From Marinosulfonomonas sp. (lineage in GTDB: Bacteria; Pseudomonadota; Alphaproteobacteria; Rhodobacterales; Rhodobacteraceae): a stretch of 64,000 nucleotides of DNA. Where the stretch lies: positions 1 to 64,000 of the forward strand of contig WFNH01000127.1 of NCBI GenBank assembly GCA_015488685.1. Reading direction: 5' to 3'. The notes beneath the pieces were generated by a model. It did not search any database and was not told where the DNA came from. It saw nothing but the letters and a program-made list of their open reading frames with translations. Below are positions 1-64,000 of the stretch, one piece after another. Both the position numbers and the translations under genes were made by a program. Every line of letters begins with the position of its first letter. Position 1 is the first letter of the stretch.

Positions 1-1
1 G

Positions 2-427
2 CCCTACATTTCGAATGCGCTCGCGCAGAGTGATGAAAACAGGGTTCTTTTTACGGCCGCTGAAAAGCCGGGGCTGATCAGTGATATGCTTACGAGTAGC
101 TCAACCTGGATCAACGCGCACCCCGAGGATGTCCGTGGTCTTATCCAGGCCTGGGACGATGCTGTAAGATTCATCCGTGAAAATCCTGAAGAGGGCGGTG
201 CGATCATCGCCGAGGCGGTCGGGTCCAGTATGGAGGAGTTCACGCCCGCTTTTGAGGGCGTTCGTCTCTATACGATCTCCGAGATGGCCAAATTCCTGGG
301 CGGCGACTTCCAAGCCACCATTCAGGAAATCGGTGAAATCATGGCCGCGACCAACCCTGAACACATCAAGAAGATACCTGCCGCAGACGAAATTCTGGCA
401 GTCGAAACCCTGATGTCGATGAAATAA
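2..427 (+). CDS. ABC transporter substrate-binding protein, NMT1/TauA/SsuA-like (C-terminal part, truncated at window start)
   Basis: Open frame from base 2 (PYISNALAQSDENRVLF...) continuous with the 86..427 ORF; directly followed by a matching permease and ATPase. Confidence 0.75.
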   Translation, partial: PYISNALAQSDENRVLFTAAEKPGLISDMLTSSSTWINAHPEDVRGLIQAWDDAVRFIRENPEEGGAIIAEAVGSSMEEFTPAFEGVRLYTISEMAKFLGGDFQATIQEIGEIMAATNPEHIKKIPAADEILAVETLMSMK

Positions 428-490
428 ACACAGAGCCTTGCCCGGCGCGGATTATCGTGCGCCGGGCAACACATTCCCTGAGGTAGAGAC

Positions 491-1324
491 ATGCAACCAA
501 AAACAACCAAAGCGCAAATCCGCAAAAAGCCAAAGAGTGGTCTTTTCAGGCTGCGCGAAGACATTCCGTCAGGGCTTTACAGTGCCCTTGGCTTCATTAT
601 CCCGGCCGTGCTGATTTTCTTATGGTGGTTGGTGACCTATCTTGGCCTCGTTAAGCCTCTCTTTTTACCAAGCCCCGTAGCTGTGCTGGCCGAAGGTTGG
701 CGGCAGGTCACGGAAGGCATTCTTTTTGCTGACGCCTCTGTCAGTTTTTATCGCATCACAATTGGCTGGCTGGCGGCAACGGTCGTTGCGGTCCCTATCG
801 GCATCCTGATGGGGAACTTCCGTATCATCGAGGGGTCGTTAGGTCCCTTGATTTCGACCATGCGTTATATGCCGGTCGTTGCGTTGATACCCCTGTCCAT
901 TCTTTGGGCGGGCATTGGGGATGCGCAAAAAATCCTCATCCTTTTTCTGGGCACCTTCTTTCAGCAGGCCCTGATGATCATGGATAATGTAAAAAACATC
1001 GACATGAATTTGATCCGGGCGGGGCAAACGCTTGGCTTTAGCAATTCCGAGATACTTCGCCGCGTTATCCTGCCTGCCGCCTCGCCGGGCATCTGGGATA
1101 CCTTTCGCATTACGATCGGGTGGACATGGACCTATCTTGTTGTCGCCGAGTTGGTTGCGGCAAGTGACGGGCTTGGCCGCAGGATCATGGACGCACAGCG
1201 CTATCTGGCCACGGATACGATCCTTTTCGGAACCCTCTTCATCGGTGTTCTCGGGCTTTTGACCGACTACGCCTTCAATAAATCGGGACTTAGATTCTTC
1301 CGGTGGAATAGTGACAAGCGATAA
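491..1324 (+). CDS. ABC transporter permease, nitrate/sulfonate/taurine type (SsuC/TauC-like)
   Basis: 277 aa membrane protein with BPD-permease EAA-like loop (AGQTLGFSNSEILRRVILPAASPGIWDTFRI). Confidence 0.88.
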   Translation: MQPKTTKAQIRKKPKSGLFRLREDIPSGLYSALGFIIPAVLIFLWWLVTYLGLVKPLFLPSPVAVLAEGWRQVTEGILFADASVSFYRITIGWLAATVVAVPIGILMGNFRIIEGSLGPLISTMRYMPVVALIPLSILWAGIGDAQKILILFLGTFFQQALMIMDNVKNIDMNLIRAGQTLGFSNSEILRRVILPAASPGIWDTFRITIGWTWTYLVVAELVAASDGLGRRIMDAQRYLATDTILFGTLFIGVLGLLTDYAFNKSGLRFFRWNSDKR

Positions 1325-1329
1325 CGACC

Positions 1330-2142
1330 ATGACCAACAATACAACGATGCCCCGTATCAAGGTAGATGCTGTCGGAAAGATTTTTGACAGTGGCACCCA
1401 AGCCGTCCAAGCGATCAAACATATCGATCTGGATGTCCATGAAAACGAATTCGTCTCCATTGTCGGCACATCCGGCTGCGGAAAATCCACCCTGCTTAAC
1501 ATGATCGGGGGACTTGACGAACCAACATCCGGAGACATTCTTATCGACGGAGTGTCGGTTGATGGTCCTGGGCGAAACCGCGGCTTCGTCTTTCAAAGTT
1601 ATAGCCTGTTTGAATGGATGACGGTTCAAGGCAACATCCGCTTCGCCCTTGAAAAAAGCAATTTCAGCAAGGCTGAAAAAGATGAACTGGTCGCTCATTT
1701 CGTTCAGGCGGTTGGCCTTTCCGGTTTTGAAAATTCCTACCCAAAGCAACTCTCCGGCGGCATGCGCCAACGCGTGGCCATCGCCCGTGCGCTGGTATAC
1801 AAACCTTCGATCTTGCTGATGGATGAACCGTTCGGGGCGCTGGATGCCCAGACACGCGGGATGATGCAAGAACTTCTGCTTAAAGTATGGGAGGATCACA
1901 AGGTTACCGTTCTTTTTGTCACCCATGATGTAGATGAGGCAATTTTTCTTGCGGACAGGGTCGTTGTGCTTTGTAGCAGCCCGGGATTGGTAAAACGCAC
2001 GATCGATATAGAACTTGAGCGTCCGCGAAACTTTGACATCGTCACGACCGCCCAGTTCGGCGAATACAAGCGGGACATTATGGCCGATATTCGCGAGGAA
2101 ACCCTGAAAGTCATGGCAATGGAGAAACACGATGAAAGGTGA
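1330..2142 (+). CDS. ABC transporter ATP-binding protein, nitrate/sulfonate/taurine type (SsuB/TauB-like)
   Basis: Walker A GTSGCGKST, signature LSGGMRQRVAIARAL, Walker B LLMDEPFGALD. Confidence 0.92.
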   Translation: MTNNTTMPRIKVDAVGKIFDSGTQAVQAIKHIDLDVHENEFVSIVGTSGCGKSTLLNMIGGLDEPTSGDILIDGVSVDGPGRNRGFVFQSYSLFEWMTVQGNIRFALEKSNFSKAEKDELVAHFVQAVGLSGFENSYPKQLSGGMRQRVAIARALVYKPSILLMDEPFGALDAQTRGMMQELLLKVWEDHKVTVLFVTHDVDEAIFLADRVVVLCSSPGLVKRTIDIELERPRNFDIVTTAQFGEYKRDIMADIREETLKVMAMEKHDER

Positions 2143-3466
2143 CCAATGCGCACCAATTGCCGTGCATGAGCTTTCCTCGATGTCGAAAGCCCAGATAGCA
2201 AACCTGCACATTCGAACGGAAGGTGATCTTTCGGAATTTCTGGAAGGTGTGAAACCAATCATCGATGCCGTCAGGCAGGACGGTGATGCTGCACTCGTGC
2301 GTTTTGCCAAGCAATTCGACAAAGCTGAACTGACAGAAATAACCATAGAGGCGAGCAAGGACGAATTTGACCGGGCTTTTGACAGTCTGGACCGCCAACT
2401 GATTGAAACACTGGAATATGCGGTGGACAATATTCGCCGCTTCCATGAAGAACAGATGCCAAAAGAAATGTGGATGAAGGAAATTCGTCCCGGTGTGCTG
2501 GTGGGCGAGCGCTATAATGCCATAGACAGCGCCGCGCTTTATTCGCCGCGCGGGAAGGGGTCCTTTCCGTCGGTCACGTTAATGACCACCATTCCGGCGG
2601 CTGTTGCCGGCGTGCGCGAGCCAATCGTTATCACCCCGCCTGCGCCCGATGGATCAGTCGATGCCGCCACTTTGGTTGCCGCGAGGCTGGCAGGTGTGGA
2701 ACGTGTATTCAAAGCAGGGGGTGCCGTTGCGGTTGCTGCCGCAGCGTTTGGTACGGACTCGGTTCCCAAGTGCCAGAAGATCGAGGGGCCGGGGAGCCTG
2801 TGGGTCGTGGCCGCAAAACGGTTGCTGAGTGGCGAGATCGCCTCTCACGTTAGAGCTGGTCCAACAGAAAGCGTGCTGCTTGTAGATAAGACCGCCAATC
2901 CTCGAACGGCGGCCCTTGACCTCCTGATCGAGGCGGAACACGGCCCGGATAGTTCCGTATTTCTGGTGACGCCTTCTGCCGATATCGCAAAAGCTGTTAT
3001 CGACGCGGTCCCGGAGTTCTATCAGCATATGGATCGTAGACGGGTCGAATTTGCCACGACCGTGTTGAGTGGGAAAAATGGCGGTGTCGTGGTTACACGA
3101 GACATTGAAGAAGCCTACCAGTTCGTCAATGACTACGCACCTGAGCATCTTCAAGTGCTCTCGAAAAATCCGTTTGACCACTTGGCGCATATTAGAAACG
3201 CGTCGGAAATCTTGCTTGGCGAAAATCTACCCAGCTCGATCGCCAATTACGTCATGGGCCCAAACGCCGTTCTCCCCACATCCGGAGCGGCCAGGTTCGG
3301 TTCGCCACTTGGTGTCCACGATTTCTTGAAAAGCGCCTCTATCGGACATATTTCGCAAGCCGGCTACGCCGAAATGGCCATGCACACCAATCGCTTCGCC
3401 ACCTATGAAGGGTTTGATGCACATCGCAATGCGGTGTCGGACCTCAGATTGCAACCTGCTACCTGA
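2132..3466 (+). CDS. Histidinol dehydrogenase (HisD) family oxidoreductase, probably not histidine biosynthesis
   Basis: HisD-like GPGSLWVVAAKR, EAEHGPDSS, YAPEHL, NAVLPT and AHRNAV motifs; 11-nt overlap with the upstream ABC ATPase gene. Confidence 0.85.
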   Translation: MKGDQCAPIAVHELSSMSKAQIANLHIRTEGDLSEFLEGVKPIIDAVRQDGDAALVRFAKQFDKAELTEITIEASKDEFDRAFDSLDRQLIETLEYAVDNIRRFHEEQMPKEMWMKEIRPGVLVGERYNAIDSAALYSPRGKGSFPSVTLMTTIPAAVAGVREPIVITPPAPDGSVDAATLVAARLAGVERVFKAGGAVAVAAAAFGTDSVPKCQKIEGPGSLWVVAAKRLLSGEIASHVRAGPTESVLLVDKTANPRTAALDLLIEAEHGPDSSVFLVTPSADIAKAVIDAVPEFYQHMDRRRVEFATTVLSGKNGGVVVTRDIEEAYQFVNDYAPEHLQVLSKNPFDHLAHIRNASEILLGENLPSSIANYVMGPNAVLPTSGAARFGSPLGVHDFLKSASIGHISQAGYAEMAMHTNRFATYEGFDAHRNAVSDLRLQPAT

Positions 3467-3565
3467 ATATCCCCTGGTTCCCCGCTTCAATCAGCCAAAA
3501 CCAATTCCGGTAGCTGCTTAGAAAAAGCAGATATCCACTTAAGAAACCCTCGGGTGCTGTTCAAA

Positions 3566-3646
3566 CAAACCGAGCCACCTCATTCTGTGCGCGAGGTTTC
3601 ACAACGATTGGGTGTCAGCCCGCACTCGCTGTATGTTTGGGTGTGA
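3566..3646 (+). pseudogene. IS3-family transposase OrfA remnant
   Basis: Frame reads QTEPPHSVREVSQRLGVSPHSLYVWV*, the typical OrfA helix-turn-helix; no complete ORF. Confidence 0.6.
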
Positions 3647-3771
3647 AAAACCTCATTTCTGAACTGCGAAAAGCGCGCGGCCTGAGCCTACAGGCCCTGG
3701 CCGATATGGTGGGGGCAAGCAATCAGCAGATCAGCCTTCTCGAGAAAGGCCACCGGGGGCTGCTGGGTTAA
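3643..3771 (+). pseudogene. Truncated XRE/Cro-type HTH regulator remnant
   Basis: GTG-started 42 aa frame (V/M)KNLISELRKARGLSLQALADMVGASNQQISLLEKGHRGLLG*; ends just after the HTH. Confidence 0.55.
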
Positions 3772-3858
3772 ATCATTGCAATTGCCTTCATCCATTTTCA
3801 CCAGAGTCTGGATTGTGAGTTTCGGATTGGATTGGCCTGTGGTTTCGATTGACAGAAG

Positions 3859-3894
3859 TAGACCACTGGTTTAAATATTTAGACCGGTGGTCGA
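3859..3894. promoter_or_regulatory. Tandem TetR-type operator candidates
   Basis: TAGACCactGGTTTA (3859-3873) and TAGACCggtGGTCGA (3880-3894), two similar dyads upstream of an operon ending in a tetR-family gene. Confidence 0.5.
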
Positions 3895-3922
3895 ATCACA
3901 ACAAAAAACAGAAGGCGCAAGA

Positions 3923-5401
3923 GTGGAACGCGTGAAAAACATCAAAAACCCGGATGGCACATACTTGATGTGCCGCACTTCACTGCTCGCACTTGGGCTT
4001 GCTTTGACATTCTTTTCAGATATGCGCGGCAGCGCGGAGGTGGTTGCGTGGTTCATGCCCGTTCCCTTTCTGATTTATGCAACACGATACCGTAAACCGA
4101 AGGACCGGCTCTGGCTGCTTCTGGTTCTTGTTGCCGCTTCAATGCTGGTACTTGCCAAGTCCGCCTCGACCCCTTTGCTGGTCTCGTTGGGGTTTTCGGT
4201 CATGGCCGGAACGGTGATCGGTCTCCACTGGTTTCTCACCTACATTATCTGGGAAAGAATTCGCAGAAGGACATGCGAGAGGAGCGGTATCCTTGCCTTT
4301 CCCGTTGTCGCGGTAAGTTTCGAGTATCTGCAGGCATTCTTTACCCCGTTCGGGGATTGGGGGGCGCTGGCCAATACCCAAATCTCCAACCTTCCGCTTT
4401 TGCAAACCGCTTCACTTGTTGGTTTTCTTGGCATCTCTGCGCTTATGGCGTGGTTCTCGGTTCTGGTCGCCTCTGTGCTGCTCAAGGGCAGTTTCTCGGG
4501 CTTAAAGGTGCGACTCGCAGTTTTCGGCGTGGTCTTTCTCCTGCTCAATGTCTGGGGCGACTTACGTCTTGACCAGATACCGGACGGTCGTTACGCACGC
4601 CTTTCCGCAATTACCAATGACTTCGTTTTCACCGGCACCATTCCAGACCCCGACTCGCCAGTAGTCGCGCGCACCACCGACATGATGGTTGCAAATACGC
4701 AGAACGCTGCCCGACAGGGCGCAGAGCTGGCCGTGTGGGGAGAAGCCTCCACCGTCGTTTCGCAAGACGGTGAAAAGACGCTGCTCGACCGATTGCGGGG
4801 CGTCGCGATGAGCGAACAGATCGCCATAGTCGCCGCCTATATTGTGAAGCTCCCGACCGGTAGCCGTCACGGTCAGGAAAACAAGTTCATCTGGATTGAT
4901 GCCGATGGCACCATTGTCGAGACCTATCTGAAACATCACCCTGTGCCGTTCGAGGGCAGCGAACCCGGCATCGCGCCCCTGAGGACAGTTGCGACTCCGT
5001 TCGGTAATATAGGCGGGGCAATTTGCTATGACTTCGATTTCCCGCGAGGGGCGCTTTCCTTTGCCCGGGTCGATGCCGATCTCGTAGTGCTGCCAGGCCT
5101 GGACTGGCGGGGGATGTTTCGGCGGCATTCGCTGATGGTGCGGATGCGGGCAATAGAGGGGGGCTTTCCGGTGCTACGCGCTGGCAACGAAGCAACCTCG
5201 ATGGCTTTCGATGATCGCGGCCGCATCCTTGCGTCACTGCCCAGCTTCGGCCCCAACGACAGGCAGATGTCGGCCTACATGCCAATCGGCCACAACGTGA
5301 CGCTCTATAGCCGTATCGGTAATTCCTTTGCCTATCTGGCTCTGTTGATACTGGCAGGCCTGCTCATCATGACAGGGCGCAACCGGTTGTCGGAAAAATA
5401 G
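3923..5401 (+). CDS. Apolipoprotein N-acyltransferase-like / carbon-nitrogen hydrolase membrane protein
   Basis: N-terminal TM helices plus nitrilase domain with E (VWGEAST), K (YLKHHPVPF) and C (GGAICYDFDFP). Start chosen at GTG 3923; the ORF is open from 3887. Confidence 0.78.
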   Translation: MERVKNIKNPDGTYLMCRTSLLALGLALTFFSDMRGSAEVVAWFMPVPFLIYATRYRKPKDRLWLLLVLVAASMLVLAKSASTPLLVSLGFSVMAGTVIGLHWFLTYIIWERIRRRTCERSGILAFPVVAVSFEYLQAFFTPFGDWGALANTQISNLPLLQTASLVGFLGISALMAWFSVLVASVLLKGSFSGLKVRLAVFGVVFLLLNVWGDLRLDQIPDGRYARLSAITNDFVFTGTIPDPDSPVVARTTDMMVANTQNAARQGAELAVWGEASTVVSQDGEKTLLDRLRGVAMSEQIAIVAAYIVKLPTGSRHGQENKFIWIDADGTIVETYLKHHPVPFEGSEPGIAPLRTVATPFGNIGGAICYDFDFPRGALSFARVDADLVVLPGLDWRGMFRRHSLMVRMRAIEGGFPVLRAGNEATSMAFDDRGRILASLPSFGPNDRQMSAYMPIGHNVTLYSRIGNSFAYLALLILAGLLIMTGRNRLSEK

Positions 5402-5425
5402 TCAAACCATTTAGGGAGAAACACT

Positions 5426-6184
5426 TTGGAAATCACAATTCGCGCTGAACGCATCCGCTTCCTTCTAAAGCTGCTCGGAATCTGGGGCTCGGTCCTGATT
5501 TTGTGGAATCTGTTTGCGGATTTGGTTTATGGCTACTCTGCCCAGATGCGCGGCGTGGATTATTTCACCGCGCAGGTCGTCCCGATGGTGCTGAGCGCGG
5601 ATGGTCGGCCGCACTGGCTGATCATGCTGGCGCAGACCGCCGGTTGGCTCTACCCGATCTACGCGCTGACCTATCTTCCCTGGTGGTTGGGGACACGTCG
5701 CGCCGGCTTCTGGTTTGGCACGCTGCCCGTGCTGCTTCTGGCCTATGCGCTCCTGATGATCGGGGGTATCCAACATGCGGGTTTTGCCTTCCTCAGTGTT
5801 CTTGAACAGGCCAAGGCGATGGTCGGCAGCACCGACCCCGCCTTTTTCGATCTCGCCCAACGCTACATCCTTGAGCACTTTATGGTCGGCGATCTGACTG
5901 CGGCGCTGGCGCTTCCCGCCGGGGCAACACTACTTGCGGTTGGAATTGTTTCGGGCAAAACGGTTTTTCCCCGCTGGTTCGTCATCGTCTCCCCACTGGG
6001 GGTGCTGGTTCTCACAATCCTTATCGGCCTTCCGCTTCCCGCGCCTCTGGCGGGCCTTGTCCTTGCTCCGTTTGGCACCTGGTTTATGTTGATCCCTAAT
6101 GTTGCAGCTGTGCTGTGGTTGTGGAATCATCCGGATGCAGGAACAGCTGATCTGTTCCCCCATTCGGAGCAAAGGCCGTCATGA
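5426..6184 (+). CDS. Hypothetical integral membrane protein
   Basis: TTG-started 252 aa ORF after AGGGAGAAA; multiple hydrophobic segments; same operon as flanking genes. Confidence 0.65.
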   Translation: MEITIRAERIRFLLKLLGIWGSVLILWNLFADLVYGYSAQMRGVDYFTAQVVPMVLSADGRPHWLIMLAQTAGWLYPIYALTYLPWWLGTRRAGFWFGTLPVLLLAYALLMIGGIQHAGFAFLSVLEQAKAMVGSTDPAFFDLAQRYILEHFMVGDLTAALALPAGATLLAVGIVSGKTVFPRWFVIVSPLGVLVLTILIGLPLPAPLAGLVLAPFGTWFMLIPNVAAVLWLWNHPDAGTADLFPHSEQRPS

Positions 6185-6849
6185 ACAAACAAGCCAACCG
6201 AACACAATCGCAAGCGGATACGCCGCGGGCAAGATTTGATGCCTTGCCCGCTGAACGGCAAGCGCAGTTGCTTGATCCGGCCGAAGCGGAATTTGCCGCG
6301 CATGGTTTTGACGGCGCTTCACTCAACAAGATCCTGGTGGCCGCCCAAATGAGCAAGGGGCAGGCCTATTACTATATCACAGACAAGGCCGATCTATACC
6401 GTGCTGTGATTGAACGTGGCCTGCGGCGTATCGCAGCGGCTGTCAGTGGTAGCTTCGCCGAGCCAGGATCGGCAATCGAATTCTGGCAACAATTCGCCAG
6501 ACTTCTCAGGGGCATTACCGAGGTCTTGTTGCAGGATAAAACGCTCGCTGCTTTGGCCCGCGGGATTTATCAAGGCACCAACAGTCAAGCCGCCCTGACT
6601 GAACCGTTGTCACAAATTCGCGCGCATGTGGACAAATTGATCGTTCTCGGTCAGTCTCTTGGGGCGGTTCGTACGGATCTGCCGCAATCATTTCTTGCAG
6701 ATACGTTGTTTGCCACAATTCGTGAAATCGATCGCTGGTTTGCAGCCCACTGGTCAGAACTGGATGAGACAGAAGCCATGCGCCTCAATCAAAAGGCAGC
6801 TGAGATGATCGCCGTGATGGCCGCGCCCGCTCCGGGTGTTCCTCAATAA
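6181..6849 (+). CDS. TetR family transcriptional regulator
   Basis: N-terminal TetR HTH (AEAEFAAHGFDGASLNKILVAAQMSKGQAYYYITDKADLYRAVIE); overlaps the upstream ORF. Confidence 0.9.
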   Translation: MNKQANRTQSQADTPRARFDALPAERQAQLLDPAEAEFAAHGFDGASLNKILVAAQMSKGQAYYYITDKADLYRAVIERGLRRIAAAVSGSFAEPGSAIEFWQQFARLLRGITEVLLQDKTLAALARGIYQGTNSQAALTEPLSQIRAHVDKLIVLGQSLGAVRTDLPQSFLADTLFATIREIDRWFAAHWSELDETEAMRLNQKAAEMIAVMAAPAPGVPQ

Positions 6850-6991
6850 AGAGGCGCTTTTCCACCATGCCAAAGAAGTGCGATAAACAGATGAGGGGCA
6901 GCGCGGGTCCTTTTAGGATAGTTTCCAGGCACAGCCTGATTTCTCTTGAGGCTTTCAAGGCGGCCCTGACCGCCACGTTTCATTGATTATG

Positions 6992-8419
6992 CTAAAGCAC
7001 CGGTCCCAATGTCGCGACAACATTATGCCATATCCGCTGTTGGACGGACCACCCTTCGACGTCTTCAAGCGTGACGCTGTCCGAACAGGAAATATAGTCA
7101 TTCTGGCGATCGCAGACCGCCTGTGTGATCTTCTGATCCTGAACCAGCACATCGTTTTCGTAATTCAAATCAAAGCTGCGGATGTCCATGTTCGATGATC
7201 CCATGAAAACGACTTGCCAATCAATGGTCAGAGTTTTGGCATGTAGCAGCCCGTCGCGGTATTCATAAATACGGGCGCCGGCCTCGAGCAGTTTGCGATA
7301 GAAACTGCGGCTGGCGGCAGCCACGATCCACGAGTCGTTGTTCTTTGGCACGATCAGCGTGACTTTTACGTCGCGGTAGGCTGCGGCACAAAGGGCTTCG
7401 ATCACTGTCGGGTCGGGGACGAAATAGGGGGTGGTGATCACCAGTTCGGATTGTGCCGTTTCGATCAGGGTAACGAACAACTGGGGTGAGGCCCGTAAGC
7501 GTTCTGTCGGACCATCCCCCAGCGCCTGTGCAACAAAGCCGTTCTTGACCGGCTGGGTTTCAATCTGGAATGCTTCGATCGGGGTGTTGTTTTCCTTTAG
7601 CCAGTCGCTGGCAAACAGCATCTGGTTCTGGGCAACGATTGGCCCCTCCATCCGCAGAACAATATCAACCCAGGGCGCATATTTGGGTTTGACCCTGAAT
7701 TCGGGATCGGCGCAATTCTGGCTGCCGCAATAGGTGATCCTGCCGTCGATCACAGTGATCTTGCGGTGGTTGCGCAGGTCCAGACGGCTGGTCAGGATGG
7801 TGCGGATCGGTCGATCGATTGGTAGGGCAATAGACAGTTGCACACCGGCCTCGGCCATTTCTTTCCACAGCGGGGATTTGACAAAGGCACGCGATCCCAG
7901 CCCGTCCACCATCGCGCGGCAGGTCACCCCGCGTTTGGCGGCACGGATCAGGGCGCGGGCGGTGTTGGTGCCCGTGGTGTCGTCCAGCCAGATGTAATAT
8001 AGGATATGCACTGTATCGATGGCGGCATCGATATCTTTGATCAGCCGTGTTCGGGCAATCTGTGCATCGGCCATCAATTCGGCCCTGTTACCATCGCGCG
8101 GGGCAAAGCCGTTGATTGAACGGGTGTATTTGAATGCCGACTGGAATTGGGGTTTCACCATTGTTTCCATTTTTTCGGGCGGTTCCATCACCTTGTGTGC
8201 ATATTCATGAATGATCGCAAAGATGCGCCGCTGTTGCTGGTTTGCCTTATGGCCCAGATCAACCTCGCCAAACAGAAAATAGAGCGCCGAGCCGACAAAG
8301 GGCAGGGTCAGGATGACCATGAACCACGCCATGCGGGATGAAGGTAGAAGCCCGTCGCGCGCCAGAATCCGAATGGTAAACACAGTTACCAGAAGCGAAT
8401 GGAGGAAAAGAGTATACAT
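6992..8419 (-). CDS. cls: Cardiolipin synthase / phospholipase D family
   Basis: Two HKD motifs (LRNHRKITVIDG and LLHAKTLTIDWQVVFMGSSNMD) and N-terminal TM helices. Confidence 0.9.
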   Translation of the reverse strand: MYTLFLHSLLVTVFTIRILARDGLLPSSRMAWFMVILTLPFVGSALYFLFGEVDLGHKANQQQRRIFAIIHEYAHKVMEPPEKMETMVKPQFQSAFKYTRSINGFAPRDGNRAELMADAQIARTRLIKDIDAAIDTVHILYYIWLDDTTGTNTARALIRAAKRGVTCRAMVDGLGSRAFVKSPLWKEMAEAGVQLSIALPIDRPIRTILTSRLDLRNHRKITVIDGRITYCGSQNCADPEFRVKPKYAPWVDIVLRMEGPIVAQNQMLFASDWLKENNTPIEAFQIETQPVKNGFVAQALGDGPTERLRASPQLFVTLIETAQSELVITTPYFVPDPTVIEALCAAAYRDVKVTLIVPKNNDSWIVAAASRSFYRKLLEAGARIYEYRDGLLHAKTLTIDWQVVFMGSSNMDIRSFDLNYENDVLVQDQKITQAVCDRQNDYISCSDSVTLEDVEGWSVQQRIWHNVVATLGPVL

Positions 8420-8457
8420 GCGGCCCCAATGCGAAGGATTGCTGTTTCAGGGTCAGC

Positions 8458-9825
8458 CTAACCTGAAAAGCGTGCAAAGGGGATAGAAATTGTCAGCCCT
8501 TTTTCAGACTCTTGCCGCTGCACTTCGGTGCCATGCAAAGCAGCCACTTTGGCCACCAGACTTAGCCCCAGACCGGCCCCCGGACTGCCGCGTTCGCGTT
8601 CCAGTCGCCCCATACGCTGTAGGGCTTTTGGCCAGTCCTGCGCGCTGATGCCTGGTCCTGTATCCGCTATGGTCAGCACGACCTTATCGTCAGTCGCTGT
8701 AAGCGATACATTAATTTCCCCGCCCGTCGGGGTGAATTTGACAGCATTGTCCAGCAGGTTGGAAATGGCGCGGGCAAGGAACTGTTTATGTCCCTCGATC
8801 ATTGCATTATCGGTGATCTGCGCGTTCAGGGTCTGGTCTTTTTCCTCGGCCAGCGGTGTATAAAGCTCGACCGTATCCCTGACGATTTTTGACAGGTCCA
8901 GCGGTTCGATCTGGGATTGGGCCAGATTGGCCTCGACGCGGGCAATATCCAGCAGGTCGGTAAAGACCTGATGGACATAATCGGCCTCGGACAGGGCTTC
9001 TGCTATCATGTCGGAATTGTCCGCATCCGGATTTGCAAGCGCAGTTTCCAGAGTGTTGCGCAGGCGGGCCAGCGGGGTGCGCAGGTCGTGTGACAGGCTG
9101 TCGGTGACCATCTGTAATTCGGTCACCAGCGTTTCGTTTTTGGACAGCATGTCGTTCAGGGCTTCGGCCAGCCGGTCAAATTCATCACCGGTGCCGCGCA
9201 GGGGCACACGGCGGGACAGATCCCCGCGGGCGGTTTCGGTCGCGGCCTGCTGGATTTCGCCAACCCGTTTCAGGATCGAGCGCGACACGAACAGCCCGCC
9301 CAATGATCCGAACACCAGAAACGAGCCAAGCAAGGCCCAGGAGGCATATTTCAGGATGTCGCGGAATTCCCGCTGGCTGCGCAAATCCCGCCCGACCATA
9401 AGGCGCGCACCGCCGGGCAGGGCAATGGCCCGCAGGCCAACCAGCACGTTTTTATCAATATCGGTGCGCATCAGGCGGATAGTTTGCCACGATCCATCCA
9501 TCGGCACTTCGGGCCAGCCGGACAGATTGCCACTGATCGGGTGGCCATCTGCGGTGGCGTACAGATATAGGGAATCCGCATTTGCACGCGAGGTCGAGCG
9601 GTCGGCAATGGCCGAGCGCAGTGCAAATTGCCCGCCTTCGATATAATCCCGAACCAGCCCGTTCAGTTCCGCATCCACCGCCTGTGCGGTCTGGTTTTCC
9701 AGCAGGCGCATCGTGCCGATATAAACTGCCCCCAGCACCACAGCCGAAGCCAGCAGCGAAGCAAAGATATGCAGGGCAAACAATCGCCGGATGGCGCTTT
9801 TGCCTTTATGGGGCAGGGTGGTCAT
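8458..9825 (-). CDS. Two-component sensor histidine kinase
   Basis: HAMP region, SLSHDLRTPLARLRNTLE H-box, NLLDNAVKFTPTGG, DTGPGI and GAGLGLSLV boxes. Confidence 0.93.
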   Translation of the reverse strand: MTTLPHKGKSAIRRLFALHIFASLLASAVVLGAVYIGTMRLLENQTAQAVDAELNGLVRDYIEGGQFALRSAIADRSTSRANADSLYLYATADGHPISGNLSGWPEVPMDGSWQTIRLMRTDIDKNVLVGLRAIALPGGARLMVGRDLRSQREFRDILKYASWALLGSFLVFGSLGGLFVSRSILKRVGEIQQAATETARGDLSRRVPLRGTGDEFDRLAEALNDMLSKNETLVTELQMVTDSLSHDLRTPLARLRNTLETALANPDADNSDMIAEALSEADYVHQVFTDLLDIARVEANLAQSQIEPLDLSKIVRDTVELYTPLAEEKDQTLNAQITDNAMIEGHKQFLARAISNLLDNAVKFTPTGGEINVSLTATDDKVVLTIADTGPGISAQDWPKALQRMGRLERERGSPGAGLGLSLVAKVAALHGTEVQRQESEKGLTISIPFARFSG

Positions 9826-10496
9826 TTTACCATCCGGTAACCGGCACCGCGCACGGTCTGGATCAGGGGTGTTTCGCCGGGGGCATCGATTTTCTTGCGC
9901 AAGCGGCTGATATGAACGTCAATCACGTTGGTTTGCGGATCGAAATGGTAATCCCACACGTTTTCCAGCAGCATCGTGCGGGTCACAATCCGCCCGGCGG
10001 TGCGCATCAGATATTCCAGTATCTGGAATTCGCGCGGTTGCAGTTCGATCTGACGGGTGCCGCGGGTGGCGGTGCGCGTCATCAGATCCAGCGTCAGATC
10101 CTGCACTTTCAGGGTGGTTTCATCCTGCGTTGCAGGATTGCTGCGGCGCAAAATGGCCTCGAGACGGGCCAGAAGTTCGGAAAAGACAAAGGGTTTGGTC
10201 AGATAGTCATCGGCACCGGCACGCAGGCCTTCGACGCGGTGGTCTGTCTGGCCAAGGGCCGACAACAGCAGAACCGGCGTTTGCACATTGTTTGATCGCA
10301 TGGTTTTCAGAATGGAAATGCCGTCCAGTTCGGGCAACATCCGGTCCAGAATGATAACGTCATATGGGCCTTCCAAAGCATGGGACAGGCCCTCGACACC
10401 GGTTTTTACCCAGGTGGTGGAATGCCCAGCCTCGCCCAGTCCCTTTTCCAGAAAGCCGGCCGTGCTGGCATCATCTTCTATTATTAAAATACGCAT
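9822..10496 (-). CDS. Two-component response regulator, OmpR/PhoB family
   Basis: MRILIIEDDASTAGFLEKGL receiver, DVIILDRMLP, C-terminal winged helix (DVHISRLRKKID); ATGA overlap with the kinase gene. Confidence 0.93.
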   Translation of the reverse strand: MRILIIEDDASTAGFLEKGLGEAGHSTTWVKTGVEGLSHALEGPYDVIILDRMLPELDGISILKTMRSNNVQTPVLLLSALGQTDHRVEGLRAGADDYLTKPFVFSELLARLEAILRRSNPATQDETTLKVQDLTLDLMTRTATRGTRQIELQPREFQILEYLMRTAGRIVTRTMLLENVWDYHFDPQTNVIDVHISRLRKKIDAPGETPLIQTVRGAGYRMVK

Positions 10497-10560
10497 GATG
10501 GATATATAAGGATATCGGAGGCCAGACACCATATCCGGCCCCCGATAAACTTAGCAGTCG

Positions 10561-12024
10561 TTACGAGATGGGAATGGCAACAAAACGACGGTTGCCTTCA
10601 CGCTCGATCTGGGCCAGCACCGAAGGGCGACCGGCTTCTTTGGCTTTCTCAACTGCACTATCCACATCGGACAGATCGCTGATCAGTTTTTGGTTGACCG
10701 AAACCACTATGTCGCCTTCCCGCAACCCGGCCTCGGCCGCACCGCTTTCGGGGTCAACCGATGTGATCACCACGCTGTCCCCTTCGGATTGCAATGCCAG
10801 CCCAAGGGCGCCAAAGTTCATTTCCGGCGCTTGTTCCTGAGGCATGTTTGCAACCACATCTGTTTTCAGTTTGGCAATCTTTGGCTCCAGAACAACGGTT
10901 TTGCCACCACGAAAGACCTTCATCTCGGTGTTCTTGCCGATTTCCGCATCAGCCACGGCCAGCGTCAGGTCGCCAACATCACCGATTTCGGTGTCGCCAA
11001 AGCCGATGATTACATCGCCACTTTTCACGCCGGCTGCTTTGGCTGGGCTGTCATCCTGTACGCTATCGACAATCACACCTTTGGTTTTGTCCAGACCCAG
11101 GCTTTGGGCAATGTCATTGGTAACATTCTGGATGCTGACACCCAGCCAGCCCCGTTCGACCTGACCGTTTGTCACGATGTCCGAAACGATGGACTTTGCC
11201 AGATCCGCCGGGATCGAAAATCCGATGCCCACGCTACCGCCGGACGGGGAATAGATGGCGGTGTTCACACCGACGACATTCCCTTGGGCATCAAACAGCG
11301 GGCCACCCGAGTTGCCTTTGTTGATCGGGGCATCTACCTGAATGAAATCATCATAAGGGCCAGCGCCGATATCGCGGCCGCGCGCCGAAACGATGCCCGA
11401 GGTCACACTGCCGGTCAGACCGAATGGTGCGCCAACAGCAAAGACTGGGTCGCCCACCCGCAGTTTGTCGGAGTTGCCCCAGCCAACGGTGGGCAGCTTG
11501 CCATTCGCGTCGATTTTCAGAACGGCCAGATCGGTTTTCGGATCGGTCCCCAGCAGGGTGGCGTCAAATTCTCGCCCGTCTTTCAAGGTGACACTCAGTT
11601 TGTCCGCGCCTTCGACAACGTGGTTGTTGGTGACGATGATACCATCCTCGTCAATCACAAAGCCGGATCCCAGCGCCTGCATGGGCTGCGTGTCGTGAAA
11701 TTGTTTTGGGCCGCCTTGCTGTTCATCAAAGAACCGTTTGAACATTTCCCCCATCGGTCCTTCGGGCAAATTGTCCGGTAGCATGTTTTGCGGGATGTTT
11801 TCGGCGGATTTGCCGGTATGTGTGGCAGTGATCTTGACCACGGCAGGGCTGACCACCTCGATCAGGTCGGCCAGATTGGCCGGTTGTGTCCAGGCAATCG
11901 GTGCCACAGTTGCGGTCTGGGCCGTGCCTTGCATCGGCATCATCAGGCCGACAGCGCCAATGGCTGCGGCGGTGGTGCCAAGCAAAATGCGGCGCATGGT
12001 GCTAAATTTGCGAGAGTCTCTCAT
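10561..12024 (-). CDS. Periplasmic Do/DegP-like serine protease with two PDZ domains
   Basis: TNNHVVEGAD, DLAVLKID and GNSGGPLF catalytic motifs plus two PDZ regions; signal peptide. Start chosen after AAGGAACG. Confidence 0.93.
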   Translation of the reverse strand: MRDSRKFSTMRRILLGTTAAAIGAVGLMMPMQGTAQTATVAPIAWTQPANLADLIEVVSPAVVKITATHTGKSAENIPQNMLPDNLPEGPMGEMFKRFFDEQQGGPKQFHDTQPMQALGSGFVIDEDGIIVTNNHVVEGADKLSVTLKDGREFDATLLGTDPKTDLAVLKIDANGKLPTVGWGNSDKLRVGDPVFAVGAPFGLTGSVTSGIVSARGRDIGAGPYDDFIQVDAPINKGNSGGPLFDAQGNVVGVNTAIYSPSGGSVGIGFSIPADLAKSIVSDIVTNGQVERGWLGVSIQNVTNDIAQSLGLDKTKGVIVDSVQDDSPAKAAGVKSGDVIIGFGDTEIGDVGDLTLAVADAEIGKNTEMKVFRGGKTVVLEPKIAKLKTDVVANMPQEQAPEMNFGALGLALQSEGDSVVITSVDPESGAAEAGLREGDIVVSVNQKLISDLSDVDSAVEKAKEAGRPSVLAQIEREGNRRFVAIPIS

Positions 12025-12730
12025 TTTACGTTCCTTCCATGAGTGCTTCTTGCTCATGGATATGGCCACGCCGGATGGAGAGCGTATGACGGTAACATTA
12101 CAAAAGCTTCATTTTGTACGGTCGAGAAGAGGGAATCTGTTGCTGAATCAGAGAAATAAACTCGATTTTCCACGATTTAATTTGTGGCGGGGATAAAAAT
12201 GGCAAATTGCACATAAGGTACGGTGCCTTATTTTTGCCACACAACCTTTATTTGTATCGCGCATGTAAGCAATGAGTTGGCAAGAGCCTGTGTGTTGCTA
12301 GTTTGGGAACAGTACGAGAGTTTTTTATGGCAGTTTATAAATTGAACGATAGGCTTGATTTTTCTGGGCCAAGCTCGCCCGCTCATGTTTTTTATATCAA
12401 CATATTTTGGAGCGGTTAAAGATATTGAAGCGGGATTTTCCGTGTCTATTTTAGGTGAAATCAATAGACACCAATAAGTAGAAAAATATATAATAAGCAA
12501 ACGTATCTTCTGAATTGTGGCGAAAATAAAACGTGACAGATTAACAACAATATTGCATAAAAACAATCAATTACAGGTTTTTTGACCATGCTAATTAATA
12601 CAGGCTTCACAACCTAAGTAATCCACCTTAAGGATATTATATAAATGCTGCACTGGCCTATTGGTGTGGTAAATTAGGATATCGGGTTTCTGTTTGCACC
12701 CCGGTTCCTGTGTTTGATTTGGAGACTTGA

Positions 12731-13801
12731 ATGCGACTAGTTGCTACTATTCTGACCGCGCTATTTGTTATGCTGTCATCTGTCCCTCTCTGGGCGCAGG
12801 ACAAGCCGCGAATTGCTTTTCTGTACCACACCCCCGAAGATACTATCGGTTGGTCATATCAGCATGATCAAGCCCGAAAATCGGTGGAAGAACACTTTGG
12901 AAACAAGATCGAGGTGAGCTACTTTTGGAACATTGCGGAAGGGGAAGAGGGCGAAGCCAAGATGAAAGAACTGGCCGCTGATGGCTATGATTTGGTTTTT
13001 GCTACATCCTATGGCTATCTGAATGGTGTTTTGAATGCTGCATTTGCCTACCCTGATACAAAATTCGAACATTCCAACGGTTTTGTTCGCGCCGCAAATT
13101 CGTCAACATACAGTATCCGAACCTACGAGGGGCGCGTTGTTCAAGGGATTATTGCGGGCAATATGACCAAAACAAACAAGATCGGATATATTGCGTCCTA
13201 TGCCATTCCGTATGTTATTCGTGATATTAATGCGGCTTTCCTGGCAGCACGTTCGGTAAACCCGGATGTAGAGTTCGAGATTGTCTGGCTTAACACATGG
13301 GAAAACCACGACCTTGAGGCGCAAGCGGCACGCGACCTGATCGCAAACGGTGCCGATATTCTTATGCAAAATACCAATACCATCGAACCGATGGTGGTCG
13401 CACAGGAATTGGGCGCTTTTTCATTCGGTCAGGATTCAGATATGACCGCCTACGGCCCGGATGCCAGTCTGACATCTTCAATCGACCACTGGGCACCATA
13501 TTATATCGACCGCATTCAGGCCTTGCTTGATGGCAAATGGGAGAGCCACGATACATGGGGTGGCCTGGCGTCGGGCATGTTGGAAATCGGGCCGTACTCG
13601 GACCTAATTCCGTTGCGCGTGCAAGCGCAAGCCAATGACGCAATCGCAAAAATGAAAGAGGGGCGCCTACACCCCTTCACCGGGCCTATCCGTAAACAGG
13701 ACGGGAGCGGCTGGTTGGCTGCGGGTGAAACAGCAAGTGACAGTGAATTGCTAACAATGAACTTCTTCGTTGAGGGGATTACCGGGATTATCCCACATTA
13801 A
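12731..13801 (+). CDS. BMP family (basic membrane lipoprotein/Med-like) substrate-binding protein
   Basis: Signal peptide; BMP-type body (KPRIAFLYHTPEDTIGWSYQHDQARKSVEEHF...DGYDLVFATSYGY...GIIAGNMTKTNKIGYI). No cognate permease genes nearby. Confidence 0.85.
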   Translation: MRLVATILTALFVMLSSVPLWAQDKPRIAFLYHTPEDTIGWSYQHDQARKSVEEHFGNKIEVSYFWNIAEGEEGEAKMKELAADGYDLVFATSYGYLNGVLNAAFAYPDTKFEHSNGFVRAANSSTYSIRTYEGRVVQGIIAGNMTKTNKIGYIASYAIPYVIRDINAAFLAARSVNPDVEFEIVWLNTWENHDLEAQAARDLIANGADILMQNTNTIEPMVVAQELGAFSFGQDSDMTAYGPDASLTSSIDHWAPYYIDRIQALLDGKWESHDTWGGLASGMLEIGPYSDLIPLRVQAQANDAIAKMKEGRLHPFTGPIRKQDGSGWLAAGETASDSELLTMNFFVEGITGIIPH

Positions 13802-13825
13802 ACTAGAATTTAGTGGGGGAACTCG

Positions 13826-15796
13826 ATGCAAAAACGTGAGAGTGTGATGAAAAACTATAATAAAATCATAGCAATGACCTTTGGGGCAACTTTGGCTTTG
13901 CTGGCACCTGCCGCCACAGCGCAGGACAATACGGTTACGCTGCAATCACCGGACAAGAACATTTCGGTGAAAGGTGAATTGGTTCGTGTGGATGACAAAT
14001 TCTTCGTTATCAAGACCGTTGTTGGTGAAATGACGGTCAGCCGTGATCTGGTGAGTTGCGATGGCGCAGCTTGTCCAGGGGCTGAACCCGAGGTCGTTGC
14101 GGATGACGGTCAAATTGTGTTGAAATCAGGCGACGGAACCACATTTAGTGGTGAATTGCTGGGGTTTGATGGCACGAACTATACGATAAAGACTGTTGTT
14201 GGTGTTTTGACCATTCGTAGTGAATTCGTGTCCTGCGAGGGGGCCTCTTGCCCTAGTGAAAAGGCGACAGAGGAAGTGGATAAAACCGTTAGCCTGATTT
14301 CGGGCGACGGCACGCGCTTTACCGGTACTTTGCAAGAGTATGACGGCACAAACTATGTGATCAAAAGTGATCAGGGCGTTTTGACGGTCCGCAGTGAATT
14401 CGTGACCTGTGTCGGTGATGCCTGCCCGGATCTTGGCCCTGTTGTGGCAGAATTCAAGGTGGCCTCGCCTGCCGGTGTTGGCGAGCAGTTTATTGGCAAG
14501 GCGCTGAACCGGTTTGCCAATGAAAAATCTCTGAATGTGACCCGCTCGATCTCTTATGACGGGACCGAAGTGAATTATCTTCTTGGGGATAATTCGGGCG
14601 GCCTGGTTGCCAGTATTACTGTTATCCCGACCGATGATATTGCGTCTCTCAAATCGCTATTTTCCGGTGATGCGGCCTTTGCCCTGACCCGGGAAGATTT
14701 CACCGCGCAGCAGATTGCAGGCATTGTCAACATGCCTGCAAGTGATGTCGAAGCCCGTGTGAAAACGCAGACCATTGCGCTTGATGCGTTGACGGCAACA
14801 ATGAACCCCGCCAACCGCGTGCGTTCAGTGTCGTTGAAACAGATGGGGGATATCCTGTCCGGTCGCGTCACCAACTGGTCTGATGTTGGTGGTGATGACG
14901 GTGCGATCCAATTGCATGTGCTTGACGCACAAAGCAATCTGGCGCGTGTTATCAAACGCGATATTCTGGCCCCGCGCGGCTTGAAATTGGCGTCGAATGT
15001 GATTGTGCATAAAACATTGGATGAACTGAACAAAGCGATTAACGATGATCCAATGGCGTTCGCAGTATCTTATCGGTCGCAAAACAAAGGAAACAGTAAC
15101 CCGACAACGCGCAATGCCTGTAATATCTTCTCTAGCGCGAATTCATTTTCGTTGCAGACAGAAGAATACCCGCTGACGATGGGTTGGCATTTGTTTACTC
15201 TTAAGGGCCAAGACGTACCAGATCTCTCAAAAAGTCTGGCCGAGTATCTATCGTCAAACCAAGGGCAGGCGGCAGCTGAAGAAGCCGGTCTGGTTGGCCT
15301 TGCAATTGACAAGCAACCGATGAGCGAGCAGGGCGAACGTCTGTTATCCGCGATGCTGGCCTCGTCAATTGATCGCGCCGGTATCAACGCCTATCGCGAT
15401 TATCTGGCCGAAGTTTCGACTGCAGACCGCTTGTCGACCACATTGCGGTTTGTATCGGGATCGGCCCAGCTGGACGAACGCGCCCTGCGCGATGTCCGCC
15501 GGATTTCCGAACTGGTGCGCAACGGGCTTGTCGACGGCAATGACATCCTGTTGGTTGGCTTTAGTGATACGGTCGGTGTGTTCAACAACAATATCGCCCT
15601 ATCCAAGGCCCGTGCTGAACGCGCCAAGGTCGATATTCTGAACAGCGCCATCGGTATTCTGGACGCGGCTAACGTCAAGACATTCGGGTTTGGACCTGTG
15701 GCACCTGTTGGCTGTAACGAAACGCAGGAAGGACGTCAGTTGAACCGTCGGGTCGAAGTATGGATCCGTGGCTCGAACCAGGACAAACTGCGTTAG
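13826..15796 (+). CDS. Secreted multidomain protein: three N-terminal repeats, PstS/PBP-like domain, C-terminal OmpA domain
   Basis: Signal peptide; C-terminal FVSGSAQLDERALRDVRRI...LVGFSDTVGVFNNNIALSKARAERAKVDI...NRRVEVWI OmpA-like; central PBP-like region (MGDILSGRVTNWSDVGGDDGAI). Confidence 0.82.
   Translation: MQKRESVMKNYNKIIAMTFGATLALLAPAATAQDNTVTLQSPDKNISVKGELVRVDDKFFVIKTVVGEMTVSRDLVSCDGAACPGAEPEVVADDGQIVLKSGDGTTFSGELLGFDGTNYTIKTVVGVLTIRSEFVSCEGASCPSEKATEEVDKTVSLISGDGTRFTGTLQEYDGTNYVIKSDQGVLTVRSEFVTCVGDACPDLGPVVAEFKVASPAGVGEQFIGKALNRFANEKSLNVTRSISYDGTEVNYLLGDNSGGLVASITVIPTDDIASLKSLFSGDAAFALTREDFTAQQIAGIVNMPASDVEARVKTQTIALDALTATMNPANRVRSVSLKQMGDILSGRVTNWSDVGGDDGAIQLHVLDAQSNLARVIKRDILAPRGLKLASNVIVHKTLDELNKAINDDPMAFAVSYRSQNKGNSNPTTRNACNIFSSANSFSLQTEEYPLTMGWHLFTLKGQDVPDLSKSLAEYLSSNQGQAAAEEAGLVGLAIDKQPMSEQGERLLSAMLASSIDRAGINAYRDYLAEVSTADRLSTTLRFVSGSAQLDERALRDVRRISELVRNGLVDGNDILLVGFSDTVGVFNNNIALSKARAERAKVDILNSAIGILDAANVKTFGFGPVAPVGCNETQEGRQLNRRVEVWIRGSNQDKLR
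13928..14431 (+). repeat. Three tandem ~50-aa protein repeats ending in C-x4/5-CP
   Basis: Repeats at about 13928-14080, 14108-14257 and 14282-14431; e.g. SGDGTTFSGELLGFDGTNYTIKTVVGVLTIRSEFVSCEGASCP versus SGDGTRFTGTLQEYDGTNYVIKSDQGVLTVRSEFVTCVGDACP. Confidence 0.8.
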
Positions 15797-15820
15797 ATTT
15801 AATAGCCTTTTTGAAAACAA

Positions 15821-15853
15821 AACCGCGACCGGTAAAACGGCCGCGGTTTTTTT
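15821..15853 (+). terminator. Rho-independent terminator
   Basis: AACCGCGaccggtaaaacggcCGCGGTTTTTTT: hairpin plus T-tract after the OmpA-domain gene. Confidence 0.8.
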
Positions 15854-15865
15854 GTATCAGGTATG

Positions 15866-15894
15866 AAAAAGGGCGGCCCCGAGAGACCGCCCTT
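15866..15894 (-). terminator. Rho-independent terminator of the lsrF-side operon
   Basis: On minus strand AAGGGCGGtctctcggggCCGCCCTTTTT. Confidence 0.75.
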
Positions 15895-15919
15895 GAAACT
15901 GTTTCGCCTGACGGCTCTA

Positions 15920-16801
15920 TCAGCCCTCGGATTTCAGGTCGTTATACAATTCAAACGCCTGCTTGGCGGGCATCAGCTCATGCACCACTTTGGAAACCGC
16001 TTTGATCATCGCAACAGGGGCTTCGGACTGGAAGATGTTGCGGCCCATGTCAACGCCAGCAGCGCCCTGATCAACAGCGCGGAACGCCATATCCAGCGCG
16101 TCCAGCTCGGGCAGCTTCTTGCCACCCGCAATCACGATTGGCACAGGGCAACCGGCGACGACTTTTTCAAAGCCTTCTTCGATGAAGTAGCTTTTGACGT
16201 AGTGTGAACCGATTTCGGCGGCGATACGGGTGGCCAGGCCAAAGTAGCGCGCATCGCGGGCCATGTCTTTGCCAACGCCGGTGACGGCCAGCGTCGGGAT
16301 GCCCACGCGCATGCCTTCGTCAATCAGGCGGATCACGTTGGTGATGGATTTATGCTCGTATTCCGCGCCGATATAGACCTGTGCGGCCATCGCGCAAACG
16401 CCCATGCGAACCGCATCATCCATCGCAACCGCAATGGTTTCATTCGACAGTTCCGACAGGATCGAGTTACCACCAGAGGCGCGCATGACGACCGGTTTGG
16501 TCAGGGTTGGCGGGATCATCGAGCGCAGAACGCCACGGGTGCACATAAGCACATCCGCATGTTCAGCCAGCGGCAGGATGTTCAAATCGATCCGCTCCAG
16601 ACCCTTTGTCGGCCCCTGGAAATAGCCGTGGTCAAAGGCCAGCATTACGGTGCGGCCGGTTTCGGGGTTAAAGATGCGGCTCATCTTGTTTTTGATGCCC
16701 CAGTCGTAATTGGCAAGGCCCTTCAGGAAAAAGCCCTGTTTGTCCTGTGGTGTGTTCAGACCAAAGTCCTTGCCGTCTTTGATGTCATCAATATCTGCCA
16801 T
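15920..16801 (-). CDS. lsrF: 3-hydroxy-5-phosphonooxypentane-2,4-dione thiolase (LsrF)-like, class I aldolase fold
   Basis: Strong recognisable similarity to E. coli LsrF throughout: [92 protein letters not shown]. Confidence 0.88.
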
Positions 16802-16824
16802 GTCGTGTTCCTGTCTTTTCGGGT

Positions 16825-17505
16825 TTAAGTGTTAGCGGTTTCAAGCGCCTTGACCATTGCGGCAAAGGCACGTTTGGGTTTCTTGGCGCCCAGTACGGCG
16901 CTGCCGCTGACCACCATATCGGGGGCGCAGGCGGCGATTTCTGTAATGCTGTCCAGCGTGACACCGCCATCAAAGGCCAGCATCGCGTCAGGGGCGATTT
17001 CACGCAGCTCTGTCAGGCGGGCGCAGGCGGCGGTGATGTCGGCAGGGGTGCCGCGCGGGTCCAGTGACAGCACAAGGATCATATCGGGGTTCAGCGCCAG
17101 AAGGGGGGCCGCATCGTCCAGCGTGGCGCCGGGCATCAGGGCCAGACCGGCCATGACGGGGCGCTTGGATGCCTGAATGATTTTGATCGCCTCAGTGGCG
17201 TTATCGGATTCTGCGTGTACGGTGATCATATCGGCACCGGCCTTGATATAGCTTTCCACATGGGCGGCGGGATTTTGCACCATCAAGTGAACATCGCGTA
17301 GCAGGCCCAGATCCATCGCGGCGACAAATCCGGGACCACCGATCATCTGCGGCACGAACACGCCATCCATGATGTCGAAATGCAGGATATCGCAATCCCA
17401 TTCCGCCACGTTTTGCGCCGCGCGGCGCAGGTTGCCCAGATCGGCGGCAAACAGGCCAAGGCTGATGCCTTTGGCGCGGGATTTCAGATTGTCGATGCTC
17501 ATCAT
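16825..17505 (-). CDS. Ribulose-phosphate 3-epimerase family protein (Rpe/LsrE-like)
   Basis: [25 protein letters not shown] and [11 protein letters not shown] motifs. Confidence 0.87.
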
Positions 17506-17512
17506 ATCATTC

Positions 17513-17956
17513 CTAGAAAATCACGCCTTTGCGCAGGATAAAGCAGCCATAGGGCCGCATGTCGGTGGTGGCAACCACCCCAAAGGCACCACGGGCGCGT
17601 TGATAGAACGCCTGGCGTTCCATGCTGCCAAGGGCCGCGCCTTCGGGCATGGCGGTTGTCAGAATATCAAAGGCCTGTGTGTGGACCTCGCCCATCTCGT
17701 CGGGTGCGTTGTCAATCTGCATGCGCAGGGCGCAGGCGTCGGTAAACCCGTCCAGAGGCATCACACCGGTGATCAGTTTGATCGCATCGGGGGCCGTCAT
17801 GGCGGGCAGGGGGATCACGTCGCCCCAATGGGTATGGGCAGCGGTCGAGATGGCAGGGAAATTGGCATCGGCCACAACGATTTCATCGCCATGCCCCATG
17901 CGCATCAGACAATCCAGCAAGTCAGGCGTCATGTTGGAGTCTATTCCGATCAGCAT
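17513..17956 (-). CDS. RbsD/FucU family sugar mutarotase
   Basis: LLDCLMRMGHGDEIVVADANFPA and C-terminal RPYGCFILRKGV. Confidence 0.88.
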   Translation of the reverse strand: MLIGIDSNMTPDLLDCLMRMGHGDEIVVADANFPAISTAAHTHWGDVIPLPAMTAPDAIKLITGVMPLDGFTDACALRMQIDNAPDEMGEVHTQAFDILTTAMPEGAALGSMERQAFYQRARGAFGVVATTDMRPYGCFILRKGVIF

Positions 17957-18032
17957 TATCTGCTCCTTTACCGTAAATGGGGGCCGCGACCAAATCTGCC
18001 GCAGCCCCCGTTGTTATCACGTCACCTGACCC

Positions 18033-19085
18033 TTAGCGCGGGGGCAGGGGCATCCATGCAGGCACAGCAACATCGGCGTGGGCAAACTGGGGCAGTTTGG
18101 CCGACAGTTCTTCCATGTTTTTGATGTCCTTGTCTTTCAGCATGGCCTGCGTAATCAGGGTGGGCGGAATGATCACATTGTGGCCGGGGTCTTCGCCAGC
18201 CAGCAACATTGCCAGTGCCCGCACCGATACTTCACCTACAACAGCAGGGTTGGTAGCGGCGGTGGCGGCCCATGCGCTGTTCGGTTCGCGCATGGCCGAA
18301 ATATCGGCGGTGGAAACGTCAGCCGAGTAGATCTTGATCTGCTCGTTCAGGCCGGCTTCGTCCACAGCGATTTTCACACCCTTGGCGAATTCGTCATAGG
18401 GGGCGAACATCACGGTGATGTCCGGATGGGCCTGAAGAACCGAACGTGCCTGATTGGCAACCGAGTTGGCAATCGGGTTGTCCAATGTGCCGAACTGGGC
18501 GACTTCTTCGATGCCGGGATTGGCTTCTTTCACCTTGACCCATGTTTCATCGCGACGATCCAGCGGGGCGATACCGGCAACGTAGACATAGCCGGCCTTG
18601 AACGATGTGCCATTGTCCTTGACGGCCTGTTCCAGCGCCAGACGGGCCAGATCGCGGTCGGATTGTTCGACTTGCGGGATGGCAGGGTTTTCGACGTTTA
18701 CATCGAATGCCACAACCTTGATCCCTGCATCGATGGCGCGCTGTGCGGCCTCTTGCATGGATTCGGTCAGGCCGTGCTGGATGATGATGCCATCAACGCC
18801 AAGCGCGATGGCCTGATCCACCATGTCGGCCTGCAATGCGGCGTCCTGACGGCTGTCGAATACCCGCAGGTCAACGCCAAGGGCGGCAGCCTGTGTTTCA
18901 ACGCCCGACAGATAGGCCTGGAAAAAGTCGCCAGTGGACAAATAGCGCACCAGTGCGATTTTTACATCCCCTGCATTGTCAAACGGTGCCGGCATGTCGC
19001 CTGCGAATGTCGGGCTGGCAAAGCCGGTTGCAAGTGCTGCAATCCCGCCCGCCATACCCAGAACGATACGTCGTGTCAGTTTCAT
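18033..19085 (-). CDS. Sugar ABC transporter substrate-binding protein (RbsB/LsrB-like)
   Basis: Signal peptide; periplasmic-binding fold (DQAIALGVDGIIIQHG, AIDAGIKVVAFD); adjacent permease and ATPase. Confidence 0.88.
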   Translation of the reverse strand: MKLTRRIVLGMAGGIAALATGFASPTFAGDMPAPFDNAGDVKIALVRYLSTGDFFQAYLSGVETQAAALGVDLRVFDSRQDAALQADMVDQAIALGVDGIIIQHGLTESMQEAAQRAIDAGIKVVAFDVNVENPAIPQVEQSDRDLARLALEQAVKDNGTSFKAGYVYVAGIAPLDRRDETWVKVKEANPGIEEVAQFGTLDNPIANSVANQARSVLQAHPDITVMFAPYDEFAKGVKIAVDEAGLNEQIKIYSADVSTADISAMREPNSAWAATAATNPAVVGEVSVRALAMLLAGEDPGHNVIIPPTLITQAMLKDKDIKNMEELSAKLPQFAHADVAVPAWMPLPPR

Positions 19086-19120
19086 ATTATGGTTCTCCCT
19101 TTTTTAATTTGTAGTGCAGT

Positions 19121-20167
19121 CTAGTGGGTTGATCCGCCGCGCCGACCAGTCAGCACGAAGGTAAAGACGAGGGCAATCACAAGCACCGCCCCCTTAACGA
19201 AATCCTGTGTGTAGTAAGGCGCGTTCATCATAGTCAGCCCCTGTAGCAGAATACCGACAAACAGCGCGCCGATGGCTGTGCCGAATGCGTTTGGTTTGGC
19301 CACGCCCATTACAGCATAGCCGATCAGCGCCGCCGCCACCGAATCCAGCAGCAGGTTGTTGCCCGAGGCAATATCGCCGCGCCCCAGACGCGCCGCCAGC
19401 AGGATGCCCCCGACCGAGGCCAGCACGCCGGAAATCATATAGGCCAGAATTTTATAACGGTTCACATTGGCTCCCGCCAGTGCCGCCGCCCTCTGGTTCG
19501 ATCCGATGGCATACATCAGCCGCCCGTGGCGGGTCAGTTCAAGGAATACCCAGCACAGGATGGCAACGATCACCAGAATAACCACCGAAACCGGGATCAG
19601 GTTATCAATAAAGAAATCGAACCGGTGCCGGCCCAGCCACAGGAATTCAGGTGAGAACGTGCCATTTGCCGTGGTGCCATCGGGCAGCTTCATGCCGGTG
19701 GCGATGGAACGGCCCTCGGTCGGGATACGTTGCAGCCCGATCAGCAGGAACATCATGCCCAGCGTCGCCAGCAGGTCCGGCACCTTCATTTTCACAATCA
19801 GCAGCCCGTTCACCAGCCCGATCAGCGCCCCCATCACCAGACAGGCAATCACAGCAGGCACCACACCGGTGCCCAGCACAACCATCATATAGGCTGATAA
19901 CATCAGCGCCGAAGTGGCAGTCGAGCCGATAGACAGGTCAAATCCGTCCACCACCAGTGTGAATGTGACACCAAGCGCTAAAATACCGGTGATTGCCACC
20001 GACTGGAAAATGAATACCGCGCTATAGGGGCTAAGGAATCCGTCGGTTACCACCGAGAAAAAGATCAACAAGCCCGCAAGAAGGGTCAGAAACCCGTAAC
20101 GGATGGCATAATCCACCAAGGTTTTCTTTGGTGCCATGTCTTTGTGCGTATTCGTGCCGTCCTGCAT
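19121..20167 (-). CDS. Sugar ABC transporter permease (RbsC-like)
   Basis: VDGFDLSIGSTATSALM, GLVNGLLIVKMKVPDLLATLG and YAIGSNQRAAALAGANV are typical of RbsC/XylH. Confidence 0.92.
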   Translation of the reverse strand: MQDGTNTHKDMAPKKTLVDYAIRYGFLTLLAGLLIFFSVVTDGFLSPYSAVFIFQSVAITGILALGVTFTLVVDGFDLSIGSTATSALMLSAYMMVVLGTGVVPAVIACLVMGALIGLVNGLLIVKMKVPDLLATLGMMFLLIGLQRIPTEGRSIATGMKLPDGTTANGTFSPEFLWLGRHRFDFFIDNLIPVSVVILVIVAILCWVFLELTRHGRLMYAIGSNQRAAALAGANVNRYKILAYMISGVLASVGGILLAARLGRGDIASGNNLLLDSVAAALIGYAVMGVAKPNAFGTAIGALFVGILLQGLTMMNAPYYTQDFVKGAVLVIALVFTFVLTGRRGGSTH

Positions 20168-20172
20168 TCCTG

Positions 20173-21705
20173 TTATCCGTTCACTTGAGTATTGATTTGT
20201 CCGTTGGTGCCATTGGTCATGCCTGCGACCTCGGCCACCACCTGTTTTACGTCCAGATCGGCGTTGCGGTGTTCACCGACGATGGCGTGATCGGCCAGCA
20301 CGACGATCCGGTCAGCGATTTCCAGAACCTCGTCCATTTCAGCGGCCAGAACGATGGTTGCCCGCCCCTTGGCTGTTTCGCGGATTTTCGCGCCGATGTC
20401 GCGGCGGGCCTTGATGTCGACGCCTTGAAATGGCTCGTCCAGTATCAACAAATCGGATGGCTGGCTTAACCAGCGGCCGATAACAACCTTTTGCTGGTTG
20501 CCACCCGACAGTGTGCCGATATCGTCCTGTTCGGACTGACAGACGATGCCCAGTTCGGAAATCATGTTGCGGGTTGCCCGCGCCTCGTGTCGGCGGTTGA
20601 CAAAGGACAGGGTGGAAAACCGCGCCAGAAACGGTGCGGTGATGTTTTTAGTCAGGTTGTGGTCCTGCAAAACACCATTGGTGCCGCGATCCTTGGCGCA
20701 CATGAACACACCGGTATCTATCGCGTGGCGCGGGGATTTCGGATTGTAGGGTTTGCCCAGCAGGGACATGCTGCCGCCTGCCGGTTTCTTCAACCCGTAC
20801 AGAATGGCCGCCAGTTCTGATTTGCCCGAACCGACAAGGCCGGTAATTGCCAGAACCTCGTCCGCATGGACGGTCAGGTTTATCTTGGCTGTGCCCTCGC
20901 GGATTTGCAGATCGTGCAGCTCCAGCACCGGTTGGCCGGCGGATTTGATGTCCAGATCAACCTCGGAAATCTTGTGGCCAAGCATGGCATTTACCGCGGC
21001 CTCGTAATCCAATGGCTTTTCCTCAAACGTGCCGACGATTTCACCATCGCGCATACTGACAATCCGGTCTGCAATGCGGTGAATGTCACTGGTTCGGTGC
21101 GAGATATAAAGAATGGCAACACCGGCATCGCGCAAACGGTCCAGCAGGGTGAACAGCCGCGCGGCCTCGGTGGCCGAGAGGGACGAGGTAGGTTCGTCCA
21201 GAATCATCAGTTTGGGTTCATGCGCCATCGCACGGGCAATGGCGACCAACTGGCGGTCGGCCAGCGCCAATTCGCTGACCGGCTGGTTTACGTCCACATC
21301 CAGCCCCATGGACTGGGCCAGCTTTCGCGCCTTTTGCCGGATATCGCGCCGTTTCAGGAAAAACCCGCTGCCTGGTTCCGCCAACGTGTCCAGCATCAGG
21401 TTGGAGGCTACATCCAGATCGGGAATCACCCCGTCGTTGATGTTCTGGTGAACGGTGACGATACCTGCGCGGATTGCCTCGGACGGGGTGGTGGTTTTCA
21501 ACTCTTCCCCGTGCAGGCGGATCGTGCCTGTGTCGGCCGGGTGAACGCCGCAGATCACCTTGACCAGCGTTGATTTTCCGGCGCCATTGGCCCCCATCAA
21601 TACGGTCACTTCACCTGCATTCAGTTCCAGATCAATGCCACGCAGCACCCGATTGGTGCCGAATGCTTTTGTCAGTCCCTGAATTTCAACAGCAGCCTTG
21701 GACAT
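20173..21705 (-). CDS. Sugar ABC transporter ATP-binding protein (RbsA-like, two nucleotide-binding domains)
   Basis: Two ATPase halves: GANGAGKSTLVKVICG ... ILDEPTSSLS and GLVGSGKSELAAILYG ... LSGGNQQKVVIGRWL. Start MSKAAVEIQ. Confidence 0.92.
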   Translation of the reverse strand: MSKAAVEIQGLTKAFGTNRVLRGIDLELNAGEVTVLMGANGAGKSTLVKVICGVHPADTGTIRLHGEELKTTTPSEAIRAGIVTVHQNINDGVIPDLDVASNLMLDTLAEPGSGFFLKRRDIRQKARKLAQSMGLDVDVNQPVSELALADRQLVAIARAMAHEPKLMILDEPTSSLSATEAARLFTLLDRLRDAGVAILYISHRTSDIHRIADRIVSMRDGEIVGTFEEKPLDYEAAVNAMLGHKISEVDLDIKSAGQPVLELHDLQIREGTAKINLTVHADEVLAITGLVGSGKSELAAILYGLKKPAGGSMSLLGKPYNPKSPRHAIDTGVFMCAKDRGTNGVLQDHNLTKNITAPFLARFSTLSFVNRRHEARATRNMISELGIVCQSEQDDIGTLSGGNQQKVVIGRWLSQPSDLLILDEPFQGVDIKARRDIGAKIRETAKGRATIVLAAEMDEVLEIADRIVVLADHAIVGEHRNADLDVKQVVAEVAGMTNGTNGQINTQVNG

Positions 21706-21753
21706 GCTTATCCTTCCCCCGATAGCAAGCGATCTTATGGCGTTGTGATCAAA

Positions 21754-21771
21754 TGTCAATGGGCATTGACA
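21754..21771. promoter_or_regulatory. Perfect palindromic operator candidate TGTCAATG-GG-CATTGACA
   Basis: 8-bp arms with 2-nt spacer in the divergent intergenic region between the ABC operon and mtnK. Confidence 0.6.
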
Positions 21772-21901
21772 AATGATGATCTGTTTACAATGCTACGTTT
21801 AACAAGCCGCGTTTTTCAAGGACGGGGCGATAATGCGGGTCTGTCCAAAACCCTTTGAAATATAGGGTAAAATAGGGCCGATCCCAGAGATGGAGGGGAC
21901 C

Positions 21902-23176
21902 ATGTCAGAACAAAGCTCCGGTTACGAACCCTTAACGGTCGAAACGATTCCCGCACGGTTGGGCGGGATTTCGGCGGTGACGGACCACTTGGGAACGGAT
22001 ACTTCCGCATGGGATGCCGATGAAGTGGGGGATGGCAATCTGAACCTTGTGTTCATCGTCAAAAGCCCCAAGGGTGCCGTGATCGTCAAACAGGCGCTGC
22101 CTTATGTGCGGTTGGTCGGGGACAGCTGGCCCTTGCCGCTGAAACGGGCGTTCTTTGAATATCACGCCTTGATCCGCCAAGAGGAACGCGCGCCGGGTCT
22201 GGTGCCGAAAATCTATCATTTCGACGAAGATCAGGCGCTGATCGTGATGGAGTTCCTGACCCCGCACATCATCCTGCGCCATTCGCTGATGGCAGGCAAA
22301 AAACATGACGGGTTGGCGGCGGTGATGGGGGACTATCTGGGCAAGACGATGTTCCGTGGTTCGGACCTGTCGATGGACACCGCCAAACGCAAGGCCGATC
22401 TGGCGCTGTTTGCCGATAACGTGGAACTGTGCGACATCACCGAAAACCTTGTGTTTTCTGATCCGTATTTCGATGCCGAGTTGAACCACCACACGCCGGG
22501 TCTGGATGATCTGGTGAAACGGATGCGGGCCGACATTGATCTGAAGGTGGCCGCGCAGGATATGAAGGCCAAGTTCGCCAACAACGCCGAAACCATGCTG
22601 CACGGTGATTTGCACACCGGCTCGATCATGGTGACGGACAGCGAAACAATGGTGATTGATCCCGAATTTGTCACCTATGGCCCGATGGGCTTTGACATCG
22701 GCATGTTGCTGGCCAACTTCTTTATGGCCTATTACGCCCAGCCGGGCCACGCCGAATCCGAAGGGGTGCGGGCCGAGTATCAGGAATGGATTTTGGGTGT
22801 GATCAGCGACATCTGGCGCGGGTTCTGCGATGAGTTTTCGCGCCTGTGGCGCACCGAGCGTAACGGCATCCTGTATCAGGCCAGTCTGTTCGAGGATCAG
22901 GGCGACAATCTGGCGTCGGAACAGGCGCTGGCCGCACGGCTCAGGCATATATTCGAGGACACATTGGGCTTTGCCGGTGTCGAAATGATCCGCCGCACGC
23001 TTAGCCTGGCCCATATCGCGGAAAACGATTTGATCGAAGATGAAGCGATGCGCGCCGATTGCGAGGGCAGGGGCCTTAGGCTGGGGCGCTCGCTGACGGT
23101 CAACAGGGCGGCATTTGCGGATATGGACAGCGTGATTTCACAGGCGCGCATGATTGGACAAAGGAAAGAGTCATGA
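21902..23176 (+). CDS. mtnK: S-methyl-5-thioribose kinase
   Basis: MtnK features: [64 protein letters not shown]. Confidence 0.92.
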
Positions 23177-24273
23177 AAGTAGGCGATAAACATTACCGTT
23201 CGATCTGGTTCGATCAGCCAAGCGGACAGGTGCAGATCATTGACCAGCGCTGGTTGCCGCATGAATTCCGCGTGGTTGACCTTACAACCCGCGATGATTT
23301 CGCCACAGCGATCCGCGATATGTGGGTGCGCGGTGCCCCATTGATCGGCGCTACCGCCGCTTATGGTGTAGCGGTGGAAATGGCACGCGATCCGTCGGAT
23401 GATTCACTGTCGGATATCTGGGATTTTCTGCACGAAACCCGCCCCACCGCAATCAACCTGCGTTGGGCGCTGGACGAAATGAACGCGCTGCTAAAACCGC
23501 TGCCCAAGGGCGAACGCGCGGCAGCCGCGATGAAACGGGCGCATGAAATTGCCGATGAAGACGTGGAGTGCAACCGCATGATCGGCGTGTATGGCCTTGA
23601 GATCATTCGTGAAATTGCCGCAAAGAAAAAGCCGGGCGAGGTGGTGAATATCCTGACCCACTGTAACGCCGGTTGGCTGGCCACGGTTGATTGGGGCACA
23701 GCCACCAGCCCGATGTATCACGCGGTTCAGGACGGTATCCCGATCCATGTCTGGGTGGACGAAACCCGCCCGCGCAATCAGGGCGCTTTGCTGACCGCGT
23801 GGGAAATGAACAGCCACGGCATTCCGCATCATCTGATTGTCGATAACGCCGGCGGGCACCTGATGCAGCACGGGCAGGTTGACCTGTGCATCGTCGGCAC
23901 CGACCGCACCACGGCGCATGGCGATGTCTGCAACAAGATCGGCACCTATTTGAAGGCGCTGGCGGCCAAGGACAATGGCGTGCCGTTTTATGTGGCGCTG
24001 CCATCGCCGACGATTGACTGGACGGTCAGGGACGGCGTGGCCGAAATCCCGATCGAGGAACGCACGGATACCGAAGTTACCCATGTTCAGGGCAAACTGA
24101 CCGACGGCACCGTGACCGAAGTGCAGATCAGCCCCGATGGCACGCCGGGCGGCAACCCGGCATTCGACGTCACCCCGCGGCGGCTGGTCACCGGCCTGAT
24201 CACCGAGCGCGGCATTTGCGAAGCCTCGCCCGAAGGTCTGGCCGCGATGTTCCCCGACAGGGTGCAGACATAA
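23173..24273 (+). CDS. mtnA: S-methyl-5-thioribose-1-phosphate isomerase
   Basis: MtnA/eIF2B-like: [70 protein letters not shown]. Confidence 0.93.
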
Positions 24274-24290
24274 GAACACCACTCACGGAT

Positions 24291-24348
24291 CAGCCCCGCC
24301 TTTTTCATGTGTTTTACAGTTACCAGTGATCAGGCGGGGCTGTTCTTT
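24291..24348 (+). terminator. Putative terminator downstream of mtnA
   Basis: CAGCCCCGCC (24291-24300) and GGCGGGGCTG (24333-24342), 10-bp perfect stem followed by TTCTTTT; long loop. Confidence 0.5.
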
Positions 24349-24434
24349 TGACTGATGGTCTTCTCGTCGCAAATCTGTCTGTGGGAAAGTCCGCACAACT
24401 TTTTTACGGGTTAACAATCCTTGAAATGCAGTGA

Positions 24435-25407
24435 TCAGGCCACTGCAAGCATCCCTTTGGCGGTGGCAACGCTGGTCACCATATGGGTCACATAGCCGCC
24501 CGCAATTGCCGCCAGCATCGGGGCTACCTTGTCGGCCCCGACCGACACCAGCAAGCCCATATCCAGCCCTTGCAGTTTGTCCAGCTCCACCCCGATCATC
24601 CGGTCGTCCAGTTCGCCGGGGATGAACTGTCCTTCCGCATCAATGAACCGGCCGCATAGAACGCCGGTTGCCCCACGCTTGATATACCAGTCCAGATCTT
24701 CGTGGCTGGCCAATCCGCTGCTGACAATATGGCTGCTGTGATCGCATGATCCAGCCGCAAATATCGCTTTGTTACAATGACTTAGGGCGTCTATTTGATC
24801 CTTGATAATCGGCTCGGCCCGCAGGCGGGCGGCCAGTTCGGGGTCGCTTAGAACCGCCGGGGCGTGCAGGTTGATCAATTTCGCTCCCAGCCGCTGTGCC
24901 AGATGGGCGGAGCATATTTCGGCGGTAAACCCGTAGGGCGTGGCCATCGACCCCACAAGTTGCGACACGGTGATATGGTCGGGTCTGCACCTGCGGCATG
25001 GCTTCGGCCATTTCGTAAACCGTTCGGCCCCAAGACACGCCCAGCTTGTCACCCGGCTCAAGCAGCGAGGGAAGCCATTCCGCCGCCCCGCGTGCCACCC
25101 GCAACAGTGCGTCTTCCTCGGTACCAGTGCCGTCGGGCACCACATAAACCGCCGCCAAGCCAAAGCGTTCACGCATTTCCTCGGCCAGCCGATGGGTGGT
25201 AAAGGCCTTGGGCGCCAGCGATATGCGGATAAACCCGCGTTCCTTGGCCTCTTGCAGGTAATTGACCACTGTGGCCCTTGAAACGCCCAGATGGCTGGCG
25301 ATTTCGGTCTGGTTCATGCCATCGTGGTAATACAGCCACGCCGCCTCGATCACGATGCTTTCGCCCGTGACCTGCCCTGTGTTTCGTCTGCGCGTGACTG
25401 TTGCCAT
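24435..25407 (-). pseudogene. SorC/DeoR-type sugar-binding regulator (LsrR-like) interrupted by a frameshift
   Basis: N-terminal part (MATVTRRRNTGQ...GVSWGRTVYEMAEAMPQVQTRP) and C-terminal part (DHITVSQLVGSMATPYGFTAEICSAHLAQ...TSVATAKGMLAVA) lie in different minus frames; junction near 24980-24985. Confidence 0.85.
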
Positions 25408-25440
25408 TTCTATTCCTTTTTTATATTTGACACTATATAC

Positions 25441-25452
25441 TGACAATTGTCA
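25441..25452. promoter_or_regulatory. Perfect palindrome TGACAATTGTCA, operator candidate
   Basis: Between the divergent SorC regulator and the aldolase/SDR gene; shares TTGACA/TGTCAA half-sites with 21754-21771. Confidence 0.6.
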
Positions 25453-25500
25453 AAAAACCCCGCTCGGCGGGGTATGGATCAGAAATTACACAGGTGCATC

Positions 25501-27567
25501 ATGGTTGCAAACCGTTGGGACGACATCGAGGCAAAAAAGATTGCGGCAGAGGCGGGGGGGGACCCGGCCGATCAGGATTTGGCGGTTCAGGCTTACGGCT
25601 CGCGCCTGCTGGGGGCCGATATGGCGCTGGTGCAGCATGGGGGCGGGAACACATCCTGCAAGGCGGTGCGCAAGGATCTGTTTGGCAATGATGTGAAGGT
25701 GCTGCATGTGAAGGGCAGTGGTCATGATCTGGCTCAGATCACACCGGCGGGGATGCCGGCGGTGCGGCTGGAACCATTGCTGGCCCTGCGCGCGCTGGAT
25801 GGCCTGTCGGACGAGGGCATGGTGAACACCGTGCGCTGCAACATGCTGGACGCCAGCGGGCCGAACCCGTCGGTTGAAATCCTGCTGCACGCCTATCTGC
25901 CACACACCTTTATCGACCACACCCATGCCACGGCGATGCTTGCGATTGCCGATTTGCCCGATGCGGCGGCAGTTGTGGACGAAATTTTTGGCGGCAAAGT
26001 GGCCGTTGTGCCGTTCCACATGCCGGGGTTTAATCTGGGCAAGGCAGCGGCAGAGGTCTTTGAGGCCAACCCCGAAGTCGAGGGCCTGCTACTGCTGAAC
26101 CACGGGCATTTCACCTTTGGCGACAGCGCAAAGCTGGCTTATGACCGGATGATCACCCATGTGAACATGGTCGAGGACTGGGTGGCGAAGAAGATGGGAC
26201 GCAAGTTGAAACTTTCCGGCCCGGCGGATGCGGCAACCAAGGCCAAAGCGGTTCAGGTGATGCCGCTTCTGCGCGGTATCCTTGGTGCGCGCCGCGCAGA
26301 ATTTCTGGGCAACCGCGATACATTCATGCCGGTTATGGACCTGCGGGCAGGTGAAAACGTGCAGGAATTTCTGGCCCGCGCGGATTGGCAGGATCTGGCC
26401 AAACGCGGGGTGGCAACGCCGGATCACGTGATCCGTACCAAGAATTTCCCGCTAGTGCTGACCGAACAGACGCTGGCCGGTGGTGCCGATGCGATTGCCT
26501 CTGCTGTTGACGCCTATATCGGTGATTACACTGCCTATTTTGAACGCAACAATGCCCGAGTTGGTGGCGGCAAGATCATGCTGAACCCGGTGCCGGATAT
26601 GGCATGGATCGAAGGGATCGGCATCATCGGCATGGGCGCAAACGCAGGCGAGGCCCGCATCGCCGCCGATCTGGCGGAACAGAACATTGCCGCCATGAGC
26701 ATGGGCGAGGATTGCGGAGGCTTCCACCCTGTGGGCGAAGAAGATCTGTTCGACATGGAATATTGGTCGCTGGAACAGGCCAAGCTGCCCTCGCGCAACT
26801 ACCCACGTTTTGCCGGTCATGCGGTGATCGTTACGGGCGGCGGCGGGGCAATCGGGCTGGCCACGGCACAGGCCTTTGCCGATCTTGGCGCGAATATTTT
26901 GCTTGTTGATCTGTTTGATGAAGCCTTGGACAAAGGGCTGGCGCAACTGGGGCCGGACCACGACGGTATCGCGCTTGACATCACCGCTGACGGCGCGGCG
27001 CAAAAGGCGATTGACGCTTGCGTGGCGCGTTTTGGCGGGGTGGATATTCTGGTCTCCAACGCGGGCGCGGCCTGGACCGGCGAAATGATCGATCTGGACG
27101 ATGCGCTTCTGCGCAAAAGCTTCGAACTGAATTTTTTCGCCCATCAGACATTTTCCAAGGCCGCCGCGAAGGTATTCCAGACACAGGGGCGCGGCGGGCA
27201 GTTGTTGTATAACGTCTCGAAACAGGCGGTGAATCCGGGTAAGGGGTTCGGCGCCTATGGCCTGCCCAAGGCCGCAACGTTCTTCTTGCTGCGCCAATTC
27301 GCGCTAGAGCTGGGACCAATGGGCGTGCGGGTGAACGGCATCAACGCCGACCGCATCCGGTCCGGCCTGCTGGATGACGATTTTATCAAGGAACGCGCCA
27401 AGGCCCGCGGCATCGACGAGGGCACCTATATGGCCGGCAACCTGATCCGCCGCGAGGTCGAGGCGCGGCATGTGGCGGATGCTTTTGTGGCACTGGCAAT
27501 GTCCGAGCGCACTACGGCGCATGTGATGACGGTGGACGGCGGCAATATCGAGGCCGCGTTGCGCTAA
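25501..27567 (+). CDS. Bifunctional class II aldolase / short-chain dehydrogenase (RhaD-type fusion)
   Basis: N-terminal class II aldolase (HGGGNTSCKAV, HTFIDHTHATAML, LLLNHGHFTFGD) fused to SDR (VIVTGGGGAIGLATAQAFADLGA, YNVSKQAVNPGKGFGAYGLPKAA). Confidence 0.9.
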   Translation: MVANRWDDIEAKKIAAEAGGDPADQDLAVQAYGSRLLGADMALVQHGGGNTSCKAVRKDLFGNDVKVLHVKGSGHDLAQITPAGMPAVRLEPLLALRALDGLSDEGMVNTVRCNMLDASGPNPSVEILLHAYLPHTFIDHTHATAMLAIADLPDAAAVVDEIFGGKVAVVPFHMPGFNLGKAAAEVFEANPEVEGLLLLNHGHFTFGDSAKLAYDRMITHVNMVEDWVAKKMGRKLKLSGPADAATKAKAVQVMPLLRGILGARRAEFLGNRDTFMPVMDLRAGENVQEFLARADWQDLAKRGVATPDHVIRTKNFPLVLTEQTLAGGADAIASAVDAYIGDYTAYFERNNARVGGGKIMLNPVPDMAWIEGIGIIGMGANAGEARIAADLAEQNIAAMSMGEDCGGFHPVGEEDLFDMEYWSLEQAKLPSRNYPRFAGHAVIVTGGGGAIGLATAQAFADLGANILLVDLFDEALDKGLAQLGPDHDGIALDITADGAAQKAIDACVARFGGVDILVSNAGAAWTGEMIDLDDALLRKSFELNFFAHQTFSKAAAKVFQTQGRGGQLLYNVSKQAVNPGKGFGAYGLPKAATFFLLRQFALELGPMGVRVNGINADRIRSGLLDDDFIKERAKARGIDEGTYMAGNLIRREVEARHVADAFVALAMSERTTAHVMTVDGGNIEAALR

Positions 27568-27633
27568 CCAAACGGAGCGCCTTGCGGCGCACACTATTGT
27601 TTGGCCCCTACGGGGCGATTCCCGCTCCGCTCG

Positions 27634-27690
27634 GGAGGTATTTGGGAAAAGAAGAAAGTATCTGCGCTTCTTCTTTTCCCAAATACCTCC
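27634..27690. repeat. Perfect 23-bp inverted repeat (11-nt loop), probable bidirectional terminator or intergenic element
   Basis: GGAGGTATTTGGGAAAAGAAGAA ... TTCTTCTTTTCCCAAATACCTCC. Confidence 0.85.
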
Positions 27691-27893
27691 GCCGGAGGCA
27701 AAAGCGCGAACCCCGTCAGGGGTGATGCGCGCTGGGTGACGCCGTCAGGCGGCACAACCCCATGTCGTCAATCACCACACCAATGTCGCGGATCACATAT
27801 GATGATCGTCTGGTTAGGTGTAATTAATTCTTGAACTGTGTCCCTTTGGGGCAGAGACTCAGATTCAAGATTGATTTGCAGCGGGGCAAGGAC

Positions 27894-29582
27894 ATGGCCA
27901 AAGACGATACATCCGGCATCTGGAAATCGGGGCGTGGCAAGGGGCGGCATGTGCCCAAGGGCCGCCAACTGGATGACACCGCCTGGAACGAGGTTCGCGC
28001 GCTGATTGCCCCCGACCGGCTGGCCCGGGATCTGCTGATTGAAAACCTGCATCTGTTGCAGGATACCTACGGCCATCTGTCCGCCGCCCATCTGCGCGCA
28101 TTGGCCGAGGAAATGCGCATCAGTCAGGCCGAGGTTTACGAGGTTGCCAGTTTTTACGCCCATTTCGATGTGTTGAAAGAGGGCGAGATGCCGCCGCCTG
28201 CACTGACCATACGGGTTTGCGACAGTCTGTCCTGTGAAATGGCAGGGGCGGCGCAGTTGCAGGCCGCTTTGGAAAGCGGGCTGGATGCGGGCGAGGTGCG
28301 CATAGTTCGGGCGCCCTGCATGGGCCGTTGTGACACCGCGCCGGTGGTGGAACTGGGGCATAACCATATTGACCACGCAACGGTTGAAACGGTTCAGGCG
28401 GCGATTGCGGCTGGGGATACCCATGCGCATATCCCTGACTATCAGGGCTTGGCCGCCTATATGGCCGATGGCGGGTATGTTGAATTGAAGCGCCTGCGTG
28501 ACGGCGGAGACTGGGAACAGGTGCAGGAGAAAATACTTGCATCCGGGCTGCGCGGGCTTGGCGGGGCGGGGTTTCCTTCGGGCACCAAATGGGGTTTTGT
28601 GCGGGGCAATGTTGGCCCGCGTTATCTGGCCGTGAACGGGGACGAGGGCGAGCCGGGCACCTTCAAGGACCGCTATTATCTGGAACGCACCCCGCATCTG
28701 ATGCTGGAAGGGATGCTGATCGCCGCCTGGGCGGTTGAGGCCGAGCGTTGCTATATCTACATGCGTGATGAATATCCGGCAGTGCTGGAGATATTGCGAC
28801 GTGAAATCAAGGTGCTGGAAGGCGAAGCTATTGTTCCCGCAGGTTATATCGAACTGCGCCGAGGCGCGGGTGCTTACATCTGCGGCGAGGAAAGCGCGAT
28901 GATCGAGAGCATCGAGGGCAAGCGTGGTTTGCCCCGCCATCGCCCGCCGTTTGTGGCCGAAGTCGGCCTGTTTGGCCGCCCGACACTGGTGCATAATGTC
29001 GAGACCCTGCATTGGGTGGCGCGGGTGTGTCGCGAGGGGCCGGAGGTGTTGAACTCGGTCGAGAAGAACGGCCGCAAGGGCCTGCGCAGCTATTCTGTGT
29101 CGGGGCGGGTGAAACAACCCGGTGTGCACCTGTTGCCAGCCGGTTCCACCATCACCGATATTATAGCGGCGGCAGGCGGGATGCTGGATGGCCACAGCTT
29201 CATGGCCTACCAGCCGGGTGGGCCAAGTTCGGGCCTGCTGCCCGCCAGCATGGATGACATTCCGCTGGATTTCGACACGCTGCAACCGCACGGCACCTTT
29301 ATCGGCTCCGCCGCCGTTGTCATCCTGTCCGATCAGGACAGCGCGAGGGCCGCTGCCTTAAACATGCTGCGGTTTTTCGAGGATGAAAGCTGCGGCCAAT
29401 GCACCCCCTGTCGGGTGGGTTGTGAAAAGGCGGTGAAGCTGATGCAGGCCGATCACTGGGATATGCCACTGCTGGAGGAATTGTGTCAGGCGATGGCGGA
29501 TGCCAGCATCTGCGGGCTGGGGCAGGCGGCGCCGAACGCGATCCGGCTGACCATGAAACATTTCAAGGGCGAGGTAGAGTGA
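27894..29582 (+). CDS. NAD-dependent formate dehydrogenase beta subunit, NuoE-NuoF fusion
   Basis: N-terminal NuoE-like [2Fe-2S] region (CDSLSCEMAGA ... CMGRCDTAPVV) and NuoF-like (GLRGLGGAGFPSGTKW, NGDEGEPGTFKDR, ESCGQCTPCRVG). Confidence 0.9.
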   Translation: MAKDDTSGIWKSGRGKGRHVPKGRQLDDTAWNEVRALIAPDRLARDLLIENLHLLQDTYGHLSAAHLRALAEEMRISQAEVYEVASFYAHFDVLKEGEMPPPALTIRVCDSLSCEMAGAAQLQAALESGLDAGEVRIVRAPCMGRCDTAPVVELGHNHIDHATVETVQAAIAAGDTHAHIPDYQGLAAYMADGGYVELKRLRDGGDWEQVQEKILASGLRGLGGAGFPSGTKWGFVRGNVGPRYLAVNGDEGEPGTFKDRYYLERTPHLMLEGMLIAAWAVEAERCYIYMRDEYPAVLEILRREIKVLEGEAIVPAGYIELRRGAGAYICGEESAMIESIEGKRGLPRHRPPFVAEVGLFGRPTLVHNVETLHWVARVCREGPEVLNSVEKNGRKGLRSYSVSGRVKQPGVHLLPAGSTITDIIAAAGGMLDGHSFMAYQPGGPSSGLLPASMDDIPLDFDTLQPHGTFIGSAAVVILSDQDSARAAALNMLRFFEDESCGQCTPCRVGCEKAVKLMQADHWDMPLLEELCQAMADASICGLGQAAPNAIRLTMKHFKGEVE

Positions 29583-32335
29583 TGGGGAAGGAAATCCGTT
29601 TCATTCTGGATGGTAAAGAGGTGATCGCACAAGAGGGCGAAACCATTTGGGAGGTGGCCAACGGGCGCGGGTTGAAAATCCCGCATCTGTGCCACAAACC
29701 GGCCAAGGGGTACCGCCCCGATGGCAATTGCCGCGCTTGCATGGTGGAAATAGAGGGCGAGCGCACATTGGCTGCCTCCTGCATCCGCACCCCGTCCGAG
29801 GGGATGAAGGTCACCACCAATTCCGCCCGTGCAGAAACCGCGCGCAAGATGGTGGTGGAACTGCTGCTGGCCGATCAGCCCGAACAGGAAAAAGCGCACG
29901 ATAAATCCGCCCACTTGTGGGATGTGGCCGCACAAACCGGCGTGACAGACAGCCGGTTCCCCGCGCTTGATCCCGCCCGCGTGCCGCTGCTTGATGCCAG
30001 CCATGTGGCGATGCGGGTCAATCTGGATGCCTGTATCCAATGCGGTCTGTGCGTGCGTGCCTGTCGCGAGGTGCAGGTGAATGACGTGATCGGCATGGCC
30101 GGTCGCGGGCATGACGCCTGGCCCGTTTTCGACATGGACGATCCGATGGGCGCCAGCACCTGCGTGGCTTGCGGTGAATGTGTGCAGGCCTGTCCAACCG
30201 GCGCGCTGATGCCCGCCACCGTGCTGGATGAAACAGGGCAGGGGGACAGCGCGGATTTTGATCGTGAAGTCGCCAGCATCTGCCCGTTCTGCGGCGTTGG
30301 TTGCCAGATTTCGCTAAAGATCAAGGATGGCCGCGTGAAATATGTCGAGGGGCTGGACGGCCCTGCGAATGAAGGCCGCCTGTGTGTGAAGGGCCGTTTC
30401 GGCTTTGACTATATCCACCATCCACACCGCCTGACCAAACCGCTGATCCGGCGCGAGGATGCGCCAGAGAAGGGCCTGAACGTCGACCCCGCCAACCCGC
30501 TGACCCATTTCCGCGAGGCCACTTGGGACGAGGCGCTGGATTTTGCCGCCAAAGGGCTGGCTGATCTGGGCGGCACCAAAGTGGCCGGTTTTGGCTCGGC
30601 CAAATGCACCAATGAAGAGGCGTATTTGTTTCAGAAACTGATCCGGCAGGGGTTTGGCCACAACAATGTCGATCACTGCACGCGGTTGTGCCATGCCTCA
30701 TCTGTGGCGGCATTGCTGGAAAATATCGGCTCGGGCGCTGTGACGGCGACGTTTAACGAAATCAACAATTCCGACGTGGCGATCGTGATCGGCTGTAACC
30801 CGACCGAAAATCACCCCGTCGCCGCCACCTATTTCAAGCAGTTCACCAAGCGCGGTGGCAAGCTGATCGTGCTGGACCCGCGCGGGCAGGCGCTGAGACG
30901 CTATGCCACCCATATGCTGCAATTCAGGCCCGGCGCAGATGTGTCGTTGCTGAATGCGATGATGCATGTGATCGTTGAAGAGGGGCTGCAGGACGACGCC
31001 TATATCTCCAAATACACCGAAAACTGGCAGGCGGAAAAGGATCATCTGGCCGGTTTTGCCCCCGAAAAGATGGCCGATATCTGCGGCATTGCACCGGATG
31101 ACATCCGTGCCGCCGCCCGCACCTTTGCGGCTGGCAAGGCGGGGATGATTTTCTGGGGCATGGGGGTGTCGCAACACATCCACGGCACCGACAATTCCCG
31201 CTGTCTGATCAGCCTTGCCCTGATGACCGGCAACGTTGGCAAACCCGGCGCGGGGCTGCACCCGTTGCGCGGGCAAAACAACGTGCAAGGGGCGTCCGAT
31301 GCGGGGCTGATCCCGATGTTCATGCCCGATTATCAGTCGGTGACCGACGATGGCGTGCGCAGTGCCTTTACCGAGGTTTGGAAGTCGGGCGATTTCAGCG
31401 CGCAAACGGGGCTGACTGTGACTGAAATTCTGGGGGCCGTCCATGCGGGGCAGATCAGGGGCATGTATATTCTAGGCGAAAATCCGGCCATGTCCGACCC
31501 CGACGTGACCCACGCGCGGCAAGCCTTGGCAAAACTCGATCACCTTGTGGTGCAGGATGTTTTCCTGACCGAAACCGCCAATTACGCCGATGTGATCCTG
31601 CCAGCCAGTGCATTCGCGGAAAAAGACGGCACCGTCACCAACACCAACCGGCAGGTGCAAATGGGCCGCGCGGCACTGGACCCGCCAGGGGACGCGCGCG
31701 CTGATTGGTGGATCGAGGTTGAATTGGCAAAACGGTTGGGGCTGAACTGGGATTACACCCACCCGCGCGAGGTATTCGCGGAAATGGCGCTGAACATGAA
31801 CAGCCTGAACAACATCACATGGGAGCGGCTGGAAAACGAGGGGGCAGTGACCTATCCGTCGCTATCCCCCCAAGACCCCGGACAGGCGATTGTGTTTGGC
31901 GACGGCTTCCCGCGGGCCGACAAACGCGCCTTGTTCACCCCTGCCAATGTGATTGCACCGGACGAGGCACCGGATGCCGATTATCCGATGATCCTGACCA
32001 CGGGGCGGCAGCTGGAACACTGGCACACGGGGGCAATGACACGCCGCGCCACCGTGCTGGATGCCTTGGAGCCCGAGGCCAACTGCTCGCTAAACCCGCG
32101 TACTTTGCGCGAACTGGGGGTTAAGGCAGGCGAGATGATCCGCCTGACCACGCGACGTGGCTCGGTTGAAATCATGGCACGGGCTGACAGGGGCGTTGCG
32201 ACCGATATGGTGTTCCTGCCCTTTGCCTATGTCGAGGCGGCAGCGAATATCCTGACCAATCCGGCACTTGACCCTTACGGCAAAATCCCCGAGTTCAAGT
32301 TTGCGGCGGTCAAAGTGGAAAAAGCGGATACATAA
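29582..32335 (+). CDS. Formate dehydrogenase alpha subunit (molybdopterin oxidoreductase)
   Basis: N-terminal [2Fe-2S] and 4Fe-4S ferredoxin motifs, CPFCGVGCQ, and active-site region DHCTRLCHASSV (Cys type). Confidence 0.92.
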   Translation: MGKEIRFILDGKEVIAQEGETIWEVANGRGLKIPHLCHKPAKGYRPDGNCRACMVEIEGERTLAASCIRTPSEGMKVTTNSARAETARKMVVELLLADQPEQEKAHDKSAHLWDVAAQTGVTDSRFPALDPARVPLLDASHVAMRVNLDACIQCGLCVRACREVQVNDVIGMAGRGHDAWPVFDMDDPMGASTCVACGECVQACPTGALMPATVLDETGQGDSADFDREVASICPFCGVGCQISLKIKDGRVKYVEGLDGPANEGRLCVKGRFGFDYIHHPHRLTKPLIRREDAPEKGLNVDPANPLTHFREATWDEALDFAAKGLADLGGTKVAGFGSAKCTNEEAYLFQKLIRQGFGHNNVDHCTRLCHASSVAALLENIGSGAVTATFNEINNSDVAIVIGCNPTENHPVAATYFKQFTKRGGKLIVLDPRGQALRRYATHMLQFRPGADVSLLNAMMHVIVEEGLQDDAYISKYTENWQAEKDHLAGFAPEKMADICGIAPDDIRAAARTFAAGKAGMIFWGMGVSQHIHGTDNSRCLISLALMTGNVGKPGAGLHPLRGQNNVQGASDAGLIPMFMPDYQSVTDDGVRSAFTEVWKSGDFSAQTGLTVTEILGAVHAGQIRGMYILGENPAMSDPDVTHARQALAKLDHLVVQDVFLTETANYADVILPASAFAEKDGTVTNTNRQVQMGRAALDPPGDARADWWIEVELAKRLGLNWDYTHPREVFAEMALNMNSLNNITWERLENEGAVTYPSLSPQDPGQAIVFGDGFPRADKRALFTPANVIAPDEAPDADYPMILTTGRQLEHWHTGAMTRRATVLDALEPEANCSLNPRTLRELGVKAGEMIRLTTRRGSVEIMARADRGVATDMVFLPFAYVEAAANILTNPALDPYGKIPEFKFAAVKVEKADT

Positions 32336-32990
32336 CCCTGCGTTTAGTGTCATGGGGCAATCGCCCGTTCATGACCCAAAAGCACTGCCGGAGCGTGTTC
32401 GGGTGGCTTAAACCCGCACCGCAGGCATGGGAGATTTGGGTCATATCCGGCGGAGCGACATGATTTTACTATAAGGCTAAGAAAAGACATAGAGAAATGG
32501 ATACATACGCCATTCCCGCGTTTCAGAGAGGAACATAAAAGGGGGGCGGAAAACCGGTTACCGATTAGTGGGGGCGATTTATTCAGCTATGATGCAGGGC
32601 TGAGTTGTTCATATTCTATATCGATGTCTAGCGACCACTATCATTGAAGCAGCTTTGAATTGCTCTATCCAATACCCCTTTTTCTTTCAGTGAGGTAGCA
32701 ACATTGTGGCCAATTTTGGGGAATTGGTAGTGAAATAAGTTTGGTTTAATCGGAAATAGTATTGCGTGCATTTTGTCATTTCCCATGCCGCCAGATAAAA
32801 TGGAATATGCGGGGGGATTACCGCCCGATCCGAATAACGGATCATTTATCAGCTTTAGAAGGGCAGTGCTTGAAAATTACCTGATTCAAAGCATCCGGTA
32901 CAAAGCTGTTCATCATTAAGGTTTATACCCGACAGCCCAAGCTCTTGCGAGAAAAATATGATGGAACTCCACCAAACACCTCTTGCAGGT

Positions 32991-33113
32991 GCTGTCGAAA
33001 AATTAAAAACTTGGCATAGATTCTATAATGAAAAACGGCCAGACAGCGCGATCGGAAATAGGTTCCCGATCACACTTATTAAATCAAAAGGTAATACCAG
33101 CCTGCCAATCTGA
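32991..33113 (+). pseudogene. IS3-family transposase OrfB C-terminal remnant
   Basis: Frame reads AVEKLKTWHRFYNEKRPDSAIGNRFPITLIK..., matching the conserved W-x2-YN-x2-RPHSALGN tail. Confidence 0.6.
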
Positions 33114-33274
33114 CGAATGCCGGGGAATTCAAGCCCCAGGGTGGGTCCAAGATTGGGGCAGCACGTTTAACTCAAAAGACCATCCGAAAAAATGGAAAAA
33201 TTTGGAACGCAGGTGAACAATCTTGCGGCGAATATAAGATTCATGCAACAACGCCGCTGAGGGGCGATATTACT

Positions 33275-34381
33275 ATGATGCTTATTACAAAATTAAAAGA
33301 TATTTCTGCGCTTGTTTTCATGGCTTTTATTCTAGCTTCGTGCAGTCAAGTTTCGGATCCCAGTTTTCCAGTTACTCAAAAAGAACAGGCCAAATTGGAG
33401 CTGCAGAACGTCGAGATTATTCTGCTCACGCCCCAGAATATTGCTGCATATACCACCTCTGCTCGGGTGCGCTCTTATCATCGGGGGCTTGGTTTTTCGG
33501 CCCAGAGTTGGAAATACAAGGTGGGTGTTGGGGATGTTCTGAATATTACCATTTGGGATCACCTTGATTTGAATACCCTAAACACCGGACAAGGCACTCC
33601 TCTGGCAATTGATATGCCGGTTCGCGCCAATGGCAGTATTTTTTATCCCAATATTGGCGATATTCATGTGGCTGGACGGGACATCATCGATATTCAGCAA
33701 GAGATTGGAAGCAGGCTTGCCGAGTTTATTCCTGATCCGCAGGTCTCTGTTCAAGTGGCCGCGTATAATTCTCAAAAAGTAGTGGTATCCGGTGAAGTTG
33801 CCCAGCCCAAAACGCTCCCTATTACCAATCTTCCGCTTACTTTGGTTGGTGCCATAACGGCCTCGGGCGGGTTAGGACCCAATGCCAATGGAAAAGAGGT
33901 GCGCATTGTCCGCAAAGGACGTACATATTATCTTAACATTGAGGCTTACTTACGCGATGGCAGCGGCAGCAATAATCCCCTGCTAAAAGACGGCGATGTG
34001 GTCCATGTTCCGAATTTAGGGAAAAACGTCGCATATATTCTGGGGCAGGTCGAGAACCCCGGTACTACTGACTTGGGCCAGGACGGACTAAGCCTTACGG
34101 ACGCTTTATCTGCTCGGGGGGGGCTAAAAGAGGCCCGTGCAAATGCAAAAGGTATCTTTGTGTTTCGCAATATTGTTAATAGTGATGGCGTCGACATTGT
34201 CAGGGTGTTTCAATTGGATGCCAGCACGCCAATATCGTTGGCACTGGCGACAAATTTTATGCTGCGCCCCCAAGATGTCGTTTATGTCGTGACCGACCCC
34301 GCGGCAAAATGGAACAACACCGTGGCCGCTATTATCCCGTCAATTACGGCACTTAAAACAACCTCGGCAATTGCGAATTAA
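33275..34381 (+). CDS. Polysaccharide export outer-membrane lipoprotein (Wza/KpsD/BexD-like)
   Basis: Lipobox (FILASC), YKVGVGDVLNITIWDHLDL, VSVQVAAYNSQKVVVSGEVAQPKTLPIT. Confidence 0.88.
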   Translation: MMLITKLKDISALVFMAFILASCSQVSDPSFPVTQKEQAKLELQNVEIILLTPQNIAAYTTSARVRSYHRGLGFSAQSWKYKVGVGDVLNITIWDHLDLNTLNTGQGTPLAIDMPVRANGSIFYPNIGDIHVAGRDIIDIQQEIGSRLAEFIPDPQVSVQVAAYNSQKVVVSGEVAQPKTLPITNLPLTLVGAITASGGLGPNANGKEVRIVRKGRTYYLNIEAYLRDGSGSNNPLLKDGDVVHVPNLGKNVAYILGQVENPGTTDLGQDGLSLTDALSARGGLKEARANAKGIFVFRNIVNSDGVDIVRVFQLDASTPISLALATNFMLRPQDVVYVVTDPAAKWNNTVAAIIPSITALKTTSAIAN

Positions 34382-34479
34382 CAGAATTCCAGACACCTAT
34401 TTGGGGGTGTTAAAATCTTGTAAATCAAAAGGTTTACGAGTAAACGGAAGGCCGGTCTATTATTTGATTAGGTAATTGT

Positions 34480-36261
34480 ATGTCTTATTTAAGCGACATG
34501 TATGATCTTAGTGTCGACGAAAATGTAAATTTGGTACGCCAAAATATTCTGACGCCCATGCTGGTCGAGCGTGACTATGCCGCAGCCGTCGGCGTGGTCG
34601 AGGAAATTCTGCTGGCACAGCCAGACCGGATTCGCGAACGTATTGAGTTGGCCAGTTTTTGTATTCGTCTGGGCGAACCCGACAGAGCAGCCGAGCAAAT
34701 ACAGATAGCCGTGACCCAATCGCCCGAAGACCCGATTCTGGCGGCACAGGCAATCCAGATTTTGTTGCAGGCAAAACGCAATATAGATGCGGCAACCGTG
34801 GCGGTACCCTTCCTGCCCGATTTTATGGGTGATGCACAATTGGCCAATCTGGCGATGATGGCTTTTTATCGCTCGGGGTTGACTGCAAAATCGATAGACG
34901 CGGCGCGGGTTACGGCACAGTTGAACAAGGATGACATCGGCATTGTTTCGCGTGCGGCCGGCGTTTTAACTGCGGCCGGACATGCTAGCGAAGCAGTGCA
35001 GGCCCTGATCGAGGCAGAGATTGACCTATGCGAAGACCCGGATGCCTTTTTTGAAATGGGACGCGCAAAATTTTCTCTGAACAAGCGCGATGAAGAGGCA
35101 TTGAATTATTTGCAGGTCGCCGCACAGCTTGACCCTGAGAATGCACGAACTGCGGATTTGTTGTTGCGGGCTTTGTTGGCGAACGGGAAAAGCCGCCAAG
35201 CTGTGGACGTGGTCGAACAATCCGGCGGGGCACTTGCCAAATCACGAAGTTTCAGACTGCAATATGCCCGCGCGTTGCGGTCTGTGCGCCGTTATGACGA
35301 AGCCGCCGATATTATGGTGGAACTGGCAGATGCCGATCCGGGCAATTCGGTTTTGCAACGCCAATGCGCCAGTGCGTTGGCCTTGGCTGGACGGCAGGAA
35401 CAGGCCTTGCACATATATCAGGGTGATCTGGGTGTGCGGGAGACCGGATTGTCCGACCGCTTTATGGATGATCTGGATGGTATTTCGTCGCGTCTGGATG
35501 ATGCCAATATTCCGGAGGCACGGTTTGACTGGGCCTATCAATGTATGCAGGATTTGGGCGTTGCCCCTGAAAACCGTGCCGAATGGGAAGACAGGGTCAG
35601 ATGGCAAAATCTGGCCGATTATCTGATCTTGGACTGGCTGGAATGCCGATATGAACAGGCCGACCAGATTCTGGATCTGATCGATAACATTGACGAAGCT
35701 GCAGCCTGTGTGAGCGACGGACGCGAGGCTGGGCAAGGGGTGTTTGTGGTTACAGGCCATATCGGTGCGCTGTTTGCCGGACCTGCCGCGCTGATTGCCA
35801 GCGGGCTGGATCCGATCTGGGTGGCCTCGACGCCTGTTCTGGAAAACGGCCCTGCAGCCGGACGTATTCTGTCCACCTCCAGCAGCGACGAAATCAGTCT
35901 GGCCCGCTCGATAATGGGCAGTATCCTCGAGGGTAAGACGGTAACAATCGCGATTGACGGTGCAGGTGTTCCAAACCTGCCGCGTCGGACTTTGTTCAAC
36001 CGTAAAATCGGCCTGTCCGATTTTGTTCCCAGAACCTGTTATCGCAAGGGAACCAAATCATTTTTTACGGTATTGCTGTGGAAAGGCGGACGGATCAAGG
36101 TTGAAATGGTACCGCTTCCGGCCCCTGTTTCGGGCGAAGATCAGGACACATTCGTTGACCGCTGGCTGGATGCATATATTGCCGAAATCACCAAGATCTT
36201 TACTGAACATCCCGATAATCTGCGTATGAGCGGCGGGTTTTGGTCAGGGATTTCTACGTGA
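34480..36261 (+). CDS. TPR protein with C-terminal lysophospholipid-acyltransferase-like domain
   Basis: N-terminal TPR-like repeats; C-terminal GVFVVTGHIGALFAGPAAL ... TIAIDGAGVPNLPRR resembles HtrB/LPLAT layout. Confidence 0.55.
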   Translation: MSYLSDMYDLSVDENVNLVRQNILTPMLVERDYAAAVGVVEEILLAQPDRIRERIELASFCIRLGEPDRAAEQIQIAVTQSPEDPILAAQAIQILLQAKRNIDAATVAVPFLPDFMGDAQLANLAMMAFYRSGLTAKSIDAARVTAQLNKDDIGIVSRAAGVLTAAGHASEAVQALIEAEIDLCEDPDAFFEMGRAKFSLNKRDEEALNYLQVAAQLDPENARTADLLLRALLANGKSRQAVDVVEQSGGALAKSRSFRLQYARALRSVRRYDEAADIMVELADADPGNSVLQRQCASALALAGRQEQALHIYQGDLGVRETGLSDRFMDDLDGISSRLDDANIPEARFDWAYQCMQDLGVAPENRAEWEDRVRWQNLADYLILDWLECRYEQADQILDLIDNIDEAAACVSDGREAGQGVFVVTGHIGALFAGPAALIASGLDPIWVASTPVLENGPAAGRILSTSSSDEISLARSIMGSILEGKTVTIAIDGAGVPNLPRRTLFNRKIGLSDFVPRTCYRKGTKSFFTVLLWKGGRIKVEMVPLPAPVSGEDQDTFVDRWLDAYIAEITKIFTEHPDNLRMSGGFWSGIST

Positions 36262-36353
36262 ATATTATCCTCGGTTTTTCGGGGCTGGTCAGTGAACATA
36301 TCGAGGGATTTATACCATGTATTATGGGAAAACATTGAATAAGGACTACATTA

Positions 36354-37646
36354 ATGCCTACTTCTAATAAATCCGCAGACGAGCGGATTGCAATAATCGG
36401 GTTGGGGTATGTCGGCCTGCCACTGGGTGTCGAACTGGCGAAAAAATATAGCGATGTCACGGGGTTTGATATTAACGCCAACCGCGTTGCACAGTTACGT
36501 CAGGCAAATGACGAAACCAATGAAATTGATGCCGCCGCGCTGCTGGCGACAACCATGAATATTTCCAATGATCCTACGTCCCTTGAGGATGCGACGTTGT
36601 ATATCGTAACGGTGCCCACTCCGATTGACGGCAGCAAACGTCCTGATCTGAACCTGTTGCGCGGGGCCTGCCAATTGATCGGGCAATACCTGCGCAAAGA
36701 TGACGTGGTGGTTTTTGAATCGACGGTTTACCCCGGTGTGACCGAAGACATCTGCGCGCATATCCTGTCTGAGGTTTCGGGGCTAGTGGCCTCAAAGGAT
36801 TTCTGGCTGGCCTACAGCGCCGAACGCATCAGCCCTGGTGACAAAGTGTATTCCTTAACCCAGATCGTGAAAAACGTGGCCGGAGATACTGTGGAAACCA
36901 GAAACAGGGTTGCTCGGGTATACCAGAGCATCATCGAGGCCGGCGTGTTCGAGGTGACCAGCATCAAGGTTGCCGAGGCCGCCAAGGTTCTGGAAAATAC
37001 CCAACGGGATTTGAATATCGCGCTGATGAATGAACTGTCGCTGATTTGCCATCTGATGGATGTGCGCACCACCGATGTGATCGAGGCCGCCGCGACCAAG
37101 TGGAACTTTGTACCCTTTGTTCCGGGACTGGTCGGGGGGCATTGCATCAGCGTTGATCCCTATTACCTGACCGCCCGCGCCGAGGAACTGGGCTATCACC
37201 CCGAGGTCATTCTGGCCGGGCGCCGGATCAATGACAACATGCCGAAATTTATCGCCCAAAGCGCCGTTAAACTATTGGCGCAGCGTTCTCAAAGCATACG
37301 CGCATCGAAGATCGGCGTTCTGGGGGTGACGTTCAAGGAAAACGTGCCGGATATGCGTAATTCCAAGGTGGCTGAACTGATTGCCGAACTGCGTGAATAC
37401 GGGCTAAACCCCATTGCTTATGATCCTGTTGCCAACCCTGCGGACGCCGCTGCAATGGGGATTGAACTGGTTGACAAGGACAAAATGTTTGATCTTGACC
37501 TGGTGATATTGGCCGTTCCGCATGACTCTATTCTAGAGGGGCGCAGTGTGTGGAAGCAGGTTTGCAGTGACGGAATCCTTATGGATATCAAATCCCGGTT
37601 GCGTAATGATCCTGTTCCGGATGGCCTGAAATACTGGTGCCTCTAG
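36354..37646 (+). CDS. Nucleotide-sugar (UDP-HexNAc/UDP-hexose) dehydrogenase, TviB/WbpA-like
   Basis: IAIIGLGYVGLPLGVELAKKY, VESTVYPGVTEDIC, PFVPGLVGGHCISVDPYYL, LGVTFKENVPDMRNSK. Confidence 0.92.
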   Translation: MPTSNKSADERIAIIGLGYVGLPLGVELAKKYSDVTGFDINANRVAQLRQANDETNEIDAAALLATTMNISNDPTSLEDATLYIVTVPTPIDGSKRPDLNLLRGACQLIGQYLRKDDVVVFESTVYPGVTEDICAHILSEVSGLVASKDFWLAYSAERISPGDKVYSLTQIVKNVAGDTVETRNRVARVYQSIIEAGVFEVTSIKVAEAAKVLENTQRDLNIALMNELSLICHLMDVRTTDVIEAAATKWNFVPFVPGLVGGHCISVDPYYLTARAEELGYHPEVILAGRRINDNMPKFIAQSAVKLLAQRSQSIRASKIGVLGVTFKENVPDMRNSKVAELIAELREYGLNPIAYDPVANPADAAAMGIELVDKDKMFDLDLVILAVPHDSILEGRSVWKQVCSDGILMDIKSRLRNDPVPDGLKYWCL

Positions 37647-37666
37647 TATTAAACGAGAGATATCAG

Positions 37667-40084
37667 ATGTTTACAATAACCCCGATTGGTTCTTGCCGGA
37701 TAAATACACCGGTTCGCGTTGCCGAAAAAACCTATGGGTTTCGCCGCAATATGGAGCGTATCTACGGGTTTTCCCATTGTAGCGCCGAAGCCGTGCAACA
37801 GGTTAAATTCTTGCTGGGCGACTACAGTCCCAGCCTGATTGTCGAGCCGTTTATATCGCCCAATCAGTCAATAGCAGAACTGCTGCAAACCCCGCATGAT
37901 CTATCGGATATGTATATCGTCGAATTGTCATCGGCAAAACGGCTGACGATTGACGGGGAATGTGTGCAACTGAATTACCTGACGCGTAACTTTCCGGTTT
38001 TCTTTGCCGATAAATACAAGGCCTCGCAGTTCTGGCGCCTGGCGACCAGTGGAAATCAAGATGCAATCGACCGGTTTCTGGTTCCGTTTCTAAAGGACGG
38101 GACCATAACACCGCAGGATCAGGGCATCATGCGTAAATTGCGGTTCAAAATGACCACGGCCGCCGAATTGCGCAGCGATGTTGACTATCTGATGGAAACC
38201 TTGCCGGCGGTGCTGTTTGTCAGCCATGTGAACGCACTGAAAACGGATGGTTTTCCCATTGCCTCGCGCGAGAAATATATCGATCTGGTTAAATCTGTTG
38301 TAAAGGCCGCCGGCGGTCTGCTGTGTGATCCGACCGACATAATGAAAACCGTCGGGCAGGAATTCGCAATCGAGGACAACAGCACCAGCCTTGCCCATTT
38401 CACCGATAAATTTTCGGACCTTTTATTCAATGACTGGTATCAACAGGTTATATCCCGACGCTTTGATGATTTAACCGCAAGCGATAACGGCCCGGAACGG
38501 CTGGCCGCAGTAATTTCGGATTTGACGGCACAAGTTGATATGGGAAACCTGAAGCAGGCCAAACCCCGTATAGATGCCGCGATTGACCATTTTGGTGCCG
38601 TTACGGAACTGGTTGCTTTGCAGGCCTGCTGCCTGCTGCATCTGGAACAGGACGAAAAGGCCAGTCAGGCCCTGAGGGCAAGGTTGGCCGAAAACCCAGA
38701 CGATATCAGGTTGTTGACCATGCAGTTTCAAAGGGCGGTTAACAATGGGGATACTGACGAGGCCATCGCCTATTACGCCCGCGTGCAGAAACTGGAGCGC
38801 GCACTTCCAGAAGATGCGGTCCTGGACCTTGTTAAGATGTTGGAACAGGACGGGGAACTGCCAAAGGCGTTGCAACTGTTAAAGGACGTGATGGCCCATG
38901 TCCAAATATCAACGGATACAATTGCAACACTGGCGCGGGTGGCTTTGGCGCTGGATGATCGCGATGCGCTTGAAATCTGCAAGGGGGCCATTCTGGGCAA
39001 TCCTGCCGGGCTAGATATAACTCTGGCGCTCAAGGCCCTGATACCCAGTGCGATCCCCGACCAGATTGTAACCTTCCTGACCCGTCGGGCACAGGAAACC
39101 CCTGCAGATTTTATCCCCGCGCTGGCCTTTCTTGACAAAGAGGGGCGTGGCGATCTGGTGGCGGCGGCCATAGCAGAACACGCCTCGGATCACCCGGCCT
39201 TTTTGAAAACACCCTTTGTGACTAATATACTGGCCCGCTGGAATGCACAGCTAAGGCAGAATTTACCGGCAAAGCAAAAATTCGCCATCATCGGTCAGAT
39301 CCAGAATATTTCCGAGATGAGCAAGGCCACGCAAGCCACGGGGAAAACGCTGCGTAAGGCAACGCTGACGGGTGTGCGGGAACTGATCAAATCCGGCGAT
39401 GTTGCCGCGCTTGAATCCCTGCTGGATGAATCCCTGTTGGCCATTCCGCCAGTGATCGAAACCCCCGTCTATCTGGCGCGGCACTATTTTATTGCCGGTC
39501 GCTATCAGAAATCGCTGGACCTGTCCCGCGCAGTTTTACGGGCGGCGCCGGACCATCTGGCCTCAATGGTGATGGCGATGCGCAGTGCGGTGAAAACCGG
39601 CGATTATCTGATGGCGGATCAGGCCGCGCGGCGGATTATCGAAATGAACGAACAATCGCCGGTCATGCAAGTTGACGAGGCCCACAAACGGCTGGACCGA
39701 TTATCGGCGCAATGCCTGCACGCCGCACGAAAAGAAGAAGATTTTTTCAAGGCATGGCAGCTGTGCGAAATTACAGCCAGAAGCGAACGGCTGTTGCCAA
39801 AAGCCCGACATGAATTCAACAAATTGAAAAAACGCATCGGTATACGCGCGCGGGAAATGTACAAAGCCGATGATCCCGACTTTCTGGAATTTGCCTTGAA
39901 AGCGGTCGACCTGATCCCCGATTCCGGAGCGATAATACAATGCTTGGGGCGTTATTTTGTCCGAAAACACGACTATGCACTGGCATTGCCATATTGGGAA
40001 CGCCTTGCCGAACTGGAATTCGATCACGAGGCAACATTGTTTCAGTTGCGGCGCTGTCAGGCGCGGATCACAGGGCAGGAATGA
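37667..40084 (+). CDS. Capsule-locus protein: N-terminal IGSCR (SGNH/GSCFA-like) domain plus C-terminal TPR region
   Basis: MFTITPIGSCRINTPVRVAEKTYGFRRNMERIYGFSH start, long helical TPR-like C-terminus; domain identity tentative. Confidence 0.5.
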   Translation: MFTITPIGSCRINTPVRVAEKTYGFRRNMERIYGFSHCSAEAVQQVKFLLGDYSPSLIVEPFISPNQSIAELLQTPHDLSDMYIVELSSAKRLTIDGECVQLNYLTRNFPVFFADKYKASQFWRLATSGNQDAIDRFLVPFLKDGTITPQDQGIMRKLRFKMTTAAELRSDVDYLMETLPAVLFVSHVNALKTDGFPIASREKYIDLVKSVVKAAGGLLCDPTDIMKTVGQEFAIEDNSTSLAHFTDKFSDLLFNDWYQQVISRRFDDLTASDNGPERLAAVISDLTAQVDMGNLKQAKPRIDAAIDHFGAVTELVALQACCLLHLEQDEKASQALRARLAENPDDIRLLTMQFQRAVNNGDTDEAIAYYARVQKLERALPEDAVLDLVKMLEQDGELPKALQLLKDVMAHVQISTDTIATLARVALALDDRDALEICKGAILGNPAGLDITLALKALIPSAIPDQIVTFLTRRAQETPADFIPALAFLDKEGRGDLVAAAIAEHASDHPAFLKTPFVTNILARWNAQLRQNLPAKQKFAIIGQIQNISEMSKATQATGKTLRKATLTGVRELIKSGDVAALESLLDESLLAIPPVIETPVYLARHYFIAGRYQKSLDLSRAVLRAAPDHLASMVMAMRSAVKTGDYLMADQAARRIIEMNEQSPVMQVDEAHKRLDRLSAQCLHAARKEEDFFKAWQLCEITARSERLLPKARHEFNKLKKRIGIRAREMYKADDPDFLEFALKAVDLIPDSGAIIQCLGRYFVRKHDYALALPYWERLAELEFDHEATLFQLRRCQARITGQE

Positions 40085-40091
40085 ACGTAAA

Positions 40092-42086
40092 ATGACAGAA
40101 AACCTGTTGCAACCCTACATGCTGCTGGATCCAGAAAAGGCCGAAGAACTGCCGCAAAAATATGTCGTGATGTGCGACAGGATGGTCGAGGAGGCAACCT
40201 CGATTGAAAAGGCGTCTAAAAACTATGACGCGGTGTGCGCCCTGTTGCAGGACTATCCTGGGGCGCGGGTGCTGTTGCGCACGGCGGCGGATCTGCTGGA
40301 ACGCAAAAGGCGCAAATCCGGCATGCTGGAGACATGGTCGGCCCTGCACGAACAATTCCCCGAGGACGGGCATATTCTGCGGATGCGCCTGCGCTGGTTC
40401 CGCCGTCATAAACTGATCGAGGAAGGGTTTGTTGTGATCAATCAATCCCTGCCCAACCGGACGCGGGATGTGAAGCAGGCGGTTGTCGCGTTGCTGGCTT
40501 ATAGTGAATTGCAGGCCTTTGGCGAAATCGACGAAATGATGCGCGAATTGCTGCCCCGGCACCCCGAAGATTCCAAACTGCGCATCCTTTATGCCAAAAA
40601 CCTGATGCGGCAAAACCGGTTTGTCGAGGCACATAAAGTGGTGAAAACCATCCAAAACCCCGAACGTCTAAGTGCGGCCCCAACCCATATCATTGCTGAA
40701 ATCGAGGAACAGGCCCGTTTCCAGAAAGACCACGGTGCAGAAGACGTGGTTGGCTTGTTGGGGCGGTTGATCAGTCGGTATCACAACCGTGTTCTGCCGC
40801 CAAAAGACCCCGACACATTGGGTGGGGTGGTGTTTTATACCGGCCAACTGGGGGCCGGAGGGGCCGAACGGCAACTGACCCGCATTGCTGCCGGTCTGGA
40901 AACCATTCGCCTAAGGGAAGGAAAACTGGGCGGGGTAAAACTTGATGCGCCGATCCATGTTGCTGTGCGCCATGCCAATGCAGAATCTGCTGCGGATTTT
41001 TTCCTGCCGGTGCTGCAAAAGGCCAAGGTGCAGACATTTCTGACAAGTCGCGCAAGAATGGCTGAAATTTCGGATCTGGGCCTGAATGATCCGGAATTTG
41101 AACGGCTACTAACATTCCTGCCAGCCGATATTCTGGACAACACCCTGCGGTTGGTGCCCTATTTTCGTGCGCATAATATCCAGATTGTCTATCTATGGCA
41201 GGATGGCGGTATCCTGACTTCGGCGCTGGCGGCGTTGATTGCCGGTGTGCCGAAAATCATCCTGTCCTATCGCGGTTTGCCCCCCAATTTGCGTCCTGAC
41301 CTGTACCGGCCCCAGCTTGAGGGGCTGTATCGCAATCTGGCCGATGTACCGGGGGTCGCGTTCTCCTCGAACAGCATGGCCGCGGCGCAGGCCTATGCGC
41401 AATGGCTGGATATACCGATTGGGCGGTTCAGGGTTCTGTACAACGCCCTTGTGCCCGCCAAAACCGATGGGGATGCCCGCGATCGCGACTGCTGGGCCGA
41501 TATTTTGGCGCGTTCGTCCGGTTGCGATAAAACGGTTGTCGGGGTGTTTCGTTATGACCCCAACAAACGGCCGATGTTCTGGATAAAGGCGGCGGCGGCC
41601 TATCTGGAAAAGCACCCCGATACACGATTTATTATTGTGGGGCAGGGGAATGAATTTGCCAAATCCTTGGCGCTGGTTGCAAAACTGGGGCTAAAGGATC
41701 GGGTGTTTTTGGTTGGGCGCTCCAGTGCGGTTGGCTATTGGTTGCAAAAGGCCGATGTCCTGTTGCATCTGGCCGAATTCGAAGGCCTGCCGAATGTTGT
41801 GATCGAGGCCCAGATTGCCGGTTTGCCGGTTATCGCAACACCGGCAGGCGGTACCCCCGAGGCGATTTTGCCCGGGAAAACCGGTTATTGCCTAAGCCGC
41901 AACGCCCCCCCCGACATTGGGGAAGTGGGTGTATTGCTGGAAGATATATTGGAAACCCCGAAAAAGGCCGCCCAGATGGGGGCAGCTGCGCAGGAATTCA
42001 CCCGCAAACGGTTCACACTGGATCGTGCTTTGCATGAAACCCTGCACCTGTTCATGGACCCACCCGCGAAAAAAAGGATTTATTAA
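40092..42086 (+). CDS. TPR-containing glycosyltransferase, GT4 type
   Basis: C-terminal GT-B motifs (VGVFRYDPNKRPMFWIKAAAAYLEKHPDTRFIIVGQG, LHLAEFEGLPNVVIEAQIAGLPVIATPAGGTPEAI). Confidence 0.85.
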   Translation: MTENLLQPYMLLDPEKAEELPQKYVVMCDRMVEEATSIEKASKNYDAVCALLQDYPGARVLLRTAADLLERKRRKSGMLETWSALHEQFPEDGHILRMRLRWFRRHKLIEEGFVVINQSLPNRTRDVKQAVVALLAYSELQAFGEIDEMMRELLPRHPEDSKLRILYAKNLMRQNRFVEAHKVVKTIQNPERLSAAPTHIIAEIEEQARFQKDHGAEDVVGLLGRLISRYHNRVLPPKDPDTLGGVVFYTGQLGAGGAERQLTRIAAGLETIRLREGKLGGVKLDAPIHVAVRHANAESAADFFLPVLQKAKVQTFLTSRARMAEISDLGLNDPEFERLLTFLPADILDNTLRLVPYFRAHNIQIVYLWQDGGILTSALAALIAGVPKIILSYRGLPPNLRPDLYRPQLEGLYRNLADVPGVAFSSNSMAAAQAYAQWLDIPIGRFRVLYNALVPAKTDGDARDRDCWADILARSSGCDKTVVGVFRYDPNKRPMFWIKAAAAYLEKHPDTRFIIVGQGNEFAKSLALVAKLGLKDRVFLVGRSSAVGYWLQKADVLLHLAEFEGLPNVVIEAQIAGLPVIATPAGGTPEAILPGKTGYCLSRNAPPDIGEVGVLLEDILETPKKAAQMGAAAQEFTRKRFTLDRALHETLHLFMDPPAKKRIY

Positions 42087-42089
42087 TAA

Positions 42090-43112
42090 ATGCGTACTGT
42101 TTTGATTACCGGCACAGCCGGATTTATCGGATTTCATCTGGCCAAACACATGCTGGGCGAAGGCTTTCGCGTTGTCGGCTATGACGGAATGACAGATTAT
42201 TACGATGTGAGGATCAAGGAACGTCGTCACCAGATGCTGAACCAGAACCCGAATTTCAAATGCAAGGTCGGGATGCTGGAAGATTTCGAAACCCTGCACG
42301 CATTCATGAGCGCGGTAAAGCCGGACATCATTGTCCACCTCGCCGCGCAGGCCGGTGTGCGCTACAGCCTGGAGAACCCCCGCGCCTATATCGAGGCCAA
42401 CATCGTTGGTACCTTCAACGTGCAGGAATGTGCGCGGGAACTGGGGGTTGATCATTTGCTTATGGCATCGACATCATCGGTGTACGGCGCCAACGAGGTC
42501 ATGCCCTTTACCGAGAACGAGCGCACAGATCATCCGCTAACACTATATGCTGCAACGAAAAAAGCGAACGAGCATATGGGCCATTCCTATGCACATCTGT
42601 GGAAAATCCCGACCACGATGTTCCGGTTCTTTACGGTTTACGGCCCTTGGGGGCGCCCCGATCTGGCGCTGTTCAAATTTGTAAAGGCCACGCTGGAAGG
42701 CGATGAAATCGACGTTTACAACAACGGCAACATGGAGCGCGATTTCACCTATATCGACGATCTGGTGCACGCCATCCGCCTGTTGTGTGACGTCCCCCCA
42801 ATCGAACCAAAATCGCGTGACGACATCCCGGTATATGACAGCCTAAGTCCCGTTGCGCCGTATCGTATGGTGAATGTTGGCAATTCCACCAAGATCCCGT
42901 TGCTGGATTTTATTGATGAAATAGAATGCAGTTTGGGGATCAAAACCAAACGCAACTATATGGAAATGCAAAAAGGCGATGTGCCCGCGACATGGGCAAA
43001 TGCGGATCTGTTGCGTGAATTGACCGGCTATGTGCCCAAGACAAACGTAAAAGAAGGCGTGCGTGCCTTTGTGGACTGGTATCGCGACTACTATCAAATT
43101 CCGGCAAAATGA
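42090..43112 (+). CDS. NAD-dependent epimerase, UDP-glucuronate 4-epimerase-like
   Basis: ITGTAGFIGFHLAKHML, HLAAQAGVRYSLENPRAYIEANIVGT, RFFTVYGPWGRPDLALFKF, NGNMERDFTYIDDLV. Confidence 0.9.
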   Translation: MRTVLITGTAGFIGFHLAKHMLGEGFRVVGYDGMTDYYDVRIKERRHQMLNQNPNFKCKVGMLEDFETLHAFMSAVKPDIIVHLAAQAGVRYSLENPRAYIEANIVGTFNVQECARELGVDHLLMASTSSVYGANEVMPFTENERTDHPLTLYAATKKANEHMGHSYAHLWKIPTTMFRFFTVYGPWGRPDLALFKFVKATLEGDEIDVYNNGNMERDFTYIDDLVHAIRLLCDVPPIEPKSRDDIPVYDSLSPVAPYRMVNVGNSTKIPLLDFIDEIECSLGIKTKRNYMEMQKGDVPATWANADLLRELTGYVPKTNVKEGVRAFVDWYRDYYQIPAK

Positions 43113-43126
43113 ATTAGGATAACGCC

Positions 43127-43939
43127 ATGCATACGGATGCGATCAAAGGCAATTCTATCGGGCTTGTTTCGGCAAGTTTCGGCGAGCGGATACTGGCGCT
43201 GATGCAGAGGGAAATGCGCACCCGGTTTTCGGGCGGGTCGCTGGGCTATACATGGGCCTTTCTGACACCAGCTGGCTGGATTGCTTTTGTCGTCGCGGCC
43301 TTTTACTTTCTGGGTCGCTTGCCGCCGATTGCGGTATCGCCGGAACTGTTCGTGGCCACGGGGATTTTGCCCTATATCCTGTTTCGTCAAACAATTACCT
43401 CGGCCATGCGGGCGCTTTTGGCAAACCGGATGATGATTTACGCATCATCGGTCCGCGTGGCCGATATTCTGCTTGCGGCGTCTTTGATGGAACTGCTGAA
43501 TGCCTTTATTATTTCGGTGTTGTTATTCGGCAGTATCATCCTGTTGTTTGACGGGGCGTTTCCGGTTGATCCGCTAAAGGTGTGCTGGGGGCTGTTGCTG
43601 GCATGGTTTCTGGGGGCCGGATTTGGCCGCCTATCGGCAATCCTGTCCCGCATGAGCGACACTTACGGGCGTCTTGTGCCGATTTTGCTGCGTCCGATGT
43701 TCTGGCTATCGGGCATCTTTTTCACCGCCACCGAATTGCCCGGTTCTTCGCTGGAACTATTTTATTACAGCCCGCTGTTCCACGCCATTGAAATCATCCG
43801 CGAGGGGTTTTTTCTGGGCTACACCTCGCCTTTGTCGGATCCGCTGGTGCCACTGGTATTCGGGGCAGTGTTCTTTTCGGCCTCATTTGTTCTGGAAAGA
43901 TACTGGAAGGCCACGGACAAAAGAAAGGGCGTATTGTGA
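43127..43939 (+). CDS. Capsule polysaccharide ABC transporter permease (KpsM-like)
   Basis: ABC-2 type membrane protein; MQREMRTRFSGGSLGYTWAFLTP, SPLFHAIEIIREGFF; overlaps a KpsT-like gene. Confidence 0.88.
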   Translation: MHTDAIKGNSIGLVSASFGERILALMQREMRTRFSGGSLGYTWAFLTPAGWIAFVVAAFYFLGRLPPIAVSPELFVATGILPYILFRQTITSAMRALLANRMMIYASSVRVADILLAASLMELLNAFIISVLLFGSIILLFDGAFPVDPLKVCWGLLLAWFLGAGFGRLSAILSRMSDTYGRLVPILLRPMFWLSGIFFTATELPGSSLELFYYSPLFHAIEIIREGFFLGYTSPLSDPLVPLVFGAVFFSASFVLERYWKATDKRKGVL

Positions 43940-44613
43940 TCGTGCTTAGTGACATCACCCATTACCACAACACTCCAAGCGGCCCAAACATTCTGTTTGC
44001 TGGGCTGAACGTCAGGTTTCGCCCGCGGGAACGTGTGGGGATATTGGCCGCGCAAGGGGCAGGGAAATCCAGTCTGGCACGTATTCTGTCGGGGATTGAA
44101 ACACCCGACAAAGGCACTATGAAACACGGCGGCCGCATTTCATGGCCAATCGGGTTTGCCGGCTGGTTGCATATTGATGTGACGGGCGCCGAAAACGTTG
44201 CCAATATTGCCCGATTGATGGGGGAAAGCCCATTGGACACAATCGCTTTTTGCCGCGCCTTTAGCGGGCTTGGCGATGATATGAATCGCCCTGTCGGCAT
44301 CTATTCCCCTGCGACCCGCGCCAAACTGGGCTTTGCCCTGTCGATGGCAATCCGGCGTGATTACTATATTGCCGATGAAACGATCGGCGTCGGGGACGGG
44401 GCCTTTCGGGACCGCAGCGCAGCTATGTTGCACCGGCGGCTAGAGGATGCGGGGTTGGTTTTTCTTTCCCGCAATCACATCCAGTTGGAAAAATTCTGCA
44501 ACAGGTTTCTGGTGTTGGTGAACAGTCAACTGATCGAAGTGGACTCTGCAAAAAAGGCCGGAGAAATTTTGAAGCAAGACCAGGTGCAGCTTATTAAAGA
44601 AGATATAATATGA
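43936..44613 (+). CDS. Capsule polysaccharide ABC transporter ATP-binding protein (KpsT-like, atypical motifs)
   Basis: Walker A AAQGAGKSS, SWPIGFAGWL, YYIADETIGVGDGAFRDR; signature and H-loop deviate from consensus. Confidence 0.85.
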   Translation: MIVLSDITHYHNTPSGPNILFAGLNVRFRPRERVGILAAQGAGKSSLARILSGIETPDKGTMKHGGRISWPIGFAGWLHIDVTGAENVANIARLMGESPLDTIAFCRAFSGLGDDMNRPVGIYSPATRAKLGFALSMAIRRDYYIADETIGVGDGAFRDRSAAMLHRRLEDAGLVFLSRNHIQLEKFCNRFLVLVNSQLIEVDSAKKAGEILKQDQVQLIKEDII

Positions 44614-45992
44614 CCGGAAAAAATTCTGCCGCCAAAGACAAAGAAGCCGAGCGGATCGCCAAATGGCGGGCCGAACGCGCTGCTGTTGCCCAAGAGGCCA
44701 AACAAGAGCGGTTGAAGCAGGCCGAGGCTGCCAAAAAGGCAGCCAAGGAAGGGGCGGAGCAGGGCATTGTCACAGACAGCATGACAGACAATCGCAAAGA
44801 ACAGCTGGCAAGCGAGGAAAAGGCGCGGATCAGCAAGGCGGCTGAAACCCTGCCCGACAAGGACGAATTGCAAGAGGTGCGCAAAACCATTCTGCGCCAA
44901 CAGCGTGCGCGGCGGGTGTTTGCCTATGCCCAGTTTCTGCTGTTTGTAATCCTGCCAACCGCGCTGACCGGCTGGTATGTAACCAAGATTGCCACCCCGC
45001 TTTACGAGGCGCGATCCGTTGTTACCATTGCCAAACCCGGCGGTCAGACCGACCCGACCTTTCCGGGTGTGTTGGGGATGCCCCTTTCGCAAGGCAATCT
45101 GAACGAAGCATTCATCGCCAAGGAATTCATCGATTCAGAAGAAATGATCCGTCTGATGGAGGAAAAGGAAGGGTTGGTCACCTATTTGAGCGATACCAAA
45201 ATCGACCCGCTTCAGCGGTTGCGCCATATACCAGGTTTGCAAGTGGGGCCTGACAGTTATTATCACCGCTATGTTCGTTCGGCGGTCAATATCCAGACCG
45301 GGTTGCTGACGCTGTATGTCAACGCCCTAACGCCCGAAGACGCACAGAAATTCTCGATGGCAATCTTGAAGTTTGCCGAGACCAAAGTGCGGTCCCTGTC
45401 TCGGGCTTTGTTTCAGGAACAGATTGCCGAAAGCGAAGCGGCGGTGGAGCGCGCCCGCAAGGCGCTGGAAGATGTGCGCAGTAAGCTGGTGAAACTGCAG
45501 ATCAGCAGCGGATATGCAAACCCCGAGGAGCGCATTGCCGAAGTATACAAAACCATTTCCACCCTTGAGGCCGAGTTGCTGTTGTTGCATCGAGAAATGG
45601 ATAATGCCGCGCTGGTCGGGTATTCGAATTCACCCCAGATGAAGACCCTGATTGAGAAAGAGACAGCACTACAAAAACGCATTCAGCAGCAGCAGGACCG
45701 TTTGATCCTGGGGACCGAGGGACGAGAGCCCTTGAATAAGGTTCTGGCCGATTTCCAGTTTACTGTCGTCCAGAAAGAAATTGCAGAACAAACGTGGTCG
45801 GCAGCGCTGGCGGCCTTGGAATCCGCTCGTAGTTCTGCCTCGTTGGGGCTAAGCCAGTTCCAGATCGTAGTGCCGCCAAATGTTTCATTTACGCCTAAAC
45901 GACCCAACCGGATTAAAACGACCCTTCTGGCTTTTTTGATGTTCTTTGGCTTGTTTGCCGCCTTAAAGGTGTTCCGGCCCAAGGTTAGCTGA
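44610..45992 (+). CDS. Capsule export inner-membrane protein (KpsE/BexC/CtrB-like)
   Basis: Charged N-terminus, TM, Wzz-like periplasmic coiled coil, C-terminal TM (RIKTTLLAFLMFFGLFAALKVF). Confidence 0.85.
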   Translation: MTGKNSAAKDKEAERIAKWRAERAAVAQEAKQERLKQAEAAKKAAKEGAEQGIVTDSMTDNRKEQLASEEKARISKAAETLPDKDELQEVRKTILRQQRARRVFAYAQFLLFVILPTALTGWYVTKIATPLYEARSVVTIAKPGGQTDPTFPGVLGMPLSQGNLNEAFIAKEFIDSEEMIRLMEEKEGLVTYLSDTKIDPLQRLRHIPGLQVGPDSYYHRYVRSAVNIQTGLLTLYVNALTPEDAQKFSMAILKFAETKVRSLSRALFQEQIAESEAAVERARKALEDVRSKLVKLQISSGYANPEERIAEVYKTISTLEAELLLLHREMDNAALVGYSNSPQMKTLIEKETALQKRIQQQQDRLILGTEGREPLNKVLADFQFTVVQKEIAEQTWSAALAALESARSSASLGLSQFQIVVPPNVSFTPKRPNRIKTTLLAFLMFFGLFAALKVFRPKVS

Positions 45993-46229
45993 CATGATTG
46001 TAGCGGATGGGGGCATGCTTTGTGACTTGGCGGTTAGGCGAAGAAGCCTTTGGCATGATACTGAACGTTTAATGGCTGTCTGTCTTGATCATGTGTTTAC
46101 GGGTTCTTGCAGGAGGCTAATTGATCGAAACCATATCTTGTCTGTGGATTTACCGAAAGTCCTGTGTAAAGAAAACAAGTGAAAACATTCAGGACTGAAT
46201 GACCTTCAGTTTTACAGGTTTATTGCAAA

Positions 46230-47360
46230 ATGCGCATATTTCTATTGTGTCGGGGATATCCCAGTAAGGAAAGCCTCTACAACTATCCATTCCTGCACAG
46301 AAGGGTGCTTTGGTATCGGAAATTTGGCCATGAAGTTCGTGTCTTTGTTCTGTCAAACAAGGCGCGTTCATATCGTTTTGAGAGCAGTCATGTTGAAACG
46401 GGGAATGGTGCAACCTTGCGTGATGCGGTGGCTCGGTTTGCCCCCGATTGCATTGCAGCGCATGGAATTGCGGACGACCTTTGGGCGGCGTTGGCGGGTT
46501 TGCCGAAAAGGATACCGGTTTTAGGTTGGGTGCACGGCTCGGAGTTTATTGCGCTTTACAAAACGAACTATCCCGATCCGAATGACCCACGGCGACAAAA
46601 GCAGCAGGAAATCCATGCACGGCGAAAGCAGTTCTGGCGCGGGTTGGTGCGGGATTGGCCGGATAACCTGAAGCTGGTCTTTGTATCGCAAAATGCAGCC
46701 GAACGGTCGCAACAGGATATCGAATGCCCTTTGCCCACTGATAGCTGGAGTGTAATTCACAACCCGATCGATACGGAACTGTTCGATTACAAGGAAAAAA
46801 TGGCTGATCAGCGGTTTAATGTGTTGTCGGTCCGCCCCTATACGAACTGGACCTATGCCAATGATTTGGCGGTCGCGGCCATTGTCCGTATGTCGGCGCA
46901 TCCGCTGTTTGCGCGGTTTTCTTTTCGCATGGTGGGGGACGGAGATCTGTTTGAACAGGTGTTGGCACCGGTGCGGCAATTTGAAAATGTCACATTGGAA
47001 AGACGGTTTTTGACACAGGCAGAAATCAGTGCCGCGCATAAGGAAAACGGCGTGTTTCTGGTGCCGACCCGTGCCGATACCCAAGGGGTTTCCCGCGACG
47101 AGGCAATGTCCTCGGGGTTGGTGCCGGTGACCAATGCGGTTGCGGCTGTGCCGGAGTTTGTATCGCCCGATTGTGGTTGTCTTGTGCCGCCATCCGATGC
47201 GGTTGGGCTGGCTGACGGGATATTGGAGATGGCGCAAAAAACCGATTTGTTCCTTGAAAGGTCCAGACAAGCCGCCGCGCGGGTGCGCCGTCAGAGCGCA
47301 GCGGATATTATTATTCCGGTGGAATTGGCCTTACTGGCAGGTAAAAGGGCAGGGGTATGA
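46230..47360 (+). CDS. Glycosyltransferase, GT4 type
   Basis: GT-B pattern (HNPIDTELFDYKEK, FLVPTRADTQGVSRDEAMSSGLVPVTNAVAAVPEFVS). Confidence 0.85.
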   Translation: MRIFLLCRGYPSKESLYNYPFLHRRVLWYRKFGHEVRVFVLSNKARSYRFESSHVETGNGATLRDAVARFAPDCIAAHGIADDLWAALAGLPKRIPVLGWVHGSEFIALYKTNYPDPNDPRRQKQQEIHARRKQFWRGLVRDWPDNLKLVFVSQNAAERSQQDIECPLPTDSWSVIHNPIDTELFDYKEKMADQRFNVLSVRPYTNWTYANDLAVAAIVRMSAHPLFARFSFRMVGDGDLFEQVLAPVRQFENVTLERRFLTQAEISAAHKENGVFLVPTRADTQGVSRDEAMSSGLVPVTNAVAAVPEFVSPDCGCLVPPSDAVGLADGILEMAQKTDLFLERSRQAAARVRRQSAADIIIPVELALLAGKRAGV

Positions 47361-48136
47361 ACCAATTAAAGCCGGATATCTATATTGCCGCGATGGGACG
47401 GTCGGGCAGCACGATGCTGTGCAATATTCTGACCCGTGAGCCCGATCAGATCATGTTTATCGAGCCTAAATTCCATACACCGCCCTATCGCAACATTCTG
47501 AAACCGCAGTTGGCGCAGTACGGTATGGAATTTGACGAATCCGAAATGGCGGCCGTTCAGGGTCTGCCGCCGGATCAGGTGCTTGAAACTTTGCTGGGGG
47601 CGCATTTGCGGCCTGTCAAATGGGGCTTCAAAGAGGTGCAGTGCAGCGAACACCGGCGGGTTGTCGACCTGTTTGCCCCTGTGCATATTCTGGTGAATGT
47701 GCGGCATATCTTTAACATTGCGCTTAGCTTTTTCGAGAAACACCGCCGGCAGGATAATCAGGACAGGTTTCCGGCATCCTGGGTTAAGGATTATTGCCTT
47801 CGCGAAACACAGGGCCTTGTCGGGTTTTGTCAGGATCTGGCAAAGCGGGGGATTGCTTATCAGGTCGTTCGTTACGAGGATTTCATCACCCGCCCACAGG
47901 AACGCAAGGCACTTGGCGATCATCTGGGCTGGCGCTATGGCGGAAATGCGAACCGGTTCCTAAACGACCTCAATCGCGGCTTCGAGGCCCGCCGCCATGC
48001 CGCAGGCGGTTATCGGGAAACATCGCTTGCCGACCGCGGTTTGTCCGCGCAGGAAATCCGCTATGCCCGCGAGATCGAGGAACAATGTGCGCAATACCAG
48101 GCATTTTTCGGCTATCAAACCGGGGATACGCCATGA
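47357..48136 (+). CDS. Sulfotransferase family protein
   Basis: 5'-PSB-like loop AAMGRSGSTMLCNIL and GFKEV / HILVNVRHIFNIALSFF. Confidence 0.82.
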   Translation: MNQLKPDIYIAAMGRSGSTMLCNILTREPDQIMFIEPKFHTPPYRNILKPQLAQYGMEFDESEMAAVQGLPPDQVLETLLGAHLRPVKWGFKEVQCSEHRRVVDLFAPVHILVNVRHIFNIALSFFEKHRRQDNQDRFPASWVKDYCLRETQGLVGFCQDLAKRGIAYQVVRYEDFITRPQERKALGDHLGWRYGGNANRFLNDLNRGFEARRHAAGGYRETSLADRGLSAQEIRYAREIEEQCAQYQAFFGYQTGDTP

Positions 48137-48888
48137 TCTTAAGCCATAAGCACAGCTTCCTGTTCATCAAGGGGCGCAAAGTGGGGGGCACCAGTATTGA
48201 AATGCTACTGGCACCGTTTTGTGGTCCTTCGGACATTGTAACGCCAATCAGCCCCGTGGATGAAATACGGCGTCTGAATGCAGGGGGGGCACCGCGAAAC
48301 TATTGCCCTGACCCGGCAGTCGAGGCGCGGTATCTGCAATTGGTTCGGGATGGCAGTTTTGACGAGGCGCGAAAAATGCGGGTCCATTCCGACAAGGTTT
48401 ACCCGTTTTTCAACCATATGCCGGTTGCTTTGGTTGAACAATTGGCCGATTTTGATCCCCGCGAATTCACGCTGGCATATGTTGTGCGAGATCCCTACGC
48501 AAAGATCATATCGCTTGCCAATATGAACCTGTCATTTTCAGGCTACAGCGGTGCACCGATGGAGAATAATGCGGCGGATATTCGTCGATCGATCCAGAAA
48601 CTGTTTGAAACAGATCAGTTTTTGTTGGCCCGCAATATCGACCTTTATAAAACTAGGAGTACATACCAACACCAGATAATTTTAAGGCAAGAGCATCTGG
48701 TCAGGGATATACGCAGCTTTATGGACCACTTGGGACTGGATCAAACAGATGCTGAAATTCCCCATGCAAAACAAGGGTCTATCCGCAAGAAATATTCAGC
48801 AAAATCAATGTTTACGCGGGAGCAGCTGGATATTGTGAACCGCGCTTTTGCAGATGAATTCAATCACAACAAATATGAAATGATCTAG
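48133..48888 (+). CDS. Second sulfotransferase family protein
   Basis: FLFIKGRKVGGTSIEMLLAPF PAPS-loop-like N-terminus and AYVVRDPYAKIISL 3'-PB-like motif. Confidence 0.75.
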   Translation: MILSHKHSFLFIKGRKVGGTSIEMLLAPFCGPSDIVTPISPVDEIRRLNAGGAPRNYCPDPAVEARYLQLVRDGSFDEARKMRVHSDKVYPFFNHMPVALVEQLADFDPREFTLAYVVRDPYAKIISLANMNLSFSGYSGAPMENNAADIRRSIQKLFETDQFLLARNIDLYKTRSTYQHQIILRQEHLVRDIRSFMDHLGLDQTDAEIPHAKQGSIRKKYSAKSMFTREQLDIVNRAFADEFNHNKYEMI

Positions 48889-48960
48889 AAATTTCGGTGC
48901 TGGCTGGCCGGTTCTGGCGTAAATATTTTACTAAAGCATTTCGAGTTAATATTGAATCAC

Positions 48961-49011
48961 GCCCTGCCAGTGAACACCATCTCTAGGCAATCTCTGCCTC
49001 ACTGGCAGGGC
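48961..49011. repeat. Perfect 13-bp inverted repeat between convergent operons
   Basis: GCCCTGCCAGTGA (48961-48973) and TCACTGGCAGGGC (48999-49011). Confidence 0.75.
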
Positions 49012-49044
49012 TGATAAGCGTTTCAATAAAAACGCATAATTGCC

Positions 49045-49069
49045 GCACAAACCCCAAACGGGTTTGTGC
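49045..49069 (-). terminator. Hairpin downstream of the minus-strand aldolase gene, terminator candidate
   Basis: GCACAAACCC-caaac-GGGTTTGTGC, 10-bp perfect stem; weak T-rich tail on the minus strand. Confidence 0.5.
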
Positions 49070-49100
49070 GCTACTGCCGATACGGATGTGTTCAATATCT

Positions 49101-49709
49101 TCACTTACCCTGTGAAACAATTTCTTTAACAGTTGCGATGTGGGCTGTTTCTTCGATAATCTCGCATAATTGGAGCGCTTTGAGCATCGTCGAACCCACC
49201 CCAATTGTTCCGTGATTGTGCATAAGTGCGCCGCGAATTGATTTATCTTTAAAAACGTCTTCAACCTGAGCCGCAGACTGCAACCCGCCGTTTTCCCCCA
49301 AAGGGATTGATGGCAGATGCCCCAGTTTTTCAATAGATTGAACCGTTAATAAAGGGATGTCGCGTTTGGCGGACGCCCATCCGGTTGCCCATGGCGAATG
49401 CACATGCACAACCGAATTTACATCCGGACGCGCGCGATAAATAGCCAAATGAAAATCTTTGTCTTTTGAAGGCTTCAATGTGCCCATCAAGATTGTGCCG
49501 TCAAAGCCGACAACCATCAGATTATCGTGGGTGCATTCCGGATAGCCAACGCCGCTTGGCTTGATAACACAGGCGTCAATTCCGGCCAGCCGCACGGACA
49601 GGTTGCCACCTGCATTGGTTTGCAAGCCTTTGTCAAAAGCACGTCGAGCCGTGTCAATCAGGGTTTGGCGTTTCGAATACAAGTCTTGTTCGTCGATATT
49701 GAGGGTCAT
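49101..49709 (-). CDS. Class II aldolase/adducin family protein
   Basis: NAGGNLSVRL, VVHVHSPWATGWA and ALMHNHGTIGVG metal/active-site motifs. Confidence 0.88.
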   Translation of the reverse strand: MTLNIDEQDLYSKRQTLIDTARRAFDKGLQTNAGGNLSVRLAGIDACVIKPSGVGYPECTHDNLMVVGFDGTILMGTLKPSKDKDFHLAIYRARPDVNSVVHVHSPWATGWASAKRDIPLLTVQSIEKLGHLPSIPLGENGGLQSAAQVEDVFKDKSIRGALMHNHGTIGVGSTMLKALQLCEIIEETAHIATVKEIVSQGK

Positions 49710-49710
49710 G

Positions 49711-50895
49711 TTAACTCCGGTCTGATCGTGTTTGGTTTAGAAGATTGAAAAATGTCGCTAGCACCAGATTCTGAAACTCGGGACTGACTATTGCCTCGGG
49801 TGAGATTGTGACGGGGATCTCGGGTGCTAGGTTCTTCTGAAGGGATGATGTGAAAGCTTTGCGCAAATCAGGATCCCACATTGCGCCATCGGGTCTGCTG
49901 CCTTCAACGGAAAACCCGCCCATAGGGACAACAACGGCCACTGGCCCGGTTGCTAAATTCAGGCGTTCAGCCATGATTTTAGCGCTGGTAACAACTTGGT
50001 CGTTTGTCGCACGGATATGTGTATATTCTGGGCTATGACAAAATCTGGGGCGCGTTAATTCATTTGCAGTCAGTGTTTCAAGTCTGCCCCGCGCTAGGAA
50101 ATCCATGCCTCCGGGGACCACCACTTGTGGAATGCCGGTTTTGGCTGCGCTATTCATTCTGTTCTGGCCACAAACGATTGGGGCGCCAAAGCTAAGCCCG
50201 TGCAATTCCTGGGTTGTCAGGTCAATTACCGCGTCCAGCTTGCCATCGGAAATCCAGCGCTCGAACGCGCGCCCTCCCATTCCGGTCGCATGGAAGGTCG
50301 TGACTTCGTAACCAGCAGCATTCAGTTGATCACTTATTCCTGTGACTGCATCGTTTGTTACCCCTAATGCGGTAATGCCTACGATTGGTTTTTCAGGGTA
50401 TTTATGTGAAAGGCTGGTATTTGTAAGGCCAGCCATTACAGCCGCTGCATTTTCCAGTACCTTGCGCAATGTCGGGTTAAGGCCCTGTATATCGGCGACC
50501 GACGGCATAAGGATAATATCGCTGGCAGCAATAGAGGCACGGACATCATATGCCAACGTGCTAACAATGACTTTAGGCCAGCCAAAGGCAAGCTTTTCCA
50601 TTGCCTGAATGCAAACCCAAGTGCCGGTTCCGCCGCCAATGCCGATTACGCCTGCCAAACCTGAATGCATAAGCTTACCTAGCTTTTTATATGCCTTATC
50701 AGCGCTTTCTTGCATGAGATGAATTTTTTGTTCCGGCGTGGATGCGCCATCAGGTTTTTGAATGCTTGTGGGAACTATTACAGTCTTCAGACCATTCGCC
50801 GCCAAGGCAGAGGTCAAAAAATCAGCCTCTGCTTGTTTCGTATCGCAAGTCGCCAATATCGCCACCAGCGGAGCAGATGTATTTTCACCTGTCAT
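49711..50895 (-). CDS. Tm-1-like ATP-binding domain protein (UPF0261 family)
   Basis: VAILATCDTKQAEADFLTSAL, GVIGIGGGTGTWVCIQAME, PIVGITALGVTNDAV, EVTTFHATGMGGRAFE. Confidence 0.85.
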   Translation of the reverse strand: MTGENTSAPLVAILATCDTKQAEADFLTSALAANGLKTVIVPTSIQKPDGASTPEQKIHLMQESADKAYKKLGKLMHSGLAGVIGIGGGTGTWVCIQAMEKLAFGWPKVIVSTLAYDVRASIAASDIILMPSVADIQGLNPTLRKVLENAAAVMAGLTNTSLSHKYPEKPIVGITALGVTNDAVTGISDQLNAAGYEVTTFHATGMGGRAFERWISDGKLDAVIDLTTQELHGLSFGAPIVCGQNRMNSAAKTGIPQVVVPGGMDFLARGRLETLTANELTRPRFCHSPEYTHIRATNDQVVTSAKIMAERLNLATGPVAVVVPMGGFSVEGSRPDGAMWDPDLRKAFTSSLQKNLAPEIPVTISPEAIVSPEFQNLVLATFFNLLNQTRSDRS

Positions 50896-50928
50896 GTAAT
50901 AGTCCCCGCTGGCAGCTATGTTGTAATG

Positions 50929-51798
50929 CTACTTTATTCCGTGTGCTTTCCTGGTCGCCCCGGGAGGCATATCACCAAAATAAAAATGAAGGCCAGGAAT
51001 GTGCTTGCGACGTTCGCGCAGTTTCATGCCTTCATATGGGTAAACATCGCTTTCCCCACATGCCGGATCATGGCAAGGCAACACATAATCAGCGCGCTTG
51101 TCCAGCTCTTCGACCGAACGCCAGCCGTCAACCGAACTAACGAAACGGGCCGGAACCCAGTAGCGCCATTTCTCGTCCTCGTTTGGTTCAAGGTTGCGCC
51201 CGTTGAAGATTGCATCGCCGCACACCACAATATCGCCAACCGAGGTTTCGACCGTTACTGCCATATGGCCCACCGAATGGCCCGGTGTATGGAACATCGT
51301 GATGCCGGGCAAAACCTCTGTTTCATCGTCGATCATTTCAAAGGTGCAGCCCTGGTATGCGGGTTCGATACCGATCGCGGGGCTTTCATATGTCCGGTAG
51401 TATAGTGGCAGCGGGTTATAGGCCATTTCGATTTCGGCACGGGGGGCAATATAACGGGCGTTTTTGAATTCTTTCATGTTTTGCACATGATCCCAGTGTA
51501 AATGGGTGAACACAATAGCATCGATCTCGTCGGGGTGGACGCCCAGTTTTTGCTCCAGATGCTCATGAACCTGCAGGCAACCGCGCTTTTCACAATTGTG
51601 ATGGTATTTTGTGGCACGTTCCTGGTCAGGTAAACCTGTGTCGATCAGGATTTTATGTTCACCCGTATCTACATAATAGCAATAACAGGGTTGCCAGATT
51701 TTTTCACCCGCAGGGCCTTTCCAGAAAACATAGGTGCCCAAATCATTTTGTAGCCAACCGGTGTTGATAGGATATATTTTAGTTTCTGCCACGCCCAT
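50929..51798 (-). CDS. MBL-fold metallohydrolase, lactonase-like
   Basis: FTHLHWDHVQN (HxHxDH), HTPGHSVGHM, GDAIFN, LPCHDP. Confidence 0.88.
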   Translation of the reverse strand: MGVAETKIYPINTGWLQNDLGTYVFWKGPAGEKIWQPCYCYYVDTGEHKILIDTGLPDQERATKYHHNCEKRGCLQVHEHLEQKLGVHPDEIDAIVFTHLHWDHVQNMKEFKNARYIAPRAEIEMAYNPLPLYYRTYESPAIGIEPAYQGCTFEMIDDETEVLPGITMFHTPGHSVGHMAVTVETSVGDIVVCGDAIFNGRNLEPNEDEKWRYWVPARFVSSVDGWRSVEELDKRADYVLPCHDPACGESDVYPYEGMKLRERRKHIPGLHFYFGDMPPGATRKAHGIK

Positions 51799-51825
51799 GG
51801 GTGTACTCCGTGAAAAGAATTGCAT

Positions 51826-51835
51826 ATGTATACAT
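51826..51835. promoter_or_regulatory. Palindrome ATGTATACAT, GntR/FCD-type operator candidate
   Basis: Perfect 10-bp palindrome just upstream of the MBL-fold gene. Confidence 0.4.
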
Positions 51836-51935
51836 TAATAGTTTGTTGCACACATTATGCAACTGCAATTCATAGGAGAATGCAAAATTGCGTTTGACTG
51901 AAGGTTTGCAGCAAGGTTTGGGCGGGCGAGAATAT

Positions 51936-52595
51936 TTATTCTGGGCCGTTAGCTTCAAGAACGCGCATGAAACTATCATTCATATGCTCGCGCATTCCCT
52001 GAACGGCCGCCTCGGAATCGGCCGAGAATATCTTTTGTATTAGAATGGAGTGGGCCTTTGCCGAAGCAAGCAAGTCATCTTGGGTGCGGAATTTTTTCGC
52101 TCTGAATGGACCTGTTTTTCGACGAAAACTAGAAGCCAGCTCACAGATGTAAGGGTTTTCCGCGGCTTGATATATCAGGAAGTGTAGTTTTTCGTTGGCA
52201 TTCAAATAACGAGGTAAATCGCCTTCAGTTGCTGCTGATACACATTCTGCCTGTGCCGATTCTATGTTTGATCGGGCCAACAGGGAAAGGCGTTGCGACG
52301 CAAGCCGTGCGCATATTGCTTCAATTTCGTGCATTGCTTCAAACATCTGTGCCATTTCCTCGCGGGAGTATTCGGCAACCCGCAGGCCTTTACGCTCGGT
52401 TTTTGCAAGAACCCCCTGAGCGGCCAAACGGTTTAGCGCTTCGCGAACAGGTGTGCGTGATACATTGAATCGCGCCGCCAATTTGGTTTCGTCTAGACGT
52501 TCGCCCGGCTCGATACGTCCAATGGCGATGTCGTTCATCAGTTCGGATTCGATTCTGTGGACGCTGGACTTGCGATCTTGTTTTTCTTTTATCAT
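51936..52595 (-). CDS. GntR family regulator with FCD domain
   Basis: GERLDETKLAARFNVSRTPVREALNRLAAQGVL winged helix; helical FCD C-terminus. Confidence 0.92.
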   Translation of the reverse strand: MIKEKQDRKSSVHRIESELMNDIAIGRIEPGERLDETKLAARFNVSRTPVREALNRLAAQGVLAKTERKGLRVAEYSREEMAQMFEAMHEIEAICARLASQRLSLLARSNIESAQAECVSAATEGDLPRYLNANEKLHFLIYQAAENPYICELASSFRRKTGPFRAKKFRTQDDLLASAKAHSILIQKIFSADSEAAVQGMREHMNDSFMRVLEANGPE

Positions 52596-52699
52596 TCGGC
52601 ACCTGTTGAAATTAATCGAAACAGCAATCGCACAAAAATAGCCCAAATATACCCATAAGGACAAGCTACTCTTTCATATTTGCATATTTTACATTGATA

Positions 52700-52709
52700 T
52701 TGCATACAA
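52700..52709. promoter_or_regulatory. TTGCATACAA, GntR/FCD-type operator candidate
   Basis: Near-palindrome in the divergent gntR/ABC intergenic region; TTGCATA also at 52680-52686 and 51820-51826. Confidence 0.4.
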
Positions 52710-52789
52710 ACATGGCATAACTCTTGCGGGACGGAAATATAATTGTGTTGCTGACCAATAGGCGCGCAAATTCGGTGGAATAAATATCA

Positions 52790-53869
52790 ATGCCAAAAAT
52801 AGAATTAATAAATTTGCAAAAAAGCTATGGGGCGGTTTCCATTATTGATGGGCTTGATCTGACCATGGAAGACGGTGAGTTCACTGTGTTTGTTGGGCCT
52901 TCGGGCTGTGGTAAGTCCACCACGCTGCGTATGATTGCAGGTTTAGAGGCTATTTCTGGCGGTGAGATCAGGATTGACGGGCGGGTTGTTAACCGGCTTG
53001 AGCCAAAGGACCGCGATCTGGCGCTGGTTTTTCAAGATTACGCCCTCTATCCACATATGAACGTGGCAAAAAATATGTCTTTTGCCTTGCGCTTGGCCCG
53101 CTATGAAAAATCCAAAATCAATAGTCGTGTAAATGAAGTGGCCGAGATGCTGGGCCTAACTGAATACCTTAACCGCAAGCCTGCCGAACTATCCGGTGGA
53201 CAGCGCCAAAGGGTGGCAATGGGGCGTGCGTTGGTGCGTGATGCGTCGACATTCCTGTTTGATGAGCCGCTTTCAAATCTGGATGCAAAGCTGAGGGCGC
53301 AAATGCGGGCTGAACTGGCCTTGATGAGCCGGCGCATTCAGAAAAACATGATTTATGTAACGCATGATCAAGTCGAGGCAATGACCCTGGGCGACCGGAT
53401 TGTAGTAATGAAATCCGGGAAAATTATGCAAGTTGGCAGCCCGGAAGAGCTGTATCGTTCGCCCGCGAACCTGTTTGTTGCGGGTTTTATTGGCTCGCCC
53501 ACCATGAATTTTCTCAAAGCCGAATTATCCGAAGAGGGTGGACAGATATTTGTTACGGGTCGTGGGTTTTCATTGCCGCTACCCGCCAAATGCAAACCCA
53601 GGCTTTCGTCCCACAATGGGCGTACGGTTATGATTGGATTGCGCCCCAGCAGTTTTTCTGTTGGCGAAGGTGAAGGTTCGATCGAGCTGCCGATAATTCT
53701 GTCAGAATATATCGGCGCGCAATCAGTTTTACTGTCTGAAATGGGCGGGCAAAAAATTACTATTGAAGTCAGTTCCGAGGCACCAATCCCCAGTGGTGCC
53801 CCAATGAATTTTGTCGTCGAAAGCGAAGGAATTCATGTGTTCGATAGCGATACTGAAAAGGCGCTGTAA
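52790..53869 (+). CDS. Sugar ABC transporter ATP-binding protein (MalK/UgpC-like)
   Basis: GPSGCGKSTTLRMIAGLE, LSGGQRQRVAMGRALVRD, FLFDEPLSNLDAKLR, C-terminal TOBE-like region. Confidence 0.93.
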   Translation: MPKIELINLQKSYGAVSIIDGLDLTMEDGEFTVFVGPSGCGKSTTLRMIAGLEAISGGEIRIDGRVVNRLEPKDRDLALVFQDYALYPHMNVAKNMSFALRLARYEKSKINSRVNEVAEMLGLTEYLNRKPAELSGGQRQRVAMGRALVRDASTFLFDEPLSNLDAKLRAQMRAELALMSRRIQKNMIYVTHDQVEAMTLGDRIVVMKSGKIMQVGSPEELYRSPANLFVAGFIGSPTMNFLKAELSEEGGQIFVTGRGFSLPLPAKCKPRLSSHNGRTVMIGLRPSSFSVGEGEGSIELPIILSEYIGAQSVLLSEMGGQKITIEVSSEAPIPSGAPMNFVVESEGIHVFDSDTEKAL

Positions 53870-53921
53870 TGACGTCTTGGGGATAAAACGGCTGTAACGG
53901 GCCACAATAAGGGAGAGAGAA

Positions 53922-55268
53922 ATGAAACATTTCAAAAATATACTTAAGCCGGCGCTGTTAGCGGGCTTGATGGCATTTGGTGCGGGCGGCTTTGCCCAAG
54001 CCGATGTTGCGCCGCAATACAAACCATACGAAGGTACCACGCTTGTTGTGAACTTTCCGGTATTTCCACATTATAATGCCGCAATGAAGGTGATTCAGCA
54101 ATTTACCGAAGAAACCGGCATCAATGTCGAAGTTGACCAGTTGGCCTATCTGAAAATGCGCGAGCGCCAAACGCTGGAATTGACCAAAGACGAAGGCGAT
54201 TATGATCTCATTTCATATGTTGTGTTCTCGAAAGCCGATTATGTTTTTGCCGATCAGTTGGAAAACCTTGCGCGCTATTTCATGAACCCGAAATTGGCCG
54301 ACCCCAATTATGACGCCAAAGATCTGATTGATGGCTACGTGCAAAATATCGGTGTCGCCGGTGGTGAAAAAGGATATCTGCCTGGCCCTACAGGATCGCT
54401 CTATGGTGTTCCATTCGGCGCGGAAACGTCTGCGTTGGCCTATCGTGCAGACATCTTTGAAAAGCACGGTCTGAAGGTTCCTGAAACACTGGACGAAATG
54501 GTAGATATTGCCTGCAAAATTCCACAACTGGAACCGGGCATGGGTGGTTTGGCCATGCGTGCAGCGTCTGGTCACCATGCCAGCCACGCGTTCCTGCTGC
54601 TGTTAAATCCTCTTGGCGGCGCGGTGTTTGATGACAACTGGCAGCCAATTATTAACAACGAGCAAGGTGTCGCTGCGGCGAACATGCTGAAAAAAATCAC
54701 GGATTGCGGTATTGCAGGTGCTAAGACATTTGGCCCATCCGAAGCCGCGGCCGCTTTTTCTTCCGGTCAATATGCGATGTTCCTTGACTCCATCGGTTTT
54801 GCCGCTGGTTTTGAGGACACAAGCAAATCCCAAGTCGCCGGCAAGGTTCAATGGGCGCTACATCCAAAAGGTGTGGTCGCCGCGTCGCAAACAGGTGGCT
54901 TTGGTATTGCTATTCCAAAAAATGCCAAACACAAAGAAGCTGCGTTCTTGTTGCTTCAGTGGCTGACATCCAAAGAAACAGACCTGAAAATCGCTATGGA
55001 AGGCGGCAATCCATCGCGGTTCTCGACATACCAAGATGCAGGGCTAAATGCGAAATACCCGTATTCCGCGACATTTGGCGAAGCGCTGAAATTTGCAAAC
55101 CCTGACTGGCGCCCAATCATCCCGACATGGGGCAAAATCAACGCTGATCTGGGCACGACACTGTCCAAAATCCTGACCGAGGGCCTGGACCCGAAAGAAG
55201 GGCTGGACGGCGTTGCCGAGCGCGCACATGCGATCATGGACGAGGCTGGCTACTACACTTGGCAGTAA
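53922..55268 (+). CDS. Extracellular solute (sugar)-binding protein, family 1
   Basis: Signal peptide; GAETSALAYRADIFEKHGLKVPETLDEM, AMFLDSIGFA, PKNAKHKEAAFLLLQWL. Confidence 0.9.
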   Translation: MKHFKNILKPALLAGLMAFGAGGFAQADVAPQYKPYEGTTLVVNFPVFPHYNAAMKVIQQFTEETGINVEVDQLAYLKMRERQTLELTKDEGDYDLISYVVFSKADYVFADQLENLARYFMNPKLADPNYDAKDLIDGYVQNIGVAGGEKGYLPGPTGSLYGVPFGAETSALAYRADIFEKHGLKVPETLDEMVDIACKIPQLEPGMGGLAMRAASGHHASHAFLLLLNPLGGAVFDDNWQPIINNEQGVAAANMLKKITDCGIAGAKTFGPSEAAAAFSSGQYAMFLDSIGFAAGFEDTSKSQVAGKVQWALHPKGVVAASQTGGFGIAIPKNAKHKEAAFLLLQWLTSKETDLKIAMEGGNPSRFSTYQDAGLNAKYPYSATFGEALKFANPDWRPIIPTWGKINADLGTTLSKILTEGLDPKEGLDGVAERAHAIMDEAGYYTWQ

Positions 55269-55349
55269 TCTAAATCCACGCTTACCGGCCGGGGCGTCAA
55301 TCGCCCCGGCCATTCCACAAATTCAATTCCAATAGCCAGAGTAAACATT

Positions 55350-56267
55350 GTGAATATTCTCAGCATGAATAGGTTAACGCCTTATATGTTTCTTGCCCCG
55401 GCCGCCGCCATTCTGGGCATCGCTTTGCTGTACCCAATCGGCTATATGATTTACGCCAGTTTCCTTGACTGGAATCCAAGCCAACGTATTGGCGAGGCTG
55501 ACTGGGTCGGAATGCGTAATTACCTGAAATTGCTACACGACGAAGCGTTTTGGGAAAGTACTTGGGTAACGATCCGCTTTGCCAGCATTGTTGTGACGCT
55601 GGAAATGATCCTTGGTGTTGGCCTTGCCATGCTGCTGGACCGGAATTTGCGCGGCATGTCTATATTGCGCACAATTTTTATTCTGCCGATGATGATTGCC
55701 CCGATCGTTGTAGGTCTGATGTGGCGGTATATGTACCATCCGCAAGTGGGTATTTTTAACCGCACTCTAAAATCGTTGGGCTTTGATCCGATCCCGTTTT
55801 TATCTGAATCAAACTGGGCATTTGCTTCGGTCATTATTTCCGACGTTTGGCAATGGACCCCGTTTATTTTCATCTTGTCGCTGGCGGCCCTCCAGTCCCT
55901 GCCTAAATCCGCCATCGAGGCGTCGCGCATTGACGGGGCATCGGGTTGGCAGCAGGTTTTGCATATTAAGCTGCCGCTGATGTTGCCCGTGTTAATCGTT
56001 ACCGTTTTGCTGCGCCTGATTGATGCCTTTAAGGTTCTCGAGGTTATCCTGGTGATGACCAACGGTGGCCCGGGTCTCAGCACAGAAGTGCTGGCCCTGC
56101 ACATCAGCCGCACGGCATCCGAATTTCGTGAATTAGGTGAAGCAGCGGCCATGTCGAATGTGCTGTTGTTCCTGTTGATGCTGCTGACAATCTGCATGTT
56201 TGGCTACACGAAATTGCAGGAAAAGCGTAGCCTGCACCTGCGCCAGGCCGCAAAGGAAGAAGTCTGA
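55350..56267 (+). CDS. Sugar ABC transporter permease (MalF/UgpA-like)
   Basis: Six-TM permease with EAA loop (IEASRIDGASGWQQVLHIKLPLMLPVL). Confidence 0.92.
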   Translation: MNILSMNRLTPYMFLAPAAAILGIALLYPIGYMIYASFLDWNPSQRIGEADWVGMRNYLKLLHDEAFWESTWVTIRFASIVVTLEMILGVGLAMLLDRNLRGMSILRTIFILPMMIAPIVVGLMWRYMYHPQVGIFNRTLKSLGFDPIPFLSESNWAFASVIISDVWQWTPFIFILSLAALQSLPKSAIEASRIDGASGWQQVLHIKLPLMLPVLIVTVLLRLIDAFKVLEVILVMTNGGPGLSTEVLALHISRTASEFRELGEAAAMSNVLLFLLMLLTICMFGYTKLQEKRSLHLRQAAKEEV

Positions 56268-57139
56268 TGCCTCAACTAAACCCCCGTCAGAACAATATCG
56301 CGATTTACCCGTTGATGTTTATTCTGGTCATTATGTCGGCTGGCCCGATCGTTTTGATGCTGATGACATCTTTGCGTCTGAATGTTGATATCACTTCACC
56401 AACTGCCAGTTTCTTTTTCACGCCGACAATACGCAATTACGAAACCACGTTATGTGGAGTGCTTTGGTATAAGCCAGAGCACGTTGACTATTGCAACCCG
56501 ATGTTTGGGCGCGCTTTGGTGAACTCGCTGATTGTTGCGATCACCTCGACTGTTTTGACTTTGGTCATTGGGTGCATGGCAGCTTATTCACTGGTGCGGT
56601 TCAAATTTTTTGGTCGTGACGTGGTGTCTATGACAACTTTGATGATGCGTATGGTTCCGCCCGCCGTCCTTTTGGTTCCGGTGTTCGGTATCTGGACGTT
56701 CCAATTCGGTATCAGCGGCACAACAGGCGGTATTATACTGATTTATACCGCAATGAATTTGCCGTTTGTGATCTGGATTTTGCAAAGCTTTATCGTGCAG
56801 GTTCCGATCCAGCTGGAAGAAGCCGCGCGTATGGACGGGGCAGGGCCGTTTCGGGTGTTTTTTCTAGTGGTCTTACCCCTGATCAAACCGGGTTTGGCTG
56901 CTGCTGCGATTTTCACATTTCGCATTGCATGGAACGAATTTTTGTTGGCCAACGCATTGTCTGATCGAAACTCGCGTACCGTGCCGGTGACGATTGTAAA
57001 CAGCCTGTCAGATTTGGGCATTGATTGGGGCGTGTTGATGGCCACTGGAATGTTACTAGCCATCCCGCCCATCCTGTTCACATTTTTCGCCGCTCGCCAA
57101 ATCATCACCGGAATGACGGCCGGCGCTGTAAAGGGCTGA
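56267..57139 (+). CDS. Sugar ABC transporter permease (MalG/UgpE-like)
   Basis: EAA loop ([34 protein letters not shown]); C-terminal [15 protein letters not shown]. Confidence 0.92.
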
Positions 57140-57173
57140 CAACCCCACTAATGCACTCAATCAGGAGACCGAT

Positions 57174-57635
57174 ATGAAACTTGCAATTGCCGGAGACAGC
57201 GCAGGCGAACCGCTCGCTTTGACACTTTATGAGTATTTGAAAGATCGTGAAGGTCTTGATGTAACGGAAATGTCCCACCCCGCGGATGGCGCATCCGAAT
57301 ATTATGCAAATATGGTTGATCGTGTCTGCCGCTACATAGTTGATGGCACCTATGATCGGGCGATTATTATTTGCGGCACAGGGATTGGCGTTTCAATGAC
57401 CGCCAACAAAGTGCCCGGTATTCGTGCAGCTCTCACGCATGACACATATTCTGCTGCCAAGGCTTCGACCTCAAACAATGCGCAAGTTATCACAATGGGC
57501 GCGCGGGTGATTGGCGGTGAAGTGGCAAAAACCATTGCCGATGCTTGGCTGGCAACAGACTTTGACGAACAAGGCCCGTCAGCCGATAATGTTGCGGCGA
57601 TCAATTCGGTAGATGCCAGTTATAGCAAGGTTTAG
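57174..57635 (+). CDS. RpiB/LacAB family sugar-phosphate isomerase (EryI/DerI-like)
   Basis: [57 protein letters not shown]. Confidence 0.88.
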
Positions 57636-58393
57636 ATGACGGCACTGCAACGTGACAGGATATCCAGATATCCTGTCACATCCCACGCCGCGCGCCCAAT
57701 GAACAACCCGTCAATATGCGAGCATTGAATAAGCTCCTCGCAATTTTGGGCATTAACGCTACCGCCATATAGGCATGGAACCTTGCGTCCCAGAATGTCA
57801 TCCGCCAAAGCGATGATTTTCTCGTGACGCTGGTTGGCATAGTCAGCCGAAGCAGGAACCCCGCCAGTTCCAATTGCCCAGACAGGCTCATAGGCCAATA
57901 GGATCGTAGCAGTTTTTTGATTGCCCTTTAACAACCCTAAGGCGCCAGAAACTTGTGCGGCCAATACTTCATCGGCACGTCCCGCATCGCGTTGCTCCAG
58001 TGTTTCGCCAATGCAAATCAACGGGATCAGCCCGTGGCGTACGGCGGCTTCTGTTTTCAGGCCAACGGTTTCATCGGTTTCGCCAAAATATGCGCGGCGT
58101 TCGGAATGGCCCAGTTCAACCAGATCCAGATTGCAATCCGTCAGCATTGGTGCGGAAATCTCGCCTGTCCAGGCGCCCGCATCCTCCCAATGCATATTCT
58201 GTGCGCCAACTTTTACCGATGTGTCTGCCAGAATTTCCTTAACTTGGCGCGTGGCCGTAAATGGCGGCACCACAAACCGCTGGATACGGGGATCGTTCCG
58301 TGTATCGGCAGCCGCAAGGGCATGTGCAAAATCCTCGGCTTCAGCCAGAGTTTTGTTCATCTTCCAACTGGTGCCAACCCAGAAATCAGCCAT
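57632..58393 (-). CDS. Triose-phosphate isomerase-family protein (EryH-like)
   Basis: [50 protein letters not shown]. Confidence 0.88.
57652..57679. repeat. 28-bp near-perfect palindrome inside the 3' end of the tpi-like gene
   Basis: GTGACAGGATATC-CA-GATATCCTGTCAC, 13-bp perfect arms; 17 nt after the convergent rpiB stop. Confidence 0.8.
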
Positions 58394-58406
58394 AATTATT
58401 TCCCCC

Positions 58407-59339
58407 TTAAATGTTCAGATCATCAATGCCGGTGTCGATATACGGCGCCCAAAATTCTATGGATTCAGCGATTTGGGGCACCACTTCACGATCATTAGGT
58501 TCGCGTTCCTTGAATGAAAGTTCCAAACAGATTTCATTGTCGGTGCCGCCGCCCTTGCGAAATGCGGCCATTAGTGGCTCGGGCTGAATTACGCCTTTTT
58601 CATTAAACTCTTTGGTAAAAGGACGATGCCCGCTTTTGTCCAGCAAGGACTGTTTGATGTGAATGATCGGTGACAGTTTTGGCACTGCGCGCGCCCATGC
58701 GTACGGGTCATAATCATCGGGATTATCGCTGGTCACATCGCCATGATCAATATCGGCCATCATCCACATCGGGATTGCCATATTTTGGGCCGTTATCCTG
58801 TCCTGCAACGCCAAAGCTGATTCAATCGTCTCGCCAAATTCACGACCCACCGACATGGGTTCCCAAAACAGAAAATCCAGCCCTGCGGATTTGCCATGCT
58901 CGGCCACCTCGGCCCAGCAGTCCAGTGCGATTTTGATCTGCTCTTCGCGCAAAACCGGATCGTCAAATTCGCGGTAGGTGAAAATCGCAAACTGGGTGCC
59001 GACGGTTCGTGCACCCAGATCAGCCGAGATATCGGCAAAGGTTTTGAACCAGTCTACATAATAGTGCCGCACATCACGATCCGGGTGGCCAAAATGGTTT
59101 AACCGCCCATATGGCCCTGTCATGCCCGATGTAATCCGCACCCCGGTGCGCGCGCATGCGCTTTGCATCTGGCGGGTCATCCGGCGGATTAACTGGGCTG
59201 GCCAACTGGGATTTATAAACTCGTGCGTCAATTGCACATCACGCAATTTCAGGTCGTGTGCGACCATATTTATCAAATCGTCAGGGTCGGCAAACCGGTT
59301 AACCAACGGGTTGGTATTCAACGACAAACTAAAGCTCAT
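58407..59339 (-). CDS. Xylose isomerase-like TIM barrel protein (EryC/tetrulose-phosphate epimerase-isomerase-like)
   Basis: TIM-barrel AP-endonuclease-2-type layout (MWMMADIDHGDVTSDNPDDYDPYAWARAVPKLSPIIHIKQSLLDKSGHRPFTKEFNEKGVI); adjacent to EryH- and EryI-like genes. Confidence 0.72.
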   Translation of the reverse strand: MSFSLSLNTNPLVNRFADPDDLINMVAHDLKLRDVQLTHEFINPSWPAQLIRRMTRQMQSACARTGVRITSGMTGPYGRLNHFGHPDRDVRHYYVDWFKTFADISADLGARTVGTQFAIFTYREFDDPVLREEQIKIALDCWAEVAEHGKSAGLDFLFWEPMSVGREFGETIESALALQDRITAQNMAIPMWMMADIDHGDVTSDNPDDYDPYAWARAVPKLSPIIHIKQSLLDKSGHRPFTKEFNEKGVIQPEPLMAAFRKGGGTDNEICLELSFKEREPNDREVVPQIAESIEFWAPYIDTGIDDLNI

Positions 59340-59623
59340 TTCCGTCCCCGCAAAGAATTTCACCGCTTGGATTCAACGATAAATTTTCAAACCGCATTTG
59401 TTGCGGATACTACATAAATATTTGTGAAATTTCCAGCCTTTACAGCATAATTACCCAACGGATAAAACGGCCCCAACAGTAAGTAAGATCGCGGTCTTCA
59501 ACAAAGAGGTTGATCAGGAATCCATTTTAATTATGCAAATCCATTCTCTCTGTTTAGGGTATCTTATGTGGCTTTCTTCGCTGCGATTTGTGAACCGCCA
59601 GTTTGGAAATGCGGGGTGAATCT

Positions 59624-61375
59624 ATGAAAACGAAAAAGTTAATCAATTCTGCAGACGATGTCATCTCGGAGCTTGTCGAAGGGATGATCAGCGCACATCC
59701 GGACATTTTGACATTGGACGGACAGTCAGGGAGGGCCGTTGTCGCAATTAACGGACCTCATGAAGGCAAAGTCGGCATTGTGCTTGGTGGTGGCTCGGGG
59801 CACGAGCCTGCTTTTTCTGGATATGTTGGCAAAGGGTTGGCTGATGCCGTTGCTGTTGGCAATGTATTTGCATCGCCTTCGCCCAGCCAGATTTGTGATG
59901 CTGCAATCGCTGCAAATGGCGGTGCGGGCGTTGTGTTTTTATACGGTAATTATACTGGCGATGTTATGAATTTTGACATGGCTTCAGAAGAATTGGTCGG
60001 GCAGAATATTAAATCAACTTCAGTCTTGGTGACAGATGATGTCGCCTCGGCACCTGCCTCCAAGGCTGAGGAAAGACGTGGAATTGCAGGCGGTTTCTTT
60101 GTGTTCAAATGCGCCGGGGCGGCGGCAGATCTGGGGTATGATTATGAAACGGTTATCAGGCTGGCAAAACATGCAAATGCCATGACCCGTTCCAGCGGTG
60201 TTGCCCTTGGCGCTTGCTCGTTACCGCAGACTTGTCGTGCAAATTTCGAAATCGGCCCGGAAGACATGGAAATCGGCATGGGGATACATGGTGAACCGGG
60301 GATTGCCCGAACAAAGCTGCAATCGGCCGATGCTGTGGTCGATCAGTTGTTAGAGTTGATCCTTGTGGATATGCCGCTGGGGCAAGGCGATAAAGTGGCT
60401 GTTTTGGTTAACGGGCTGGGCGCGACCTCGTTGATGGAACTGTATATATTGCACCGCCATCTTGATATTCGTTTGAAAGATATCGGTGTGGGAATCCATT
60501 ATTCCTGGGTCGGGAATTATGTAACCGCGCTTGAAATGGCTGGTGCATCTATTTCGTTGATAAAGCTGGATGAAGAACTGGCCAAACTGCTTGATCATCC
60601 ATGCCACACTCCTGCACTAAAGGTTGGCAAGGTGCCCGCACAAACCCCAAATCAACGTATCCCCCGGCAACAAGTGCGGGCCAAACACCGCCAAGAACAA
60701 ACTTTTAAAAAACTTGTGACTGAAGGGGATATCACCCCGGAAATCTTTAGGAACATGCTGCTATCTGCCGCCAAAATTATCAGCAATAATAAAGATTGGT
60801 TGTGCAAGCTTGATGGAGAAATCGGCGATGGCGATCATGGAATTGCGATGGACACCGGTTGGCGTGCCGTTCGTGATGAATTGAATAAATTAGATAAAAA
60901 TGCAACAATATCAATGATGTGCGAACGATCCGCGCAGGCTTTTCTAAGTGCTGTTGGCGCATCCGTCGGGCCGCTTTATGCAACCGGTTTCCAGCGGGCA
61001 GCACAATCTGTGGATGACAGGTTGAACTTGGACAATGCCAGTTTTGTCAAATGGCTGGAAGCAATGGCACAAGGAATCAAAGACCGTGGCGGTGCCTCTG
61101 TCGGCGAGAAAACCATGCTGGATGCATGGGGCCCTGCTATCGATGCCGCCAAGTTGAAAGACACGGTGCTGGAAAGCCTTGATGCTGCCTGTAAAGCAGC
61201 AAAACAGGGCATGGAGGCAACCCGCAACATGAAAGCTGCAAAAGGTCGTTCTGCCAAATTAGGAAACCGTTCCATCGGCCATATTGATCCCGGAGCGGCG
61301 TCTGCTTATCTGATCCTTAGTGCTATCAATGAAGCGGCGCAAATTTCATTTGGGCCGGCATCACCAAGTTGTTGA
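59624..61375 (+). CDS. Dihydroxyacetone/tetrulose kinase, DhaK-DhaL fusion
   Basis: GGGSGHEPAFSGYVGKGLADAVAVGNVFASPS, MGIHGEPG, GDGDHGIAMDTGWRAV, IGHIDPGAASAYLIL. Confidence 0.93.
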   Translation: MKTKKLINSADDVISELVEGMISAHPDILTLDGQSGRAVVAINGPHEGKVGIVLGGGSGHEPAFSGYVGKGLADAVAVGNVFASPSPSQICDAAIAANGGAGVVFLYGNYTGDVMNFDMASEELVGQNIKSTSVLVTDDVASAPASKAEERRGIAGGFFVFKCAGAAADLGYDYETVIRLAKHANAMTRSSGVALGACSLPQTCRANFEIGPEDMEIGMGIHGEPGIARTKLQSADAVVDQLLELILVDMPLGQGDKVAVLVNGLGATSLMELYILHRHLDIRLKDIGVGIHYSWVGNYVTALEMAGASISLIKLDEELAKLLDHPCHTPALKVGKVPAQTPNQRIPRQQVRAKHRQEQTFKKLVTEGDITPEIFRNMLLSAAKIISNNKDWLCKLDGEIGDGDHGIAMDTGWRAVRDELNKLDKNATISMMCERSAQAFLSAVGASVGPLYATGFQRAAQSVDDRLNLDNASFVKWLEAMAQGIKDRGGASVGEKTMLDAWGPAIDAAKLKDTVLESLDAACKAAKQGMEATRNMKAAKGRSAKLGNRSIGHIDPGAASAYLILSAINEAAQISFGPASPSC

Positions 61376-61443
61376 ACCTGGTTTTGTTCCCATTCGCAAA
61401 AAGGTTTGAATATCTGCGGGTTTTTTGGCCTGTATTGTCCGAA

Positions 61444-62259
61444 TTATTCTTCAGGCAGAAATAATATGGCCAGCAGAAACACCGTGGTTGCGATGATAAC
61501 CCCAAACACCGTGATTGTTTCCGGCTTGGGCTGGCTATCATGTGAATCGTGATCTGGGGTGTTTGCCGTTTTGTCATCATGACCCGCCATGCCCATTGAT
61601 CCGTCTGTATGGTCATGGACCGTCAGCATTCCGTGCTTCAGGTTGCGTGTAACCAGCCACCAGTTGACAGGGTATGCCAGAATGAAACCGACGATCAGGG
61701 CCATCGACATGACAAACCAGAATGCGGGCTGTAAAGGGTTTGTTGCCCCGTCGATCCGGGGCATAAGCAGTTTCATCGTTGCAACCATTCCGGCCATAAG
61801 CATATTCATCGAGACAAGCTCGGGAACAAATGTTTCCCTTAGTGAACGAATATAAGATCCGCCAGCCATATCCCGCATGGCATAGGCTTGAAAGAACGCC
61901 CAGCCAAAGCCAAAACCAAGTGCGTATTCCAATAGAAAATCCTGCCATGGAGACAAGGACAACACGGCCCCCAGCACAGCGCCAACCACAATGCCGATAC
62001 CGTCACCCGCAGCGCAATGCATGGTCGAGCCCAACACCTGCCGCCATGTCGCCGATACATATTGCGCATGTGTGCCCTTCAGTGGTTCGCGGCACCCCAA
62101 CACATAGAAAAAAGCGCCGAAAACGCCGGTAAACGCAGTCAAAATGACAAAGGCCCATTTCAGCACCGTTGCTTCTGGTGTTTTCGGTATATCTATCGCC
62201 ACAAAAGCCAGCGACATTCCAGTTAGGACGAACCAGGTCAGCATGATGCCTTCGGCCAT
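61444..62259 (-). CDS. DUF4396-like membrane protein with His/Asp-rich segment
   Basis: Multi-TM protein; STMHCAAGDGIGIVVGAVLG, cytosolic/periplasmic VHDHTDGSMGMAGHDDKTANTPDHDSHDSQ. Confidence 0.65.
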   Translation of the reverse strand: MAEGIMLTWFVLTGMSLAFVAIDIPKTPEATVLKWAFVILTAFTGVFGAFFYVLGCREPLKGTHAQYVSATWRQVLGSTMHCAAGDGIGIVVGAVLGAVLSLSPWQDFLLEYALGFGFGWAFFQAYAMRDMAGGSYIRSLRETFVPELVSMNMLMAGMVATMKLLMPRIDGATNPLQPAFWFVMSMALIVGFILAYPVNWWLVTRNLKHGMLTVHDHTDGSMGMAGHDDKTANTPDHDSHDSQPKPETITVFGVIIATTVFLLAILFLPEE

Positions 62260-62360
62260 TTCAGATCACCTTTTCTGTGTTGTCAGTGTTGTATTTTCAC
62301 GGTGCGCCGTGAACCTAAAGGATTAGGTTCCAGAAGCGACTTTTCTATTGCCCCGTGATC

Positions 62361-62918
62361 TCAATTGCCCGAACTTTCACCGCCGGTATGCCCAGTTTCC
62401 CCTGCGTTTTCATCGTGGGTTTCGGCTTCAGGCCCATCTCCGTGATCGCTGTCCCCGTGCATGATCTCCTCGATGTCATGCGGGATGTCGGCCTGGGAAA
62501 ATTTCGCTTGTTCATCCGCATCATGCACAAAAGCAATGATTGCCGCCAACTCATCACCCGTCAGTTCGATCTGTTCGCCCAGCTCTTCTTCCTGCATGGC
62601 AATCATCGCTGGCGCCCCGCGCCACATGCGGGCGGCAAAATCAAAGGCATTCATGGGGTCATCCATATATTCGGCGGAAAATTCCGGCGCATCCTCGCCG
62701 CCTATTCCGTTGACCGAATGGCAGACGACACAGCCCTTGGCGGCAAACAACCGGCGGCCTTTCTCCGGGTCAAAAGCCGGAATGGCCAGACCGTTTTCCA
62801 GCACAAAGCCCGATCTGGACATCGGTTTGCTGATCTGGGCGGTTTCCTGTGCGAAGGCATGTGGGGCGGTGATGCCAGCCAATGCCGCCAGTGCTATAGT
62901 CCGAACAACATATTTCAT
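62361..62918 (-). CDS. Monohaem c-type cytochrome
   Basis: Signal peptide after AAAGGATG; haem motif CVVCH (GRRLFAAKGCVVCHSVNGIGG). Confidence 0.87.
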   Translation of the reverse strand: MKYVVRTIALAALAGITAPHAFAQETAQISKPMSRSGFVLENGLAIPAFDPEKGRRLFAAKGCVVCHSVNGIGGEDAPEFSAEYMDDPMNAFDFAARMWRGAPAMIAMQEEELGEQIELTGDELAAIIAFVHDADEQAKFSQADIPHDIEEIMHGDSDHGDGPEAETHDENAGETGHTGGESSGN

Positions 62919-62946
62919 AATACATCCTTTCTGCGGTTTCGCATGA

Positions 62947-64000
62947 TCATTGCTCTTTTCCCTCTTCACGGTCCAAAGGAATGGTGATCTCTACCAACAG
63001 CCCCTTGTCCGGCAGGTTTTCCAGCCGGATATCGCCGCCGTGGGCGTGGATCACCGTGCGGGCAATCGACAGGCCCAGCCCGGTGCCGCCCGTTTCCAGA
63101 TTGCGCGACTTTTCCACCCGCACGAAGGGGTCAAACACCCGTTCCAGATCGGCTTCGGGGATGCCATCGCCCTGATCGGTAATAACAACGCGAGTGATAT
63201 TTTTTTCTGCCTGAACGGTGATATTCGCAACCTGACCATAGCGAATGGCATTCTCGATTACATTTCGCAAGGCGCGGCGCATTGCTACCGGTTTGATACG
63301 GACGTCTATTCCTTTCGGGGCTTGCAGCGTGATTTCGCCACCAACGGCTTTCAGGTCGTCAACAAGTTCCAGTAGAAAATCCGATAGGTCCACTGTCTGC
63401 ATATCTTCTGCCGTGACCATCCCGCGCGCAAAGGAAAGGGTGGATTCCACCATCTCCTGCATTTCGTCGATTATGGTGGCCAGCCGTTCACGGGTTTCAT
63501 CATCTTCCACCATTTCGGAGCGCACCCGCATTGCCGTCAGCGGGGAGCGGAGATCATGGCCAAGCGCGGCCAGCAGGCGGGTTCGCTCGGATACGAAACG
63601 CGATAGCCGCGCCTGCATGTCGTTAAAGGCATTGGTCAGCCGGCGCAGTTCTTCCGGCCCCTGTTGCGGCAGGGGCTCGATGCTTTCGCCACGGCCCAGC
63701 CCCTCGGCTGCCCTGGCCAGCCGACGCAGCGGGCCGGTCAGCCGGCTGAGGGCTGCCCAGACCACGCCGGCAACGATCAACATTGCCAATCCAAAACTGA
63801 AAAATGATTCCCGGGGCCATTGAATGGGCGGGCGATGAAACCGTGTCGACACATTCAGCCAGCGCCCGTCTTTCAGGGCAATCGACAGCCGCATCTCGAC
63901 TGATCCAAAGTTAAGCCCCATCATCTGTTCGTGCATCCGGGACATCGGCATCTGGTTGTCGCCAAATCCTGCGGATGATGTGATCTGATGTAATTCAACG
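62947..64000 (-). CDS. Sensor histidine kinase (N-terminus beyond window end)
   Basis: ALGHDLRSPLTAMRVRSE H-box, NVIENAIRYG, DQGDGIPEADLERVFDPF, GTGLGLSIART; frame stays open to base 64000. Confidence 0.9.
   Translation of the reverse strand, partial: VELHQITSSAGFGDNQMPMSRMHEQMMGLNFGSVEMRLSIALKDGRWLNVSTRFHRPPIQWPRESFFSFGLAMLIVAGVVWAALSRLTGPLRRLARAAEGLGRGESIEPLPQQGPEELRRLTNAFNDMQARLSRFVSERTRLLAALGHDLRSPLTAMRVRSEMVEDDETRERLATIIDEMQEMVESTLSFARGMVTAEDMQTVDLSDFLLELVDDLKAVGGEITLQAPKGIDVRIKPVAMRRALRNVIENAIRYGQVANITVQAEKNITRVVITDQGDGIPEADLERVFDPFVRVEKSRNLETGGTGLGLSIARTVIHAHGGDIRLENLPDKGLLVEITIPLDREEGKEQ

Follow-up and report, generated by a model that had tools for sequence, protein, structure and literature searches.

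What does a stand-alone protein of the UPF0261/Tm-1-like family do beside a GntR-type regulator gene in Marinosulfonomonas sp.? Members of the UPF0261 family are spread over bacteria, archaea, and fungi, and the tomato resistance protein Tm-1 is one from plants; we know of no activity for any of them. The DNA analyzed is a 64,000-nucleotide stretch of contig WFNH01000127.1 (referred to as the window). Three minus-strand genes adjoining the GntR gene had been singled out there as an unexplained branch of its regulon, and all three were found intact:

49101..49709, minus strand: class II aldolase/adducin-type enzyme "ald" (202 aa; Pfam Aldolase_II, E 6e-40), the partner of UPF0261
49711..50895, minus strand: stand-alone UPF0261/Tm-1-like protein (394 aa; Pfam UPF0261 N and C domains)
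50929..51798, minus strand: MBL-fold hydrolase (289 aa; Pfam Lactamase_B, E 1.6e-24)
51936..52595, minus strand: GntR-FCD regulator (Pfam FCD and GntR), in the same place in relatives and 56-68% identical

An open reading frame check in the window gave the aldolase, UPF0261, and MBL genes as uninterrupted frames, head to tail behind the GntR gene; broken genes were ruled out because every frame is open. Intergenic distances are 33 bp (MBL-UPF0261), 1 bp (UPF0261-aldolase), and about 110-137 bp (GntR-MBL). For MBL, the start codon at 51798 was preferred over an alternative ATG at 51825 because relatives begin there and the putative operator overlaps the alternative codon. A TGA in the genus relatives G001 and G004 was explained by the match overrunning the gene end; their reading frames are intact (385 aa). 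A contig search with the UPF0261 sequence gave a single short contig match, from an uncultured Marinosulfonomonas. The predicted structure of UPF0261 (pLDDT 56) was too poor for use.

The surroundings of the trio are widely conserved. In a family survey of 397 genomes, nearly one per genus, the MBL gene was present in 22, almost all from different genera (about 1 in 18). Identity in these genomes, the window itself excluded, is 71-83% (70-83% in relatives overall), and 171 of 298 positions are conserved. A class-wide search also found the MBL gene in G593 and G779, which belong to two other alphaproteobacterial families. A phylum-level MBL search (299 genomes) and a class-level UPF0261 search (220 genomes) brought in one further genome, from the family already surveyed, and extended the range to no other family. 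According to a UPF0261 search of the same 397 genomes and a tree, the aldolase-paired form of UPF0261 occurs in 21 of the 22 MBL genomes; the sole exception, G129, has a contig end inside the cluster, within the transporter. The hypergeometric chance of this co-occurrence is 5e-34, kinship ignored. UPF0261 and aldolase genes are adjacent in 26 of 27 loci. Conservation across relatives rules out a chance neighborhood, and the neighborhood survey that the original prediction called for thus came out in its favor. Plasmid searches with the three proteins found distant relatives only, none above 60% identity. The plasmid matches display the usual pairing of UPF0261 with a PEP-hydrolase gene.

The trio was also predicted to share an operator with the GntR gene. 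A conserved palindrome precedes both operons flanking GntR, and the putative GntR motif obtained from relatives only is ATTTTGTATACAAAAT. The operator matrix was built on 39 sites of relatives, with the window and its closest relative excluded, and its two best matches in the 64 kb are sites of the TTTGTATACAAA type:

51823..51838: putative GntR operator upstream of MBL, CATATGTATACATTAA; second-best match, position same in relatives
52697..52712: putative GntR operator in the GntR/transporter gap, ATATTGCATACAAACA; best match, kept in 20 of 21 relatives

The site at 52697-52712 scores 17.6 bits (rank 1) and that at 51823-51838 scores 13.2 bits (rank 2). Shuffled sequence gives a best match of 12.7 bits on average and 18.7 bits at maximum, so the single scores are moderate; the evidence lies in their joint placement, since by our own arithmetic both top matches would fall in the two expected gaps with a chance of about 1e-5. 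In relatives, TTTTGTATACAAAA or a close variant is found 30-65 bp upstream of MBL in 23 of 27 loci and roughly 60-180 bp upstream of GntR in 20 of 21. MBL has four exceptions: L072, L075, and L076 have no GntR gene ahead of it, and the sequence available for L070 begins just 276 bp upstream of it. The predicted sharing of a putative operator is therefore upheld by a matrix derived from relatives, and a putative GntR-type operator ahead of both operons suggests that GntR controls the trio.

Locus maps of 27 loci and the window were compared for gene order. The basic layout is UgpC-SBP-permease-permease-UPF0261-aldolase, divergent from GntR-MBL-HAD(TIGR01459)-aldolase2-FGGY kinase. In the window this order is rearranged, and EryI, EryH, EryC, and a DAK kinase replace the usual downstream genes:

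52790..53869, plus strand: UgpC-type ABC transporter ATPase, by blast to cluster members
53922..55268, plus strand: solute-binding protein of a sugar/polyol ABC transporter (Pfam SBP_bac_1; nearest solved chains 5iai and 4rya)
55350-56267 and 56267-57139, plus strand: two ABC permeases, with orthologues in the same order in relatives
57174..57635, plus strand: RpiB-type D-erythrulose-4-phosphate isomerase (EryI/DerI) in the transporter operon (NCBIfam NF051858, 240.5 versus cut-off 240)
57632..58393, minus strand: TIM-family isomerase, EryH-like by context (Pfam TIM); adjoins EryC and EryI also in G001/L059
58407..59363, minus strand: EryC-type erythrulose-1-phosphate 3-epimerase (PDB 4k3z, E 1.9e-175, nearly full length), 85% identical to the G001/L059 copy
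59603..61375, plus strand: single-chain DAK-family ketose kinase of the dihydroxyacetone/erythrulose kinase type (Pfam Dak1 and Dak2; NCBIfam PRK14479, 612 versus cut-off 492)

The EryH-like protein matches general TIM models only, and its label comes from its neighbors. Genome G001, of the same genus, carries a single run of MBL-aldolase2-FGGY-EryC-EryH-EryI. Aldolase2 is absent from the window's genome, and the FGGY kinase had no match there in a search run without a positive control in that genome. No operator match lay near EryH, EryC, or DAK in a matrix scan of the window, and these three genes are assigned to the regulon by neighborhood. The trio and GntR were rightly placed in one regulon, which is larger than described: relatives also have the HAD hydrolase, the FGGY kinase, and aldolase2, which is another class II aldolase. 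The idea of an isolated branch did not hold, because in relatives the UPF0261-aldolase pair sits at the end of the transporter operon; it lies behind MBL both in the window and in G007, a Marinosulfonomonas relative.

Transporters give some indication of the compound taken up. The solved chain nearest to the solute-binding protein, 5iai, has ribitol bound (PMC8468352), and this relationship suggests a short polyol-like ligand. Genomes G779 and G176 have no ABC genes adjoining the cluster, and carry a TctA-type transporter and choline-sulfatase-like sulfatases instead; G347 has a TRAP-type binding protein (by sequence) and an alkyl-sulfatase nearby. Each of these associations was seen once or twice only, and they suggest that the substrate is anionic, perhaps sulfated, in some lineages. 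Most likely the trio is part of a GntR-controlled catabolic regulon for a sugar-acid- or polyol-like compound, and the regulon itself is well supported.

MBL-fold hydrolases can be compared with known lactonases. All metal-ligand motifs (HLHWDH, GH, GD, and CHD) are present in the window protein and conserved in the cluster copies. Its best family matches are 4-pyridoxolactonase and AiiA-type AHL lactonases, which would fit a quorum-quenching or pyridoxolactone-type enzyme and make the trio a signal-degradation or vitamin-salvage patch with no link to sugar catabolism. We consider this extremely unlikely. Scores are far under every lactonase equivalog cut-off, including those for 4-pyridoxolactonase (94.4 versus 325 bits) and for the other equivalog of the AHL/4-pyridoxolactone group (82.8 versus 375 bits), and membership in the AHL lactonases was rejected on this basis. 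The residue three places after the metal Asp is a Phe, at the position of the catalytic Tyr of AHL lactonases, and the MBL gene is nearly always accompanied by a sugar transporter or sugar enzymes.

The class II aldolase has three Zn-binding His (HVHS and NHG), the phosphate-site motifs GGN/PSG/PSK, and an Asp at the place of FucA Glu73. Against curated models it falls below every specific cut-off. Its best general match is an AraD subfamily model (125 bits versus cut-off 251), and alignment with E. coli YgbL, FucA, AraD, and RhaD places it nearest to YgbL/OtnC (84 bits), followed by AraD (78) and FucA (69). The small margin of OtnC over AraD (84 versus 78 bits) is a point against the reading that we prefer below. 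Identity with OtnC was rejected (89.2 versus cut-off 250 bits), and so was identity with AraD (87.5 versus 389 bits); Asp120 and the C-terminal Tyr, which are AraD-specific catalytic residues, have no counterpart in the alignment.

The AraD match raises the question of whether these are ordinary neighbors, that is, known pentose or tetritol enzymes (L-ribulose-5-phosphate 4-epimerase and ribulokinase) with no joint new function. The closest match of the FGGY kinase is the D-ribulose kinase SePSK, for which D-ribulose was the best of five substrates tried (PMC4880283), and because of this a C5 ketose is also a possible substrate. A pentose route, however, has no need of UPF0261, MBL, or the HAD hydrolase, yet all are kept together. 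With the AraD residues missing as well, we regard this explanation as very unlikely.

UPF0261 of the window belongs to the family with high scores for both Pfam domains (N, E 2.6e-37 and 128.9 bits; C, E 1e-58 and 198.6 bits; gathering score 27) and passes NCBIfam PRK02399.1-2 (343.3 versus cut-off 335). Its PDB relatives are Tm-1 (3wrw/3wry) and 9mpy. Aldolase-paired UPF0261 proteins form one clade (support 100/99), apart from those paired with a PEP-hydrolase-like (TBST) TIM barrel, and no gene for such a barrel adjoins UPF0261 in the window or in aldolase-paired relatives. The UPF0261 proteins of the window and G007 are a deep branch inside the aldolase-paired clade (stem 0.9), and their aldolases are likewise on a long branch (1.43). 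The window GntR, MBL, and transporter proteins nest close to G202/G319 in trees. The UPF0261-aldolase pair has been swapped or has evolved fast as one unit, and the trees are equally compatible with transfer and with fast evolution. Because the pair changed position together and both members are on long branches, there is good evidence for a joint function.

A literature search found no enzyme function assigned to UPF0261 in the titles, abstracts, and text excerpts consulted, PMC5028733 included, in agreement with the earlier statement that no characterized pathway uses a stand-alone Tm-1-like protein. No paper assigning this gene set was found either. We presume ATP use by UPF0261 from the family name and from work on Tm-1. 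Residues T16, K20, E23, D135, N140, D225, E230, R246, and H287 are kept in both partner clades and in the window copy, and the window protein does not appear decayed because it retains the polar and glycine residues common to both clades. UPF0261 might also be non-catalytic and serve its partner lyase, whether aldolase or PEP-hydrolase-like TIM barrel, as an activator, chaperone, or sensor that depends on ATP. In the loci examined the family mostly occurs with a partner (TIM barrel, aldolase, or ABC ATPase fusion), and a signaling role of the fused plant protein is discussed in PMC5028733. The conserved polar and glycine positions, common to the two clades and still present in the divergent window copy, resemble an active site, however, and a non-catalytic role is unlikely.

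Comparison with known sugar-acid and polyol systems helps to place the cluster. The 3-oxo-tetronate pathway (LtnD/OtnI/OtnK/OtnC; E. coli ygbJKLM) has, as the window cluster would, an ATP-using enzyme encoded beside one of class II aldolase fold within an operon for sugar acids, and OtnC is the E. coli reference closest to the window aldolase. Unlike that pathway, the window genes at 49101-61375 include no DUF1537 kinase, dehydrogenase (LtnD), or OtnI. Kinship of UPF0261 with DUF1537/OtnK was rejected, there being no profile similarity to YgbK/OtnK (hhalign probability 0.2%). The window regulon is not a member of the Otn pathway, since it differs in kinase family, lacks the dehydrogenase, and stays below the model cut-off. 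Systems pairing UPF0261 with a TBST barrel share the family and the same conserved polar residues, but the window partner is a class II aldolase and its UPF0261 falls in a separate clade. Erythritol/tetritol catabolism (EryC, EryH/LerI, EryI/DerI, and LerK) has EryC, an EryH-like TIM protein, and EryI in common with the window and G001, and the window also has a DAK kinase; its front end differs, being MBL-UPF0261-aldolase in the window cluster. No polyol kinase EryA and no dehydrogenase EryB/EltD were seen among the examined genes near the cluster. D-apionate catabolism, in work from 2018, reportedly employs a lactonase, an oxidoisomerase, a kinase, and a decarboxylase. Its logic is the same (lactone opening, an ATP step, and decarboxylation to L-erythrulose or its phosphate), but the window cluster has no oxidoreductase or RuBisCO-like decarboxylase, and all its enzymes are of other families.

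In the reading that we prefer, with a probability of roughly 45%, the GntR regulon includes a two-step chemistry that we infer: UPF0261 would perform an ATP-dependent activation, and the aldolase would then carry out C-C cleavage. This reading is based on the conserved gene set, the shared putative operator, the near-invariable UPF0261-aldolase pairing, and the interchange of downstream modules, in which HAD-aldolase2-FGGY kinase is exchanged for EryC/EryH/EryI with an FGGY or DAK kinase. Activation and cleavage were chosen because, in each of the two clades examined, the partner of UPF0261 is an enzyme of the C-C-lyase type. The ABC system would import one sugar-acid- or polyol-like compound, MBL would hydrolyze an ester or lactone bond, UPF0261 would activate the product with ATP, probably by phosphorylation, and the class II aldolase would then break a C-C bond as a decarboxylase or retro-aldolase. 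The originally proposed order of lactone opening, ATP activation, and C-C cleavage is thus plausible. UPF0261 and aldolase would work like the kinase/decarboxylase pair OtnK-OtnC, in which phosphorylation comes first and decarboxylation second (PMC12540250), except that the first enzymes of the two pairs are unrelated.

In this genus the product may be an erythrulose or its phosphate, entering tetrulose-phosphate metabolism. The DAK kinase (window) or FGGY kinase (G001) with EryC, EryH, and EryI would lead to D-erythrose 4-phosphate, and a ketose 1-phosphate would be cleaved by aldolase2 in the other genera. EryC is D-erythrulose-1-phosphate 3-epimerase, the onward steps to erythrose 4-phosphate are catalyzed by LerI and DerI, and aldolases of the RhaD/FucA type combine DHAP and formaldehyde into D-erythrulose 1-phosphate (PMC10733421). 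From these published activities, the kinase-aldolase2 and kinase-EryCHI modules could both consume an erythrulose 1-phosphate. The conserved gene set has no dehydrogenase, which makes it probable that the compound is taken up already in the required oxidation state; for the same reason polyol import would be odd, which speaks against the preferred reading. Further points against it are the missing profile similarity between UPF0261 and OtnK, an ATP use that is presumed from family name and Tm-1 work, and the lack of an operator match at EryH, EryC, and DAK in the window. UPF0261 may also not be a kinase, because a dedicated one (FGGY or DAK) is present. Dehydroascorbate is a lactone that decays chemically to erythrulose and oxalate. 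It was considered as the substrate and set aside, since the cluster has nothing handling oxalate.

The two kinase modules also bear on a substrate made of two parts. MBL would split an ester conjugate into an acid and a ketose or polyol, UPF0261-aldolase would degrade one half, and FGGY kinase-aldolase2 (DAK-EryCHI in the window) the other. The basic cluster does contain two pairs of an ATP enzyme and a class II aldolase, EryCHI/DAK replaces just the second of these pairs and leaves UPF0261-aldolase and MBL in place, and the nearest solved binding proteins are polyol types. A linear pathway accounts for the same gene list, however, this MBL is not known to have any esterase specificity, and neither reading accounts for the HAD hydrolase; we judge a two-part substrate improbable.

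Activation by UPF0261 followed by aldolase cleavage, the reading preferred here, may extend to the family. UPF0261 proteins could be an ATP-dependent sugar-acid-activating family, either kinases or acyl-phosphate formers, feeding a dedicated C-C lyase. The lyase would be a class II aldolase here, whereas many bacteria, archaea, and the plant Tm-1 fusion would use the PEP-hydrolase-like TIM barrel. This wider proposal is tentative and somewhat doubtful. If true, the regulon would be the first pathway where the function of UPF0261 can be read, and it would explain a role of plant Tm-1 apart from blocking virus replication. Compact and conserved, the regulon combines a transporter and a fixed lyase partner with a regulator whose operator can be read. 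It is a tractable entry to UPF0261/Tm-1 function, and it points to a carbon source of marine Rhodobacteraceae and their relatives that so far has no name.

The aldolase of the window (49101-49709) and that of the Marinosulfonomonas relative G007 lack about 20 C-terminal residues that most relatives have; in FucA/AraD a catalytic Tyr comes from this region. Just upstream of the aldolase-UPF0261-MBL genes sits a pair of sulfotransferase-like genes, and another gene set lies elsewhere in the window:

Window 47357-48888: two sulfotransferase-like genes, the last of a surface-polysaccharide cluster
Window 21890-27567: genes for an APH-type kinase, for an isomerase resembling IF-2B/MtnA, and for a bifunctional enzyme (class II aldolase plus short-chain dehydrogenase)

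The first sulfotransferase-like gene has a weak Pfam match to Sulfotransfer_3, and Pfam gives no match for the second. The kinase-isomerase-aldolase genes look like a disposal set of the methylthioribose/5-deoxyribose or rhamnose type.

UPF0261 is also found fused behind an ABC-transporter ATPase domain, as in two loci:

L052:7351-9594, minus strand: ABC-transporter ATPase domain in front, UPF0261 behind
L082:6044-8221, plus strand: the same order

Comparable ORFs (720-750 aa) occur in L006, L007, L010-L012 and L048, and Pfam bore out the fusion for two ORFs of the set; a PEP-hydrolase-like gene adjoins them. An additional UPF0261 clade within the Rhodobacteraceae (L013-L017) is partnered by neither aldolase nor TIM barrel, and its neighbours, judged by eye, resemble aldehyde dehydrogenase and CoA-transferase genes.

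Another cluster version (L076) has neither GntR nor the small aldolase, and close to it are a TRAP-type binding protein and an alkyl-sulfatase:

L076:10543-11820, minus strand: alkyl-sulfatase, MBL plus dimerisation domain

In L054/L077 (G779, from another alphaproteobacterial family) and L074 (genome G176), the cluster has no adjoining ABC genes. Its neighbours there are a TctA-type tripartite transporter and choline-sulfatase-like sulfatases (one to three), a hint that the substrate of these versions may be sulfated.
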